Positions 1 through 64,000 of a stretch of 64,000 bases of DNA are shown here, in pieces; the stretch's first letter is position 1, and every line of letters begins with the position of its first letter. Under the pieces are notes generated by a model. It was not told where the DNA came from. It did no database searches and was given only the letters and a program-made list of their open reading frames with translations. The position numbers and the translations under genes are program-made. The stretch comes from Halomonas binhaiensis (GTDB taxonomy: Bacteria; Pseudomonadota; Gammaproteobacteria; Pseudomonadales; Halomonadaceae), in assembly GCF_008329985.2 (NCBI RefSeq), contig NZ_CP038437.2:1860001-1924000 (forward strand), given 5' to 3'.

Positions 1-822
1 GGTCTCAAGGTGCTGACTCGCCTGACCGAAGGCAAGGTGTTCCTGTGCACAGCCCCTGATGCCAAGGTGCCCGGTACTGGTATCAGCGGTGTTCAGCACG
101 AGACCTTCGGCGGCCGCCATCCTGCAGGCCTGGTGGGAACCCATATCCACTTCCTGTCGCCGGCATCCATCCAGCGTCGTGTATGGCATATCGGTTATCA
201 GGACGTTATCGCTTTCGGCAAGCTGTTTGCAGAAGGTAAACTGGATGTCAGCCGTGTCGTGGCCATCGGAGGCCCTCGTGCCGAGAAGCCGCGCCTGCTG
301 CGTACCCGCTTGGGTGCCAGCACGGATGAGCTGCTGGCTGGTGAAGTCGTGTCTCCTGACGATACCCGTGTGATCAACGGCAGTGTCTTCTCCGGTTTTA
401 CCGCCGAAGGCAAACTGTGCTATCTGGGACGCTTCTGCCAGCAATTGAGCTTGCTGGAAGAAGGTCTCAAACGTGATTTCATGGGCTGGCTGTCGCCGGG
501 GTCAAAGCGTCACTCCGTGCTGGGTATCTATCTGTCCAGCCTCAAGGGGCTTGGTAGTGACTATGCTCCGACGACGTCCACCAATGGTTCTGAGCGAGCC
601 ATGGTGCCGGTGGGTTCCTACGAGAAGGTGATGCCGCTGGATATCCTGCCCACGCAGCTTCTGCGCTCCCTGATCGTTGGCGACATCGAGACCGCCATGC
701 AGCTCGGCTGTCTCGAACTGGATGAAGAAGACCTGGCGTTGTGCACCTATGTGTGCCCTGGCAAGTACGAGTACGGTCCCATCCTCCGCGACAACCTCAC
801 CATGATCGAGAAAGAGGTATGA
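1..822 (+). CDS. nqrA: Na+-NQR subunit A, 3' part (partial)
   Basis: This is the C-terminal 273 residues of the alpha subunit of the sodium-pumping NADH:ubiquinone oxidoreductase; the frame is open from base 1, so the 5' end lies outside the window. NqrA is a peripheral cytoplasmic subunit implicated in quinone handling. The visible part contains the [11 protein letters not shown] and [13 protein letters not shown] stretches and ends with the Cys-rich [17 protein letters not shown] segment, all typical of the family. Its TGA stop overlaps the cluster of ATG codons that starts nqrB, so the two are translationally coupled. Full-length family members are about 445-450 aa, so roughly 60 percent is present. 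Confidence 0.97.
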
Positions 823-824
823 TG

Positions 825-2048
825 ATGGGTATTCGGCAGACACTCGACAATCTCGAGCCGCATTTCCATAAGGGCGGCAAATACGAGAAGTTCTATCCGC
901 TCTATGAAGCGGTGGACACCATCTTCTATTCTCCGGCAAGCGTGGCCAAGACGGCTTCTCATGTGCGTGATGGTGTCGACCTCAAGCGCATCATGATCAC
1001 CGTATGGCTCTGCACCTTCCCGGCCATGTTCTTTGGTATGTGGAACACCGGCTGGCAGGCCAACGAAGCCATCGCCGCGGGCTATGAGTCCATGGCTGGC
1101 TGGCGTGAAATGGTCCTGCTGACTCTGGCTGGTGGGCATGATGCTGGTAGCCTGTGGTCCAACTTCGTGCTTGGCGCAACATACTTCCTGCCGATCTACC
1201 TTGTGACCTTCGTGGTCGGTGGTTTCTGGGAAGTCCTGTTCGCCATCAAGCGTGGTCATGAGGTCAACGAAGGCTTCTTTGTTACTTCCGTGCTGTTTGC
1301 CTTGATCCTGCCGGCAACCATTCCGTTGTGGCAAGTCGCCCTGGGTATCACCTTCGGTGTAGTGATCGGCAAGGAAATCTTCGGTGGTACCGGCAAGAAC
1401 TTCCTTAACCCGGCGCTGACCGGTCGAGCCTTCCTCTACTTTGCATATCCGGCACAGATCTCCGGTGATGCGGTCTGGGTTCCTGCCGATGGATTCACCG
1501 GTGCAACTCCGTTGTCCGCCGTCTACCAGAGTGGTATGGCTGCGCTGCAGGATCAGTTCAGCTGGTGGGATGCCTTCCTCGGCTTCATTCCGGGTTCCGT
1601 GGGTGAAACTTCGACCCTGGCCATTCTGATCGGCGGTGTCGTGCTGCTGGCGATGGGCATTGCCAGCTGGCGTATCGTGTTGGGTGTGTTCCTCGGCATG
1701 GTGGCGATGAGTTCCATCCTCAACCTGGTCGGTTCTGACTCCAACCTGATGTTTGCCATGCCCTGGTACTGGCATCTGGTGGTGGGTGGCTTTGCCTTCG
1801 GCATGATCTTTATGGCCACTGACCCGGTATCGGCTTCAATGACCAATCCGGGCCGCTATATCTTTGGCGCGCTGATCGGTGTGATGACGGTGCTGATCCG
1901 TGTGGTCAACCCGGCTTTCCCTGAGGGCATCATGCTGGCGATTCTGTTCGCCAACCTGTTTGCGCCGCTCATCGATCACTTCTTTGTGCAGGCCAACATC
2001 AAGCGTCGTGCCAAGCGTACTGCTGTCCTGGCCGAGGAGACTGAGTGA
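825..2048 (+). CDS. nqrB: Na+-NQR subunit B (flavin-carrying membrane subunit)
   Basis: This 407-aa polytopic inner-membrane subunit carries covalent FMN and part of the Na+ path. The attachment motif TGATPLS, in which the Thr of GAT is the flavin site in the family, is visible around residue 225, and there are about ten hydrophobic segments. Three consecutive ATG codons (819, 822, 825) are possible starts. The AAAGAGG at 811-817 is best spaced from 825, and the MGIRQTL N-terminus then matches the usual family start. The gene is coupled to nqrA upstream and to nqrC downstream (TGATG overlap). Confidence 0.97.
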
Positions 2049-2875
2049 TGGCTAAAGACAATAACTCTATCGGGAAAGTCCTGACAGTTGCTTTCTCGCT
2101 CTGTCTCGTCTGCTCGATCATCGTATCGACGGCAGCCGTGGCATTGCGTTCCAAGCAGGCTGAAAATCAGGAACTCGACCGCAAGACCAACATTCTGGCC
2201 GTTGCTGACCTGCTTGAGCCGGGTATGGATGTGGGGCAAGAGTTTGCCAAGGCGGTGACGCCCAAGGCGGTGGAGCTGGCCTCTGGTGAATATACCGATG
2301 CCGTGGATGCGACCAGCTATGATGGCTTGACTGCTGCCAAGGACCCGGAGCAGTCTCGTAAGCTGACGGCTGAGCAAGATATTGCTGGCATCGGTCGTGA
2401 AGAGAAATTCTCTACTGTCTACCTTGTGGGAGACACTGAGAACCCCGAGAAGATTATCTTGCCGATCCGTGGTCAAGGCCTGTGGGGATTGATGCAGGGC
2501 TACCTGTCTGTGCAGGGCGATGGTAACACCATTACGGGTATCACTTTCTTCTCCCATTCCGAAACTCCTGGCCTGGGCGGTGAGGTGGATAACCCCCGCT
2601 GGAAAGCCAAGTGGGATGGTAAGGAAATCTACGCTGCCGATGATGGTGATGCGCCAGCCATCGAGCTGGTCAAGGGTGGGGCGAGCAACCCCAACCAAGT
2701 CGATGCACTGTCTGGTGCCTCTCTTACCAGTCGTGGTGTGACTCACCTGGTGCAGTTCTGGATGGGCGCGGAAGGCTTTGGCCCATATCTGGAGCGCTTC
2801 CGTTCTGGCGGCGCTAGCGCTGCGGATGAGTCTCAGGCCGCTGCCGTCACCACCGACGAGACCGAAGGAGCTTGA
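2048..2875 (+). CDS. nqrC: Na+-NQR subunit C
   Basis: This is a 275-aa subunit with one N-terminal transmembrane helix (about residues 10-33, [20 protein letters not shown]) and a periplasmic FMN-binding domain. The motif [13 protein letters not shown] near the C-terminus is the RnfG/NqrC-type covalent flavin site, where FMN is attached through a phosphodiester to Thr. The ATG overlaps the nqrB stop (TGATG). The C-terminal tail after the flavin domain is Ala/Asp/Glu rich. It hands electrons between NqrB and the quinone-reducing part of the complex. Confidence 0.97.
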
Positions 2876-2877
2876 TG

Positions 2878-3546
<669 letters not shown>

Positions 3547-3547
3547 C

Positions 3548-4165
<618 letters not shown>

Positions 4166-4170
4166 GCGCG

Positions 4171-4192
4171 ATCCGGCGGTTCGCCGCCGGAT
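4171..4192 (+). other. UUCG-loop hairpin between nqrE and nqrF
   Basis: A perfect 9-bp stem, atccggcgg / ccgccggat, closes a ttcg tetraloop in the 64-nt gap between nqrE and nqrF. There is no T-tract, so it is unlikely to be an efficient intrinsic terminator. It could stabilise an upstream mRNA end or tune nqrF expression; the role is inferred. Confidence 0.55.
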
Positions 4193-4229
4193 ACCAGGAA
4201 ACGCTAGCAAATAGCAATAGGAAACCGAC

Positions 4230-5462
4230 ATGGTTGATACAACAGTCATCGTGCTCGGCGTGGTCATGTTCACCGTCATCGTCATCAGTCTGACGGCGGT
4301 GATCCTGGCAGCCCGAAGCAAGCTGGTCAGCACCGGCGATGTGTCCATTGAGGTCAATGGAGACCCTGCCAACACCATTACCACCCAGGCAGGCGGCAAG
4401 CTGCTCAACACTCTTGCAGCCAACGGCATCTTCCTGTCTTCCGCCTGTGGCGGCGGCGGCTCTTGCGCTCAGTGCCGTTGTCGTGTGGAAGAGGGTGGTG
4501 GTTCCATCCTGCCCACCGAAGAATCTCATTTCACCCTGCGTGAAAAGAAAAGCGGCTGGCGCCTGTCGTGCCAGGTGCCTGTCAAGCAGGACATGAAGAT
4601 TCAGGTGCCGGAAGAGGTGTTTGGTGTCAAGAAGTGGGAATGTGAGGTCATCAAGAACCCTAACGTTGCCACCTTCATCAAGGAACTCAACCTCAAGTTG
4701 CCTGAGGGAGAGGAAGTGGCGTTCCGCGCTGGCGGTTATGTTCAGCTGATTGCGCCGCCTTATGACATCAAGTTCTCCGACTTCGATGTCGAGGACGAGT
4801 ACCGTGGAGACTGGGACAAGTTCGGTCTGTTCAATATCTCTCACAAGAACACCGAAGAAGTCATCCGTGCATACTCGATGGCCAACTATCCGGAAGAGAA
4901 GGGTATTCTCAAGTTCAATATCCGGATTGCCACGCCTCCGCCCAACTCCAGTCATCCGCCTGGCTTGATGTCTACCTATGTCTTCAGTCTGAAGCCGGGT
5001 GACAAGGTCACTGTGATGGGGCCCTTCGGTGAGTTCTTTGCCAAGAAAACCGATGCCGAGATGGTCTTCATTGGTGGTGGTGCCGGCATGGCGCCGATGC
5101 GCAGCCATATCTTCGACCAGCTCAAGCGCCTGAACAGCACGCGCAAGATGTCCTTCTGGTACGGTGCTCGTTCCTGGCGTGAAACGTTTTACAACGAGGA
5201 ATATGACCAGTTGGCCAAGGAGCATTCGAACTTCGAATGGCACCTGGCACTGTCTGATCCTCTGCCCGAGGACAATTGGGAAGGCCCGACGGGCTTTATT
5301 CACAATGTGCTCTACGAGAACTATCTCAAGGACCATCCGGCTCCTGAAGATTGCGAGTTCTACATGTGCGGACCGCCCATGATGAACGCTTCCGTGATCA
5401 AGATGCTGCTGGACCTTGGCGTTGAGCCAGAGAATATCCTGCTCGACGACTTTGGTGGCTGA
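4230..5462 (+). CDS. nqrF: Na+-NQR subunit F, NADH dehydrogenase
   Basis: This 410-aa electron-entry subunit oxidises NADH. It has an N-terminal membrane helix (residues 3-28) and then a ferredoxin domain with 2Fe-2S ligands Cys73, Cys79, Cys82 and Cys114 ([10 protein letters not shown] and LSCQV). A ferredoxin-reductase FAD/NADH module follows, with the FAD motif RAYSMANYP and the NADH motifs [11 protein letters not shown] and CGPPMM near the C-terminus. It ends the main nqr operon at a strong terminator. No apbE flavin transferase gene follows, although apbE commonly accompanies nqr genes. Confidence 0.98.
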
Positions 5463-5480
5463 TTCATCAGTGTCATCAAC

Positions 5481-5513
5481 AAAACCGGCCCTTCTGGGCC
5501 GGTTTTGTTTTAT
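5481..5513 (+). terminator. Intrinsic terminator after nqrF
   Basis: The inverted repeat aaaaccggccc / gggccggtttt has an 11-bp stem and a ttct loop, and is followed at once by a T-rich run. It lies 18 bases after the nqrF stop and marks the end of nqrABCDEF transcription. Confidence 0.92.
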
Positions 5514-5750
5514 GCGTGATAACGTTTCGTAGGCTATAAAAGCGCAGCACCGAGGACCGAAATCTGGCATAATGGGACCAGAAACGATGGAACCTGCCAC
5601 CGTCATGAGTCGTCCGATATCTGGGGCAATGTCTATTTGAGGTAAGGTTCCCTCGGTTCCGGCAACTAACCCCATAGGCAGCGGTTGATGTTGATTCCTG
5701 TTGCCTGGATTCATTGCGTGTTGCCTGTGATTTATAGCAAGGAGTCTGTC
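5514..5750. other. Gap between nqrF terminator and nqrM
   Basis: About 240 bases lie between the nqrF terminator and nqrM. The stretch holds a weak -10-like cataat at about 5568. No apbE gene or other coding sequence is recognisable, so nqrM probably has its own promoter here. Confidence 0.4.
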
Positions 5751-6008
5751 ATGACCATCTTTTTCGTTGTTCTTGCTGCCATGTTGCTGATTACCGCTGC
5801 CATGGCCATTGGTGTCATCATGGGGCGCAAGCCCATTGCCGGCTCCTGTGGCGGCCTCAATGCTCTGGGGCTCAAGGATGGGTGCGAGATCTGTGGTGGC
5901 AAGGATGAGGTTTGCGAGGAAGAGTCTCGCAAGCGTGCCGTCAGTACGCGCCGACGTGCCGATGAAAATCGTGGTCTTGATCTGGGCTACGACGCTACTC
6001 GTCGTTGA
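5751..6008 (+). CDS. nqrM: Na+-NQR maturation protein NqrM
   Basis: This is an 85-aa small membrane protein with one N-terminal helix (MTIFFVVLAAMLLITAAMAIG) followed by a four-Cys cluster in SCGGLNALGLKDGCEICGGK and DEVC. NqrM (DUF539 family) is required to assemble the iron centre of NqrD/NqrE. The ATG at 5751 is chosen because AAGGAG lies 7-12 bases upstream and it gives the canonical short N-terminus; an in-frame upstream extension would add 22 non-conserved residues. It sits between nqr and sthA, after the nqrF terminator. Confidence 0.95.
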   Translation: MTIFFVVLAAMLLITAAMAIGVIMGRKPIAGSCGGLNALGLKDGCEICGGKDEVCEEESRKRAVSTRRRADENRGLDLGYDATRR

Positions 6009-6043
6009 TCGCGCGGCAGTTGATTGAATCGAATGAATGATGA

Positions 6044-6063
6044 CGGCGCCCCGAGGGGCGCCG
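6044..6063 (+). terminator. GC hairpin after nqrM
   Basis: cggcgcccc / ggggcgccg is an almost loopless GC palindrome in the nqrM-sthA gap. It lacks a T-tract, so termination would be weak or factor dependent. Confidence 0.45.
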
Positions 6064-6108
6064 TGCTCGGTTCTGGGGACCGGGAAAGACAGGAATAAGG
6101 GAGAAACG

Positions 6109-7512
6109 ATGGTAGTCCACAGCTCGGTGCACAAGTACGATGTCGTGGTTATTGGTACTGGTCCTGCCGGTGAAAGTGCGGCGATCAATGCCGCCAAGAA
6201 TGGCAAGCGCGTGGCCATCATCGAAAAGCAGGCCCGTGTTGGCGGCAATTGCACGCATTGGGGCACGATACCTTCCAAGGCATTGCGCCATCAGGTTCGC
6301 CAGATCATGTCATTCAATACGAACACCATGTTCCGTGACATCGGTGAGCCACGCTGGTTTTCCTTTCCCAAGGTGCGTGAGCGTTCCCGGCCTACGATCG
6401 ATCGGCAGGTGGCAATGCGTACCAACTTTTATGCGCGTAATCGCATCGACCTTTACCATGGGGTGGCGCATTTCAAGGATGAGAACACTCTGGTAGTGAG
6501 GGGGAGCAGCGAGAAAAACGAGGAGCTGGTTGCGAAAGAGATCATCATTGCCACGGGATCTCGTCCGTACCGGCCTGCCGATATCGATTTTCGTCATCCG
6601 CGAATCTATTGTTCCGACAGTATTCTGGGCATGGGCCACACTCCACGGACCCTGATCATTTTCGGGGCTGGTGTGATCGGGTGCGAGTATGCCTCGATCT
6701 TCTCCGGGCTGAGCCTCAAGGTCGACCTGATCAACAACCGCGATAGCCTGCTGTCCTTCCTTGATGACGAAATCAGTGACGCCTTGTCCTATCATCTGCG
6801 CAAGCATGGTGTGTTGATTCGTCATAACGAAGATTATGAGCGAGTCGAAGGCGATGATGAGGGTGTCACGGTCTATCTCAAATCGGGCAAGCGCCTGCGA
6901 GCCGATGCCTTCCTGTGGGCCAACGGACGTACCGGCAATACGGATGAGCTAGGGCTCGAGAATATTGGCTTGACCGCCAATGGGCGCGGGCAGTTGCAAG
7001 TTGATGAGCACTATCGCACGGCCATTCCGCATATCTATGCGGCTGGCGATGTCATTGGTTGGCCTAGTCTTGCCAGCGCGGCTTACGACCAAGGGCTGAA
7101 TGCCTGCAATACGCTGCTGGACAAGAAGTTCCGTTACATCACTGAGGTACCGACCGGAATCTACACCATTCCGGAGATCAGCTCCTTCGGTCGCACCGAG
7201 CGTGAGCTGACAGAAGCCAAGGTGCCCTATGAAGTCGGCCACGCGTTCTTCAAGGACACCGCTCGAGCACAGATCACTGGCGATACGGTGGGGATGCTCA
7301 AGATCCTGTTCGATCAGAGCACGCTGGAGATATATGGCATTCATTGCTTTGGTGACCAAGCTTCAGAAATCGTGCATATCGGCCAGGCCATCATGCAGCA
7401 GGAGGGGGCGGCGAATACGCTGGAGTACTTCGTCAATACAACGTTCAACTATCCGACCATGGCGGAGGCCTATCGGGTTGCCGCGCAAAATGGCCTGAAT
7501 CGAGTGTTCTGA
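6109..7512 (+). CDS. sthA: Soluble pyridine nucleotide transhydrogenase
   Basis: This 467-aa FAD flavoprotein transfers hydride between NADPH and NAD+ in the cytoplasm. The FAD-binding GTGPAG is at residues 16-21. The site equivalent to the redox disulfide of lipoamide dehydrogenases reads [17 protein letters not shown]. The first Cys is kept and the second replaced by Thr, which is the diagnostic Sth pattern and rules out dihydrolipoamide dehydrogenase. A second Rossmann motif, [11 protein letters not shown], binds the nicotinamide nucleotide. The ATG at 6109 follows AAGGGAG. Beside nqr it suggests a redox-balance neighbourhood. Confidence 0.96.
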
Positions 7513-7557
7513 GTGCTCCTGCCTATGCATTGCCGCTCCATGATGGATCGACATGCA

Positions 7558-7595
7558 GACGCAAGACGGCGCCCATTGGGGCGCCGTCTTGCGTC
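7558..7595. terminator. Long bidirectional hairpin between sthA and DUF488 gene
   Basis: gacgcaagacggcgccc and its complement gggcgccgtcttgcgtc form a 17-bp stem with a short loop, lying between the convergent sthA and DUF488 genes. It can fold on either strand and probably terminates both transcripts. T-rich tails are weak. Confidence 0.75.
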
Positions 7596-7641
7596 TTGAT
7601 CATCGTTCAGGGGTATCACCCCGGAGCAGGGCTATGGCTGG

Positions 7642-8145
7642 TCAGGATGATGGGGTGTCATCCGAGAGATTCTCATCGGTAGAGGATTGACCAAGAGATT
7701 GATCGTCATCGAGATGTTTTCCGCCGAAGTGCTTCTCGTTGCCGTAGCAGGGCGGTGAAGACGGCAGGACATCTGCCTGGTCTTCCTTGTGCAGGGCCTC
7801 GAGGATGGCGTCACGTAAAAGAGGCAGGTAAGACTCTTCCACGTCGCGGGTGGCTGTCAACAGGGTCAGGCGTCCGCGTCTAACCAGGCGCATCAGTGGC
7901 ACCAGGTTCTCGGGGTTGTCGCGCAACTCTCCGCGATAGCGAATTTCAAATACCGCACGGTTTATCGCTTCGTCGTGATAACGGCGGCGCAAGGCGTTGC
8001 TGGGAGATGCGTCTCGATACCAGTCGGTCAGCGCTAGGGCCTCGCGTGCTCGTCCGCGTGGCCAGAGACGGTCGACCAGGATGCGGGCACCGTCAGACTC
8101 GTCGATGGGCTGATAGATACGCTTGACGACGATGTCATAGCTCAT
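7642..8145 (-). CDS. DUF488 family protein
   Basis: This is a 167-aa protein beginning MSYDIVVKRIYQPID, with the DGARILVDRLWPRG motif that defines one branch of DUF488 proteins. The conserved core runs to about residue 120 (LTLLTATRDVEESYLPLLRD). The remaining roughly 45 residues are an acidic, Ser/Asp-rich tail without obvious structure, as is common in halophile proteins. The biochemical function of the family is not established. It overlaps the upstream lipoprotein gene by four bases, so it is probably the last gene of a three-gene minus-strand operon. Confidence 0.85.
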   Translation of the reverse strand: MSYDIVVKRIYQPIDESDGARILVDRLWPRGRAREALALTDWYRDASPSNALRRRYHDEAINRAVFEIRYRGELRDNPENLVPLMRLVRRGRLTLLTATRDVEESYLPLLRDAILEALHKEDQADVLPSSPPCYGNEKHFGGKHLDDDQSLGQSSTDENLSDDTPSS

Positions 8146-9179
8146 AGGGGCTTCTCCTTAAGTCCCGGTGTCTTGTTGTGTTGTGGTGTGCTGCGATCAT
8201 CTAATCCGCCAGCGTCGAGCTCAGTCAGCGCACGTTGAGCAGTTTCCTGCCATGGTCCACTGATGGTTGCGGCCTGGCGCAGTGCGGTGCGTGCAGCGCT
8301 TTGCTGGCCCAGGTCGGCCTGGGTCAGGCCGAGATTGAGCCAGGCGGGGGCCAGCATTGGATCAAGCAAGGTTGCCAGCTGCCAGGCATCGATAGCGTGC
8401 TCGGTGTCATCCGTTGCATGGTAGGCGTTGCCCTGCGCGAAAGCGCCCATGGCATTGTTCGGGAAGCGTTCCGTGAAGGCTCGCCAGGCCGGGAGTGCGC
8501 TGGCAGCTCCTTGGGAGCTTTCAAAGTCGGAAATGGCCTGCAGGGCATTCTGGGCTTCGATATCGACCGGAAGCTCGCCGGGAGCAAGAGCAACGAAGGC
8601 CCAGCGCTTGCTGCGCGCCCAGGTGGCATCGAAGCGGCTGAACGCTATGTGATCCTGGCGAGTAACACCTGTGCGCATCGACAGTTCTTCATTGCTCAGG
8701 TCGTAGCCATTGACGACAGCAAAGTGCCACAAAGGAAAGGCGGGTAGTGACAGATTTTGCAGTACGGCGACAGGGTGGCCTGCATCGACTTCGCCCAGTA
8801 CGGCATCAAGCCGTGCCGGTAGCACAAAGGGGATGCGTCCGTGGCGTCGAGTCGCAGCCAGCATTTCTGGCTGCAGGCTGCCCTTGCGGCCAGGAACGTA
8901 GACTTCAGGAATCAGGGTGTCGACACTGACATCCACGTTGCTGTCGTTAAGCAACATAGCGAGGGTTGCTGGGCCGCATTGATAGTCCCGCTGCGGGTGG
9001 AAGGGGACATCTTCGAGCAATACCTTGGGCTGGATTCTGGTGCCGAGCCCGGGATCAAGCTTTGGGCTGCTGGCACAACCTGTCAGCAGGAACAAGACTG
9101 CCAATGCTATAGCGCCCGCGAGGCGGGCGCTATAGAGAGGGTGTGATAAGCGCGGCATGCGGTGCTCGCTGGATATCAT
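8142..9179 (-). CDS. C39-like cysteine peptidase lipoprotein with TPR (PA2778-like)
   Basis: This 345-aa predicted lipoprotein has a signal peptide ending in the lipobox LLTGC. A papain-like C39 peptidase domain follows, with nucleophile Cys in YQCGPATLAML and the catalytic His in LWHFAVVNGYD. TPR-type helices lie around residues 225-320 (AMGAFAQGNAYHATDD, AWLNLGLTQADLG). The pairing with a small hydrophobic partner gene matches the Pseudomonas PA2778/PA2779 arrangement; substrates are unknown. An upstream in-frame TTG at 9182 exists, but the ATG at 9179 overlaps the partner's stop and is preferred. Confidence 0.85.
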   Translation of the reverse strand: MISSEHRMPRLSHPLYSARLAGAIALAVLFLLTGCASSPKLDPGLGTRIQPKVLLEDVPFHPQRDYQCGPATLAMLLNDSNVDVSVDTLIPEVYVPGRKGSLQPEMLAATRRHGRIPFVLPARLDAVLGEVDAGHPVAVLQNLSLPAFPLWHFAVVNGYDLSNEELSMRTGVTRQDHIAFSRFDATWARSKRWAFVALAPGELPVDIEAQNALQAISDFESSQGAASALPAWRAFTERFPNNAMGAFAQGNAYHATDDTEHAIDAWQLATLLDPMLAPAWLNLGLTQADLGQQSAARTALRQAATISGPWQETAQRALTELDAGGLDDRSTPQHNKTPGLKEKPL

Positions 9180-9571
9180 CAACGGACGAAGGGGAAGACG
9201 TCAGTCAGCCCGAGAATATCAGTCACCAGCAGGATGACGAAGACGGCGAACAGTACGCCGACAACACTGGCACCTGCCGGCATGTTGTCAAGCTGGTCTG
9301 CCATCTGCTGAGCCTCACTGTCGGATAGAGCTGCCACGCGTTTTTCCACTTCGGATGGATCGACGCCCTGGGCGACGAGCTGGCGTTGGACGTCTTCGCG
9401 GGCAAGTACCTGGGTGATACGGTCACGCGCATCATTTTGGCTCTGTGCAGACAATACATCGGCGGTGGATGCTAGTGGTGTAGGGGATGCGGAGGCCATC
9501 ACCGGCATGGCGCCAAAGGCCAAGGTAACAATCAGCATGGAGCAAAGGAGTCGGCGCAGTCGGAAAATCAT
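9179..9571 (-). CDS. PA2779-family small membrane protein
   Basis: This 130-aa protein has an N-terminal signal peptide (about residues 1-28, ending near VMASASP) and a short soluble region with the conserved VDPSEVEKRVAALSDSEAQQM segment. A C-terminal membrane helix, VVGVLFAVFVILLVTDILG, ends the protein. It is the usual partner of the PA2778-type peptidase and is probably its membrane anchor or substrate; that role is inferred. It is the first gene of the minus-strand operon. Confidence 0.85.
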   Translation of the reverse strand: MIFRLRRLLCSMLIVTLAFGAMPVMASASPTPLASTADVLSAQSQNDARDRITQVLAREDVQRQLVAQGVDPSEVEKRVAALSDSEAQQMADQLDNMPAGASVVGVLFAVFVILLVTDILGLTDVFPFVR

Positions 9572-10313
9572 TTGCAGCTTCCTTGATTATATGGGCGACG
9601 GGCCCTGGAGTTATCGGTTAAACATTGTTACTGCCTGCAGGGGCAGCAGTAGGACGAGATGCACTTGCCAGCGCCAAGCATCCGGCTAAACGGCGCGGTT
9701 GCGACTTCATAGAGTATAACCAACATGAGGGCGGCATTTCACTAACGGCAGGCGTGTGGAAGGCGCCTTTCGGGCTGGCTATCTGTCCTTGCTTCAAAAT
9801 GGAAGGATGCATGGTTGCATGAGGCGTTGCACAAATTGCAACATTGCCAATGTATCTTCATGAGACCTTCCTTTACGCAAAAGCACGGTTATGCACATAA
9901 AATTTCAGAAATTACTGATTCAAAAGAAGAAAAGAACCATGTGTGAGATATCTCTTACAAACAAATAATATATCGCTTACACATGTCCACTCGTAGGTAA
10001 GCTGTCGGAGAACATGGGCATCTGGTATTGTGCACCGCAAGGGGACGGTTCGGCAGTTCTGTATATCCTGGCACGGTTGCATGAAGGGATTACACATGTC
10101 GTCATGTGCATGACAAGTGCACTATGTAACAAGTTGCGCCAAGATAGATGCATTGAGCTGACCGAACGAGAAGGAAGAGAAGAAGCGCATTGAAGCACTT
10201 CTTTGAATAATTAATGGACCATGATGGAGTGTTGCTGTCTTGGTTGTGGATGATGTCTATGGGGCTTGTTTTTAGGGCTTGTATAGATAGTGTCTGTGAC
10301 TGGCAGATCTCTT
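9572..10313. promoter_or_regulatory. Long AT-rich intergenic region ahead of the T6SS cluster
   Basis: About 740 bases separate the divergent PA2779-like and NlpE-like genes. The stretch 9830-10290 is clearly AT-richer than its surroundings, with runs such as acaaacaaataatatatcgc. It includes a short palindrome gtcatg-tg-catgac at 10101-10114. No convincing gene is seen in any frame. It presumably holds promoters in both directions, and the composition would suit an H-NS/MvaT-type silencer; that is inference. Confidence 0.5.
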
Positions 10314-10835
10314 ATGTCTAACATTAATCAAACGCTACGCAGGGTAGCGACGCGTTCATTGCTTGTTTCCGACAGTGCTGTTCACGGCAGAACCATCGCT
10401 GCTTCATCGCTGCTGCTGGGGGTTGCCCTTGCCGCGCTGGGGGGCTGTGCTTCTACAGATGAACAGGGCGGGGGGCAGCGCTCGGAGCCCGTGACTCGTT
10501 ATGTAGGCACGTTGCCTTGCGATGACTGTCGCGAGATTCGTGCCGACCTGACATTGCATCGCGACCCTGATGATGGTCATCCGATGAACTATGTTCTGCA
10601 GCAGACTCACGTCGATGCGATTGGTGGGGATTTTACCTCAACGCTCTGGGGGAGTTGGGAACAAGCTGTATCGGGTGAGCAACGCTTTTATCGTTTCGAC
10701 GGTAAATTGCAGCCATTCATCTTGCGCCTGGATGATGATGGTCAACGGTTGAGCTGGGTCGACACCGTTCAAGATTCCAATGGCGGATCCGATATCAAGA
10801 CCTATGAACTCAAGCGAGCTGAACCCTTGTACTAG
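10314..10835 (+). CDS. NlpE-N-like lipoprotein at head of T6SS cluster
   Basis: This 173-aa predicted outer-membrane lipoprotein has a long N-terminal leader and then a hydrophobic stretch ending in the lipobox LAALGGC (about residues 42-48). The mature part opens with YVGTLPCDDCREIRADLTL, the CxxC-containing signature of the NlpE N-terminal domain. NlpE senses surface contact and envelope or copper stress in E. coli; the same role here is not shown. The ATG at 10314 is preferred over GTG 10290. It lies 60 bases ahead of the next T6SS-oriented gene and may be co-transcribed. Confidence 0.7.
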   Translation: MSNINQTLRRVATRSLLVSDSAVHGRTIAASSLLLGVALAALGGCASTDEQGGGQRSEPVTRYVGTLPCDDCREIRADLTLHRDPDDGHPMNYVLQQTHVDAIGGDFTSTLWGSWEQAVSGEQRFYRFDGKLQPFILRLDDDGQRLSWVDTVQDSNGGSDIKTYELKRAEPLY

Positions 10836-10895
10836 TTTCGTCAACTAGTCTCATCAATAGATAAATAAACAAGGGCGGCAGGAGGGAATCTGGAA

Positions 10896-11645
10896 ATGGA
10901 ACGAACGTTTGACATAGAGTCGTTCATCAAGGCCCGCAAACAGACGCGAGTCGTCGGTGATCTCCTGCATGAACAGGCAACGGATTACCTCGATACGCTG
11001 GGGTTACTGATTCGCCCCCAGACGATCTTTGGCGAGTATCTTCAAGGTGCGCCACGAGGCAGTGGCAGAGAAGCCCAGCATGCTTTCAAGGAATTCAAGT
11101 CCCTGTTTGAAAACACTGCAGGGGCAGCTCCATTTCGACTGATCCAGGAACTGGATGTTCCTTTGGAAATCCTCAGTTCTACCCCCCAACTGTATCCCTA
11201 CGAATACGACGTGTCCCTGGCGGGACGTAACAAGCCTCTGCGCGTCACCAGTCCGGTGCGCTGGATCGTCGGTTTCAAGGGCTTCGAGCTACAACAGTTT
11301 CGCCAGATCATCAAAGACCCTAATCGCAGCACCGCCGAACTGTTCCGCTTTGTCGTGCATTACCTGATGCTCTTTTATTGCATCAATCGTGCACCAGGTC
11401 TGGGTCGTTTGCTGCTGGGGCTGCGTTTTCCCGTCAGTTTCGAGAAGCTGACGGATTTCGGTGACATGCCATTCTGTGTCATTGGTTCTCCGGTGACATC
11501 ACATCTTCCGGATGAAGGCCTGATCCTGCGAAGCACTGAGATTGCCGGTAACAACACTTTTGAAGAGCTGATTGACGAGGCGGACGTCGCCGAAATGGAA
11601 GACGCCGTCAAGGAACGCCTGATGAAGGCCATCGCCGCGATTTGA
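10896..11645 (+). CDS. Unrecognised 249-aa protein leading the tss operon
   Basis: I do not recognise this family. The protein is soluble, without signal peptide or membrane helix, begins MERTFDIESFIKARKQ and ends in an acidic helical region (EELIDEADVAEMEDAVKERLM). The centre is hydrophobic and Tyr/Phe-rich (FRFVVHYLMLFYCINR, residues about 150-165) and probably forms a folded core. It sits 54 bases before tssB, in the same orientation and with the same base composition, so it is likely a T6SS accessory or structural component of a subset of systems. It does not resemble any of the 13 core Tss proteins, Fha, PpkA, PppA or TagJ by eye. Confidence 0.75.
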   Translation: MERTFDIESFIKARKQTRVVGDLLHEQATDYLDTLGLLIRPQTIFGEYLQGAPRGSGREAQHAFKEFKSLFENTAGAAPFRLIQELDVPLEILSSTPQLYPYEYDVSLAGRNKPLRVTSPVRWIVGFKGFELQQFRQIIKDPNRSTAELFRFVVHYLMLFYCINRAPGLGRLLLGLRFPVSFEKLTDFGDMPFCVIGSPVTSHLPDEGLILRSTEIAGNNTFEELIDEADVAEMEDAVKERLMKAIAAI

Positions 11646-11699
11646 GGTCGTCGGCACTGAAGCGAACGAATCATATCAACGCATGAGGATATCGACGCC

Positions 11700-12230
11700 A
11701 TGGCGGAAAGGGATAGCACACAACACAAGCTGGGACGAATTCGCGCACCGCGTGTTCACATTACCTACGATGTGGAGATTGGCGATAGCCAGGAGCAGAA
11801 GGAGCTTCCCTTCGTGGCTGGCGTGGTGGGGGATTACACCGGTAATCCACTGAGCCCGCCTCCCAAGCTCAAGGATCGCAAGTTTGTTGCCATCGACCGT
11901 GACAATTTCAACAGCGTGTTGAAGGGGTTCAAGCCCCGCTTGGCTTATCGGGTCGACAATACGCTGTCGAAAGATGGTTCTCAATTGCCGGTAGAACTGA
12001 ACTTCAATGCACTGGAAGACTTTGAACCACAAAACGTGGTTAAACAGGTCGAACCGCTGCGCAAGCTGTTGGAAGTGCGTAACAAGCTGGCCGACCTGCG
12101 CAACAAGATGGGCGGCAACGACAAGCTGGAAGAACTGCTGATGGACGTGCTGCAAAACAGCGAGAAACTCAAGGCCCTGGGCGAAGAGTTTGGTCGCGAA
12201 CAAGCGGTACGCTCAGACGACGACAAGTAA
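11700..12230 (+). CDS. tssB: T6SS sheath small subunit TssB
   Basis: This 176-aa VipA-type protein forms the contractile sheath with TssC. The signature N-terminus RIRAPRVHITYDVEIGD is followed by VAGVVGDYTG, and the NALEDFEPQNVVKQVEPLRKLLEVRNKLADL helix mediates heterodimer formation. The C-terminal helix carries the usual ELLMDVLQN. It is 15 bases ahead of tssC. Length and motifs are fully standard. Confidence 0.97.
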   Translation: MAERDSTQHKLGRIRAPRVHITYDVEIGDSQEQKELPFVAGVVGDYTGNPLSPPPKLKDRKFVAIDRDNFNSVLKGFKPRLAYRVDNTLSKDGSQLPVELNFNALEDFEPQNVVKQVEPLRKLLEVRNKLADLRNKMGGNDKLEELLMDVLQNSEKLKALGEEFGREQAVRSDDDK

Positions 12231-12245
12231 CGGCGGAGTCACGAC

Positions 12246-13751
12246 ATGTCAGAGAAGAATACCGAAACCCAGGCAGCGGCGGCTCAGGACGTTCAGGAAA
12301 CGGTTTATGCGCCACAGTCGTCGCTGCTTGACAGCATCATTTCCGAAAGCCGAGTGGCTCGCTCGGAGACTGAGCGTAACCGCGCTCGTGACCTGATTGA
12401 GGAATTGGTGGCTCAGGTGCTGGAGGGAGAAGTTCTTCCCAGCAAAGACCTGATTGCCGTGCTTGATGCCCGCATCGCGGAAATCGACGCCATGCTCTCG
12501 GAGCAGATGAACGAGATCATGCATGCCAACGAGTTCCAGCAGCTCGAATCATCCTGGCGTGGTCTCAAGTATCTGGTTGACCAAAGTGAAACGGGCACCA
12601 ACATGAAGATTCAGGTGCTCAATGCGACCAAGAAAGATCTGGTTCGCGATATGAAGTCAGCTCCGGAATTTGATCAAAGTGCGCTGTTCAAGAAAGTGTA
12701 CGAAGAAGAGTATGGCACTTTCGGTGGTGCCCCCTTCGGTATGCTGATCGGTGATTATGAGTTTTCTCGTAGCCCCGAAGATATCTACCTGCTCGAGCAG
12801 ATATCTCACGTGGCAGCTGCTGCCCATGCTCCGTTCATCTCGGCGTCTTCCCCCGAACTGTTCGGCTGGGACTCCTTCACTGAAATGAGTGGGCCACGAG
12901 ACCTCTCCAAGATCTTCGATACGGTTGAATACGCCAAGTGGAAATCCTTCCGCAATTCGGAAGATGCTCGCTACGTAGGCCTGACCCTGCCCCATGTGCT
13001 TGGGCGTCTGCCGTACGGCCCAGACACTGATCCGGTTGAAGAATTCAACTTTGTCGAGAATGTCGATGGCCGTGAGCACAACAAGTATCTGTGGATGAAT
13101 GCCGCATATGCTCTGGGTGCACGGGTGACGGACGCTTTCTCCAACTATGGCTGGTGTGTGGCGATTCGTGGTGTCGAAGGCGGCGGCCTGGTCGAGGATC
13201 TGCCGACTCACACTTTCCAGACCGATGATGGAGAAGTGGCGCTCAAGTGTCCGACAGAGATCGCCATCACCGATCGCCGGGAGAAAGAACTGGCCGATCT
13301 TGGCTTCATTCCGTTGGTGCATTGCAAGGGTACCGATTATGCCGCCTTCTTCGGCGTGCAGTCTTCCCAGAAGCAGAAGCATTACAACACGGATGTGGCC
13401 AATGCCAATGCGCGTCTGTCGGCACAGCTGCAGTACATATTCGCCACTTCACGTATTGCCCATTACATGAAGGCCATCATGCGTGACAAGGTGGGCAGCT
13501 TTGCCTCGCGCACCAGTGTCGAGCGCTATCTCAATGACTGGTTATCCCAGTATGTACTACTTGATGATAACGCTAGCCAGGAGGCCAAGGCCCAGTTCCC
13601 GCTGCGTGAAGCGCGTGTGGAAGTGGCCGAGGTGCCGGGCAAGCCAGGTGTGTACAAGGCGGTGACTTTCTTGCGTCCTCACTATCAGCTTGATGAGTTG
13701 ACAGCGTCTCTGCGCCTGGTAGCAGAGCTTCCCCAGTCAACTCGCAATTGA
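12246..13751 (+). CDS. tssC: T6SS sheath large subunit TssC
   Basis: This 501-aa VipB-type sheath protein has typical segments: SSWRGLKYLVDQSETG, the GTFGGAPFGMLIGDYEF motif, and GLTLPHVLGRLPYG. The C-terminal part has DYAAFFGVQSSQKQKHYN and ends in LRPHYQLDELTASLRLVAELP, the canonical end of the family. GGAG lies seven bases upstream of the ATG. With TssB it polymerises in the cytoplasm around the Hcp tube, and contraction drives secretion. Confidence 0.98.
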   Translation: MSEKNTETQAAAAQDVQETVYAPQSSLLDSIISESRVARSETERNRARDLIEELVAQVLEGEVLPSKDLIAVLDARIAEIDAMLSEQMNEIMHANEFQQLESSWRGLKYLVDQSETGTNMKIQVLNATKKDLVRDMKSAPEFDQSALFKKVYEEEYGTFGGAPFGMLIGDYEFSRSPEDIYLLEQISHVAAAAHAPFISASSPELFGWDSFTEMSGPRDLSKIFDTVEYAKWKSFRNSEDARYVGLTLPHVLGRLPYGPDTDPVEEFNFVENVDGREHNKYLWMNAAYALGARVTDAFSNYGWCVAIRGVEGGGLVEDLPTHTFQTDDGEVALKCPTEIAITDRREKELADLGFIPLVHCKGTDYAAFFGVQSSQKQKHYNTDVANANARLSAQLQYIFATSRIAHYMKAIMRDKVGSFASRTSVERYLNDWLSQYVLLDDNASQEAKAQFPLREARVEVAEVPGKPGVYKAVTFLRPHYQLDELTASLRLVAELPQSTRN

Positions 13752-13866
13752 TCGCGGTTGATGCCGTTGAGTAGGGGCATCGTCGAGAGCTGAAGTTGTT
13801 GAGGGTCTGTGCCGACCGAGGGAGATAGCCTGAAGTCGGCCGTCATGGTTGATGAGGTAAGCCGCC

Positions 13867-14355
13867 GTGCAAGTCAAAGGCACAAGGATGTTCGTGCCCA
13901 CACTCTGGGATCGTCTACTTGATGACGAACCGCATCGCAGTGTGGAAGCCGTGGAAAGGCAATGGTGCTCACTCGAGGAGTACAAGGCCTCGATCGTGAG
14001 TGATCTGGAATCCTTGGTCAACACTCGTCGAGAGCTCCTGGCATCCCGATTGTCGGGATATCCACTGCTGCATGGTTCGTTGCTGGAGTTCGGTTTGCCT
14101 GACTTTCTTGGTCGGGGGCTGCACAGCAGTGAAGACCGTCAACTGATTCAGCGCCAACTCGAACATGCCATCGAAAGCAACGATTGTCGCTTTCGCAACG
14201 TGCGTGTCCGGCTGCTTGATCAGGACAACCAGGACCGTCTGTTGCGCTTTCGAGTGGATGCCTTGCTGGTACTGGTGGATGCCTCTCAGCAAGTCGCTTT
14301 TGATGCGGTGCTTCAAGCCGAAACCCAGAGTTATAAAGTACAGAATCTGACCTGA
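13867..14355 (+). CDS. tssE: T6SS baseplate protein TssE (gp25-like)
   Basis: This 162-aa gp25-like wedge protein starts the baseplate part of the operon. The motif PTLWDRLLDDEP at the N-terminus, ASRLSGYPLLHGSLLEFGLPDF in the middle and FRVDALLVL near the end are typical. The start is uncertain: GTG 13867 has GAGG nine bases upstream, while ATG 13888 has AAAGG six bases upstream and gives MFVPTLWDRLL. Its TGA overlaps the tssF ATG. A gap of 115 bases from tssC contains nothing recognisable. Confidence 0.93.
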   Translation: MQVKGTRMFVPTLWDRLLDDEPHRSVEAVERQWCSLEEYKASIVSDLESLVNTRRELLASRLSGYPLLHGSLLEFGLPDFLGRGLHSSEDRQLIQRQLEHAIESNDCRFRNVRVRLLDQDNQDRLLRFRVDALLVLVDASQQVAFDAVLQAETQSYKVQNLT

Positions 14356-16190
14356 TGCTAGACGAACTGCTGCCGTATTATGAAAAGGAACTTTCGCACC
14401 TGCGCTTTCTGGGCCAGGAGTTCGCGCGTGAGTATCCGAAAGTGGCTGCTCGTCTCCAGCTCGAAGAGGATGGATGTGCCGATCCGCACACCGAACGCCT
14501 GATCGAGGCGTTTGCCTTCCTGTCGGCTCGTGTCCACAAGAAGCTCGATGATGACCTGCCGGAAATCGTCGAGTCCTTTCTTGATGTGTTGTATCCCCAT
14601 TACCTGAGGCCCACGCCTTCGCTGTCGATTGCCCAGTTTGACCTTGGTGATCGGTCGACACTGGATTCACGCTACCGAGTGTCGCGGCATACAGAACTGT
14701 TTTCTCGCGCGGTCGGAGGCACGGCCTGCCGCTTCCGCACCTGCTACGACGTGAGTGTCTGGCCGATCAAGGTGGAACAGGCACGTTTCAACTTGCTGGA
14801 GCGTTCGGCCTTCAATGGACGTGACCGGGACAGCGTTGCGCGTCTGGACCTTGACCTGGCAAGCCTGGCAGGTCAGAGCGTCGGCCCCCTGGGTATTGAT
14901 AGCCTGCGCTTCTTCCTCGATGGGGAAGGGGCCTTGATGCATCCATTGCATGAACTGCTCTTCAATAACCTGTCACGGCTCAGTGTCAGCTTCCATGAAG
15001 GTAGCCAGCGCCGTGAAGTCAATCTGCCTCTCGATGCTATCCAGGCAGTAGGGTTTGGCGTGGATGAAGGGCTTATCGAGTATTCCGAACGTTCCTTCCT
15101 CGGTTATCGCCTGTTGCATGAGTACTTCATCTTCCCGGAGAAATTCATGTTCTTCGATATCCGGGGATTGGAGCGAGTGTTGGCGAGAGTCAAGGGCTCG
15201 GGCTTCCAGCTGCATTTTCATTTTGCGGACTATACCCAGAGTGAGCGCCTGGCACGCCTGGCTCAGAACCTCGGGCGCAATCATTTTCGTCTTGGCTGTA
15301 CCCCAGTGATCAACCTGTTCCAGCAATTGGCGGAGCCGATCAAGCTGACCCACACCCAGCATGAATACCCGGTGGTGGCCGATGTTCGTCATCCCTATGG
15401 GGTGGAAATCCTGTCCATCGACAGCGTCAAGAGGGTCAAGAAAACCGCTGAGCGCGATGTGGTGTCAGTGTGTCACCCATTCTTCGAACCACGTCGCCGG
15501 GATACCCAGCGCGGTGAGAGTTACTGGGTCGCCAGGCGAGTGCCTTCGGAACGCCGCCAGGATAATGGTACCGAGTTGCAACTGCGCCTGGTGGACCGAG
15601 AGCTGACCCGAGTCGATACCGCCAACGATGTGCTCAGTCTCAAGCTGACATGCAGTAACCGGGATCTGCCACAGCAGTTGGGCTTCGGGCAGCCGCAAGG
15701 CGATTTCACCCTGCCTCAGGAACAGGTCGTCAAGACCATTCGTTGCCTGCGCAAGCCGACCACCGCAGTGCGTCCCCCGCTGGGCAAGGGGCTGATATGG
15801 CGCTTGATTTCTCATCTGTCGCTCAATCACCTGTCGCTGGTATCCCGTGGCCGAGAAGCCTTGCTGGAAATCCTCTCGCTGTACAACTATCGCGACACGG
15901 AAGCAGCCCGTCGCCAGATCAATGGCATCGTGTCAATTGACAGCCAGCCAGCCATGACCCGAATCGGGCATCCTCGCCCGGCGTTCGTGCGTGGCCTGGG
16001 CATTACCCTGGAGCTCGACGAGCAGCAGTTCATCGGTAGCGGTATCTATCTATTTGGCATGGTGCTGGACCATTTCTTCGGACAGTACTGCTCCATCAAC
16101 AGTTTTACTCAACTCACCTTGCGTAGCCGCCAGCGTGAGAAGGATGTGGTGACATGGCCGCCCAGAACCGGCTCTCAGCCCCTGGTCTGA
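14355..16190 (+). CDS. tssF: T6SS baseplate protein TssF
   Basis: This 611-aa baseplate wedge component begins with the signature MLDELLPYYEKELSHLRFLGQEFAREYPKVA. It contains the family hallmarks DPHTERLIEAFAFLSARVHKKLDDD, YPHYLRPTPS and FRLGCTPVINLF. With TssG it forms the main baseplate wedge that docks on the TssK trimers. It overlaps tssE by one base and tssG by 37 bases. Confidence 0.97.
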   Translation: MLDELLPYYEKELSHLRFLGQEFAREYPKVAARLQLEEDGCADPHTERLIEAFAFLSARVHKKLDDDLPEIVESFLDVLYPHYLRPTPSLSIAQFDLGDRSTLDSRYRVSRHTELFSRAVGGTACRFRTCYDVSVWPIKVEQARFNLLERSAFNGRDRDSVARLDLDLASLAGQSVGPLGIDSLRFFLDGEGALMHPLHELLFNNLSRLSVSFHEGSQRREVNLPLDAIQAVGFGVDEGLIEYSERSFLGYRLLHEYFIFPEKFMFFDIRGLERVLARVKGSGFQLHFHFADYTQSERLARLAQNLGRNHFRLGCTPVINLFQQLAEPIKLTHTQHEYPVVADVRHPYGVEILSIDSVKRVKKTAERDVVSVCHPFFEPRRRDTQRGESYWVARRVPSERRQDNGTELQLRLVDRELTRVDTANDVLSLKLTCSNRDLPQQLGFGQPQGDFTLPQEQVVKTIRCLRKPTTAVRPPLGKGLIWRLISHLSLNHLSLVSRGREALLEILSLYNYRDTEAARRQINGIVSIDSQPAMTRIGHPRPAFVRGLGITLELDEQQFIGSGIYLFGMVLDHFFGQYCSINSFTQLTLRSRQREKDVVTWPPRTGSQPLV

Positions 16191-17233
16191 TCGATCGAGC
16201 TCGGGCTGAGCCATACCGGTTCGGCTTCTTCCAGCTCGTACGCTTGCTCAGGCTGCATTACAGCCATCAGGGGCGGCTTGACCCTGAGTCACGCCCCCAT
16301 GAGGATCCGCTGCGCTTTCGTACCAAGCTGTCGCTGGAGTTTCCGGCCAGTGAGATCAGTGACCTGACCTTTGAAAGTACCAAGCGTCTGTCACCCCTGG
16401 AGCAGCCACTGACCGAGGTCCAGGTCACCTTCATGGGCCTGATCGGGCCTTCGGGTGTTCTGCCACGGCCTTATACCGAGACGCTGATCGATCGCCACAT
16501 ACAGCTGCGTGACGATGCAGCTCATGCGTTTCTTGATCTGTTCTCACATCGCATGACAGCGCTGTTCTACCAAGCCTGGCAGAAATACCGCTTCTTCATC
16601 GAATACGAGCGCAAGGGTGAGGCTGACTTCGAACGTCAATTGCATGCACTGCTGGGCCTGACGGAGCGCTCCACGGCACTGCTGACTGATCGCCATGCCA
16701 AGGGTGAGGGAGAGGCGAACCTGCCCAGGGAGTTGTTTGGTTACTTTGCCGGTCTGCTCGGGCAACGTCCACGCAACACCCACAACCTGCAGGTGATGCT
16801 GGGCTTCTATTTTGGCGTGTCCTGCCAGGTACGTCCTTTCTCGGGGCGTTGGCTGGATATTCCCGAGCGTGAGCGCACATGCCTGGGCTCGCGCAATGCC
16901 CAGTTGGGGCAGTCGGCCGTGGCAGGCAATCGAGTGTGGGACTACCAGTCCTGTGTACGAATAGCGCTAGGGCCACTTCTCCGGGAGGATTTCCAGCGTT
17001 TTCAGCCAGGTTCTCCTGATTACGCTCAACTGGTGGAACTGATCCGCTTCTATCTCGGTGCTGAGCTGGATTTTGAAATTGAACTTGAACTCGAAGCTCG
17101 TGAAGTACCTGCGGCCCGCCTGGGCGGGAGCGATGGAGTGACGCTTGGTCGCATGGGCTGGCTGGGCAGTCAGGCGCGTACATGCAACGGTCATGCACTT
17201 TTCCAAATCCCCTTTAATGGAGCCACAACGTGA
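16154..17233 (+). CDS. tssG: T6SS baseplate protein TssG
   Basis: This 359-aa baseplate protein has the N-terminal PYRFGFFQLVRLLRLHY motif and the central FMGLIGPSGVLPRPYTE signature. The DLFSHRMTALFYQAWQKYRFFIEYE and LGFYFGVSCQVRPFSGRW segments are also characteristic. It partners TssF in the wedge. Its 5' end lies within the tssF 3' end, and its stop overlaps the GTG start of tssH, so coupling is tight. Confidence 0.97.
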   Translation: MAAQNRLSAPGLIDRARAEPYRFGFFQLVRLLRLHYSHQGRLDPESRPHEDPLRFRTKLSLEFPASEISDLTFESTKRLSPLEQPLTEVQVTFMGLIGPSGVLPRPYTETLIDRHIQLRDDAAHAFLDLFSHRMTALFYQAWQKYRFFIEYERKGEADFERQLHALLGLTERSTALLTDRHAKGEGEANLPRELFGYFAGLLGQRPRNTHNLQVMLGFYFGVSCQVRPFSGRWLDIPERERTCLGSRNAQLGQSAVAGNRVWDYQSCVRIALGPLLREDFQRFQPGSPDYAQLVELIRFYLGAELDFEIELELEAREVPAARLGGSDGVTLGRMGWLGSQARTCNGHALFQIPFNGATT

Positions 17234-19857
17234 GCCTCAAGACACTGTTTGCCAAGCTCAATGATGTCAGCCGCGGTGCCATGGAAGAGGCCGCTGGCCT
17301 GTGTCTGGCTAAACGTCAGTACGAAGTCGATGTCGAGCACCTGCTGCTCAAGCTGCTCGATGCTGATGACAACGATGTGCTGCGCATTGTCCGCCATTAT
17401 GAACTGGCCCTGGATCGGCTCGCCGATCAGCTTGATCAGGCACTGGAATCCTTCAAGACAGGCTGTACCCGCACTCCGGCGCTGTCACCGCATATCACTC
17501 GCCTGATAGAGCGGGCCTGGGTGATTGCTTCCATCGAGCAGGAAGTTTCATGCATTCGCAGCGGGCACCTGATGCTGGCCTTGCTGAGTGATCAGGAGTT
17601 GCGCCGGATTGTAGTGGAAAGTGCTCCTGAGCTGGAGCATCTGGATGCCGACGACCTGCGCCTGAACTTCAATGATCTGCTGTCAGCCAGCCCCGAGCAA
17701 CAGAGTGCTGGCCAGGCGAGCTCCACCACAGCGGGGAAGGAGGGGACAACGCGCCGCGGCGGCAAGACGCCGGCCCTGGATCAGTACACCATCGACCTGA
17801 CGGCCAATGCCCGGGAAAAACGCCTCGACCCCGTACTCGGCCGGGATGCTGAAGTTCGTCAGATGATCGACATTCTTACCCGTCGTCGCCAGAACAACCC
17901 GATTCTCACCGGAGAGGCCGGGGTCGGCAAGACAGCAGTGGTCGAGGCCCTGGCGCTGAAGATAGTTGCCGGAAATGTGCCCGATGCGCTGGCTAACGTC
18001 GAGCTGCGCACTCTGGACCTGGGCTTGCTGCAGGCCGGTGCCGGGGTGAAAGGGGAGTTCGAACAGCGTCTCAAGAATGTCATTGAAGAGGTCAAGCGCA
18101 GCCTGCACCCGATCATCCTGTTCATTGATGAAGCGCATACGCTGATCGGCAGTGGCGGGCAGGCAGGCCAGAACGATGCTGCCAACCTGCTCAAGCCAGC
18201 ACTGGCTCGGGGCGAGCTGCGTACCATCGCTGCCACGACCTGGGCGGAATACAAGAAGTACTTCGAAAAAGACGCCGCGCTGGCACGGCGCTTCCAGGTC
18301 ATCAAGGTCGATGAGCCGACAGAAGAGGTTGCCATTGATATGCTGCGCGGCCTGGCGGGGCGCATGCGTGATCACCATGGTGTGGAAATTCTCGATGATG
18401 CCGTGATCCAGGCAGTGCGCCTGTCCCATCGCTACATCACGGGTCGCCAGTTGCCGGACAAGGCGGTCAGTGTGCTGGATACTGCCTGTGCACGCGTGGC
18501 TCTGGGCCAGGCGGTAGCCCCGGCGGAGTTGGAAGATGCGCGTCAGCGCCTGAGTGACCTCGATGCCGAGCAGGCGGCGTTGTTGCATGAGCAGGAGCGC
18601 GGTGAAGACGGCCACGGCGCTCGCCTTGAAGAACTGGCAACCAAGCGTGCTGAACTGGTCGATACGATCGCCGACCTGGAACTGCGCTGGCAGCAGCAGC
18701 GCGATGGTGTGGCGGCGATTCGTGATGCAGAGAAAGCTCTGAGTGAGGCAGAAGACGAGGCGGCCCGTGAAGTCGCCCGCGAGAACCTGCTGAAGGCGCG
18801 TCATGCACTCGAGGATATCGTCGGTGACAGCCCCATGGTGCATCCCTGTGTCGATGGCAATGCCATTGGTTCAGTAGTGGCTGCCTGGACGGGGATTCCG
18901 CTGGGCAAGATGCAGCGTGACGAGATCGACACAGTACGGCGTCTGCCGGAGCTGCTGGGAGAGCGCGTCATTGGCCAGGACCATGCCCTGGTCGAGATCG
19001 GCAAGCGCATCAGCCTTTCCAGGGCCAAGCTCGAGGACCCCAACAAGCCCATCGGCGTCTTCTTGCTGCTCGGCCCCAGTGGTGTCGGCAAGACCGAGAG
19101 CGCCTTGGCGCTGGCCGACACTCTGTACGGCGGTGAACGTAATCTGATCACCATCAACATGTCCGAATACCAGGAAGCACATACCGTTTCCTCGCTCAAG
19201 GGCTCGCCGCCTGGTTATGTCGGCTATGGCGAAGGTGGTGTGCTGACCGAGGCTGTCCGGCGCAAACCCTACAGCGTAGTGCTGCTGGATGAGGTCGAGA
19301 AGGCACATCCAGATGTGCTTGAGCTGTTCTTTCAAGTGTTTGACAAGGGCGTCATGGAAGATGGCGAAGGACGCGAGATCGATTTTCGCAACTGCGTCAT
19401 CCTGCTGACTTCCAATGTTGGTACAGACTGGATCATGGAGCGTTGCCTGGGGGCCGAGTCTCTACCTGAGGCAGAGTCACTGGTAGAGGAAATGCGTGAT
19501 TCACTCAATGCCATCTTCAAGCCGGCCTTCCTCGGACGTCTCAAGATCGTGCCCTATTACCCTGTGCAGGGTGATGTGCTCACGCGAATCGTCAACCTCA
19601 AGCTGTCTCGCCTGCAACAGCGCTTCTCGCATAACCATGGGGCTCAACTCAGCTTCGAGGAATGTGTGGCGGAGCATATTGCCGAACGCTGCACCCAGAC
19701 CGATAGCGGCGCCCGCAGTATCGACCACCTGTTGACCGGCTCCTTGATGCCGCAACTGGCTGAACGGGTATTGGAGCGCATGGCGGAAGATACACCTATC
19801 GATAGCATCGAAGTGGGTGTCGACGAGCATAGCGACTTCACCTATCGCCTGATGTAG
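17230..19857 (+). CDS. tssH: T6SS sheath-recycling AAA+ ATPase TssH/ClpV
   Basis: This 875-aa Clp/Hsp100 ATPase disassembles contracted TssBC sheath. An N-terminal Clp_N-like domain (residues 1-150) is followed by nucleotide domain 1 with Walker A GEAGVGKT at residue 228 and Walker B ILFIDEAHTLIGSGG. A coiled-coil middle domain spans about 430-530, and domain 2 has Walker A GPSGVGKT at about 615. TWAEYKKYFEKD is typical of ClpV rather than ClpB. The start is GTG, overlapping tssG. Confidence 0.97.
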   Translation: MSLKTLFAKLNDVSRGAMEEAAGLCLAKRQYEVDVEHLLLKLLDADDNDVLRIVRHYELALDRLADQLDQALESFKTGCTRTPALSPHITRLIERAWVIASIEQEVSCIRSGHLMLALLSDQELRRIVVESAPELEHLDADDLRLNFNDLLSASPEQQSAGQASSTTAGKEGTTRRGGKTPALDQYTIDLTANAREKRLDPVLGRDAEVRQMIDILTRRRQNNPILTGEAGVGKTAVVEALALKIVAGNVPDALANVELRTLDLGLLQAGAGVKGEFEQRLKNVIEEVKRSLHPIILFIDEAHTLIGSGGQAGQNDAANLLKPALARGELRTIAATTWAEYKKYFEKDAALARRFQVIKVDEPTEEVAIDMLRGLAGRMRDHHGVEILDDAVIQAVRLSHRYITGRQLPDKAVSVLDTACARVALGQAVAPAELEDARQRLSDLDAEQAALLHEQERGEDGHGARLEELATKRAELVDTIADLELRWQQQRDGVAAIRDAEKALSEAEDEAAREVARENLLKARHALEDIVGDSPMVHPCVDGNAIGSVVAAWTGIPLGKMQRDEIDTVRRLPELLGERVIGQDHALVEIGKRISLSRAKLEDPNKPIGVFLLLGPSGVGKTESALALADTLYGGERNLITINMSEYQEAHTVSSLKGSPPGYVGYGEGGVLTEAVRRKPYSVVLLDEVEKAHPDVLELFFQVFDKGVMEDGEGREIDFRNCVILLTSNVGTDWIMERCLGAESLPEAESLVEEMRDSLNAIFKPAFLGRLKIVPYYPVQGDVLTRIVNLKLSRLQQRFSHNHGAQLSFEECVAEHIAERCTQTDSGARSIDHLLTGSLMPQLAERVLERMAEDTPIDSIEVGVDEHSDFTYRLM

Positions 19858-19867
19858 GAAAAGAAAA

Positions 19868-20485
19868 ATGACATCACGCAGGGAATCTTCAGCATTCATT
19901 CGCCATAAGGCCTGTATTCGCCATAGGGCTTGGCCACTAATCGTTGGGGGATTGGTGGTCACGGGCCTGCTCAGTGGTTGCGGTGTAGGGAGCCGTATCG
20001 GCAACCAGATGGACGGCACGGTCGGGGATGTGCTGTTCGGCAAGAACGAGCGTGTCATTGTCACGCTGGACGCCGACGAAAAGCTCAACCCGGATGCCGA
20101 GGGCAATCCGCTTTCCGTTGTCGTGCGTATCTATCAGCTTGACTCTTTGACGGCCTTCAACGCGGCTTCGGCAGACGAACTCTGGCGCAATGGCAAGGAC
20201 AGTCTGGGGGAGTCGCTGCTGGCCGAGCGTGAAACCGTCATGTTGCCAGGGAAACAGGTCACGGATAGCGCCCCAATGAATCCAGGCACCAAGTATGTCG
20301 GCGTGGCGGCTTTTTTCCGCCAGGTGCCGGACCAACGCTGGCGCCTGGTATTCAACGCTGCCGAGATGCGCAAGGACGGCATTCTGACATCGCCGGATGG
20401 GGTGGCCCTGCATCTGGCAAATGATTACATCGAACCTGCGGACGATGACAGCCTGGAGTTGCTCGTCGCGGATAACGACAGCTGA
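19868..20485 (+). CDS. tssJ: T6SS outer-membrane lipoprotein TssJ
   Basis: This 205-aa lipoprotein of the trans-envelope complex has a long basic N-region and then a hydrophobic stretch ending in the lipobox LLSGC. The mature domain has the transthyretin-like features VRIYQLDSLTAFNAAS and GTKYVGVAAFFRQVPDQRWR typical of TssJ. It anchors TssM to the outer membrane. The N-region contains an imperfect repeat, IRHKAC then IRHRAW, that lengthens the signal peptide; a downstream start is not obvious. Confidence 0.95.
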   Translation: MTSRRESSAFIRHKACIRHRAWPLIVGGLVVTGLLSGCGVGSRIGNQMDGTVGDVLFGKNERVIVTLDADEKLNPDAEGNPLSVVVRIYQLDSLTAFNAASADELWRNGKDSLGESLLAERETVMLPGKQVTDSAPMNPGTKYVGVAAFFRQVPDQRWRLVFNAAEMRKDGILTSPDGVALHLANDYIEPADDDSLELLVADNDS

Positions 20486-20531
20486 TGATGCTCTCGTCAC
20501 AAGCGGTGAGCGACCAGGAAGGAAGGGATCA

Positions 20532-21875
20532 GTGAGCAAGCATAACCGTGTCATGTGGTCGGAAGGCATGTTCCTTCAGCCGCAACACTTTCAGTATCAG
20601 GACGAGTACCACCAACACCAGCTCGGCGAAGTCAGTGCGCGAGGGGGCGCCTTCAATTGGGGGGTGCAGGAGCTGGTCGTGGATGAAGACGCTCTGGCTC
20701 AGGGACGTTTGCAACTGACCCGGCTCAAGCTGGTATTCCCCGATGGCACCCTGGTCGATGCTCCACAGCATGACCCGTTGCCCCCGGCGCGGGACCTTGG
20801 CGAGCTGAATGGCACAGCGGAGTGCAAGATCTACGCGGCTCTGCGTCTGGTCGAGCTGCATTCGCCCAATGTGGTGGACGAGCAGCACCGGCGTGGCAAT
20901 AACCGCCGTTTTCGACAGCGTTTCGAGCATGTGCCGGACCTGCTTGAGGGTGAAGTGGAAAACGAGCTTTCCCTGCTGGAGCTGAATGTCCTGCTGCTGC
21001 TGGAAGGGGACGACCTGGATGGCACCAGTCATTGCCCGTTGGTGGTGCTCAAGCGCAACGCTGCAGGTGGTTTTTCCGTAGAACGGGACTATGTGCCACC
21101 GTGCCTGCACCTGAGCAGTAATGATACTCTGCTGTCCCTGGCTCAGCGTCTGATCGGTGTGCTGCAGGCCAAGAACGAGGCACTTTCGAGCCGTCGGCGA
21201 GAACGTGCGGACCAGGTCGCCGAGTTCGGTTCCAGTGACGTCACACTGTTCTGGCTGTTGTACACGGTGAATCGGGCTTACCCCGATCTGGCGCACCTGC
21301 TCCAGCATCCGCGACTGCACCCTGAGCAGTTGTTCCGCTTCCTCAACGACCTGGTCGCCAGCCTGATGACTTTCTCCATGAGTCATCGGCTCAGCGATCT
21401 GCCCATGTATCGCCATGAAGATCCGGCAGCTTCGCTCTTCCTGCTGGACAGCATGGCTCGGGAACTGCTCGATACGGTCGTTCCCAATCAGTACATCCCC
21501 ATTGCCCTGGAGCAGACCAAGCCTTCCTATTATGTCGGTCGCTTGAACGATCCACGCCTGGCTGATGCGGACTTCTATGTCTGCGTACATGCGGACATGC
21601 CGGGCGCCAAGCTGATCGAGCTGGTACCCCGTGCCTTCAAGGTCGGCTCTCCGGAGGACATCGAAGTCGTGGTCAACAGTGCCATGCCGGGCGGCACCCT
21701 GGTGCATGCCAGCCGTCTGCCGGTGGCCATCCCCGTGCGTCTGGACAACCATTATTTCGCGCTCGAACCGCGTGGGCGGATGTACGAGCGAATGATGGCA
21801 GCGCAGGCCATCTCCTTCTACGTCCCAGGCGGTTTTACCAATCTCAAGATTGAACTCATGGCGGTGCTGAAATGA
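20532..21875 (+). CDS. tssK: T6SS baseplate protein TssK
   Basis: This 447-aa trimeric linker joins the baseplate to the membrane complex. The N-terminal signature VMWSEGMFLQPQHFQYQDEY is diagnostic. GTG at 20532 is chosen as start because GGAAGGG lies just upstream and the N-terminus (MSKHNRVMWSEG) then matches the family; an upstream ATG would add 45 non-homologous residues inside tssJ. The C-terminal part has SYYVGRLNDPRLADADFYVCVHADMP. The stop overlaps the tssL start. Confidence 0.97.
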   Translation: MSKHNRVMWSEGMFLQPQHFQYQDEYHQHQLGEVSARGGAFNWGVQELVVDEDALAQGRLQLTRLKLVFPDGTLVDAPQHDPLPPARDLGELNGTAECKIYAALRLVELHSPNVVDEQHRRGNNRRFRQRFEHVPDLLEGEVENELSLLELNVLLLLEGDDLDGTSHCPLVVLKRNAAGGFSVERDYVPPCLHLSSNDTLLSLAQRLIGVLQAKNEALSSRRRERADQVAEFGSSDVTLFWLLYTVNRAYPDLAHLLQHPRLHPEQLFRFLNDLVASLMTFSMSHRLSDLPMYRHEDPAASLFLLDSMARELLDTVVPNQYIPIALEQTKPSYYVGRLNDPRLADADFYVCVHADMPGAKLIELVPRAFKVGSPEDIEVVVNSAMPGGTLVHASRLPVAIPVRLDNHYFALEPRGRMYERMMAAQAISFYVPGGFTNLKIELMAVLK

Positions 21876-22603
21876 ACCAGTACGTGGCGAACCAAGACCA
21901 TACCCAGGAGCAGGATGCGACGGATAGTACCCAGGCAACGCTGCGTACCCTGACTCAGGACTTCTTTTCCATGGTGCTCATGGTCCGGCGTGGCAGTGAA
22001 GCACAAGGCGTCGACGAGTTTCTCGAGCGGGTCGAGAACTACTTCCAGGACCTGGAAAAAAGAGCATTGGCGGCCGGCTATACCCTGGAGCAGTTCCGTG
22101 ATGCCCAGTATGCGCTGTGTGCCTTCCTCGATGAGAGTGTGCTTGGCGCGGTAGAAAGCAATATTCGCCACCACATCGAACTGCACCCATTTCAGTACAA
22201 GTATTTTGGCGTGCACCTGGCAGGCGAAGGTTTCTTCGAGCGCCTCGAGGCCCTGCGCAGCGACGTCAAGGGCAATCTGGATGTGCTGGAGGTCTACCAT
22301 CTGTGCCTGGCGCTGGGGTTCGAGGGCAAGTTCCGTCTCGAGCACCGCGACCAACTGCGTTATATCGCCAATACCCTGGGACAGGACATTGCACGCTATC
22401 GCAAGGTGCCTCAGGAACTGGCTCCTGACTGGAAGCTGCCTGACCAGGTAGGGCAACTGCTGCGCTACGAAGTCCCGGTATGGGTCTATCTCGTGCTGAT
22501 TGCCCTGCTGTGTGGTGTGGTCTACCTGATTCTCGGCGGCATTCTCGACGCTCGTGTCGATGCGTTGGTCGAGTCTCTGCAATCTCTGTTCGATGGCTCC
22601 TAG
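21872..22603 (+). CDS. tssL: T6SS inner-membrane protein TssL (DotU-like)
   Basis: This 243-aa DotU-type protein has a cytoplasmic domain with FSMVLMVRRGS, YALCAFLDESVLGA and FGVHLAGEGFFERLEAL, and a single C-terminal membrane helix (VPVWVYLVLIALLCGVVYLIL). It lacks any peptidoglycan-binding OmpA extension. In this cluster the OmpA-like domain is instead carried by a separate TssM-like protein. It binds TssM and recruits the baseplate. It overlaps tssK by four bases. Confidence 0.97.
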   Translation: MNQYVANQDHTQEQDATDSTQATLRTLTQDFFSMVLMVRRGSEAQGVDEFLERVENYFQDLEKRALAAGYTLEQFRDAQYALCAFLDESVLGAVESNIRHHIELHPFQYKYFGVHLAGEGFFERLEALRSDVKGNLDVLEVYHLCLALGFEGKFRLEHRDQLRYIANTLGQDIARYRKVPQELAPDWKLPDQVGQLLRYEVPVWVYLVLIALLCGVVYLILGGILDARVDALVESLQSLFDGS

Positions 22604-22612
22604 GGGCGTGTC

Positions 22613-25600
22613 ATGAGGCGATTACTAGGAGTTCTGAAGAGTTTCTGGCTGGTATCGATCGTGCTGTGGCTGATCGGTGTCGGATTGTGCGTGTGGTGGA
22701 TTCCACGACTCGGTGGCGGTCCCCAGCGTCTGGCCATTGCCGTGGCCCTGCTCACAGCTGTCTGGCTGCTGGCCGTGGTGCTGCGCAAGTATCGCAAGGT
22801 GCGTGCCGACAGGGGCATCGAAGAGCTGGTCACGCTCGAAGTCAACCGGGAGGCTGCCAGTGCGGCCTCGCAGTCGGGAGACTACGAGGTCCTGCGCGAA
22901 CGCCTCAAGGCTGCGCTGGGCATGCTCAAGGCGCGCGGTGGCAGTAAAAGCAGTTTGAGCGAACTGCCCTGGTTCCTTGTGCTCGGTCACTCGGCCTCGG
23001 GCAAGACATCACTGCTGAGCCGTTCCGGCCTCAATACCAGTGTGGCGGGGATTGGCGCGGAAACCGGCACTCAGTATTGCGATTGGTATTTCGGCAATGA
23101 CGCGGTATTGATTGATACCGCCGGGCGTTATATTGCCGAGGAACAGCCTGCCCAAGAGTTTGCCGAGTTCCTCAAGCTGCTGGCCAAGCGACGCAAGCGT
23201 AACCCGATCAATGGCCTGGTGGTGGTCGTCGATCTGCCTGCGTTACTGCGTGGTTCTCGGGAGGATAGCTACGCCCTGGCTCAGCAATTGATCGAGCGTA
23301 TCGACGAATACCACGCGGCGATGGATGCGGCTCCGCCAGTCTATCTGTGTTTCAGCAAGGCCGACCTGGTGCCGGGGTTTGTCGAGGCTTTCTCACGCCT
23401 GGACAGTGATGCACGCCAGCGCCCCTGGGGGATGTCTTTCTCTCTGGCGGAAATTCGCGGCAAGGGTATGCGCCAGGCTTTCTCCGAGCGCTTCGAGTCT
23501 TTGATAGCTTCCTTGCGTGCCCATGTGGATCGTCGGGTCATCGAGAGTGGGCTGGAGGCCAACAGCGAACTGTTGCGTTTCCCGGACTACGTGAATGAGA
23601 TCAGAAATCCTCTGATGGATTTCCTCGAACCGTTCGACCTGCGTCATAACCCGGACAGCGCACCGCTGGCTCGTGGCCTGTATTTCACCAGTGCATTGCA
23701 GCGTGGTGATGTCATCGCGCCGGTCTTCAATCAAGCAGCCAGCAAGATGTTTGCCTTGAACAGAACCACGGAGACGGCATCACAGGCGCGGGGTGAACGC
23801 AGTTACTTCATCCAGGGGCTGTTCCGCGATGTGGTGATTGCTGATCGCAACCTGGTGGAACATCACTCACGTAATGGCCGTCGACGTTCTCTCCATCTCT
23901 GGCTGGTGGGGGCAGGGGTGTTGGCAGGATTGGGTGTTATCGGTCTGATGGCCCATGCCTTCTGGAATAACCGTGCAGGGCTGATGAGCTTCGAGGAACA
24001 GCTGGCAAGTGTGGAGCAGGCTGACGATGCCACCAAGCTCGAGACGCTGCAGGGAGAGCTGGCGCGCTTGCACCAGCAGCAGCGCGAGGGAGTGGCGCTA
24101 TGGGAGGATGCCGGCCTCGATAGTGGTGACAAGCTCCGTCCGGATCTGGAAGACACCTATTTCTCTGCTCTGAAAGGCCAGGTTCTGGCGCCCATCGCGG
24201 CCAATCTGGGACAGCAACTGGCCGAGGTCGGGGCGCTGGCGGATTCCCTGGGGCTCGACGTTGAACTGCCATCTGCGGCTGCGGATAACCTGGATCAGCA
24301 GGATTACCTGGCCAATGCCGCAGGCCAGGGAAGCGAGATGCTGGACCGTACAGGCGAACGTCTGCAGGACCGCCTGACTCAGCGTCCGACCCTGGGCAGC
24401 GTGCCGCGCTCTCCTGGTGAGCTGGCCAGTCGCCTGCGTGGTGAAGCCGACTATCGCCTGCGTGGCAGTGTCAATGATGCCTATTGGAGCGCGCGTTCCG
24501 ATGGACGTGAAGCGCTGCGCGAAGGTGCGCGCAATGCCTGGGAGAATGCCCAGAACGGTGGACTGGAAGAACAGTTGGCAGAAAGCGAAGCCCTGTCGGG
24601 GATTGGTCCGTCATTCTCGGCGGCTGCGCTCAGCGAGCTTGAACCCAGTCAGGTTTCCGATCTAATCGATGCCTACGACGCATTGAAGCTTTATCTGGTG
24701 CTCACTGATCCTGAAGCTCATCCAGAAGTGGACTTCGTCAAGGAAGCGTTGCCGCGAGCCTGGCAACGCCTGGCCGAGCATGACAGTCAAGTGCCCCAGG
24801 GCGACCAGCTGATCAGTGACAACGTGGCGTTGTATGCGGCTTACCTGGAAGAGGGCAAGGCACCGGCCCTGGACAGGGACGAGCGTCTGGTGGCTCAGGC
24901 ACGTGCCAATCTCAAGGCCTTTCTGGTGCAGGCATCGCCAGCGGACCGGGAGTATCTGCGCCTGCGTCTGGCAGCGGAGAAACAGTTCCCCGCATTGACA
25001 CTGTCCGACATCCTGCCCAAGGCCGATCTGCCGTTGATGTATTCCGGAGAAGCGGTACCTGCCTTCTTCACCCAACGGGTGTGGCAGGAATTCGTCCAGC
25101 CTGAACTGGCGAAGACATTGGCCTCAGACCTGAATGTGGAGCGTGACTGGGTGCTGGAAGGGGACTCCGAACTGGATGCCGTGCAAAGCAAGGCTCAGTT
25201 TGCTCGGGCAGTGCTGGCACGCTACAAGCGTGACTACATCTATGCCTGGGAACGCTTCCTGGCCGGTGCTGGGGTACGTCGTTTCGAAGGGCTGGAAGCG
25301 TCGCGCAAGAATCTCACCCAATTGAGCGACTATCAGCGCTCTCCGCTCAAGATCCTGCTACAGGTCGTGGATGCCAACACGCGTTGGGACAATCCTGATG
25401 CCGAGCAGCGCCAGGCAAGCGGAGACAGTGAGGAAAAGGCGCCGCAGGACAGCACTTCTCCAGGCTTCTGGAAGCGCACCATGAACTGGGTGAGCGGATC
25501 AGACCAGATGGCTGAACAGGCGCTGGCACAAAGCAGTGACATGCCTTCGATTCATGATGGCATCCTGGCACGCCATTTCGAGCCTGTGGGTCAGTTGTTC

Positions 25601-26560
25601 CGCACCGATGCCGGTGCTGAGGACGATGCTACGCACATGGATCGCTATCTGTTGCTGCTGCGTCAGTTCAAGGTGCGTCTGGATAGCCTGGAACGCGGCG
25701 ATGTCGGCAAGCGCACCAAGCAGTTGGTGAGTGATGTGATTGGTGGCCGTCCCAACGAGATCACCGAGCTGCACAACTATGTGGCAGCCAATATCGACAC
25801 TTCGCGTGACGAACTGGTGCAGTCCGTGCAGCGTCTGTTCCGCGACCCGGTGGACTTTGCCGTGGCCAGCCTCGATGGCCCGATATCCGGCCAGCTTGCT
25901 GGTGCCTGGGGTGAACAGATCTCGAGGCCCTGGAACAAGATGGTGGGAGGACGTTATCCCGTCAGCAATTCCAGCAATGAGGCCTCGGTTCGCGACTTGC
26001 GTCACTTCGTCGATCCGAATTCCGGCCTGCTGGCCAGCTTCGATGAGAACGAGGTAGGCAACCTGGCGGAAGCCAACCGCAATGGCGAGCCTCTGGTCGA
26101 CCCGTTGATCACTGCCACCATCGCCCAGGGTACCGGCGTAGGGGAAGTGCTCGATAGCCTGGCGGATGTGGAGAATGGATTCGAGATCATGATCCAACCA
26201 TCTCCCAATCTCACTGCCATCACTCTGTCGCTGGACGGGCAACAACTGGAATACCGCAATGGACCTCAGTCCTGGCAGCGTTTCACCTGGCCAGGCGATG
26301 GACGCCAGGCGGGGGCACGGATGGATGTGATGACCTTTGGCGGTACTCGGGTCAAGGTATTCGATTTTCCCTCCCGCTGGGGGCTGCTGCGCATGGTGGA
26401 CTCCGCCGATGTGGCCAACCTCGATGACGTGCGTCAGCGTCTGACCTGGTACACCAGTGTGGGGCCTGTGAGCATCACGGTGCGTAACTTCGGTGGCGTC
26501 AAACTGACTGATCTCGACAAGGTCCGGCGCCTGCGCATTCCTGCGCTGGGAGCTCGATAG
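22613..26560 (+). CDS. tssM: T6SS inner-membrane protein TssM (IcmF-like), full length
   Basis: This 1315-aa core component spans inner membrane and periplasm. It has two N-terminal helices (about 8-60), a cytoplasmic NTPase-like domain with Walker A GHSASGKT at residues 125-132, a third helix near 427-450 (LWLVGAGVLAGLGVIGLMAHAFW), and a long periplasmic helical region. The C-terminal beta domain (TAITLSLDGQQLEYRNGPQSWQRFTWPG) contacts TssJ. Length and domain order are complete, so this copy alone should be able to form the TssJLM complex. Confidence 0.96.
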   Translation: MRRLLGVLKSFWLVSIVLWLIGVGLCVWWIPRLGGGPQRLAIAVALLTAVWLLAVVLRKYRKVRADRGIEELVTLEVNREAASAASQSGDYEVLRERLKAALGMLKARGGSKSSLSELPWFLVLGHSASGKTSLLSRSGLNTSVAGIGAETGTQYCDWYFGNDAVLIDTAGRYIAEEQPAQEFAEFLKLLAKRRKRNPINGLVVVVDLPALLRGSREDSYALAQQLIERIDEYHAAMDAAPPVYLCFSKADLVPGFVEAFSRLDSDARQRPWGMSFSLAEIRGKGMRQAFSERFESLIASLRAHVDRRVIESGLEANSELLRFPDYVNEIRNPLMDFLEPFDLRHNPDSAPLARGLYFTSALQRGDVIAPVFNQAASKMFALNRTTETASQARGERSYFIQGLFRDVVIADRNLVEHHSRNGRRRSLHLWLVGAGVLAGLGVIGLMAHAFWNNRAGLMSFEEQLASVEQADDATKLETLQGELARLHQQQREGVALWEDAGLDSGDKLRPDLEDTYFSALKGQVLAPIAANLGQQLAEVGALADSLGLDVELPSAAADNLDQQDYLANAAGQGSEMLDRTGERLQDRLTQRPTLGSVPRSPGELASRLRGEADYRLRGSVNDAYWSARSDGREALREGARNAWENAQNGGLEEQLAESEALSGIGPSFSAAALSELEPSQVSDLIDAYDALKLYLVLTDPEAHPEVDFVKEALPRAWQRLAEHDSQVPQGDQLISDNVALYAAYLEEGKAPALDRDERLVAQARANLKAFLVQASPADREYLRLRLAAEKQFPALTLSDILPKADLPLMYSGEAVPAFFTQRVWQEFVQPELAKTLASDLNVERDWVLEGDSELDAVQSKAQFARAVLARYKRDYIYAWERFLAGAGVRRFEGLEASRKNLTQLSDYQRSPLKILLQVVDANTRWDNPDAEQRQASGDSEEKAPQDSTSPGFWKRTMNWVSGSDQMAEQALAQSSDMPSIHDGILARHFEPVGQLFRTDAGAEDDATHMDRYLLLLRQFKVRLDSLERGDVGKRTKQLVSDVIGGRPNEITELHNYVAANIDTSRDELVQSVQRLFRDPVDFAVASLDGPISGQLAGAWGEQISRPWNKMVGGRYPVSNSSNEASVRDLRHFVDPNSGLLASFDENEVGNLAEANRNGEPLVDPLITATIAQGTGVGEVLDSLADVENGFEIMIQPSPNLTAITLSLDGQQLEYRNGPQSWQRFTWPGDGRQAGARMDVMTFGGTRVKVFDFPSRWGLLRMVDSADVANLDDVRQRLTWYTSVGPVSITVRNFGGVKLTDLDKVRRLRIPALGAR

Positions 26561-26565
26561 CGTAG

Positions 26566-26628
26566 ATGGATTCGATAAGGATGGAAGAGCAGAACATGGC
26601 AATGGCAGAGCGCAAGGAGGCTGCTTGA
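26566..26628 (+). CDS. Possible 20-codon coupled leader ORF before tagF
   Basis: A 20-codon reading frame (MDSIRMEEQNMAMAERKEAA) fills the tssM-tagF gap and ends TGATG, with its stop overlapping the tagF start. The upstream GGGAG is poorly spaced. It may only be chance, or a translational coupling device. Confidence 0.25.
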   Translation: MDSIRMEEQNMAMAERKEAA

Positions 26629-27566
26629 TGATCGGGTATTTCGGCAAGGTGCCGGGAAGCGCCGACTTCGTAGCACATAACGCTGCCTACAAGGATGTGC
26701 GTGAGCTAGATAGCTGGCTGCAGGATGCACTAGCCTGGATGGCCGAGTGCGATGCCGGCTGGCATGAGCGCTTCGATGCCCTGCCGATGTGTTTCTTCCA
26801 TTTCCGCGCAAGCAATGGCCACTGGCTTCTGGGCGGAATGCAGAGTTCGCGAGATGCCAGTGGCCGGCGCTATCCCTTGCTGGTCTTCCAGCGCCTGGGC
26901 GTCGCACCCGGAGTGGAAGGCAGTGTGGGAGTGCACACCCTGAGCGAGACCTTTTGTGGTCAGTTGCGAGGGCTTTTGCAGCGCCTGATTCATGGTGATG
27001 CCGGCGTGCAGGAACTGCATCGCTCCATGGAAGAGCTACGCGAACTGGGCGAGGGCGACCTGAAATTGCAGCAACGCCTGTTGCAGCGCTTTCTCGAGGA
27101 TGTGCGTTACAGCGATCTGTCGCGGGCACTGAACCCCGGCTTTCCGGAGTTCGTTGCCAGTGCCTTTGCCCTGCGCATGCAAGGTCTGCGGCAACGCCTG
27201 CTGGCGGGTGAGGCGTTGCAGGCAGTCATGCCATTGCCCGCCGAACGTGCGCTCAAGCGCCCGGCCGCGGATCTGTGGCTGCACTGGCTGGATAGAAATG
27301 GCCCAAGGGCCAAGGCCAGCCTGCTGGTGGATGATTTCATGCGTCCTCATCTATGGCGCTTTGCTCGTACCGATAGAGAGGCCTTTCGACTGTTGGCGGG
27401 AGTGGCGCCGCAGGAGACACGCTTTGATGTCCTGGAGTCCTTCGAGCATTTCGATCCGCAGTGGGCGTCTGTGGAGCCGCCTTCAGCGGAGTTGGACATG
27501 GGTACTTATATAACGCGGTTTCCCGGTGAGGAGAACGCTATGCGAATGGATGGACCCGCGTTGTGA
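26628..27566 (+). CDS. tagF: T6SS accessory/regulator TagF
   Basis: This 312-aa protein begins with the family signature MIGYFGKVPGSADFV and contains RYPLLVFQRLG and the DLWLHWLD segment. TagF represses T6SS assembly after translation, in several species by binding Fha or acting beside the PpkA/PppA phosphorylation pathway. AAGGAGG lies seven bases upstream of ATG 26628. No Fha, PpkA or PppA gene is present in this window, so TagF must act differently or with partners elsewhere. It overlaps the next gene by one base. Confidence 0.9.
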   Translation: MIGYFGKVPGSADFVAHNAAYKDVRELDSWLQDALAWMAECDAGWHERFDALPMCFFHFRASNGHWLLGGMQSSRDASGRRYPLLVFQRLGVAPGVEGSVGVHTLSETFCGQLRGLLQRLIHGDAGVQELHRSMEELRELGEGDLKLQQRLLQRFLEDVRYSDLSRALNPGFPEFVASAFALRMQGLRQRLLAGEALQAVMPLPAERALKRPAADLWLHWLDRNGPRAKASLLVDDFMRPHLWRFARTDREAFRLLAGVAPQETRFDVLESFEHFDPQWASVEPPSAELDMGTYITRFPGEENAMRMDGPAL

Positions 27567-30031
27567 TGAACCGATTGAAATATTACTTCGTGAAATATCG
27601 TCCCTATGTATTGGGCGTGGCCTTCTTCCTGCTGATCTTCGTGATCTGGGGTTTGGGGGCGCTGATGGGCTTCTCCTCGCTGGATAGCCTGCTGGTGGGT
27701 ATCGTGGTCTTCCTGGTGGTGTCGGCCTTGTATCTGCTGCTGCTCTATCGAGGTGTAGGCGACAAGAAGGACGATGTAGAGTCCCTGCTGATCCAGAATG
27801 CCGACGATGCGGTGCTGGGAGCCGCCCCGGAGGATCGCGAAGAGGTCAGCCTGTTGCGTGAGCGTCTGCTCAATGCCCTGGAGAGAATGAAGAAGGGGCA
27901 GGGTGGCAAAGGGCGCAAGCGTGACCTGTTGTATCGCCTGCCTTGGTACCTGGTCATTGGTCAGCCCGCGGTAGGCAAGAGCACGTTGGTCTACCGCTCC
28001 GGCCTGGATTTTCCATTCGCCGACCGTGAAAGTGCCCGGGTTGCCGGTGTCGGTGGTACCCGTCATTGCGACTGGTTCTTCAGCAGCGAAGCCGTGTTGC
28101 TGGATACCGCTGGTCGCTATATCAGTGATGAGGAAGAAGCCGGCAAGTGGCGGGCTTTCCTTGATCTGCTCAAGCGGTATCGTCCACGCCGCCCACTCAA
28201 TGGCCTGATCGTGGCCGTGAGCGCCGATGAGTTGATCGACAGTTCTGCCAGTCAGCGTGATGTACTGGCTCGCCGCCTGCGCGAGCGCATTCAGGAGACT
28301 CACGAGCTGCTGGGTACGGTACTGCCCATCTATCTGGTCTTCACCAAGAGTGACCTGATTCCTGGCTTCCGCCAGTTCCATGAGCAACTGGACCCAGCCC
28401 AGCGTGAAGAAGTGCTGGGAATGTCCTTCCCTCATCAGGACTTTGCCAATGCGGACTGGCGCCAGCGTTTCTCCACGGCGCTCAAGCGCATGGTGGTGCG
28501 TTGCCAGGCCATCGGCACGCAACGCTTGATCGAAGGTGATATCCAGCATACCCGTGCTGAACCTGCCGCATTGGAATTCCCGCTGGAGCTGCGTGCTCTG
28601 TCGCCATTGCTATCGGACTTCGTCGGCGCATTGCTGCAGTCGAACCCCTATCAGTCATCACCGCTGTTGCGTGGTTTCTATTTCACCAGTGCGCTGTCCG
28701 ATGGTCAGCCGGCCCTGGGCGAACATGCGCAGAACGTCGAGCGTCGCTTCGCACTTTCCGGAGCCCGTCCTGCCAGTGCCAACCGGGATGGCAAGAGCCT
28801 GTTCGTGAAAGGGCTGTTCTCCCAGGTCATCCTGCCCGACCAGCACCTGGTCGGCCTGTATGCTGGCCCTAATGGCGCGCGTCGACGTCAGTTGCGTTGG
28901 TGCTGGGCGGCTGGTGCGGCGGCATTGGCGCTCTGTATTGCCTGGGGCGTGTCCTTCTTCCACAACGCCGACGAGCTCAGTGCCATTGACGCAACGCTGG
29001 CGCAGGCCAAGGCATCGGATACCGACCATACAGCGTATACCCAGTGGGAGACACTGGACGCCCTTCGTGGTGTGGCCCAGACCTATAGCCAACGTCATGA
29101 ACAGGGGGTTCCCTGGTCCATGGGCTTTGGTCTCTATCAGGGAGATGAAGTGGAGCCAGTCATCCGTGACACCTACTTCACGCGCCTGAAACGCGACATG
29201 CTCGATCCGGTGGCGGATAACCTCAATCAGTCTCTGTTCGTGCTTCCGACCATACCGGTGTATCGCTCCGGTGAAGGCCAGCGCATGACGGCCATCGATA
29301 TCGAAAGTGTCGAACCCAATGCCTTGCCGCCGGACAATTCGCCCCAGGCGCTGGCCGGGTTCGGCAATGCCACGCTGGGTACCTATCTGGAGCTGTCACG
29401 CACGCCGCGGGACAAGATCGATGCTGACTTGCTGCGGGCCCATCTGCCGGATTACTGGTATCCGTCCATCACCCAGGCCCGTGATGGTCAGCGCGACCCG
29501 CGTGATCTCGGTTATGCCAGCCGTCAGATCGACTTCTATGCCGAGCAGGTGCATGCCGATGATGTGCCTCGCATCGATGACAACGCCTTCCTCATCTCGT
29601 CGAGCCGCAATTACATCGACGGACTGCTGGATCGTTCTCTGCGCACCGTGGAAACCATCACCCTGGAATCCGACACCTTGTTCGCCTTCGGCCGTGCGGA
29701 CTTTGCCGGCCTGCAGGGTGAAGGGCAGCGTCAGCTCAATCGCATTGCAGAGCGGCTCAGCAATACCCCCAATGTGGGGCGCATCACCATTACCGGGCAT
29801 GCCGACCAGATTGGTTCGGCATCGGCCAACAAGCGTCTCTCGCTGGAGCGGGCGCAAACGATACGGACGTACTTGATCGGCAAGGGCCTCGCGCCTGAGC
29901 TGGTCGAAGCCGTCGGGGCTGGCAATGAACGCCCCCTGGTGCAGTGCGACGGCAGCATGAGTCGTACCGATAGGATTCGCTGTCTAGCACCGAATCGCAG
30001 GGTGGAGATTGAGGTTCGTGCACTCAACTGA
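27566..30031 (+). CDS. TssM-like N-terminal half fused to OmpA-like peptidoglycan-binding domain
   Basis: This 821-aa hybrid has the membrane-cytoplasmic half of TssM: two N-terminal helices (about 12-62), an NTPase-like domain with Walker A GQPAVGKS at 132-139, LLDTAGRYISDEEE, FTKSDLIPGF, and a third helix near 442-464. A periplasmic stretch of only about 240 residues leads into a C-terminal OmpA-like domain (about 703-815) with LFAFGRADF, TITGHADQIGSASANKRLSLERA and NRRVEIEV. The long periplasmic arm and TssJ-binding beta domain of TssM are absent. It overlaps tagF and likely anchors the T6SS membrane complex to peptidoglycan, taking the place of an OmpA-bearing TssL or TagL. Domain calls are confident; the role is inferred. 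Confidence 0.88.
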   Translation: MNRLKYYFVKYRPYVLGVAFFLLIFVIWGLGALMGFSSLDSLLVGIVVFLVVSALYLLLLYRGVGDKKDDVESLLIQNADDAVLGAAPEDREEVSLLRERLLNALERMKKGQGGKGRKRDLLYRLPWYLVIGQPAVGKSTLVYRSGLDFPFADRESARVAGVGGTRHCDWFFSSEAVLLDTAGRYISDEEEAGKWRAFLDLLKRYRPRRPLNGLIVAVSADELIDSSASQRDVLARRLRERIQETHELLGTVLPIYLVFTKSDLIPGFRQFHEQLDPAQREEVLGMSFPHQDFANADWRQRFSTALKRMVVRCQAIGTQRLIEGDIQHTRAEPAALEFPLELRALSPLLSDFVGALLQSNPYQSSPLLRGFYFTSALSDGQPALGEHAQNVERRFALSGARPASANRDGKSLFVKGLFSQVILPDQHLVGLYAGPNGARRRQLRWCWAAGAAALALCIAWGVSFFHNADELSAIDATLAQAKASDTDHTAYTQWETLDALRGVAQTYSQRHEQGVPWSMGFGLYQGDEVEPVIRDTYFTRLKRDMLDPVADNLNQSLFVLPTIPVYRSGEGQRMTAIDIESVEPNALPPDNSPQALAGFGNATLGTYLELSRTPRDKIDADLLRAHLPDYWYPSITQARDGQRDPRDLGYASRQIDFYAEQVHADDVPRIDDNAFLISSSRNYIDGLLDRSLRTVETITLESDTLFAFGRADFAGLQGEGQRQLNRIAERLSNTPNVGRITITGHADQIGSASANKRLSLERAQTIRTYLIGKGLAPELVEAVGAGNERPLVQCDGSMSRTDRIRCLAPNRRVEIEVRALN

Positions 30032-30235
30032 GGGCAGGAACTGGCGTCATTGTCGCCAAAAGAAGGAAGTTCACCACTTCCAGGAAGTGGTCGACGACCG
30101 CAGGCCATACCTTCCGGGGCCATGGATGCCCCTGGCGGTAGCGTGCCTGGAAAAGGGCCCGACGAGTCACGGGAGTGAGTTTTCGAACTCGCCGGGCCAA
30201 GCTCATCAACATCGCAAACTAGGGAATGACACATT
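30032..30235 (+). promoter_or_regulatory. hcp upstream region with a 19-bp palindrome
   Basis: This 204-bp gap precedes hcp. It contains a perfect palindrome, accacttcc-a-ggaagtggt (30073-30091), too tight to be a good hairpin and more like a protein-binding site. No sigma54 site with correct spacing was found. A dedicated hcp promoter here is plausible because hcp is usually the most highly expressed T6SS gene. Confidence 0.4.
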
Positions 30236-30781
30236 ATGGCATTTGATGCATATCTGAAAATCGACGGTATCCCGGGCGAAAGTCTGGACGCCAACCACAA
30301 GGACTGGATCGAGCTGCTGAGCTTCGAGTTTGGCGCCAGCCAGGCCACTTCCGCGACTGCCAGCTCTGCTGGTGGTGCTTCTGCCGAGCGCGTCAACGTC
30401 AGTGACTTCGCGATTTCGAAGTTCATCGACAAGGCATCTCCTAAGCTGTTCGAGGCTTGCTGCCGCGGCCAGCACATCAAGGAGATCACGCTGCATGTCA
30501 ACCGCGCTGGCGGTGATCAGGTGCGCTATCTCGAAGTGAAACTGGAAGAAGTCATCGTGTCCTCCACTGAAATGGAAGGCATGAGCAGCTTCTCCCAGAA
30601 TGCTGCTGGTGGTGCTACCGATTCTGTGCACGATTCGCGTCATGATCTGCCTTCCGAGGCAATCAAGTTCAACTTCGCGCGTATCAAGGTCACCTACACC
30701 CAGCAGAAGCGTCAGGACGGCCAAGGTGGTGGCAACATCACTGGTGGCTGGGACCGTACTCGCAACCGCGTTTACTCCTGA
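30236..30781 (+). CDS. hcp: T6SS tube protein Hcp (TssD)
   Basis: This 181-aa member of the longer Hcp class begins MAFDAYLKIDGIPGES, with the conserved DWIELLSFEFGASQ and FAISKFIDKASPKLFEACCRG segments. It ends in IKFNFARIKVTYTQQK plus a Gly-rich tail and WDRTRNRVYS. Hcp hexamers stack inside the TssBC sheath and are secreted. It is flanked by its own upstream region and a downstream hairpin, unlike the tightly packed neighbours. Confidence 0.97.
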   Translation: MAFDAYLKIDGIPGESLDANHKDWIELLSFEFGASQATSATASSAGGASAERVNVSDFAISKFIDKASPKLFEACCRGQHIKEITLHVNRAGGDQVRYLEVKLEEVIVSSTEMEGMSSFSQNAAGGATDSVHDSRHDLPSEAIKFNFARIKVTYTQQKRQDGQGGGNITGGWDRTRNRVYS

Positions 30782-30792
30782 TCGTCATGCCC

Positions 30793-30823
30793 AAGGCCAT
30801 GGGGGAAACCCCATGGCCTTCTT
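30793..30823 (+). terminator. Hairpin after hcp
   Basis: aaggccatgggg / ccccatggcctt is a 12-bp stem with a gaaa loop, 11 bases after the hcp stop. Its T-tract is short (cttctt), so it may act as a leaky terminator and 3' stabiliser that keeps hcp mRNA more abundant than tssA. Confidence 0.65.
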
Positions 30824-31002
30824 GCTCATGCAGTGTTTACAGGCTTGGCGAATACCTGCAACAGGCTTGGATAGCTAACGCTTGAATAGTGATGCTTTCA
30901 ACAGTTGACGCCTTGAATGACCGGCGTTCTGGATCCAGGGCTGTCGCAGGTGTTTTTCAGCGCTAAACGGCAATGGCCGAGAGTCAGTGAAGAGGAATGA
31001 AC

Positions 31003-32106
31003 ATGGCCGATGAATGGGATCGCGAAGCACTGCTGGCGCCGATCGGTGACAACGGTGCCGGGGAAGATCTGAGCTTTTCGCTGCTGATGGATCAGATCAA
31101 GGAGGCGCGGCGTGCCGATCCGACTTACCTCAGTCAAGGTGAGTGGCAGGCCGATCTCAAGAAGTCCGACTGGAACGAGGTCATCGCGCTGTCCACCGAT
31201 GGACTTGCCTACCAGAGCAAGGACCTGGTGCTGGCCGGATGGTTGTGCGAAGGGCTTTCTCATCGTCATCACTTCGTTGGCATGGCCTACGGCCTGGGTG
31301 TCGTCACGGCGCTGTGCGAACGTTACTGGGAGTCGCTCTTTCCGACCCTGGAGGATGGCGAAGAAGAGCGAGTGGGACGGCTGATGTGGCTGGATAACAC
31401 ACTGGCCGGCATGGTGGGTGATATCCCGTTGCTTGAAGGTCAGGGCTATGGCCTGAATCGCTATGAGGAGTCCCGGCAGGTCGAGAACCTGGCACGCAAT
31501 GATGTCGATGCCATGGATACGGCCTTGTCGGAAGGCAAGATCAATGCCGAGATCTTTCAGCGCAGCGTGGTGCTCACCGAGACCGATTTCTTCAAGCAGC
31601 GCCATGATGAGATCCAGCGCTGTCAGCAGGCACTGGAGGCGCTCGATCAGGCCCTGACTGAACACCTCGGTGACCAGACCCCGGCCTTTACCCAACTGAC
31701 GGTTGTCCTTGGCGACTGTACCCGGTTGATTGAACGTGTGCTCGGCGAACGTGGCGTCAGTCTTGGCGGCGAGTCAGGAGAAGGCAATGAGAGCGCGGCA
31801 TCCAGTGTCGAAACCGCGGTAGAGCATCCGCGGGTGGCTCCCGCGGCACCGGCCAAGCAAGCGTCAGCCGGCGCGGCCTTGCGCACCGTACCGCAAAGTC
31901 GCGAAGAAGCCTTCGAAATGCTCAATGGTGTCGCCCAGTTCTTCAAGGGCAGCGAACCTCACAGCCCGGTGCCATACCTGGTCGAGCGAGCCGTTCGCTG
32001 GGGTCGCATGCCGCTGGAAGAATGGCTGCGTGATGTGATTCGTGAAGACCACATCATCGACAGTATCCGCGACACTCTGGGCACGCAGCGGCGGGATGAG
32101 GACTAA
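31003..32106 (+). CDS. tssA: T6SS cap/assembly protein TssA
   Basis: This 367-aa protein has the ImpA N-terminal domain (LLAPIGDNGAGEDLSFSLLMDQIKEARRADP, then WNEVIALSTDGLAYQSKDLVLAGWL). An Ala/Glu-rich linker lies around 255-290, and the C-terminal VAQFFKGSEPHSPVPYLVERAVRWG motif is followed by the LEEWLRDVI region. TssA primes tube-sheath polymerisation or caps the distal end. ATG 31003 has GAGGA six bases upstream and is preferred to ATG 30997. Confidence 0.94.
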   Translation: MADEWDREALLAPIGDNGAGEDLSFSLLMDQIKEARRADPTYLSQGEWQADLKKSDWNEVIALSTDGLAYQSKDLVLAGWLCEGLSHRHHFVGMAYGLGVVTALCERYWESLFPTLEDGEEERVGRLMWLDNTLAGMVGDIPLLEGQGYGLNRYEESRQVENLARNDVDAMDTALSEGKINAEIFQRSVVLTETDFFKQRHDEIQRCQQALEALDQALTEHLGDQTPAFTQLTVVLGDCTRLIERVLGERGVSLGGESGEGNESAASSVETAVEHPRVAPAAPAKQASAGAALRTVPQSREEAFEMLNGVAQFFKGSEPHSPVPYLVERAVRWGRMPLEEWLRDVIREDHIIDSIRDTLGTQRRDED

Positions 32107-32109
32107 GAC

Positions 32110-33279
32110 ATGTCCGGGGCATCGATCTACGACCTGCTGCACGAGTATGAAGCGCCTGTTGTCGAGGAAGAGGAGGTTGCACCGCAGAACCTCACTTACC
32201 AGGCCGACCGGCTGTACCTGATCAGTGGAATCGCCCTGACAGCCGCCGGTTCGGTGGCCATGGGAAAAATGCCAAAACAGGCAGTGTCGGAGCTGTCCCC
32301 GGATCTGAAGGACGCGGGAGGCCAGCGCTTGCCAGTCTATGGCGTGAAGAAGGCCATGTCGGTGGAAAGCCTTGCAACCCAGGGCGTGGAAGACAAGGCA
32401 CAGCGCCTGCATGAGCTGGTTCAGACGCTGATGCATGATGTCATGCTGCTGCTGAGTGATCTGCCCCAGGGTAACGGTTGTGACATTGTGCTGAGCGCTC
32501 CGCTGCACTCGACAGAAGCGCAGCGCCTGATCCTTGAGCACATACGCAGTGCCATGATCAAAGGTGGGCTCGAGGCGTGCCTGGGCGATATTCGTCATGT
32601 TGCCAGTGGATGGGATCCGCATGCGGTGCTGGAGACAGGAGAGGAAGGTGGCCAGCCCTATGTGCTGTGGCTCAGTGTCGACTCGCTGCTCAATCGAGCA
32701 GGCGTCGCAGCGCTGCGCCAGCGCGGCATCCTGAGATCGCCGGAACAGCCGACCGGTGTCTGTCCGGGAGAAGCTGCCGTGGCACTGTTGATCCGGCGTA
32801 TGCCCGAGGAAGAAGACGTGGACCTGAAAGGCTGGCAGCTTGATCGGGCTCAGGTCATGGAACGTCCACCACGGCCCAAGGGCCGTAACAGCAAAGCCAC
32901 TGGTAGTGGTGATCTCGACAAGCTGCTCGAATTGCTCTGGCCCGAAGACAAGGTGCCTGAAGGGCCTTCCTGGGTCGTGGTGGATGCACTGAGAACGGCA
33001 GACAGCAGCCAGGAAGTATCGAATAGCTTGAGCGAACGCTGGCCAGGGCTGCACATCGTCACCGGTGGCCTCAGCGTAGCCAACTGGTGTGGCTGGCCGG
33101 GAGAGGCACTGACAGCACTTCAACTGATATTGGCAATGGCCGATCTGCCTGCCGAAGACAGTGCGCTGGTGCTCAATGTATGTGAAGACAAGCTCGCTCG
33201 CGCCTTGGTACTGCAAACCTGTGCGCAGCCCCCGGAGCCTGAACAAGAGACCGCAGGCACTGCTGGCAAGGAGAACTGA
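32110..33279 (+). CDS. T6SS-associated protein, distant thiolase-fold resemblance
   Basis: This is a 389-aa soluble protein without signal or membrane helix, placed between tssA and vgrG with gaps of 3 and 5 bases. Several patches recall condensing enzymes of the thiolase/ketoacyl-synthase fold: VLSAPLHSTEAQRLILEHI, LGDIRHVASGWDPHAVLE, LWLSVDSLL and especially VCPGEAAVALLI. No active-site Cys in the usual context is evident, so it is probably a non-catalytic relative. I cannot assign a T6SS role; tight packing between tssA and vgrG suggests a part in loading or assembly. The family call is tentative, but that it is a real gene is near certain. Confidence 0.6.
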   Translation: MSGASIYDLLHEYEAPVVEEEEVAPQNLTYQADRLYLISGIALTAAGSVAMGKMPKQAVSELSPDLKDAGGQRLPVYGVKKAMSVESLATQGVEDKAQRLHELVQTLMHDVMLLLSDLPQGNGCDIVLSAPLHSTEAQRLILEHIRSAMIKGGLEACLGDIRHVASGWDPHAVLETGEEGGQPYVLWLSVDSLLNRAGVAALRQRGILRSPEQPTGVCPGEAAVALLIRRMPEEEDVDLKGWQLDRAQVMERPPRPKGRNSKATGSGDLDKLLELLWPEDKVPEGPSWVVVDALRTADSSQEVSNSLSERWPGLHIVTGGLSVANWCGWPGEALTALQLILAMADLPAEDSALVLNVCEDKLARALVLQTCAQPPEPEQETAGTAGKEN

Positions 33280-33284
33280 ACAAC

Positions 33285-35942
33285 ATGGCAGAACGCAAGA
33301 ACGTATCCTCGTCTGGCTTGCTGGACAGCATGCTGTCGTCGTTTGACGTATCGCTGTCGCAAGAGCAACGCCTGCTGCAGCTGTCCTTGGCCAGCACCGA
33401 CCTGATTCCCCACCGGCTGGTGGGTGAAGAGCGCTTGTCGCAGCCTTTCTCTTATGTCCTGGATTGTGTCTCCCAGCGCGGCGATATCGAGCTCAAGAGC
33501 CTGATCGCGCAGCCTGCCGAGCTGAGCGTACGCCAGGCCGATGGCCATTATCGCCGGCTGTCGGGCCTGGTGGAGTCGGCCGCCATCCTGGGTGAGGATG
33601 GCGGAGTATTTTATTATCAGGTGACGCTGGTGCCGTGGCTGGCGATGCTGCAGCTGGGCCTCGACAGCCGTATCTTCCAGGACAAGAACGTTGTCGAGAT
33701 TCTCGAGGCGATGTTCGAGCCTCTGGCCATTGCCCAGGGGCGCTGGCGTTTCGACTTGCGCCGCGAGTATCCACCGCGCTCGTTCGAGGCTCAGTATCGC
33801 GAATCGGACTACCACTTCATCAGTCGCCTGATCGAGCAAGAAGGTATCTGGTGGTATGCAGAGCATGCCACTGAAGATGACGATTTCAGCGGCCATCGCA
33901 TCGTGTTCACCGACGACCCGGCGACCTGCTCTGCGGTGGCACCGCAGACCATTCGCTTTCATCGCCAGGCGGCCACCGAAACGGAAGATACCATCACCCA
34001 ATGGGCCGGCAGGCGCCGCCAGCAGCCCAACCGGGTCAGCTTGGGCACCTTCGATTACAAGCAGCCGCGGCTGGAGAAGCGTACTGGGCTGGACACCATT
34101 CGTGAGCAGGGCAACCTGCCGGATGTCGAGGTCTACGATTACCCCGGCGAATACCACTATCGTGACTATACGCGAGGCGAACGCCTGACGGTCAATCGCC
34201 TGGAAGCTCTGGAATCTCAGGCCAAGCGCTTTCAGGGCGCGGGTGGAGCCCGCCAGCTACAGGCGGGCCAGTGGTTCGAGCTCAGCCAGCATGCTCGTCA
34301 TGCCTCAAATTCCAAGAACAGGGGGCACGAGGATGAGCGCCAGTTCCTGGTGCTCGGCCTGACCATTCATGCGGAAAATGCCCTGCCGATCTCCACGCAC
34401 CTGCGTACCTTGCCGGGCAGCCTGCAGCCTCAGTTGGAAAAGGCCCGCAAGGCCCATGGGCTGGAAGACGACAGCTATCACAAGGACGACTACCAGCAGG
34501 CCGGCACCGGCCATTATCTGGTCGATTTCGAGGCCCAGCGTCTCAGCCAGCCATATCGCTCGCCGCAGGTGCATCTGCCCACGCGGGTGGATGGCCCCCA
34601 GACGGCCATCGTCGTCGGCCCGGAGGACGAGGAGATTCACACCGATCACCTCAACCGCGTAAAGGTGCAGTTCCATTGGGACCGCCAGGGCCAGCGTAAC
34701 GCCTATTCCAGTTGCTGGCTGCGCGCTTCATCGCCCAATGCCGGGGACGGTTGGGGCGGCGTGTTCGTACCGCGTATCGGCCAGGAGGTGATCGTTGAAT
34801 TCCTGGAAGGCGATCCGGCAAGGCCCATCATCACTGGCCGGGTGTACAACGGCGACCAGACTCCCGAGTGGCACAGCAACGGCATTCTGTCTGGGTTCAA
34901 GACCAAGACCTATCGCGGCGGCAAGTTCAATGAGCTGGTATTCGATGATGCTACCGACCAGGAGCGGGTGCGGCTCAATTCCGAGTACGACAAGAGCCAG
35001 CTCAACCTCGGCTACCTGATTCACCAGAACGGCAATACCCGAGGTGCCTTCCGCGGCACCGGCTTCGAGCTGCGTTCCGATGCCTACGGTGCCATTCGTG
35101 CCAATCAGGGCCTGCTGTTGACCAGTTGGGGCCAGCCCGGCGCCGCGGGTGAACAGCTCGACCTGAAACCTGCCACCGAGCAGCTGCAGGGGGCGTATCG
35201 CCTGGCCGATGCACTGAGCGGCAGTGCCACCGAGCACAATGCCGAGGCCCTCGACGCACGCAGCAACCTCAAGCAGGCCGGTGACGACACCCAAGGCACA
35301 TACGGAAGCGCAGAAACAGGGAGTGGCAGTGGCGCTACCACGTCGGATCAGTCCACTGCCCAGGGCGCCAGTCAGGCCGGACGCGGTGAAGCCACTCGGC
35401 TCAATGCTCCCTGGTTGCACCTGAGCTCGCCAGCAGGAATTGCCGTCAGCACCCCGGCATCGACCCACCTGGCCCAGGGCCAGTCATTGAGCGTGACCAG
35501 TGGCGAGGATATCAATCTGGCCGCAGGCAAGAGCCTGATAGCCGCCATCAGCGAAAAGCTGTCCCTGTTCGTGCAGAACGCCGGCATCAAGCTGTTCGCC
35601 GCCCGGGGCAAGGTCGATATTCAGGCCCAGAGCGATGAACTGGCCATGACCGCCGAGAAGGATGTCATCGTCACCTCCACCGAAGGCAAGGTACGCATCG
35701 ATGCGGCCAATGAAGTCCTGCTCACCAGCGGCGGCGGCTATATCCGCATCAAGGACGGTGATATCCAGATTCACTGCCCGGGCAAGGTCGACGTCAAGGG
35801 CGCACAGCACAGCTTTGCCGGGCCTGCGAGCATGCAAGGCGACATGCCTGAACTGCCGGAGTTTGATGGTGAGCTGTGTCCCTTCAAGAAACAGGATGCT
35901 GCAAAGAGAGGGGCGGGCATCGTGGAAGGTTCAATGGAATGA
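33285..35942 (+). CDS. vgrG: T6SS spike protein VgrG (TssI)
   Basis: This 885-aa trimeric needle tip has a gp27-like N-terminal half (STDLIPHRLVGEERLSQPFSY, then FEAQYRESDYHFISRLIEQEGIWWYAEH), a gp5-like OB domain (VKVQFHWDRQGQRN, WGGVFVPRIGQEVIVEFLEGDP) and a repetitive beta-helix. A C-terminal DUF2345-type extension spans about residues 640-830. A low-complexity Ala/Gly/Ser/Thr linker lies near 660-705. No added enzymatic domain is apparent, so this looks like a carrier VgrG delivering the VasX-like effector encoded next. Its stop overlaps the start of the adaptor gene. Confidence 0.97.
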   Translation: MAERKNVSSSGLLDSMLSSFDVSLSQEQRLLQLSLASTDLIPHRLVGEERLSQPFSYVLDCVSQRGDIELKSLIAQPAELSVRQADGHYRRLSGLVESAAILGEDGGVFYYQVTLVPWLAMLQLGLDSRIFQDKNVVEILEAMFEPLAIAQGRWRFDLRREYPPRSFEAQYRESDYHFISRLIEQEGIWWYAEHATEDDDFSGHRIVFTDDPATCSAVAPQTIRFHRQAATETEDTITQWAGRRRQQPNRVSLGTFDYKQPRLEKRTGLDTIREQGNLPDVEVYDYPGEYHYRDYTRGERLTVNRLEALESQAKRFQGAGGARQLQAGQWFELSQHARHASNSKNRGHEDERQFLVLGLTIHAENALPISTHLRTLPGSLQPQLEKARKAHGLEDDSYHKDDYQQAGTGHYLVDFEAQRLSQPYRSPQVHLPTRVDGPQTAIVVGPEDEEIHTDHLNRVKVQFHWDRQGQRNAYSSCWLRASSPNAGDGWGGVFVPRIGQEVIVEFLEGDPARPIITGRVYNGDQTPEWHSNGILSGFKTKTYRGGKFNELVFDDATDQERVRLNSEYDKSQLNLGYLIHQNGNTRGAFRGTGFELRSDAYGAIRANQGLLLTSWGQPGAAGEQLDLKPATEQLQGAYRLADALSGSATEHNAEALDARSNLKQAGDDTQGTYGSAETGSGSGATTSDQSTAQGASQAGRGEATRLNAPWLHLSSPAGIAVSTPASTHLAQGQSLSVTSGEDINLAAGKSLIAAISEKLSLFVQNAGIKLFAARGKVDIQAQSDELAMTAEKDVIVTSTEGKVRIDAANEVLLTSGGGYIRIKDGDIQIHCPGKVDVKGAQHSFAGPASMQGDMPELPEFDGELCPFKKQDAAKRGAGIVEGSME

Positions 35943-36835
35943 TGGCGGAGTTAAACGTAAAAGCCTCAACAGAGGTACTGATGACGACATTGGCCCGGTT
36001 TCCTGAACCGGGCAGGCTCTACCGTTTGGTCGACCCTTCCGATGCACCTGCGCGGGTGCTGTCACCCGAAGCCCTGGAAGAGTGCGGTTTGCTACGCAAC
36101 CCTTTCTTTGCCGAGCCCCAGCAGCACCAGCTCTACCTGCAGCCAGTGAACACCCATGCCGATGAACTTCATCGCATGGTGGCCGAGGAGCATGCGGCAT
36201 TACCTGGCAGCCGTGTAGAGCCTGTGGCTTTCTGTGGTTGGCTCTACTCCAGCGAACCCTTGTTTCGGGTAGTGGCCTATCTGGAAAGGCAGTTCAGAGT
36301 GATCAGCCCGGCAGGCCGCAACTGCCTGCTCAGATTCCAGGATCCCAGAGTCCTGGAACGGCTCGAAGACATTCTGGATGCCGAGCAACTGTCGCGTCTG
36401 CTGTGGCCCATTGATAGCTGGTGTTATTTCGACCATCTCGGAAAGCTGCGGGAACTCTTGCCACACAGAGAAAAGCGCAGGGCAGGCAAACTGCAATTGA
36501 CGGAAAAACAGTGGCAGGCCATCAAGCGTATCGAGAGAGTCAACAAGGTGCTCGATAACTGGAACTCGCTGAAACCCGCACCTCCCCATGCGGCCTCTCC
36601 CGCAGATGTCGACCGGATGCTGGAGTATGCCGAACAAGCTGGCATCAACACGGGAGCGGACACGAATCTCTTTGCCATGCAGGGGCTTTTCTATGGCGCA
36701 GGCTTTCATCGTCATCCGATCATCCAGGCCATGTTGCGCAAAGTGGCAAGGGGAGAAAGCTACAGAATGCAGGCGAGACAACTCACACAGAATGACTGGG
36801 ATGTCATAACCCGGGATGTGAAGGGAGTAGATTGA
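35939..36835 (+). CDS. DUF4123 effector adaptor/chaperone
   Basis: This 298-aa protein of the DUF4123 (Tap/TEC) type loads a specific effector onto its VgrG. The N-terminal half has LYRLVDPSDAPARVLS and FCGWLYSSEPLFRVVAYLERQFRVISPAGRNCLLRFQDPRVLERL, typical of the family. The C-terminal half is helical (ADVDRMLEYAEQAGINTGADTNLF). The start is ambiguous: tandem ATGs at 35939 and 35942 overlap the vgrG stop, and ATG 35981 has AGAGG five bases upstream. The stop overlaps the effector start. Order vgrG-adaptor-effector-immunity is the standard cargo module. Confidence 0.9.
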   Translation: MMAELNVKASTEVLMTTLARFPEPGRLYRLVDPSDAPARVLSPEALEECGLLRNPFFAEPQQHQLYLQPVNTHADELHRMVAEEHAALPGSRVEPVAFCGWLYSSEPLFRVVAYLERQFRVISPAGRNCLLRFQDPRVLERLEDILDAEQLSRLLWPIDSWCYFDHLGKLRELLPHREKRRAGKLQLTEKQWQAIKRIERVNKVLDNWNSLKPAPPHAASPADVDRMLEYAEQAGINTGADTNLFAMQGLFYGAGFHRHPIIQAMLRKVARGESYRMQARQLTQNDWDVITRDVKGVD

Positions 36836-39800
36836 TGGCGAAGGAATTTGATCCAGCCGGGCTGGATGCCGCAGCGTCAGCGGGAGAGTCTGCTGTGCTG
36901 GAGGATGGAAGGTGCCCGACATGTGAACGCAAGGGATTGCCGATTCTTCCCGTGCGGCTGGCCGTCTGCCAACGCACTTCCCTGAACAGTGGCATTCCTG
37001 AACTAGCGGCGGAACGGGTTGCAGCGTTTACCGACATCACCCTCGACAAGTCGCTGGAAAATGGCGAGGAGCGCACGCGAACGCTGTCCGATGAGGTCAA
37101 GGAAGAGATTACAGAAGCGCAGGGCGGCAAGGCCAATAAGTACATCCTGCGCCAGTTGCGACCGGGATATCTGTATTTTTACGACCCGTCGAATCCTGAG
37201 GGCTATCACTGGACCTCCTATGTGATCAATGAAGATGGCATGTATCGCTTCTTCTCGGTGCGTGACAACCCGCCATCGGTCAGTGATGCCGCCTTTGATT
37301 GCCGGGAAAAGGGTGAAGAGGAACAGAAGACCAAGGCGCTGAATGCCTGTGTCGTCACCCTGACTCACGTAGAAGCCATGCAGGATCTTTTCTACGCCTT
37401 CACCGAACACCCCTGGTCGAGAGAACACCGGAAAATGATCGAGGGCGATGCCGAGTGGCGTGAAGCCCACATGCAGAAGATCAACATTCCGGCATGGATC
37501 GCAGGGCAATCCCAGTCAGGAAATGGTCCTGGCTATGGCTTTACCATCGATGAACTGGACCAGGTCGCTGAGTTCAGTGATGGCGCTGCCGGCATGGAAA
37601 AGCATTTCTGGCCCAAGAGCGATCGCCAGCTGTTCACTCGCGAAGAGCTGCAGGAGGTCATGACGATACGTCTGTCTGCCGCTCCGCAAGGCATGAAGGA
37701 CAAAGGTCTGATTCTCGCGGTCAAGGATGAACTAGGCGTCATCGAGGAACTGAATGCCTACCGGCATAATGCGTTGGGCATGGTAGATGAATTCCTGAAA
37801 CAGGGCGACGGTGATAATCGCAGGAAGCTGGTTGCCATGCAGGCCATCGATGCCTTCAAGGAAAACTTCAAACGTGCTCATGTAGAGAGAGCCAACCAGC
37901 AGTATGAACAAGGTATCGAGTCTCTTGAGGAGGAGAGACGCCCGAGTGATGAAGCTATGGCCCGTTTGAATACCCAGATCGAAGAAGCAAGGGCATCGGG
38001 TAATGAACGTGAATTGGAGCGACTGGAGTCTCAGAAGTCACGGGCTGAACAGCTCAGGGAGCCACTTTTTGGTTTACAGGAAGACCGCCTGGAGCTGTTA
38101 AGGCATCATCGACTCAATAGCGCTGAAAACCTGGCGGACAGCCATGATCAGCAGTTGCTGGAATATTATGATGCCGCTGCACTGGAAGGTTTCAGAGAGG
38201 ACTACTACAAGGAACTGGAGAAGAGCGAAGCGCTGATAGAAGTCCTCGATGCGGATTACGCCTTCTGGCTGCGTGATCATGTCAGACCCTTGATGGATCG
38301 TTACAGCAAAACCGACTATGAGACTGGCTTGCGCCTGAGTAGCCTTCTTTCCAACGGTCTGCGCGGTGGCATTCTTGCACCGGCAAGTGCTTCCGTATGG
38401 ATGCTGTGGGCCAGAGAACTGGATGGCGAAGACTCTCTGTTGAGACGAATGCTGTTTCTCAATATGCAGGACATGGCCAGCCAATCGCTCAGCGACCGGC
38501 AGTCACTTGGAGATGGCGACTTTTTCGGTAGGGAAGCGTTACTTGGCTGGGCGGAGCGCTTTGCTGAAAAAGATGAGGCACTACCTGCTGGGCAGCGGGA
38601 GGAACGGGCGAACAAGTATCAGACCACTATGCCGTTGCTGGTATCGGTAGCCGGCAATTCCCTTTCCGCACTGGCAATCAATGAGTGCCATCATACTTGT
38701 GTCGCAGGTGGAAACAGTGCTCTGAAGTCCTTCCTGCGCTATACCCAACTGATCTACGTCGGCGATCCTGATGTTTGGCAAGGTAACAAGAGCTTGCCGT
38801 TGATGCAGAAAGTGACCTTGACCAAAGGGGAATATCACGCCTGGTTGACCTACATCTCAGAGCATGTGACCAAGGCAAGCGGCAAGCGGCTGAATGTTGA
38901 TGATGCTTTACCATTCATCGAAGGTACCGGCGGTAACTTTGCGGTCAATTCGGAAGACAATGACGCCTTGATCAGCGTCGCCTTGCCAGTATTCGACGAA
39001 CAAGGTAACGCTCTCGATATCTTTGATGCCAAGGATGTCGGCAAGCGGAGCGATGATCTGTGGCAGAACGCCCGCGACGTGACCGCAAAGATCGTGGGCG
39101 AAAAGCCGATGAACAAGACCATTGCCGCAGGCCTGGTGACGTGGAATGCCGTTGGCACTGTCTGGGATGAACTGACAGGAGAGGCGGACGCCGATATGCT
39201 CAAGCTCTCAGGGGCTATCGTGAACCTGGGAACATCGAGCATGCAGCTCATCGAGGAATATGCTGTCATCAGGACGGCTGCCGTAGGGCCAAGTGGCAGT
39301 GCAGCCGCGAACTGGGTAGGCAGCGGCGCCTGGGCGCTGGCAAAGCCGGTGTTGAGTGTGGCGGCTGGTGTGCTCTCTATCGTCGATGGCTTCAAGAAGC
39401 TGAGTGAAGCAGCTCATGGCAAACGGTTGGGCATACCGGATAGCTTGATCTCAAGACGAGAACTTGTCGGGGGCGCGACCATCGCCGGTGGGGTTCTCGG
39501 GTTGATAGGGCTCGCCGTGCCTGCTTTGGGAATACCAGCCGTTGGTATCATTATTGGCATTGTGATGCTGGTGATAGCGTTTGCCTTCGTCGAGCTGGTG
39601 GCGCCTTCCGTGGGCATGTGGATCAACCGTAGTATCCTGGGTTATCACAGAGGCCAGGTGGAAGAGTTCAAGAGTGCCGATGAGGAACGCGCTTCCCTGG
39701 ATATGGTCTTTAGGGGAGTGACGGTTGAGCTGACCTGGGAGAATGCCCTGAACGCCGGACCTGCCGTGATGCCGCATATGATGCCAGCGGAGCAGCAGCC

Positions 39801-40203
39801 AGCCCGCGTAAGTGGCTACCCGGCAATTGCCGGCCAGAACGAGCCAGAGTACACCGCGAAGCGGATTGCGTTGAAGGTAACCGTGCCAAAGCTGGATGAG
39901 GTGTACATTGCTTTAAGCCTTGATGGGAATGTAGGGGAAAAAGAAAGGCCAGAAAATCTGTATCGATACGAATTAAAAAAGGAGAAAGGAAACTCCGGTC
40001 TTGCAATACTAGAGGCTGGGAAAGATCCAGAATCCAATGTTGCACCAATATCTATCAACACAAAGGACGATAGCTATAGCATTGAAATAGTGCGCACTCG
40101 TGATAACTCTACATTAGGTAATGGAGTGAGGTTGAGTGTGGTATTCCAAGGAGCGGGGGTAGACAATGAGAGAAAACAAGATGTCTTTACAATACATTTT
40201 TAG
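36835..40203 (+). CDS. VasX-like T6SS effector, predicted membrane-acting toxin
   Basis: This 1122-aa effector begins with a VasX N-terminal-type region: CPTCERKGLPILPVRLAVCQ, then YILRQLRPGYLYFYD and VINEDGMYRFFSV. A coiled-coil stretch spans about 360-430. Hydrophobic segments lie at about 822-850 and 878-928 (ATIAGGVLGLIGLAVPALG onward), consistent with a pore-forming or membrane-disrupting toxin. The last roughly 140 residues are a beta-rich tail (IALKVTVPKLDEVYIALSLDG). From about base 39910 the gene turns AT-rich, matching the immunity genes downstream rather than its own 5' part. The toxic mechanism is inferred from VasX; the terminal domain is unrecognised. Confidence 0.85.
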   Translation: MAKEFDPAGLDAAASAGESAVLEDGRCPTCERKGLPILPVRLAVCQRTSLNSGIPELAAERVAAFTDITLDKSLENGEERTRTLSDEVKEEITEAQGGKANKYILRQLRPGYLYFYDPSNPEGYHWTSYVINEDGMYRFFSVRDNPPSVSDAAFDCREKGEEEQKTKALNACVVTLTHVEAMQDLFYAFTEHPWSREHRKMIEGDAEWREAHMQKINIPAWIAGQSQSGNGPGYGFTIDELDQVAEFSDGAAGMEKHFWPKSDRQLFTREELQEVMTIRLSAAPQGMKDKGLILAVKDELGVIEELNAYRHNALGMVDEFLKQGDGDNRRKLVAMQAIDAFKENFKRAHVERANQQYEQGIESLEEERRPSDEAMARLNTQIEEARASGNERELERLESQKSRAEQLREPLFGLQEDRLELLRHHRLNSAENLADSHDQQLLEYYDAAALEGFREDYYKELEKSEALIEVLDADYAFWLRDHVRPLMDRYSKTDYETGLRLSSLLSNGLRGGILAPASASVWMLWARELDGEDSLLRRMLFLNMQDMASQSLSDRQSLGDGDFFGREALLGWAERFAEKDEALPAGQREERANKYQTTMPLLVSVAGNSLSALAINECHHTCVAGGNSALKSFLRYTQLIYVGDPDVWQGNKSLPLMQKVTLTKGEYHAWLTYISEHVTKASGKRLNVDDALPFIEGTGGNFAVNSEDNDALISVALPVFDEQGNALDIFDAKDVGKRSDDLWQNARDVTAKIVGEKPMNKTIAAGLVTWNAVGTVWDELTGEADADMLKLSGAIVNLGTSSMQLIEEYAVIRTAAVGPSGSAAANWVGSGAWALAKPVLSVAAGVLSIVDGFKKLSEAAHGKRLGIPDSLISRRELVGGATIAGGVLGLIGLAVPALGIPAVGIIIGIVMLVIAFAFVELVAPSVGMWINRSILGYHRGQVEEFKSADEERASLDMVFRGVTVELTWENALNAGPAVMPHMMPAEQQPARVSGYPAIAGQNEPEYTAKRIALKVTVPKLDEVYIALSLDGNVGEKERPENLYRYELKKEKGNSGLAILEAGKDPESNVAPISINTKDDSYSIEIVRTRDNSTLGNGVRLSVVFQGAGVDNERKQDVFTIHF

Positions 40204-41086
40204 AAAAATATTTATTCTGTTGTTTTTTCTCTATACGCCGTTATCAATGGCGGGGGTTCTATATGAGAATCCCATTGAGAATGGTCCTGGTCATGACTTG
40301 TTTGAGACTTCATTTCATGAGCTATTGACTGATGTGGAACGGAAGCCTGTAGATGAGTCGGTTATAAAGGCTCAATACCTCCTTGGGCTAGTATATATGA
40401 ATGGGTCATCAAATTGGGACGTCGATCGCGATATAGAGAAAAGCATAAAATACCTCTTGAGTGCTTGGAGTAATGAAGTAGCGGATTCAGGCTATACCCT
40501 TGCACGCATATATTATAATGGTGCTGGGGTAGAAAAGGATAACCAGACAGCTTTAGAGTATTTGCAAAAATCAGCCGAGATGGGATTCCTGATTTCCCAG
40601 CAAGCGTTAGGAAAAGCGTATCTTGGTGAAGATGAGTGGGAAGGACTGGTCTCACAAGATATACCAAGAGGAATTTGTTGGTTGGAAAAAGCAGGAAATG
40701 CTGGAGATTTAGAATCCTCTATAACTTTGGCTTATCTATACTGGCAAGGAGAACTGGTTGAAGAAGATGATGAGGCAGCCCTTCAATGGATGTTAAAAGG
40801 ATTTTCGTCAAAATATGGCGTTAGTGATAGTGGTGATGCCGGAGCCCGACTGGCTGAATTCTATGAAAAAGGGATAGGCACAGAAATAGATTTAGTACAA
40901 GCCTACAAATATTATGACCTTCAAGGGACTGCGGGTCTTGATGACAAGGCCAGACTTGCCGAAGAAATGACACAAGATCAGATCGATGAAGCTATCCGTC
41001 TGTCACGTGAATGGCAAGAAAAGCATAATACATTCGTGCCTAGCTATGATGGACTCGAGCATCAACCCGATGGTAGCTATCGCTAA
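40181..41086 (+). CDS. Sel1-repeat periplasmic protein, candidate immunity protein 1
   Basis: This 301-aa protein has a signal peptide (MSLQYIFRKIFILLFFLYTPLSMAG, cleaved before VLYENP) and Sel1/TPR-like helical repeats (AQYLLGLVYMNGSSNWDVDRDIEKSIKYLL, SGYTLARIYYNGAGVEKDNQTALEYLQKSAEMG). The C-terminus is AIRLSREWQEKHNTFVPSYDGLEHQPDGSYR. ATG 40166 would add five residues. The gene overlaps the effector 3' end. Position, periplasmic export and tandem copies point to immunity against the upstream effector; Sel1-repeat immunity proteins are known for T6SS phospholipase effectors. It is much AT-richer than the T6SS structural genes. Confidence 0.8.
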   Translation: MSLQYIFRKIFILLFFLYTPLSMAGVLYENPIENGPGHDLFETSFHELLTDVERKPVDESVIKAQYLLGLVYMNGSSNWDVDRDIEKSIKYLLSAWSNEVADSGYTLARIYYNGAGVEKDNQTALEYLQKSAEMGFLISQQALGKAYLGEDEWEGLVSQDIPRGICWLEKAGNAGDLESSITLAYLYWQGELVEEDDEAALQWMLKGFSSKYGVSDSGDAGARLAEFYEKGIGTEIDLVQAYKYYDLQGTAGLDDKARLAEEMTQDQIDEAIRLSREWQEKHNTFVPSYDGLEHQPDGSYR

Positions 41087-41110
41087 TACTCGCTCTAAAG
41101 TCTTTATCTG

Positions 41111-41154
41111 AATAATAAGCCTTATGCACTCAAGTGTACATAAGGATTATTATT
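41111..41154. terminator. Long inverted repeat after Sel1 copy 1
   Basis: A stem of about 20 bp with two mismatches pairs aataataagccttatgcac with gtgtacataaggattattatt. It shares the core ccttatg/cataagg with the hairpins after copies 2 and 3. It could terminate or attenuate transcription and also act as a recombination substrate. Confidence 0.7.
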
Positions 41155-41186
41155 GATTGTATTGTTCTGGCAGGGTAGACGAGAAA

Positions 41187-42080
41187 TTGATTTTTCGTTG
41201 TAATTTCATCTTGTTTTTCTCGATGCTTCTTTCGCTCTCTGCGCATGCTGAGGTGCTGTATGAGAATCCTGTTGAAAATGGTCCAGGGAATGATTTGTTT
41301 GAATCATCGTTTCAAGCACTATTAAATGATGCTGATCGTCATCCTGTAGATGAGTCATCAATAAAGGCTAAATATCTCCTTGGTCTAGTATATTTGAATG
41401 GATCTGCAAATTGGAACGTAGAGCGTGATGTTGATAAAAGTAAAAAATATCTTTTGGATGCCTGGGCTAGTGAAGCAGCAGATGCTGGCTATACTTTGGC
41501 TCATATTTATTATATGGGGTTAGGAGTAGAGAAAAACAACAAAAAAGCTCTGGAATATTTAAATGAGTCGGCAAGAATGGGATATCTCCCTTCGCAGCGA
41601 GAGTTGGGAAAATCATATATTGGTTATCATGAAAGTTGGGATGGATTGGTTGAACGAGATATTTCTGAGGGATTGTGCTGGCTGAAAAAGGCCGCTAATG
41701 CGGGGGACTTAAAGTCTGCCAGAGCGGTTGCTCAAGTTTACTATGCCGGTGACCTTGTCCCACAAGATTATGAAGCTGCTTTTGATTGGCTGAAGAAATC
41801 TTCCGAATCTAAATATGGTACAGACTCTTTTGCATTTGATTCATTAGCAATGTTCTATGAGAAGGGACTTGGTACAGAAAAAGACCTAGTGCAAGCCTAT
41901 AAATATAGTGACTTGCAAGGAACGGCTGGTGTTGATGATAAGACTAGACTTGCCAAAGAAATGACACAAGAGCAGGTCGATGAAGCTATCCGTCTGTCAC
42001 GTGAATGGCAAGAAAAGCATAATACATTTGTGCCTAGCTATGATGGTCTTGAACACCAATCTGATGGTAGCTATCGCTGA
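41187..42080 (+). CDS. Sel1-repeat periplasmic protein, candidate immunity protein 2
   Basis: This 297-aa close paralogue of the preceding protein keeps the EVLYENPVENGPG start of the mature region, the YLLGLVYLNGSANWNVERD repeat and an almost identical C-terminus (LSREWQEKHNTFVPSYDGLEH). No ATG is available. TTG 41187 gives a compact signal peptide (MIFRCNFILFFSMLLSLSAHA); TTG 41157 would prepend ten residues, but it sits against the preceding hairpin. Flanking DNA, including the 5' region, is nearly identical to that of copy 3, so the duplication is recent. The copies differ mainly in the central repeats. Confidence 0.8.
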   Translation: MIFRCNFILFFSMLLSLSAHAEVLYENPVENGPGNDLFESSFQALLNDADRHPVDESSIKAKYLLGLVYLNGSANWNVERDVDKSKKYLLDAWASEAADAGYTLAHIYYMGLGVEKNNKKALEYLNESARMGYLPSQRELGKSYIGYHESWDGLVERDISEGLCWLKKAANAGDLKSARAVAQVYYAGDLVPQDYEAAFDWLKKSSESKYGTDSFAFDSLAMFYEKGLGTEKDLVQAYKYSDLQGTAGVDDKTRLAKEMTQEQVDEAIRLSREWQEKHNTFVPSYDGLEHQSDGSYR

Positions 42081-42104
42081 TACTCGCTATAAAGTCTTTG
42101 TCTG

Positions 42105-42147
42105 AATATGAAGCCTTATGTACTCAGTGTACATAAGGCTTCATATT
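42105..42147. terminator. Perfect 19-bp inverted repeat after Sel1 copy 2
   Basis: aatatgaagccttatgtac and its exact reverse complement are separated by a five-base loop. No T-tract follows, and copy 3 begins just downstream, so it may attenuate as much as terminate. The core sequence is shared with the hairpins after copies 1 and 3. Confidence 0.75.
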
Positions 42148-42179
42148 GATTGTATTCTTCTGGCAGGGTAGACGAGAAA

Positions 42180-43073
42180 TTGATTTTTCGTTGTTTTACC
42201 GTCCTAAGTCTCTCGGTATTTATTTCTCTCTCAGTGTATGCTGAGGTGCTGTATGAGAATCCTGTTGAAAATGAGCTTGGAAGAGAACTGTTAAACACCA
42301 CCTTCGAGGAACTGCTGGAAGAAGCTGAGAAAGATATAGATGATGAGTGTGTAATAAAATCTCAGTACTTGCTTGGTGTTGTATTTCTCAATGGAGATGA
42401 TGACTGGGGAGTTGATCGAGACCCTCATAAAGCAGGAGAGTATTTGATTAAATCTTGGGAGAATGGGGGAGTGGATGCAGGTTATCTTCTTGCCAAAATG
42501 TACTATCAAGGAATTGGATTTGATGAAGACAATAAAGAAGCATTAAGATATTTGGCTGATTCAGCGGAAATAGGGTTTCTGCGCTCTCAAAGAGCCTTAG
42601 GTAGGGCGTATCTCGGATACTATGATGATTGGAAAGGCTTGGTACAACAGAATACCGAGAAAGCTATTTTATGGTTAGAAAAGGCAGCTAGTGCAGGAGA
42701 CTTAAAGTCTGCAAGAGAGCTCGCGCAAGTATATTATTCTGGTGATTTGCTCCCTCAGAACTATGAGACTGCCTTTGACTGGTTGAAGAAGTCTTCCGAA
42801 TCAAAATATGGTGTGGATCCAATGGCATTCGGTTCTTTGGCGATGTTTTATGAAAAAGGCATTGGGACAGAAAAAGATCTCGTCCAAGCATATAAATACT
42901 ATGATCTTACTAGTCCTGCCGGTGATGATGATAAAGCAAGAGTCGCTAAAGAAATGACACAGGAACAGATTGACGAGGCGGTTCGACAGTCACGAGCATG
43001 GCAAGAAGAGCATAATATTCTTGTGCCTAGTTATGACGGCCTTGAGTACCAAGAAGATGGTAGCTTCCGCTGA
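42180..43073 (+). CDS. Sel1-repeat periplasmic protein, candidate immunity protein 3
   Basis: This 297-aa third paralogue is the most divergent of the three in the middle (LLEEAEKDIDDECVIKSQYLLGVVFLNGDDDWGVDRD). It retains the signal peptide, EVLYENPVEN, DWLKKSSESKYGVD and the LVPSYDGLEYQEDGSFR end. Start TTG 42180 is chosen by analogy with copy 2; TTG 42150 is the alternative. The pattern of conserved ends and diverged centre would suit immunity proteins that have drifted toward different toxin tips. It ends in a proper terminator, closing the effector/immunity unit. Confidence 0.8.
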   Translation: MIFRCFTVLSLSVFISLSVYAEVLYENPVENELGRELLNTTFEELLEEAEKDIDDECVIKSQYLLGVVFLNGDDDWGVDRDPHKAGEYLIKSWENGGVDAGYLLAKMYYQGIGFDEDNKEALRYLADSAEIGFLRSQRALGRAYLGYYDDWKGLVQQNTEKAILWLEKAASAGDLKSARELAQVYYSGDLLPQNYETAFDWLKKSSESKYGVDPMAFGSLAMFYEKGIGTEKDLVQAYKYYDLTSPAGDDDKARVAKEMTQEQIDEAVRQSRAWQEEHNILVPSYDGLEYQEDGSFR

Positions 43074-43104
43074 TCCGTTCTTGAATGTAACTGTTATCAT
43101 CAAA

Positions 43105-43142
43105 AGCCTTATGCTCTCAGCCGTGCATAAGGCTAATTTTTT
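43105..43142 (+). terminator. Terminator after Sel1 copy 3
   Basis: agccttatgc / gcataaggct forms a 10-bp stem with a ten-base loop, followed by a run of T (aattttttt). It is a canonical intrinsic terminator with the same core as the two upstream inverted repeats. Confidence 0.9.
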
Positions 43143-43257
43143 GAGCGCTTGGCATTCTGTTTGTGGGTTTAAAGGGTAACATCAGTTGGAAAATCCTGGT
43201 TCACCTGGCATCAGCATGGAGCCGGGAGTGTATCGTCATTTATATGGGAGACAGCAC

Positions 43258-43539
43258 ATGTTCAGTCCTGGAGATGGTGTGATTCTGGAAGGGGATGCCA
43301 CTACGCATGGTGGTCGGGTGATTTCCGGTCAGTCGAACTATCAGGTCAATGGCAAGGCGGTGGCGGTGGTGGGGGATATGGTGTCCTGTCCGAAGAAGGG
43401 CCACGGGGTATGTCCGATTATCGAGGGGCATCCCACCATTACCGTCAACGGCAAGGCGGTGGCCTTCCATGGCTGCCACACGGGATGCGGTGCACAGTTG
43501 ATTTCATCTTCGGCGAATATGCATTCGCTGGGTGACTGA
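43258..43539 (+). CDS. PAAR-domain spike-tip protein
   Basis: This 93-aa PAAR protein caps the VgrG trimer with a sharp tip. It has DATTHGGRVISGQSNYQVNGKAVAVVGDMVSCPKKGHGVCPIIEG and HPTITVNGKAVAFHGCHTGCGAQL, with the His and Cys residues that bind the tip metal. ATG 43258 is chosen because GGGAG lies seven bases upstream; an in-frame TTG at 43186 would add 24 residues with no family match. It lies beyond the immunity terminator and is GC-rich again, so it probably belongs to the structural T6SS set. Confidence 0.9.
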   Translation: MFSPGDGVILEGDATTHGGRVISGQSNYQVNGKAVAVVGDMVSCPKKGHGVCPIIEGHPTITVNGKAVAFHGCHTGCGAQLISSSANMHSLGD

Positions 43540-43559
43540 ACAAGGCGTACAGGGACGAC

Positions 43560-43874
43560 ATGAAAACAACGTTGGTAGGGCTGCTGCTTAATCTGCTGTT
43601 TACGCTTGCCCTGATGGGAGGCATTTTCACGGATTACGACACCGACTTTGCCAGTTCATTTGGCACTGTGCTCCTGGGGTTGTGGGGGCTGTCGGTGCTG
43701 GGCTTTGTGCTCGCCATGGCAGGAAGCCGGAAATGGGGAAGCATTCTGGTGATCGTCGGATCCATTGTTTTTATCCCTCTGGGGATCGTGGCCATGATCG
43801 GGGCCAGAAAGCTTAGGGAAGCGGACGCTAATGATGACCTGGAAGCTCGACGCAAGTTGAACAGCCAGCATTGA
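43560..43874 (+). CDS. Small membrane protein, 104 aa
   Basis: This unrecognised protein has three predicted hydrophobic segments (LVGLLLNLLFTLALMGGIF, TVLLGLWGLSVLGFVLAMA, ILVIVGSIVFIPLGIVAMI) and a short charged C-terminal tail. AGGG precedes the ATG by five bases. It follows the PAAR gene by 20 bases and probably shares its transcript. It might be a further immunity or accessory membrane protein, but nothing in the sequence shows this. Confidence 0.65.
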   Translation: MKTTLVGLLLNLLFTLALMGGIFTDYDTDFASSFGTVLLGLWGLSVLGFVLAMAGSRKWGSILVIVGSIVFIPLGIVAMIGARKLREADANDDLEARRKLNSQH

Positions 43875-43923
43875 TGATGGCTGAACGTCATTGAAGACGA
43901 ATAGAGAATAGGGAAGGGACGCG

Positions 43924-44409
43924 GTGGAAATGGAAAATGAGAGTGGCGTTGCCAAGTTTTATGCAAAGCGCCAGGTTGTCATGTATGTGCTTGGCATTAT
44001 CGCTTTTGTACTGATGGGAGGCTGGGCGCTGGAAAATATTGGTGAAATTCCCAGTTTGATCATCATGTTTACCATCATATTCACCTTCATGGCCATCTGG
44101 ATGAGCACCGTGCCGATGGCAGAGTTTCATGATGATCATGTCATCTTTCGCTTGAGCCCCGTGCGTGCCAAGAAATCATTTCTGTATAGCGAGATCACCT
44201 CGGTAGACTGGAAGAAAAGTAAGTTTCTTGTCCACTATTCCTTGCATTCGAAAGATCCAGGAATTGCGTCAAAAACACTCAAGTTCCCTTTCAGTGTGTT
44301 CAATAAAAGTGATCATACACGTTTGATTTTTGTCATGCAGAACAAGCTGAAGTCTTGCAAGGAAGATAATAAGACAGCTAACGAAAACATAATCGAACAT
44401 GGTATGTAG
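43924..44409 (+). CDS. Membrane protein with PH-like tail, 161 aa
   Basis: This unrecognised protein has two adjacent membrane helices (VVMYVLGIIAFVLMGGWAL and LIIMFTIIFTFMAIWMS) followed by a cytoplasmic segment with a PH-like look (EFHDDHVIFRLSPVRAKKSFLYSEITSVDWKK). GTG 43924 lies five bases after GGGAAGGG; ATG 43930 is the alternative. It is the last gene before a strong terminator, so it probably ends the PAAR transcript. Function unknown. Confidence 0.65.
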   Translation: MEMENESGVAKFYAKRQVVMYVLGIIAFVLMGGWALENIGEIPSLIIMFTIIFTFMAIWMSTVPMAEFHDDHVIFRLSPVRAKKSFLYSEITSVDWKKSKFLVHYSLHSKDPGIASKTLKFPFSVFNKSDHTRLIFVMQNKLKSCKEDNKTANENIIEHGM

Positions 44410-44437
44410 CAAGGACTGATCAGCGATGGCGTCTGGC

Positions 44438-44467
44438 AAAACGGAAACCCGGGTGGTTTCCGTTTTT
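44438..44467 (+). terminator. Terminator closing the PAAR/membrane-protein unit
   Basis: aaaacggaaacc / ggtttccgtttt forms a 12-bp stem with a five-base loop and ends in a T run. It separates the T6SS region from the yjf operon. Confidence 0.92.
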
Positions 44468-44671
44468 GCTTATATCAAGCCCACGCTGCCTTGCAGCGCG
44501 GATGTGGTGGAAGGCGGACAGCATCAAGGGTAGGCTGGTGCCTTGCCTTCGGGGTGTCATGCCGGTGACACTGGTACGACGGATACTGGCTGAGTGAAGG
44601 GACGCCCTTCATATGAGCATGTGATAAGGTTGATGGCCACCTAACACATTGATTTATAGAGAATTAATTTC
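44468..44671. other. Non-coding spacer before yjf operon
   Basis: About 200 bases without a recognisable gene lie between the preceding terminator and the 15-bp repeat array. They presumably hold the promoter of the yjf operon; no clear -35/-10 pair was identified. Confidence 0.4.
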
Positions 44672-44761
44672 GATGGCGTTAATGCCGGTAGTGTCGGTGG
44701 TGATAGTATTAATGGTGATAGTATTAATGGCGATGATGTTAATGCCGATAGCATTCATGCC
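44672..44761 (+). repeat. 15-bp tandem repeat upstream of yjfI
   Basis: Six 15-bp units lie directly before the yjfI ribosome binding site, for example gatagtattaatggt, gatagtattaatggc, gatgatgttaatgcc and gatagcattcatgcc. The array is in frame with yjfI and would read as pentapeptides such as DSING and DDVNA. No ATG, GTG or TTG starts that frame after a TAG at 44657, so it is probably untranslated. Confidence 0.85.
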
Positions 44762-44779
44762 GATAAAGGAGTAAGCCGT

Positions 44780-45166
44780 ATGTCCTGGAATCTGGATAGC
44801 CTCAAGGATTGCCTGCGCAGAGAAGAGTGGGAGATTGCCGAGGAAGGCGATTGCCTGCGTATCACCAATGAAGATGGACTGGATGCGTATCTGGCCGTCA
44901 GTGGTGAGCAGATCGTGGTGGAGAGTGTGCTGTTCTCCACAGAGGATGTGAAAGACGAAGCTGGATTGAATGAAAAGATTCTGCGTACCCACCAGATCTT
45001 CCCGCTGACGACCATCGGCATTTCAACCATTAATGGCGAAGATTATTATATTGCCTTCGGTGCGCTTTTTTCTGAATCAAAACAGGAAAGCGTTATCACC
45101 GAAGTAGAAAGTCTCTTCGGTAATATTCCTGCGTTTCTTGAAGCATACGAAGAGCATCTGATCTAG
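44780..45166 (+). CDS. yjfI: YjfI-family (DUF2170) protein
   Basis: This 128-aa soluble protein starts MSWNLDSLKDCLRREEW and contains GDCLRITNEDGLDAYLAVSGEQI and HQIFPLTTIGIST, matching the YjfI/DUF2170 family. Function is unknown, but it is regularly encoded with a PspA/IM30 homologue. AAAGGAG is eight bases upstream of the ATG. It is the first gene of a seven-gene operon whose order follows E. coli yjfIJKLMC except for a channel gene inserted after yjfJ. Confidence 0.88.
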   Translation: MSWNLDSLKDCLRREEWEIAEEGDCLRITNEDGLDAYLAVSGEQIVVESVLFSTEDVKDEAGLNEKILRTHQIFPLTTIGISTINGEDYYIAFGALFSESKQESVITEVESLFGNIPAFLEAYEEHLI

Positions 45167-45179
45167 AGGAAGGCTGACC

Positions 45180-45863
45180 ATGAGTGTATGGAAGAAACTG
45201 TTCACGGCGGTAAAGGGCGGTGTCAATGATGCTGCCGAAAACGTGGCCGACGGCCAGGCGTTGCGTATTCTTGATCAGGAAATTCGCGAGGCGCGGGAAG
45301 AGCTGAAGCGCTCTGATCATGCGCTGACCCAGATCATCGCCAAGCGCAAGCTGTCCGAGCAGAAGATTGCCAGCCTGACGAGTTCCAGCGCGGAATATGA
45401 AGCCCATGCCAAGGCGGCAAACAGCAAGGGTGACCAGACCCTGGCGCTGGATTGTGCACGCAAGGTGGCGGAGCTGCGTACCCAGGTGGAAGCCGAGCAG
45501 CAGTACCTTGAGCAGTTTGCCAATTCTGAAAGCTCACTGCGCAGCAATATTCGCCAAGCCAAGGATAACCTGCGCCGCATGGAGCAGCAGGTGGATATCG
45601 TCAAGGCCACGGAATCCGTACAGAAGGCCCAGACGGCGGTGTCGTCCAGCCATCTTGGTGCCAATAGCCGCATGAAGACGGCAACGGAATCCCTCGATCG
45701 TATCCAGAAGCGTCAGCAACAGCGTCAGGCGGAGCTGGAAGCTGCATCGGAACTGGCCAGCGAAGCGTCTGGCGACGATCTGGAGAAGCGTCTTGCCGAA
45801 GCTGGCATCAAGGGTGGCAAGACCTCAGCTGATGAGGAACTGGCTCGTATCCTCGGTAGCTGA
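45180..45863 (+). CDS. yjfJ: PspA/IM30-family protein YjfJ
   Basis: This 227-aa, almost entirely coiled-coil protein has the PspA-like opening MSVWKKLFTAVKGGVNDAAENVADGQALRILDQEIREA. A continuous helical region extends to about residue 190. The C-terminal end, GDDLEKRLAEAGIKGGKTSADEELARILG, matches YjfJ. PspA/IM30 proteins polymerise on stressed membranes, so it probably stabilises the inner membrane together with the products of this operon. Confidence 0.92.
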   Translation: MSVWKKLFTAVKGGVNDAAENVADGQALRILDQEIREAREELKRSDHALTQIIAKRKLSEQKIASLTSSSAEYEAHAKAANSKGDQTLALDCARKVAELRTQVEAEQQYLEQFANSESSLRSNIRQAKDNLRRMEQQVDIVKATESVQKAQTAVSSSHLGANSRMKTATESLDRIQKRQQQRQAELEAASELASEASGDDLEKRLAEAGIKGGKTSADEELARILGS

Positions 45864-45871
45864 GTGTATCA

Positions 45872-46933
45872 ATGACCATGATCGAAAAGGTTCGTTCGCT
45901 GCTTGTCCGGCACTTTTATGAGATGAAGTGGCACACGATCCTGCTCTCCCTGCTGATCTATCTGGTGGTGAGCTGGATCCTGCTGTGGCTGTGTGGTGAG
46001 TGGGAGATCGTCGGTAACTTCGATTTCTTCTACTGGATCGTGGTGACGGCTTCCACCGTCGGATATGGCGACCTGTCGCCGGCAAGCCTGTCAGGGCGCC
46101 TGGTGACTTCGCTGTTCGTGATTCCTGTTGGTCTTGGCATCTTTGGCTTGACTATCGGACGCGTGGCTGCGTATGTGTCCCACCAATGGCGAAAGGGGAT
46201 GAAGGGATTGAAGGCTCTGGACTATCACGATCATGTGCTGGTGATCGGCTGGCATTCAGACCGTACCATTCGGCTTTTGAAGCTGCTGTTGCGGGAGATT
46301 GACACCCACACTGATGCCAAGCACTTGGCCCTGTGCGTGCGTGAGTACATCGAGAACCCGATGCCGGGGCGAATCGGGTTCGTCAAGGTGTCGAACTATA
46401 CCGATGAGCAGGAAATGGAACGGGCGTGCGTCGGCACGGCTTCCTGCGTGGTGATCGACTGTGCCGACGATGATGTCACGGCAGCGGCGGCCTTGTATGT
46501 GTGCAACCGCAATCCTGATGCGCACGTCATCACCTACTTCAATAACCAGCAAATGGGCAGCCTGCTTCAGAAGCACTTCCCGAATATCGAGCCGATGCCA
46601 TCGGTGGCGACGGAAATGCTGGCCAAGTCGGCGATGGACCCGGGTTCCAGTGCGCTCTTCCATGAGCTGCTGAATGTGGACCGGGGCATGACCCAGTATT
46701 CGGCCGAGTACCAGGGCCATGCCGGCATCGAGCTTGGTCTCCTGTTCCACAGCTTCAAGGAACGTTATGAAGCCACCATCATTGGTGTGTGCGATGGCCG
46801 GGGAGAGAGCATTGCGATCAACCCACCGCTGAGCACCGTGGTCATGCCGGGCATGCTGATCTTCTATATTGCCGATGAGCGCATCAAGCACATCGAATGG
46901 GAGAAGATGAATGTTCAACCGGTTATTCGGTAA
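45872..46933 (+). CDS. Potassium channel with regulatory Rossmann domain
   Basis: This 353-aa two-helix channel has helices around residues 22-42 and 70-98, with the selectivity filter TVGYGD at 62-67 between them. A TrkA-N/RCK-like nucleotide-binding domain follows (HVLVIGWHSDRTIRLL), in which the usual glycine-rich loop is altered to GWHSDR. A C-terminal TrkA-C-like part is present (YEATIIGVCDGRGESIAINPP). It sits between yjfJ and yjfK and overlaps yjfK by 23 bases, so it is built into this envelope-stress operon. ATG 45878 is an alternative start. Confidence 0.92.
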   Translation: MTMIEKVRSLLVRHFYEMKWHTILLSLLIYLVVSWILLWLCGEWEIVGNFDFFYWIVVTASTVGYGDLSPASLSGRLVTSLFVIPVGLGIFGLTIGRVAAYVSHQWRKGMKGLKALDYHDHVLVIGWHSDRTIRLLKLLLREIDTHTDAKHLALCVREYIENPMPGRIGFVKVSNYTDEQEMERACVGTASCVVIDCADDDVTAAAALYVCNRNPDAHVITYFNNQQMGSLLQKHFPNIEPMPSVATEMLAKSAMDPGSSALFHELLNVDRGMTQYSAEYQGHAGIELGLLFHSFKERYEATIIGVCDGRGESIAINPPLSTVVMPGMLIFYIADERIKHIEWEKMNVQPVIR

Positions 46934-47675
46934 AACCGTATTTGGTAAGCCTTTATTTGGCAAGGCACAGGCGCCATCCCGGGTGCTGGCACCGGAAATT
47001 CTGGGCCTCCACCTGGGAGGCTCCTTCTCCCTTGACGAGCTCAAGTTACGTCTGCTTGCGCCGGAGCTGGTCAGCGAGAACATGTCCAGTGTGCATATCA
47101 TTCAGGCGGTGGGTGAAGTCCGCCTGGATGAAAGCAGCAAGGTGCTGCGTTTTTACACTGATGATGACGGTTTTCTTCAGGTTGTGCTGGATGGCGGCGA
47201 TAGCGATGAGCATGTCACTGACGTCAAGCTTTACTACTTCTACGAGACCCAGGGCATCGGCTCCGATGCCGACTGGGAGAAGGTATTGAAGGAAACGATC
47301 AGCCAGCCACAGGCGGTGCTGGAAGCTCATCAATACACGCAGGTTTGGCAGGGCGTCGGAGAATCATCGCCTCCTGTTGCCATGACAGAAACAACACATC
47401 ATGCGGATGGCTCGGTCAGTTCCACTGACCAGTTTGCGATGTTGTATGAAAGAAAGTTGTATGAAGGAAAGCTGGATGAAAGAACGTTGGGTGAAAGATC
47501 GTTGGGTGAAAGAAAGCAGGATGAGACAGCGCCAAGCGGCAGTGAAGTGGGTGGAGAAAAGTTTGAGTACCTGATGAAAATCGGGGAAGAGAAAATGAAC
47601 AATGGGCAGCTTGATCGTTGTCTGGTTGTCAGTACCGGGTTTGATATTGAACCTTCGGATATCAGCTTCAACTGA
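46911..47675 (+). CDS. yjfK: YjfK-family (DUF2491) protein with pentapeptide repeat insert
   Basis: This 254-aa protein begins with a repeated GK/F motif (MFNRLFGKTVFGKPLFGKAQA) and carries DUF2491 features such as RVLAPEILGLHLGGSFSLDELKLRLL, VHIIQAVGEVRLDESSKVLRFYTDDDGF and FYETQGIGSDADW. Residues about 178-202 are five near-identical pentads made by a 15-bp DNA repeat and appear to be an extra insertion before the conserved C-terminal ISFN end. Function is unknown; the partner genes suggest an envelope-stress role. Its 5' end overlaps the channel gene. Confidence 0.85.
   Translation: MFNRLFGKTVFGKPLFGKAQAPSRVLAPEILGLHLGGSFSLDELKLRLLAPELVSENMSSVHIIQAVGEVRLDESSKVLRFYTDDDGFLQVVLDGGDSDEHVTDVKLYYFYETQGIGSDADWEKVLKETISQPQAVLEAHQYTQVWQGVGESSPPVAMTETTHHADGSVSSTDQFAMLYERKLYEGKLDERTLGERSLGERKQDETAPSGSEVGGEKFEYLMKIGEEKMNNGQLDRCLVVSTGFDIEPSDISFN
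47442..47516 (+). repeat. 15-bp coding tandem repeat in yjfK
   Basis: Five 15-bp units, beginning ttgtatgaaagaaag, encode pentads such as LYERK, LDERT and LGERS. Unit length is a multiple of three, so copy-number change would keep the frame. Confidence 0.85.
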
Positions 47676-47720
47676 TCGAATGATCTAACCGATAGTGTTA
47701 ATTGACAGGGAAAATCTATC

Positions 47721-48137
47721 ATGTCGCATCTTTCTGCCTCGCTCGCTGGGTTGTTGGGATTTGTCGTCTATTTTGCTATCTCGCTCGTCATGCTGGTGGT
47801 GTTCAAGTATGTCTATACGTGGATCACTCCCCACGATGAGTGGAAGTTGGTCAAGGATGACAAGAACACGGCAGCGGCCATTGGTCTGGTCGGGGCTGTC
47901 ATCGGTTTTGCCCTGGCGCTGGCGAGTGCCGCGACGAATTCGGTGTCGTTGATGGACTTCGTCATCTGGGGCATCGTCGCGTTGATAGCGCAGACCTTGG
48001 CCTTTGCTATCGTGCGCTTCCTGCTGATGCCGCGTATCGTTCAGCGCATCAACGATGGTGAGGTGGCCGCCGGTATCGTCCTCGGCGGGACGTCGGTGGC
48101 AGTCGGTCTGCTCAACGCTGCCTGCATGACGTACTGA
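47721..48137 (+). CDS. yjfL: YjfL-family (DUF350) membrane protein
   Basis: This 138-aa protein has four hydrophobic helices (LAGLLGFVVYFAISLVMLVVF, IGLVGAVIGFALALASAA, FVIWGIVALIAQTLAFAIV, GIVLGGTSVAVGLLNAACM), matching DUF350. Function is not established. It occurs in many genomes beside the DUF1190 and glutathionylspermidine-synthase-like genes that follow it here. A 45-base gap separates it from yjfK. Confidence 0.88.
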   Translation: MSHLSASLAGLLGFVVYFAISLVMLVVFKYVYTWITPHDEWKLVKDDKNTAAAIGLVGAVIGFALALASAATNSVSLMDFVIWGIVALIAQTLAFAIVRFLLMPRIVQRINDGEVAAGIVLGGTSVAVGLLNAACMTY

Positions 48138-48147
48138 GGAGGCGGTG

Positions 48148-48765
48148 ATGAAAAGGACGGCATCGATCAATCTGGCGCGGATGCGCAAGGCACCGGTACC
48201 CAAGCGACTGGCGATGGCAGTTGCCATGGCCACCGCAGCCATTGCCACCGCTGGTTGCAGCAACAACGAGCGTGAAGCCAAGGTCTACTTGAATGCGGAG
48301 GATTGCACCCAGGTGAACCCGGGCATGGAAGAGGAGTGCCAGGCGGCTTATCAGAGCGCTCTGCAGGAAGCGGCCTCCAGCGGGCCGAAGTATGACCAGC
48401 GTATCGATTGCGAGAGCGATTTCGGCCCGAACCAGTGCGTTGCCTACCAGCCCGAAGGGGCTACGCATTCCTGGTTCATGCCGGCCATGGCAGGCTTCCT
48501 GCTGGCCAAGGCGTTGGATCGCAACCGCTACCAATCCACTGCGCTGTATACCTCCGGGTATTATGGATCGCCGATCTACGGCAAGTGGTCGACTGTGGAT
48601 GGCTATAGCTTCAGGCGAGGAGGGCGAACCTTCACCGTCGATGACAGCGCCTTCAAGCCCAAGCCGGCTGTCACTCGGACAATCTCGCGCGGTGGCTTTG
48701 GCTCGAAGGTGTCGGCCAAGTCCAGCTTCGGCGGAAGCCGCTCCCGCAGTGGCTGGGGTGGCTGA
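48148..48765 (+). CDS. yjfM: YjfM-family (DUF1190) lipoprotein
   Basis: This 205-aa protein has an Ala-rich signal region ending at AIATAGC (probable lipidated Cys near residue 32). Paired Cys residues follow in EDCTQVNPGMEEECQAAY, and the DUF1190 core has SDFGPNQCVAYQPEGATHSWFMPAMAGFLLAKAL. A Gly/Ser-rich tail ends SRSRSGWGG. AGGAGG lies five bases before ATG 48148. It is probably a secreted or membrane-tethered partner of the YjfC enzyme; that role is inferred from conserved linkage. Confidence 0.87.
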   Translation: MKRTASINLARMRKAPVPKRLAMAVAMATAAIATAGCSNNEREAKVYLNAEDCTQVNPGMEEECQAAYQSALQEAASSGPKYDQRIDCESDFGPNQCVAYQPEGATHSWFMPAMAGFLLAKALDRNRYQSTALYTSGYYGSPIYGKWSTVDGYSFRRGGRTFTVDDSAFKPKPAVTRTISRGGFGSKVSAKSSFGGSRSRSGWGG

Positions 48766-48768
48766 TTC

Positions 48769-49935
48769 GTGATCCGCTGCAACAGCCGTGAAAGGCCAGG
48801 CTGGAAGCGCAGAGCCGAAGAGTTCGGCTTTCGCTTCCACAGCATGTATGGCCAGGTCTACTGGGACGAGAGCGTCCACTATCAGTTCACCCTGGAACAG
48901 ATCGAGCGAGACCTGGAAGAACCGACTGCAGAGCTGCACCAGATGTGCCTCTCGGTGGTGGAAGATGTCGTCAACGATGAGCGCTTGTTACGGCAGTTTC
49001 GTATTCCCGAAGAGCATTGGTCGCTGATTGCCGGGTCCTGGCGTGATGGCGACAAGAGTCTCTATTCGCGCCTTGACCTGGCCTATGATGGTCGTGGCCC
49101 GGCCAAGTTGTTCGAGAACAATGCCGATACCCCGACCAGCCTCTACGAGACGGGGTTCTGGCAATGGCTATGGCTGGAAGACATGGTCAATGCGGGAGAG
49201 ATTCTGCGTAGCGCCGATCAGTTCAACTCCGTCCAGGAAAAGCTGGTCAATCGCTTTGTCGAATTGCAGCGGGGACGTCCGGGGGAAACGCTGCACCTGG
49301 CGTGCTGCAAGGACAGTGAGGAAGATCGCGGCACCGTTCAATATCTGGAAGATTGTGCCAACGAGGCCGGTATTCCGACCCGGTTCGTGTATATCGAAGA
49401 TATTGGCCATGGTGAAGGAGATGTCTTCACTGATCTGGACGACCAGGTGATCACCTGGATGTTCAAGCTCTATCCCTGGGAGTTCATGCTGCGTGAGGAG
49501 TACGGCAGCCTGCTCTCGGCGTCCCCGACACAATGGCTGGAGCCACCATGGAAAGCGGTGCTGTCCAACAAGGCGCTGTTGCCTCTGCTGTGGCAGAAGT
49601 TTCCTGGGCATCCCAACTTGCTGCCGGCCTACTTTGAAGAGAGTCTCGCCTCCAGCCGGCTGAACCGTTATGTGAAAAAGCCGATCTTTGCCCGGGAAGG
49701 TGCCAACGTCAGTATCCATATCGATGGTGAGCAGCGTTACTCATCTCCCGGACCTTACGGTGAAGAAGGCTTCATCTATCAGGAGTATTGTCCGTTGCCC
49801 AAGTTTGGTGACAACTACGCACTGATCGGTTCCTGGCTGATTGATGACCTTCCGGCGGGTATTTCGGTGCGCGAAGACAAGGATATCGTGACGCAGGATC
49901 TGTCACGCTATATTCCGCATGTCATCCTGGGCTGA
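48769..49935 (+). CDS. yjfC: YjfC, glutathionylspermidine synthase-like ATP-grasp enzyme
   Basis: This 388-aa homologue of the synthetase half of glutathionylspermidine synthase shows the family blocks FHSMYGQVYWDESVHYQF, PTAELHQMCLSVVEDVV, KLFENNADTPTSLYE followed by WQWLWLEDM, and KPIFAREGANVSIH. ATP-grasp ligation of a carboxylate to an amine is expected; the substrate is unknown, since YjfC-type proteins lack the amidase half. The start is GTG 48769, three bases after the yjfM stop, with weak SD. It is the last gene of the operon. Confidence 0.92.
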   Translation: MIRCNSRERPGWKRRAEEFGFRFHSMYGQVYWDESVHYQFTLEQIERDLEEPTAELHQMCLSVVEDVVNDERLLRQFRIPEEHWSLIAGSWRDGDKSLYSRLDLAYDGRGPAKLFENNADTPTSLYETGFWQWLWLEDMVNAGEILRSADQFNSVQEKLVNRFVELQRGRPGETLHLACCKDSEEDRGTVQYLEDCANEAGIPTRFVYIEDIGHGEGDVFTDLDDQVITWMFKLYPWEFMLREEYGSLLSASPTQWLEPPWKAVLSNKALLPLLWQKFPGHPNLLPAYFEESLASSRLNRYVKKPIFAREGANVSIHIDGEQRYSSPGPYGEEGFIYQEYCPLPKFGDNYALIGSWLIDDLPAGISVREDKDIVTQDLSRYIPHVILG

Positions 49936-50239
49936 TCATCGAGACGGTAAGAAGCAATACAAGCAGGAAGCAATACAGGCAAGAAGCCAAGCAAGAAGAA
50001 AACCAAACAATCAAGAATATAGAACCAGCAGGAAAGACAAGGGGCGCACTCGAAGGAGGCGCCCCTTTTTCGTTGCCATTCATTTGTCGTGCCGAGCCAA
50101 GCCAATCTGTGAAGGGTTGTGCCTTGATGATGCAGATGAGTGGAACAGGTAGTGAAAATCCGCTATCAGGTTGGAAGATGGTGTATCTTGTCTGCAATGT
50201 TCAACTTTTACGGCCCATGCCGGAATCAAGGAGTACACC
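49936..50239. other. Gap between yjfC and ypfJ
   Basis: About 300 bases hold three things. An A/G-rich, repeat-like tract (49950-50035) is built from aagcaataca and aagaag motifs. A terminator follows at 50041. The remaining 165 bases presumably carry the ypfJ promoter. No gene is seen. Confidence 0.5.
50041..50070 (+). terminator. Terminator of the yjf operon
   Basis: ggggcgc / gcgcccc pairs across an 11-base loop and is followed by five T residues, about 105 bases after yjfC. Confidence 0.88.
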
Positions 50240-51136
50240 ATGCGTTGGCAAGGAAGGCGGCGTAGCCAGAATGTAGAAGACCGCCGTGGGGAAAGACTGG
50301 CAGCGGGAACGGGTGGTGGGGCGATAATGCTAGTGTTGCGTTTCCTGCCGATGCTGCTGCGAAGCAAGGGTGGAAGAATCATTCTGGGGCTGGGTGTGGT
50401 GGCCTACTTCGGTGCCAGGTTGATGGGAATTGATCTGCTGTCATTGGGGCAGCAGGACACCGCCAGTGTCGACCCCAACTCTCTGACCCAGGGGCAACAG
50501 GAACAGGTCGAGTTCGTTTCGGTGGTGCTGGGGGATACAGAAGAAGCCTGGAACAACATCTTTGCGGAACAAGGCCAGACCTATGAAGAGCCGACATTGG
50601 TGCTGTTCACGGGGGCCGTACGCTCGGCCTGTGGCACGGCCAATTCCGCGGTAGGTCCCTTCTATTGCCCGGGTGATCGCAAGCTCTATCTGGACTTGTC
50701 GTTCTTCGAAGAGATGAAGCGGGGCCTTGGTGCTCCGGGCGACTTTGCCCAGGCATATGTGATTGCCCATGAAGTGGGCCATCATGTGCAGACGCTGCTG
50801 GGTATCAGCCAGCAGGTTCGGGAAGCGGGAGCCGGGCGTTCACAGGCTGATGTCAATGCGCTGTCAGTGCGCCAGGAACTGCAGGCAGATTGCTTCGCCG
50901 GCATCTGGGGGCATTCCGCCAATCTCGACAGGCAGATGCTCGACAGCGGCGATCTGGAAGAAGCCCTGAATGCAGCCAGTGCGATTGGTGATGACCGCCT
51001 GCAACAGCAGGCTGGCAAGGCTGTGGTGCCGGACAGCTTTACTCATGGCAGTTCGGCCCAGCGAGTGGAATGGTTCAAGCGCGGCTTCGAGAGCGGCAGC
51101 CTGGAAGCTTGTAACACCTTTGGCAGTGATCTATGA
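50240..51136 (+). CDS. ypfJ: YpfJ-type neutral zinc metallopeptidase
   Basis: This 298-aa protein has one N-terminal membrane segment (GRIILGLGVVAYFGARLMGI) and a metallopeptidase domain with zinc motif HEVGH at residues 177-181. The upstream CGTANSAVGPFYCPGDRKLYLDL and downstream LSVRQELQADCFAGIWG blocks are diagnostic of the YpfJ family; the Glu of ELQADC is the probable third zinc ligand. AAGGAG precedes ATG 50240. Physiological substrates are not known. Confidence 0.93.
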   Translation: MRWQGRRRSQNVEDRRGERLAAGTGGGAIMLVLRFLPMLLRSKGGRIILGLGVVAYFGARLMGIDLLSLGQQDTASVDPNSLTQGQQEQVEFVSVVLGDTEEAWNNIFAEQGQTYEEPTLVLFTGAVRSACGTANSAVGPFYCPGDRKLYLDLSFFEEMKRGLGAPGDFAQAYVIAHEVGHHVQTLLGISQQVREAGAGRSQADVNALSVRQELQADCFAGIWGHSANLDRQMLDSGDLEEALNAASAIGDDRLQQQAGKAVVPDSFTHGSSAQRVEWFKRGFESGSLEACNTFGSDL

Positions 51137-51168
51137 GCTGACAACACGGAAACGCAACGAGGCTGGCC

Positions 51169-52221
51169 TCATCGATACGATGAGGCCATCTCGGCCAGCA
51201 GGCCGCGTCCACCGGCGAGGGTGAGCGCGAGATCCTGAAGTCCTTCGCGCAGGGGCAGGTCATTGCTGCCCTTGACCGAAAGATCGAGGCGCTGGGCAAA
51301 CATCAGCAGCTTGTGCAGCCGGCGCAAAGGCAGGCGGCGAATAGCCTCCTGATAGGCGGGGCGGCGCTTGTCGAAGATGGGGGGCTTCTGAGCCTTGCAG
51401 GCATGTTCGAAGCTTTGTCCCTGGTCGAGATGCTGATGCAGTGACAGCAGGGTGCGGATTTCCCGGGTCAGCGCCCACAGCACGATAGGCGGCTCTGTCC
51501 CTTCGGCCTCCAGGCCGACAAGGATGCGCAATACCCTTTCGCGTTCGGCCTTGAGGCAGGCATCGATCAGGTTGAACACATCGTAACGGGCACTGTTTTC
51601 TACACCGCCGGCGACATGCTGTGGGGCAACCTGGGTCCCTGGTGGCAGTATCAGAGCCAGCTTCTGCAGTTCCTGGTCAGCCGCCAGCAGGTTGCCTTCA
51701 GTACGTTCGCCAAGCAGGCGAGCGGCATCCAGGTTCATCGACAGCCCGTGGCGCTCTGCCCGGTCGCGTAGCCAGAAATGCAGGCGGGAGGCATCCACGG
51801 GCCATACCGGTACGAACAGGCCGATCTTGTCCAGCGCCTTGAACCAGGCACTTTTCTGTTCGCGGGCATCGAGCTTGGCGCAACTGATTAGCAGAATGTT
51901 GTCGCTGCCTTCCGCCTGTTCAGCGTACTCCTTGAGTGCCTTGCCACCTTCCTGACCGGGCTTGGCGCCGCCCAGGCGCAGTTCGATCAACTTGCGCGAG
52001 GCAAACAGCGACAGGCTGGCGGCGGACTCGGTCAGGCGCCCCCAGGCAAAGTTCGCTTCCACATGCAGGATATCGCGTTCCTCGACGCCATTGTCCCTGG
52101 CTCGGGCACGCACCAGGTCACAGGCTTCCATATGCTGCAGCGGCTCGTCACCGGCGACGATGATCACCGGGGGCAGGGACTTGGCCAGCGCATCGGGGAG
52201 CTTGTCGGCAAAAACCTTCAT
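51169..52221 (-). CDS. holA: DNA polymerase III delta subunit
   Basis: This is the 350-aa delta subunit of the clamp loader, which opens the beta clamp. It begins MKVFADKLPDALAKSLPPVIIVAGDEPLQHMEACDLVRARA, and the middle has LHFWLRDRAERHGLSMNLDAARLLGERTEGNLLAADQEL, both typical. The C-terminal helical domain ends LREGLQDLALTLAGG. It follows lptE by seven bases in the conserved leuS-lptE-holA order. Confidence 0.96.
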   Translation of the reverse strand: MKVFADKLPDALAKSLPPVIIVAGDEPLQHMEACDLVRARARDNGVEERDILHVEANFAWGRLTESAASLSLFASRKLIELRLGGAKPGQEGGKALKEYAEQAEGSDNILLISCAKLDAREQKSAWFKALDKIGLFVPVWPVDASRLHFWLRDRAERHGLSMNLDAARLLGERTEGNLLAADQELQKLALILPPGTQVAPQHVAGGVENSARYDVFNLIDACLKAERERVLRILVGLEAEGTEPPIVLWALTREIRTLLSLHQHLDQGQSFEHACKAQKPPIFDKRRPAYQEAIRRLPLRRLHKLLMFAQRLDLSVKGSNDLPLREGLQDLALTLAGGRGLLAEMASSYR

Positions 52222-52228
52222 GCGTGAT

Positions 52229-52723
52229 CTACGAACCCTGTAGCGAGCGCAGGCGCTCGATCATCTGGCGAACGGCCTCGCGGCGGGCATTTTCTAGGGC
52301 ATCTTCACGGACATCATCCTGAGACAGCAGGTTGTCGCTGGCCAGGGAGTAGTCTTCCACGACCTCGACACTTTGCCGATCCTGCAGATAGGCATTGTCG
52401 GAAGTGCGTTGGATGGAATACGGCACATTGAGTACCAGTTGGCCGTCCTGGGTGCCGGAATCCAGGGTGCTGAGCTGGCGGTAGGAGGCGTTCTCCGCGC
52501 TGAGATTGAGGCGCAAGGGCGCATCGTCGCGAACCTGAACCCCGTAGTCTTCAAGGCGCTGCACCAGCATATCGGCGAAGGGGCCTTCGTTGCCGGCCAC
52601 TGCCAGTTGTTCCAGCGTCAGTATGCCCCCTTCCTCCAGACCGCGGAGGTGGAAGCCACAGCCGGACAGTACCAGGGCGCCAGCGGCGGAAAGCGTCAGG
52701 CCGAGAAATTGACGGCGTTGCAT
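52229..52723 (-). CDS. lptE: LPS-assembly lipoprotein LptE
   Basis: This 164-aa lipoprotein plugs the LptD barrel in the outer membrane. A short basic N-region (MQRRQFLGLTLSAAGALVLSG) leads to the lipobox LVLSGC and then the family start GFHLRG. The C-terminal RREAVRQMIERLRSL is typical. The downstream ATG (52723) is preferred to one six codons earlier because AAGGAGG lies four bases before it. It lies in the leuS-lptE-holA operon. Confidence 0.94.
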   Translation of the reverse strand: MQRRQFLGLTLSAAGALVLSGCGFHLRGLEEGGILTLEQLAVAGNEGPFADMLVQRLEDYGVQVRDDAPLRLNLSAENASYRQLSTLDSGTQDGQLVLNVPYSIQRTSDNAYLQDRQSVEVVEDYSLASDNLLSQDDVREDALENARREAVRQMIERLRSLQGS

Positions 52724-52860
52724 GAAACCTCCTTGAGTCATTCGATCGCAAATCCTTGAGCCGAGTTGTCATCATGGACAACGGCCCGCTCGCGTGAACA
52801 TCTGGTGGCTGATGTCTGGTCGTTCCACGAGCGGGCTGGCCTGGGCCCGTTGGCTACGAG

Positions 52861-55652
<2,792 letters not shown>

Positions 55653-56183
55653 ATGAGCGAGCGACCCAAAGGCGGTTCCGATCATCGTCTGCGTGATGGT
55701 TACGAACGCATGCTGTCTCGGCTTCGGGAAGGGGCGGATGAGCTGACCTGGGACAATCTGCAGCGCGACCTGGATGAGGCAGTCGAGTTCGAAGCAGAGC
55801 TGGAGGAGTACACCAAGGATGAACTGGCGCTGATGCGCGCCTGGCTGGAGCGGGACCTCAAGGACATGCGCCGCTATCTGGCTGCTGGAGGCGAGGGAGT
55901 GGCCAGTTGGCTGGGTATCGACCTGACGATCCTTTCACGCAAGATCGTGGACTCGCTTCTGTCCATTGCCGATCGTAGTGTGGTTGAGCGTGAACAACTG
56001 GAGGATGACCTCGAGGCCTCCCGGGCGGACTATGCCGCTGGTGAAATGGCGGTGCCCGGGCGGATGATGTGTGTTCACTGCGACGCCGTGGTGGAACTGA
56101 ATGACGTCACGCGCATCGAGCCGTGCCATCAATGTGGGCATCGCTACTTCGTGCGGGCCGGTGACGTGGCCTCGCGTCCTTGA
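55653..56183 (+). CDS. YbeL-type zinc-ribbon protein (DUF1451)
   Basis: This 176-aa soluble protein has a long helical acidic part (YERMLSRLREGADELTWDNLQRDLDEAVEFEAELEEYTKDEL) and a C-terminal zinc ribbon with CVHCDAVVELNDVTRIEPCHQCGHRYF (two CxxC pairs). This matches the YbeL/DUF1451 family, commonly next to leuS in gammaproteobacteria. ATG 55653 follows AAGGAG. Function is unknown. Confidence 0.88.
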   Translation: MSERPKGGSDHRLRDGYERMLSRLREGADELTWDNLQRDLDEAVEFEAELEEYTKDELALMRAWLERDLKDMRRYLAAGGEGVASWLGIDLTILSRKIVDSLLSIADRSVVEREQLEDDLEASRADYAAGEMAVPGRMMCVHCDAVVELNDVTRIEPCHQCGHRYFVRAGDVASRP

Positions 56184-56219
56184 AGCCACTTGTCTTGATG
56201 TCATTCAACCGGATGCCAC

Positions 56220-57614
56220 TCAACCTGTGCTGTTGGCAAGGCAGGTGATGGCGACCATGACCAGCAGGGACATGAACAGGGCGTAGAGCAGGTTGTTGCG
56301 CATCATGCGATAGCCGCTGATGCCATAACGTCCCTGCAGTGACAGATTGGTCCCCGAAAGGGGGCCAACGGCGGTGCCGACACCCCAGGATGCCAGAGCG
56401 ACGAAGCCGAACAGATTCTGGTTGATGCTGCCCAGGTCAAGCATGGAAGCCAGGACCGAGACACCGATGATCGGGTGCAGGCCGGCGATGGCGCTGGCCA
56501 CGATGCCCAGGAAGCTCAGTATGGCGGCGCTGGTATCGAAGACAGGGAAGAGTGTCCAGTTGCCCTGGGTTGCGGCAGTGACCAGGCTGGACATACCCTT
56601 GGTCAATAGCCCCGCGCACAGGAATAGAGTGATTTCTCCACGCATGGCCGGCAGGCGGAAATGGCGATGGCGCTGGATGCGCTGGCGCAACACCAGGGAG
56701 CCGCGCAACAGGTTGGCCAGGATGGCAATACCGGGCATCAGGAAAGTGATGATTGCCACGATGGTCAAGTTCGGGGTGATTAGATAGTGGAACAGTAGGA
56801 CCAGTGCGGCCATGCCAGCAGGCATCAGCAGGCTACGCGGTGAAAGAGAGAAGCCCGGCGTGGTGGATAGATCGAAACGGCGCGATAGCTCGAAGATGCT
56901 GAACAACCCGCCAGCCAGCGCGACTGGCAGTCCCACCATGACCATGGTGGTGAACTGAATGTCAGGAGTCAGGCTGATGACCACCCCCATGGCGGCAAAG
57001 AAAGGAGACCACATGGCGGCGCTGCACAGGCCTCGGTTCAGTGCCAATAGCTGTGGGTCATTCAAGGGGCCGCGGCGCTCCAGGCGATCACCGATGACGA
57101 ACATGGTAGACAGGTTGAGAATGGCGCCGAGCAGGTGAACCCCCAGCCAAGTGCCGATCAAGCCACGCTTGCCCGTGATGGGTGGCCCTTTGGGCTGGCT
57201 TTCCTGGGGCGGCCTGCCAATCAACGAAATGAAACTGACTCCCACCAGCATGGTCACCACGAAGGTATTGCCATCCAGGACATGCCAGGCGTCGATGTCA
57301 CCGCCGTATACCAGCTTGGCGGCCATCAGCATCAACACACCCAACCCGGCCAGAATGCCGGCCTGCCACTGGTTGCGCCGTGGGATGTCCGGCCACAGGG
57401 TAATGGCACCGCTCCATAGCAGCAGGCTGACAAGGGGAGAGGGTAGCCAGGGAAGCATGAAAGAGGCGATCTGAAGCACCAGGCCTGTCAGTATCAGCCA
57501 ACCTCCCAGCTGATGACGCAGCGAGGGCAATGGGGTCTCGGGCTGGCTCGAGGCAACCTGAGCGGCAGGTGGGGCATGTTCTGGCAGTGTGGAAGAAGGC
57601 GATTCGGTGGTCAT
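56220..57614 (-). CDS. Polytopic membrane protein, permease-like
   Basis: This 464-aa protein has a Ser/Pro/Glu-rich N-terminal tail and about ten to eleven membrane helices. Features include the ITPNLTIVAIITFLMPGIAI helix and a C-terminal block with GLHPIIGVSVLASML and GVGTAVGPLSGTNLSLQGRYG, recalling ion-transporter-superfamily permeases. I cannot assign a substrate. ATG 57614 is chosen because the open frame extending upstream runs into the LysR gene and looks non-coding. It lies 10 bases downstream of the LysR gene on the same strand, so the two are probably co-transcribed. Confidence 0.75.
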   Translation of the reverse strand: MTTESPSSTLPEHAPPAAQVASSQPETPLPSLRHQLGGWLILTGLVLQIASFMLPWLPSPLVSLLLWSGAITLWPDIPRRNQWQAGILAGLGVLMLMAAKLVYGGDIDAWHVLDGNTFVVTMLVGVSFISLIGRPPQESQPKGPPITGKRGLIGTWLGVHLLGAILNLSTMFVIGDRLERRGPLNDPQLLALNRGLCSAAMWSPFFAAMGVVISLTPDIQFTTMVMVGLPVALAGGLFSIFELSRRFDLSTTPGFSLSPRSLLMPAGMAALVLLFHYLITPNLTIVAIITFLMPGIAILANLLRGSLVLRQRIQRHRHFRLPAMRGEITLFLCAGLLTKGMSSLVTAATQGNWTLFPVFDTSAAILSFLGIVASAIAGLHPIIGVSVLASMLDLGSINQNLFGFVALASWGVGTAVGPLSGTNLSLQGRYGISGYRMMRNNLLYALFMSLLVMVAITCLANSTG

Positions 57615-57624
57615 CCTTGGCACG

Positions 57625-58551
57625 TCATGTTGTAAGTGTGGGCAGGTCCCAATCGATCGCCTCGCCGTCACGCGCAGCGTCAAGACGCTCCAGCATGGAG
57701 CGGGCGGCATTGGAAAGCGTTCGCTCGCGATGCACGAGATAGCCCAATGGACGCCGAATGGGGGCAATGTTCACCGGCAGGCGAACCAGGTCATGGCGGG
57801 CCACATCTTCTTCCACCATGCGTTCCGGCAGCAGGCTCCAGCCGAGGCCTGCATTGACCATCATCTTGAGCGTTTCCAGATAATTCGTCGACTGGCCGAC
57901 CTTGAGATGCAGGCCGTGGGAGGCCAAGTGTTCGTTGATCAGCTGGCGCGTAAAGGTCAAAGGCCCAGGCAGCACAGCATCATGTTGACATAATAGCGCG
58001 AGTGACAACTCTTGCTGTTGGCTCAGAGGATGATTGCTGCAGGCGACGAACCACAGTTGGTCGATCCACAAGGGTACTACACGAAGTTGAGGATCGGGAT
58101 GTGCAGCCAAGGTGACGATGGCCATCTCGATGTCGCCATCGAGCACCCCCTGATAGGCTTGCTCAGAGTCAAGAAAGCGCAGGTCCAGGCGTACATCGGG
58201 AAAATCCTGAACGTAGGCCGACAGGATGGGAGGTAGTCGGTGTAGGCCAATATGGTGGCTGGTGGCCAGGATCAGTTCTCCCCCGACATCACCACTCAAG
58301 TTTCCCAGAGCCCGGCGGCTGTCATCCACCATGACCAGGATAGCCCGAGCGCGAGGCAGCAGCATATGACCGGCTTCGGTCAAGGTTACCTTGCGTCCGA
58401 TACGGTCGAAAAGACGTGCCCGGATCTGACCTTCCAGGCCGGCGATACGCTTGCTTACCGCGGGTTGGGTCAGGTGCAGCTGCTCGGCTGCACGCGAGAA
58501 ACTACCGCTGTCAGCTACGGCAAGAAAGGCCTGCAGGCTTTGGGTATCCAT
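57625..58551 (-). CDS. LysR-family transcriptional regulator adjacent to leuC
   Basis: This 308-aa regulator has an N-terminal winged helix-turn-helix (MDTQSLQAFLAVADSGSFSRAAEQLHLTQPAVSKRIAGLE) and a C-terminal substrate-binding domain. A LysR gene divergent from leuC is also found in Pseudomonas. AAGGAG lies six bases before the ATG. Immediately upstream of that ribosome binding site is a 235-bp heptamer array, which is unusual. Likely targets are its own gene, the permease-like gene downstream and possibly leuCDB; that is inference. Confidence 0.92.
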   Translation of the reverse strand: MDTQSLQAFLAVADSGSFSRAAEQLHLTQPAVSKRIAGLEGQIRARLFDRIGRKVTLTEAGHMLLPRARAILVMVDDSRRALGNLSGDVGGELILATSHHIGLHRLPPILSAYVQDFPDVRLDLRFLDSEQAYQGVLDGDIEMAIVTLAAHPDPQLRVVPLWIDQLWFVACSNHPLSQQQELSLALLCQHDAVLPGPLTFTRQLINEHLASHGLHLKVGQSTNYLETLKMMVNAGLGWSLLPERMVEEDVARHDLVRLPVNIAPIRRPLGYLVHRERTLSNAARSMLERLDAARDGEAIDWDLPTLTT

Positions 58552-58564
58552 GGTGGCTCCTTGA

Positions 58565-58799
58565 GAGCTACAGCTACAGCTACAGCTACGAGCTACGAGC
58601 TTCGAGCTACGAGCTACGAGCTTCGGGCTACGAGCTTCGGGCTACGAGCTACGAGCTTCGGGCTACGAGCTACGAGCTACGAGCTTCGGGCTACGAGCTT
58701 CGGGCTACGGGCTACGGGCTACGAGCTACGAGCTACGAGCTACGAGCTACGAGCTTCGGGCTACGAGCTTTGAGCTTCGGGCTACGAGCTTCGAGCTTT
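58565..58799. repeat. Heptanucleotide tandem repeat array
   Basis: The array holds 31 seven-base units plus three six-base units (agctac) near the LysR end. The units are gagctac, gagcttc, gggctac and gagcttt, strictly phased from 58590 to 58799. It starts two bases from the LysR Shine-Dalgarno sequence. Neighbouring units mix in a non-random way (gagcttc is usually followed by gggctac), which suggests amplification of a 14-21 bp higher-order unit. Confidence 0.97.
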
Positions 58800-58802
58800 G
58801 AG

Positions 58803-58819
58803 CCGAGCGCTACGCTCGG
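58803..58819. other. Hairpin at outer edge of heptamer array
   Basis: ccgagcg-cta-cgctcgg is a perfect 7-bp stem with a three-base loop, at the end of the array away from LysR. It could cap the array as a structured boundary or act as a weak terminator. Confidence 0.6.
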
Positions 58820-58921
58820 GTGTGATCCTTGAGCTCAGGGGAAGGGCTCGGCGTTCTCGGTTTGGCTCTGAACTGCTCGTGGCTCGTGTCTCGATCTTGT
58901 ATTCCTTTTGGGAATTGATTG

Positions 58922-58951
58922 GATAAATAACATGAATTGATTTTATTTGTC
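58922..58951. promoter_or_regulatory. 30-bp dyad element upstream of leuC
   Basis: An AT-rich near-palindrome has half-sites gataaataacatgaa and ttgattttatttgtc and matches its own reverse complement at about 24 of 30 positions. It lies about 150 bases before the leuC ATG, in the leuC-LysR gap. Size and symmetry suit a LysR-type or other dimeric regulator site; it is untested. Confidence 0.5.
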
Positions 58952-58977
58952 AGTGGGGAGAGACTCTTCTACAGACA

Positions 58978-59007
58978 AACTTTCTTCAAACCAACTTTCT
59001 TCAAACC
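58978..59007 (+). repeat. Perfect 15-bp direct repeat in leuC leader
   Basis: Two adjacent copies of aactttcttcaaacc lie about 95-120 bases before leuC. They could be a duplicated binding site or a slippage product. There is no leucine-codon-rich leader peptide that would indicate classical attenuation. Confidence 0.85.
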
Positions 59008-59099
59008 AAACAACGCCCGCTTGGATGTCTGGCGATGATCAGCCCGCAGACATTCCGTCGACATTTAAAGAGAGGCTCCAGCCTCCGGAGGAGAAACCC

Positions 59100-60542
59100 A
59101 TGAGCCAGACGTTATATGACAAGTTGTGGCAGCAGCACCTGGTCAAGGAGCGCGACGATGGTACTGCGCTGATCTACATCGATCGCCAGTTGCTCCACGA
59201 AGTGACATCTCCCCAGGCCTTTGAAGGCTTGCGTCTGGCAGGGCGTCAGCCCTGGCGCCTCGACGCCAACCTGGCAACGCCGGACCATAACGTTCCGACC
59301 ACCGTGAAGGAGCGTGCCGAAGGCAACAGCGGTATCAAGGATCCGGTGTCCTTGATCCAGGTGCAGACCCTGGATGACAACTGCGAGGCCTTTGGTATCG
59401 AGGAATTCCGCATCAATGACCCACGCCAGGGCATCGTGCATGTGGTCGGCCCGGAGCAAGGCGCGACATTGCCCGGTATGACCGTGGTCTGCGGTGACTC
59501 GCACACCGCCACGCATGGCGCCTTCGCGGCCCTGGCTCATGGCATCGGTACTTCCGAGGTCGAGCATGTGCTGGCGACTCAGTGCCTGTTGGCGCAGAAG
59601 ATGAAGAACATGCAGGTTCGCGTGGAAGGCGAACTTGGTCAGGGCGTGACCGCTAAGGATGTGGTGCTGGCCATCATTGGGGAAATCGGTACTGCGGGTG
59701 GCACCGGCTATGCCATCGAGTTCGCTGGCAGTGCCATCGAGAGCCTGTCGATGGAAGGTCGCATGACGGTATGCAACATGGCCATCGAAGCGGGTGCTCG
59801 TGTCGGCCTGATTGCCGTGGATGACACCACCATCGAATATCTCAAGGGGCGTCCCTTTGCCCCTCAGGGCGAGCAGTGGGAAGCCGCCGTGGCCGATTGG
59901 CGTCAGCTCAAGTCCGATGATGGAGCCGCCTTCGACAAGGTGGTGACACTGGATGCTGCCGCCATCGAGCCGCAGGTCAGCTGGGGTACCAGTCCAGAGA
60001 TGGTTACGGGTGTCAGTGGCGAAGTGCCTGATCCGGCCAAGGCTGGCGATGACACGGCGCGCAGTGGCATCACCCGTGCACTTGAATACATGGGACTGTC
60101 ACCACGCCAGAAGATCACCGATATTCGCCTGGACAAGGTGTTCATCGGATCCTGTACCAATTCCCGTATCGAGGATCTGCGCGAGGCAGCGCAGGTGGCG
60201 AAAGGCCGCAAGGTGGCCGACAGCATTCAATTGGCCATGGTGGTGCCGGGTTCTGGTCTGGTGAAGCGTCAGGCCGAGGAAGAAGGGCTGGACAAGATCT
60301 TCATCGCGGCAGGTTTCGAGTGGCGAGAGCCAGGTTGCTCCATGTGCCTGGCGATGAATGCCGACAAGCTTGGTGCCGGTGAACACTGTGCCTCCACTTC
60401 CAACCGCAACTTCGAAGGCCGCCAGGGTTACGGTGGGCGGACTCACCTGGTCAGCCCGTCCATGGCTGCCGCCGCTGCCATTGCTGGTCACTTCGTCGAT
60501 GTGCGTACCTTCGATTCCTCTGCCGCTCGCCAGGAGGCCTGA
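59100..60542 (+). CDS. leuC: 3-isopropylmalate dehydratase large subunit
   Basis: This 480-aa aconitase-family subunit isomerises 2- to 3-isopropylmalate in leucine synthesis. It begins [15 protein letters not shown] and has the DNNCEAFG-like [12 protein letters not shown] region, [30 protein letters not shown], and the 4Fe-4S ligand Cys residues in GSCTNSR and GCSMC. ATG 59100 follows GGAGGAG and matches family starts. It is the first gene of leuCDB. Confidence 0.98.
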
Positions 60543-60544
60543 TC

Positions 60545-61198
60545 ATGAAAAAGTTCGAACGACTCGATGGCATCGTGGCACCGCTGGATCGGGCCAATGT
60601 CGATACCGATCTGATCATTCCCAAGCAATTCCTCAAGTCGATCAAACGCACCGGCTTCGGTGTCAACCTGTTCGATGAACTGCGCTATCTCGACGAAGGT
60701 CAGCCAGGCCAGGATTGCTCGAAGCGTCCGATCAATCCGGACTTCGTGCTTAATCAATCGCGTTACCAGGGAGCCAGCGTGCTGCTGGCCCGCCGTAACT
60801 TCGGCTGTGGCAGTTCCCGTGAACACGCCCCCTGGGCGCTGGAGGATTTCGGTTTTCGCGTGGTGATCGCCCCGAGTTTTGCCGACATCTTCTATAACAA
60901 TGCATTCAAGAACGGCATCCTGTTGATCACTCTGGACGAAGGGCAGGTTGATCGCCTGTTCGGCGAGGTGGCGGGCAACGAAGGCTACCGTCTTGATGTG
61001 GATCTCGAAAACCAGCGCATCACCACGCCGTCTGGCGAGATTCTCGAATTCGATGTCGACCCGTTCCGCAAGCACTGCCTGATCAACGGCCTCGATGATA
61101 TCGGCATCACCCTGCAGAACGAAGATGACATTCGCGCCTTCGAGGCCCGTCATCGTGCCGAGCGCCCCTGGCTGTTCCGTGACGGTGCTGGCGCCTGA
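60545..61198 (+). CDS. leuD: 3-isopropylmalate dehydratase small subunit
   Basis: This 217-aa swivel-domain partner of LeuC starts [39 protein letters not shown]. It has the active-site block [15 protein letters not shown] and [23 protein letters not shown]. It lies two bases after leuC, with GGAGG in the leuC end serving as SD. Confidence 0.98.
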
Positions 61199-61243
61199 GG
61201 AAACGTTTCCTCTGATATAAGCAGAATTTCAAGGATACTGGAT

Positions 61244-62317
61244 ATGACACGCAAGATTCTCGTTCTCCCCGGCGATGGCATCGGGCCTGAAATCACAGCC
61301 CAGGCGGTCAGAGTGCTGGAGGCCTGTCAGGCGCTTGGCCTGGATGTCGAGGTGGAGCAGTCGCTGGTCGGTGGCGGTTCCTATGACGTGCACGGTGTGC
61401 CACTGTCCGAGGAAACGCTGGCCAAGGCCAAGGCGGCCGATGCCATTCTGTTGGGTGCCGTGGGTGGCCCGAAGTGGGATACGATCGAGGATCTTTCCAA
61501 GCGCCCGGAAAAAGGCCTGCTGGGGTTGCGCAAGGAACTCGGCCTGTTCGGCAACCTGCGTCCGGCCATTCTTTATCCGCAGCTTGCCGAGGCGTCGACG
61601 CTCAAGCCTGAAGTGGTGTCCGGTCTGGATATCATGATCGTGCGTGAACTGACGGGCGGCATCTACTTCGGTCAGCCGCGTGGCATCGAAGAGCGTGATG
61701 GTCAGCGAGTAGGCTTCAACACCTACGTCTACAGCGAAAGTGAAATCGAGCGTATCGGTCGAGTGGCCTTCGAAATGGCCCAGAAGCGCAACAAGAAACT
61801 GTGCAGTGTCGACAAAGCCAACGTGCTCGAAGTCACTATCCTGTGGCGTGAAGTCATGGAGCGCCTGGCGCCTGAATATCCGGACGTCGAACTGTCGCAC
61901 ATGTACGTGGACAATGCGGCCATGCAGTTGGTTCGTGCGCCGAAGCAGTTCGATGTGGTGGTCACGGGTAACATGTTCGGCGACATCCTTTCTGATGCTG
62001 CTGCCATGCTGACGGGCTCCATCGGTATGCTGCCGTCCGCATCGCTCAATGAGCGTGGGCAGGGTATGTATGAGCCATGTCATGGCAGTGCTCCGGATAT
62101 TGCCGGTCAGAATATGGCCAATCCTTTGGCCACCATTCTGTCCGTCGCCATGATGCTGCGTTATTCTCTCGATGAGGCGGCATTGGCCGAGCGCATCGAG
62201 GCTGCCGTGGGCAAGGTGCTGGACGAAGGGCTGCGCACGGCTGATATCGCCAGCTTCGGCACGCGTCAGGTATCCACCAGTGAGATGGGGGATGCGGTGC
62301 TGGCGGCGCTGCAGTAA
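61244..62317 (+). CDS. leuB: 3-isopropylmalate dehydrogenase
   Basis: This 357-aa NAD-dependent oxidative decarboxylase begins [23 protein letters not shown]. The substrate-binding block [14 protein letters not shown] and the catalytic/metal block [27 protein letters not shown] are intact, as is [19 protein letters not shown] precedes the ATG. It completes the leucine branch operon. Confidence 0.98.
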
Positions 62318-62428
62318 GAGGCAGTTAGAAAAGCGTGCAGTAGGGAAAAGTGAGAGAAAAGACGAGGAAGAAAGCTTTCCACGTGTTTCTATCATTTTCA
62401 GCTATTAGCTAAGAAAGATCGATTCCAG

Positions 62429-62458
62429 GCGCTTCCCTGAAGGGAGGCGCTTGTTTCT
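62429..62458 (+). terminator. Terminator between leuB and asd
   Basis: gcgcttccc / gggaggcgc forms a 9-bp stem with one G-T pair and a tgaa loop, followed by ttgtttct. It ends leuCDB and directly abuts the asd promoter. Confidence 0.75.
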
Positions 62459-62459
62459 G

Positions 62460-62465
62460 TATAAT
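62460..62465 (+). promoter_or_regulatory. Candidate -10 element for asd
   Basis: A consensus TATAAT lies 33 bases before the asd ATG, directly after the leuB terminator. The matching -35 (ctgaag at 17-bp spacing) is poor and lies inside the terminator stem, so an activator or a TG-extended -10 may compensate. Confidence 0.5.
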
Positions 62466-62497
62466 ATATGGCTCACTTGAATTTTGGAGGACTTCAC

Positions 62498-63610
62498 ATG
62501 TTGAAGGTCGGTTTCGTCGGATGGCGTGGCATGGTGGGCTCTGTGCTCATGCAGCGTATGGTGGAGGATGGAGATTTCAACGGCATTGAGCCGATCTTCT
62601 TCACCACATCGCAGGTCGGCCAGACCGGTCCCGACGTTGGTGTGGACGTGCCTCCGCTGAAAGACGCCTTCGACATCGAAGCGCTCAAGGCGCTGGATGT
62701 GGTGGTGACCTGCCAGGGCGGCGACTACACCAAGCAAGTCTACTCCGACCTGCGTGGTAGTGGCTGGAAAGGCTACTGGATCGATGCTGCCAGCGCCCTG
62801 CGCATGGAAGATGAAGCGACCATCGTGCTGGACCCGGTCAACCGCAACGTCATCGATGCCCAACTGGCGGCTGGCGCCAAGACCTTTATTGGTGGCAACT
62901 GCACCGTCAGCCTGGCGCTGATGGGACTCGGCGGTCTGTTCGAAGCGGATATGGTCGAATGGATGACTTCCATGACCTATCAGGCGGCTTCCGGCTCTGG
63001 CGCCAAGCATATGCGCGAGCTGCTCTCCCAGATGGGCGCGCTGCGCGACACCGTCGCCGACGAACTCAAGGATCCGGCCAGTGCCATCCTCGATATCGAT
63101 CGCAAGGTGACAGCCGCCATGCGCTCGGGTGATTTTCCCACCGACAACTTCGGTGCGCCCCTGGCGGGCAGCCTGCTGCCATGGATCGATACCAAGCTCG
63201 ACAGTGGCCAGAGCCGTGAAGAGTGGAAGGGTGGCGTCGAGACCAACAAGATTCTCGGTCGCATGGACAACCCGGTGCCGATCGATGGCCTGTGTGTGCG
63301 TATCGGTGCTATGCGTTCCCATAGCCAGGCATTCACCATCAAGCTCAAGCAGGACGTGCCGCTGGACGAGATCGAGGAGCGTATCGCCACCCATAACGAT
63401 TGGGTCAAGGTGATTCCCAACGACAAGGATGCCACCATCGCTGGCCTGACGCCGACTGCTGCGACTGGCACCCTGTCTGTGCCGGTGGGCCGTCTGCGCA
63501 AGTTGAACATGGGCGGCGAATACCTGTCCGCATTCAGCGTTGGTGATCAGCTTCTGTGGGGTGCAGCTGAGCCTCTCAAGCGTATGCTGAAGATCCTGCG
63601 CGAGCAGTAA
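62498..63610 (+). CDS. asd: Aspartate-semialdehyde dehydrogenase
   Basis: This 370-aa enzyme reduces aspartyl phosphate to the semialdehyde, feeding lysine, threonine, methionine and diaminopimelate synthesis. N-terminal NADP-binding [14 protein letters not shown] and catalytic Cys135 in GGNCTVSL are present, with [15 protein letters not shown] and the later catalytic His in [15 protein letters not shown] 62498 follows GGAGGA; an upstream ATG would add ten residues. Confidence 0.98.
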
Positions 63611-63689
63611 GGCATGGCGCTGGAGCGATAAGTGGCAGTGAGCCGGAACGCAGGCATTGCTGCACTTTTATTGCGCTGAACCATGTGCT

Positions 63690-63739
63690 GTTCTGAAGCA
63701 TGCATCGTTCTGAAGTATGTATCGTTCTGAAGTATGTAT
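63690..63739. repeat. Three 17-bp direct repeats after asd
   Basis: gttctgaagcatgcatc, gttctgaagtatgtatc and gttctgaagtatgtat lie in tandem between asd and its terminator. No gene is present in this stretch. Confidence 0.85.
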
Positions 63740-63744
63740 GAATG

Positions 63745-63767
63745 ACGGGGTGCCTGAGGCACCCCGT
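63745..63767 (+). terminator. Terminator after asd
   Basis: acggggtgcc-tga-ggcaccccgt is a perfect 10-bp stem with a short loop. The following tract is only modestly T-rich. Confidence 0.78.
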
Positions 63768-63854
63768 TGTCATTTGCTGTAGCGGTAGCCTCTGGCTGGC
63801 GGAAAGAGGATAATGTCCCGGCGATTCACCAGACCTTGATGACAAGCAGGCGGC

Positions 63855-64000
63855 ATGACCCTTTTTTACCACCTCGATGAACGAACCCCTCTGAAAGGCC
63901 GTCTGGCGCTTTCTGTCGAATATGATGGCACCCATTACTGTGGTTGGCAGCGCCTCAAGCATACGGCATCGGTACAGGGGGCCGTGGAGGATGCCCTGGC
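63855..64000 (+). CDS. truA: tRNA pseudouridine(38-40) synthase, 5' end (partial)
   Basis: The first 48 codons are visible and the gene runs off the window. [33 protein letters not shown] is the typical TruA start; the catalytic Asp region lies beyond the window. There is no fimV between asd and truA, unlike Pseudomonas. The N-terminus carries about 15 extra residues ([15 protein letters not shown]) before the conserved start, so a later start is possible. Confidence 0.9.

Follow-up and report, generated by a model that had tools for sequence, protein, structure and literature searches.

TagP, a TssM-like protein with an OmpA domain, as the probable cell wall anchor of a P. putida K1-like type VI secretion locus in Halomonas binhaiensis

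The K1 type VI secretion system (T6SS) of P. putida KT2440 contains a TssM derivative, TagP1, with a pfam00691 domain in its C-terminal periplasmic part, as described in the accessible text of PMC5363822. The papers that cite Aschtgen et al. 2010 attribute the name TagP to that study, and TssM-like proteins with peptidoglycan-binding domains are mentioned as TagL/TagP in the available part of PMC5813230. In 2024, the name TagP was also given to a PAAR protein in Acinetobacter (PMC11348943, accessible text). According to the available sections of PMC9993120, the structural operon of the K1 system consists of 15 genes, which are 12 core genes along with tagF1, tagP1, and tagB1, and RT-PCR indicates that they form one transcriptional unit. 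The tagB gene, formerly named tagX (PMC7896307), is presented as a hallmark of the group 4B T6SSs in the accessible text of PMC5363822. The idea that TagP anchors the system to the cell wall is already published (PMC5363822, accessible text; PMC10433429). A review states that such wall-binding proteins are not core components and are seemingly unneeded for the assembly of the membrane complex, and adds that some T6SSs, for example that of EAEC, do not function without them (PMC10433429). Two lengths of TssM in one system have been described for C. rodentium, where TssM1[1-807] and the full TssM1 are both required, at a ratio of about 3-4 short to 1 full, and where an inverted ratio abolishes function (PMC4256274, accessible text). 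Our literature search, in which subscription journals were thinly covered, found no experiment on the function of this TagP.

The window, a stretch of 64,000 nucleotides from H. binhaiensis, contains 15 genes on the forward strand in the order tagB-tssB-tssC-tssE-tssF-tssG-clpV-tssJ-tssK-tssL-tssM-tagF-tagP-hcp-tssA. The row is headed by a tagB (tagX) candidate (10896..11645), followed by tssB, tssC, tssE, tssF, tssG, and tssH (clpV) at 11700..19857. The genes for the TssJ lipoprotein (19868..20485), TssK (20397..21875), TagF (26625..27566, between tssM and tagP), Hcp (tssD, 30236..30781), and TssA (30997..32106) were all identified by matches in Pfam and NCBIfam. The same holds for the short tssL (21872..22603; 243 aa), for which the only Pfam match was DotU, and the absence of an OmpA extension from the cluster's TssL, claimed in a prior sequence-only reading of this DNA, was thus confirmed. 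The full-length TssM that the same reading placed in the cluster is encoded at 22613..26560, in the same gene row as tagP. It has 1315 aa, matches IcmF-related_N, IcmF-related, IcmF_helical, and a C-terminal IcmF_C domain in Pfam, and its residues 686-1295 match the solved structure of TssM from EAEC. It also matches the C-terminal TssM fragments 4y7l and 4y7m, the latter of which we take to be the structure that shows the TssJ contact of TssM.

The tagB candidate matched neither Pfam nor NCBIfam, but its relatives adjoin tssB in all 28 loci of the family and in six of six Pseudomonas stretches. Across 29 loci (the 28 family loci and that of G404), tagB lies on the opposite strand to tagP in 23, so that the cluster in these loci consists of two divergent blocks, while the two genes are co-directional in the window and in five others. 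A single operon in all loci is therefore ruled out.

The tagP reading frame spans 27563-30031 with a GTG start, and an ATG at 27566, which shares one base with the tagF stop, yields a protein of 821 aa (27566..30031, forward strand). Pfam positions are given for the 822-aa frame and are higher by one than in the 821-aa numbering that we use elsewhere. The Pfam matches are IcmF-related_N (PF14331) at 190-450 (E 5.1e-76, 255.8 bits), a partial IcmF-related match (PF06761) at 497-686, which covers positions 3-152 of the 308 in the profile (E 7.6e-16), and OmpA at 707-798 (E 1.9e-15), and each of these exceeds the curated cut-off. Consistently, the NCBIfam model for TssM, TIGR03348, matches residues 19-558 with 458.5 bits against a cut-off of 388.15, and several OmpA-type models match at about 696-820 with scores under their own cut-offs. 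Hydropathy places two N-terminal hydrophobic segments at residues 9-27 and 42-60 (27590..27745) and a third at 447-465 (28904..28960). The set of NTPase motifs between them is complete, with Walker A at residue 132, DTAG at 180, and TKSD at 260 (27959..28354). Hence, a TssM-type membrane and NTPase half joined to an OmpA end within residues 700-820, as the sequence-only reading had it, is what the domain searches, hydrophobic segments, and motifs recover.

The segment between these two parts is longer than first thought. The partial PF06761 match and the profile alignment assign residues 466-690 (28961..29635) to the proximal periplasmic domain of TssM origin, and the OmpA/Pal/MotB peptidoglycan-binding domain (residues 696-821; 29651..30028), with D747, R762, and the cysteines C794/C806, comes directly after it. 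PF06744 and PF21070, both of which are matched by the neighbour at 22613-26560, have no Pfam match in TagP. The loss of the TssJ-contacting arm was thus correctly read in so far as the distal arm and IcmF_C are absent, but the proposed short linker was not, since about 225 periplasmic residues of TssM remain. From the alignments, the fusion point would lie near residue 690. A full-length structure model was of middling confidence (mean pLDDT 65.9, pTM 0.38), and its structural matches in VIA-align lie mainly in 691-821; the listing contains no TssM row and is uninformative for the part outside these residues.

The protein thus combines a TssM-like N-terminal part, consisting of membrane segments and an IcmF NTPase domain, with a pfam00691 peptidoglycan-binding domain in its C-terminal periplasmic part, and is encoded in a T6SS cluster that also contains tagF and a full tssM. 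Pfam finds no DotU match in it, so it is not a long-form TssL, in which DotU is followed by OmpA, and since it contains IcmF as well as OmpA, it is not a TagN, which is a small exported OmpA protein without IcmF. The genome has seven genes with OmpA domains, of which tagP is the sole one within the window. We conclude that the reading frame at 27566-30031 is the TagP of a P. putida K1-like T6SS, and thereby a protein of an already known kind rather than a new one.

TagP is a patchy but established family. Among the 151 genomes of the window's own family, 28 have full-length TagP, but in the order sample it was found only in the window's own genome (1/56) and in the class sample only in that genome and G404 (2/369). 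The family of G404 has it in one of 23 genomes, and three other families in none of 17, 60, and 8 genomes, respectively. The Pseudomonas-family sample has it in three of 198 genomes, all of which were already in the locus set and one of which is the centre of that sample. Altogether, TagP spans three families, which are that of the window, the Pseudomonas family, and one other. All of the best 120 of 2528 homologues (E <= 0.001) have the same three Pfam domains, and the identity to named Halomonas relatives is 76-78%. The locus set contains 39 TagP rows that represent 37 distinct loci (L005 and L085 are one place, as are L011 and L099), and some raw locus counts include these doubles. One row, L004, shares 99% identity with the window, and L014 was left out as its match covers the OmpA part only.

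With the doubles removed, the order tssJ-tssK-tssL-tssM-tagF-tagP is exact in 35 of the 37 distinct loci. Of the two exceptions, L097 keeps the order but has split reading frames, and L012 in P. cerasi is a remnant. A tssM gene lies beside tagP in 36 of 36 distinct intact loci, including the one with split frames in L097, and one additional TssM match lies upstream of TagP in each of the 28 genomes of the family. In P. cerasi, the tagP match starts at residue 52 and is followed by hcp, tssA, and vgrG, and the genome gave no second TssM match at E 1e-40; the sole TagP without a tssM is thus itself truncated and located next to a lost operon. Walker A, DTAG, and TKSD occur in this order and spacing in 37/37 distinct loci. 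A position-limited count finds Walker A in 38 of the 39 rows, and the missing one is probably L008, which has a long open frame and passes the order and spacing pattern. The D..R wall-binding motif is likewise present in 37/37 distinct loci, and D747 and R762 are invariant in all 16 aligned rows. We take these two positions, from work on OmpA, to be the peptidoglycan-binding residues. The conservation of both the NTPase and the wall-binding motifs suggests that both ends of TagP are under selection.

The profile alignment of TagP with the full TssM of other clusters is unbroken over residues 1-690, beyond which it enters the OmpA part and loses its meaning. The alignment with the resident TssM reaches residue 561, with about 33% identity across the common part. 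In a tree of 70 rows inferred from the N-terminal part, TagP forms one clade (support 100/99, 16 rows) and the resident TssM another (100/100, 15 rows), and the branching within the two is, by eye, largely mirrored. The TagP and resident rows in this tree come from 16 chosen loci, the TagP-less rows are 10 of 40, and rows with a trimmed length beyond 400-620 were excluded. The sister of TagP is the resident TssM in this tree (support 87/59). In a second tree it is the tagN-type TssM (support 77), but constraining TagP with the resident TssM was not rejected there (p-AU 0.277). The second tree contains TagP and resident rows from ten loci only, and leaves out six long rows, all TagP-less rows, and seven more tagN-type rows; the tree tool also warned of long branches meeting. 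Since both are deep clades, an origin of TagP by recent copying of the resident TssM is not supported.

The full TssM proteins that score highest with TagP are encoded in clusters with the order tssM-tagF-OmpA gene, as seen in 17 of 17 fetched loci from 21 matches listed for the three other families (those outside the 17 are G633, G626, G224, and the second of G367). The order TssM, TagF, TagN is also known from Acinetobacter (PMC6838775). The OmpA domains differ between the two types of loci in that a cysteine pair is present in 37/37 distinct TagP but in 0/17 TagN-type proteins, or 34/37 against 0/17 by a stricter pattern, and the OmpA profile of TagP scores best with OmpA porins. By these sequence features, the OmpA domain of TagP is of the OmpA-porin type, unlike that of TagN. 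A fusion of TssM with a TagN-type gene is thus unsupported for the OmpA part.

The sequence-only reading had proposed that peptidoglycan anchoring moved from TssL onto the TssM paralogue. No OmpA domain was found on TssL in the TagP loci. However, this does not set them apart from 40 T6SS loci in 39 genomes of the family with TssM but without TagP, where TssL was seen in 39 and was short throughout (open frames of 265-328 aa) and without OmpA. A short TssL is thus equally usual without TagP and no pointer to it, and we rejected it as the specific cause of TagP; the proposed move is not upheld. None of the 40 loci had an OmpA gene within the fetched stretches of 8.6-18.6 kb, and most sampled genomes are without TagP, which suggests that anchoring encoded in the cluster is no general need. 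An anchor for the TagP-less loci may be encoded beyond these stretches.

Encoded next to TssM and a short TssL, this further protein of the TssM type, which ends in a peptidoglycan-binding domain, is probably a wall anchor. We find it reasonably likely that the TagP of the K1-like T6SS joins the TssJLM membrane complex by its TssM-like part, having been inserted in the inner membrane as TssM is, and that its OmpA domain binds peptidoglycan and thereby holds the firing machine to the wall. The connection to TssJ and the outer membrane would still be made by the arm of the full TssM, as TagP has no such arm. The conserved NTPase motifs argue against TagP as a mere tether. A special case of this anchoring role, which we put forward tentatively, is a mixed ring in which TagP occupies some of the TssM places, so that fewer arms extend to TssJ, extra subunits hold the wall, and the ratio of TagP to TssM sets the geometry of the complex. 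It is possible, to the same limited degree, that in such a complex one protein reaches the outer membrane and the other clamps the cell wall. The entire membrane and NTPase half of TssM is retained in TagP, and the ratio-dependent need for both lengths in C. rodentium (PMC4256274, accessible text) is a precedent for a single machine that works with TssM of two lengths, which also bears on the anchoring role in general. However, with an identity of about 33% over the common part and separate deep clades, the places of TagP and the resident TssM need not be interchangeable.

Gene order offers an argument for a different role, in which the NTPase domain of TagP or TssM is the target through which TagF controls assembly. 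The tagF gene is flanked by tssM and the OmpA-bearing gene in 35/37 distinct TagP and 17/17 tagN-type loci, it was detected in 0/40 TagP-less loci by HMM, and tagF1 is reported as a solo regulator gene in K1 (PMC9993120, accessible text). This is evidence from gene neighbourhood, and the reach of the HMM in the TagP-less loci is doubtful as tssJ was likewise detected in 0/40, and we therefore consider such control improbable. The scarcity of TagP among the sampled genomes and the remnant in P. cerasi could also be taken to mean that TagP is a decaying, functionless duplicate of TssM. We give this hardly any credence, since the motifs are whole in every distinct locus, TagP forms one clade across three families, the identity to named Halomonas relatives is 76-78%, and the P. 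cerasi protein, the only one without tssM, is truncated beside a lost operon.

TagP is a named candidate for holding T6SSs without a wall-binding TssL to the cell wall. The present results sharpen the picture in prior papers by placing a putative fusion point close to residue 690, by assigning the OmpA domain to the porin type, and by finding a TssM partner in each intact locus, and they add lists of genomes with and without TagP. If the mixed complex were true, the all-TssM complex solved for E. coli would be one of several designs, and the architecture of the membrane complex would be more varied than this structure implies.

The 15 genes of the row in the window are those also found in the K1 structural operon of P. 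putida, in the accessible text on which tagP1 and hcp1 are separated by 119 bases (PMC9993120), against 204 bases between tagP and hcp here. The RT-PCR result for K1 shows, for this relative only, the co-expression with the cluster whose absence would have counted against the sequence-only reading. The window's TagP is 57% identical to a P. putida homologue, which is not KT2440's own sequence, and its host is a Halomonas relative. TagN occupies the same site as TagP, 3' of tagF, in all 17 fetched loci whose TssM scores high with TagP, but the OmpA proteins of the TagN type lack a TssM part, and their domain is without the cysteine pair (0/17). The OmpA sequences of TagL from EAEC and of the long-form TssL score 31 and 22 bits with the TagP profile, compared to 110 for OmpA porins, and to our knowledge neither protein has an IcmF domain. 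In C. rodentium, as in the window, one system contains both a short and a full-length TssM, but there the two lengths are produced from one gene by transcriptional slippage, and the shorter one is a truncated TssM for which the accessible text of PMC4256274 describes no added wall-binding domain. Compared to TssM (IcmF) itself, TagP has the same three hydrophobic segments, NTPase domain, and proximal periplasmic domain, but carries an OmpA domain in place of the distal arm and IcmF_C.

The block from tagB to tssB and the block from tssJ to tagP are divergent in 23 of 29 loci (L078-L105 and L090), while the window and five other loci carry them in the same direction. Between tssA and vgrG, the window contains an open reading frame of 389 amino acids (32110-33279), for which no Pfam match was found, and which gave a weak match to a 3-oxoacyl-ACP synthase model in NCBIfam, far under the cut-off of the model. 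The genes downstream of vgrG (35876-43539) are a DUF4123 adaptor gene, an effector gene of the VasX_N / BTH_I2691 family (36832-40203), three tandem Sel1-repeat genes (40166-43073) that may confer immunity, and a PAAR gene.

The TagP locus in P. cerasi (L012) is a T6SS remnant that retains a truncated tagP, hcp, tssA and vgrG, and no further T6SS genes of the window were found within the 22-kb stretch. In L097 (genome G191), tagP is intact and the tssL, tssM and tagF frames are each broken into pieces, reflecting either sequencing error or decay.

The TssM proteins of the TagP-less clusters in the family of the window (L109-L148) all keep the Walker A pattern (40/40). The DTAG pattern was found in none of these 40, and the four sequences inspected have DPDG at its position. 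HMM searches of these loci recovered neither tagF nor tssJ (0/40 each), and because tssJ likewise gave no match, the reach of the tagF model there is unproved. In TagP-type and tagN-type clusters alike, tagF (26625-27566 in the window) follows tssM and precedes the gene that carries the OmpA domain.
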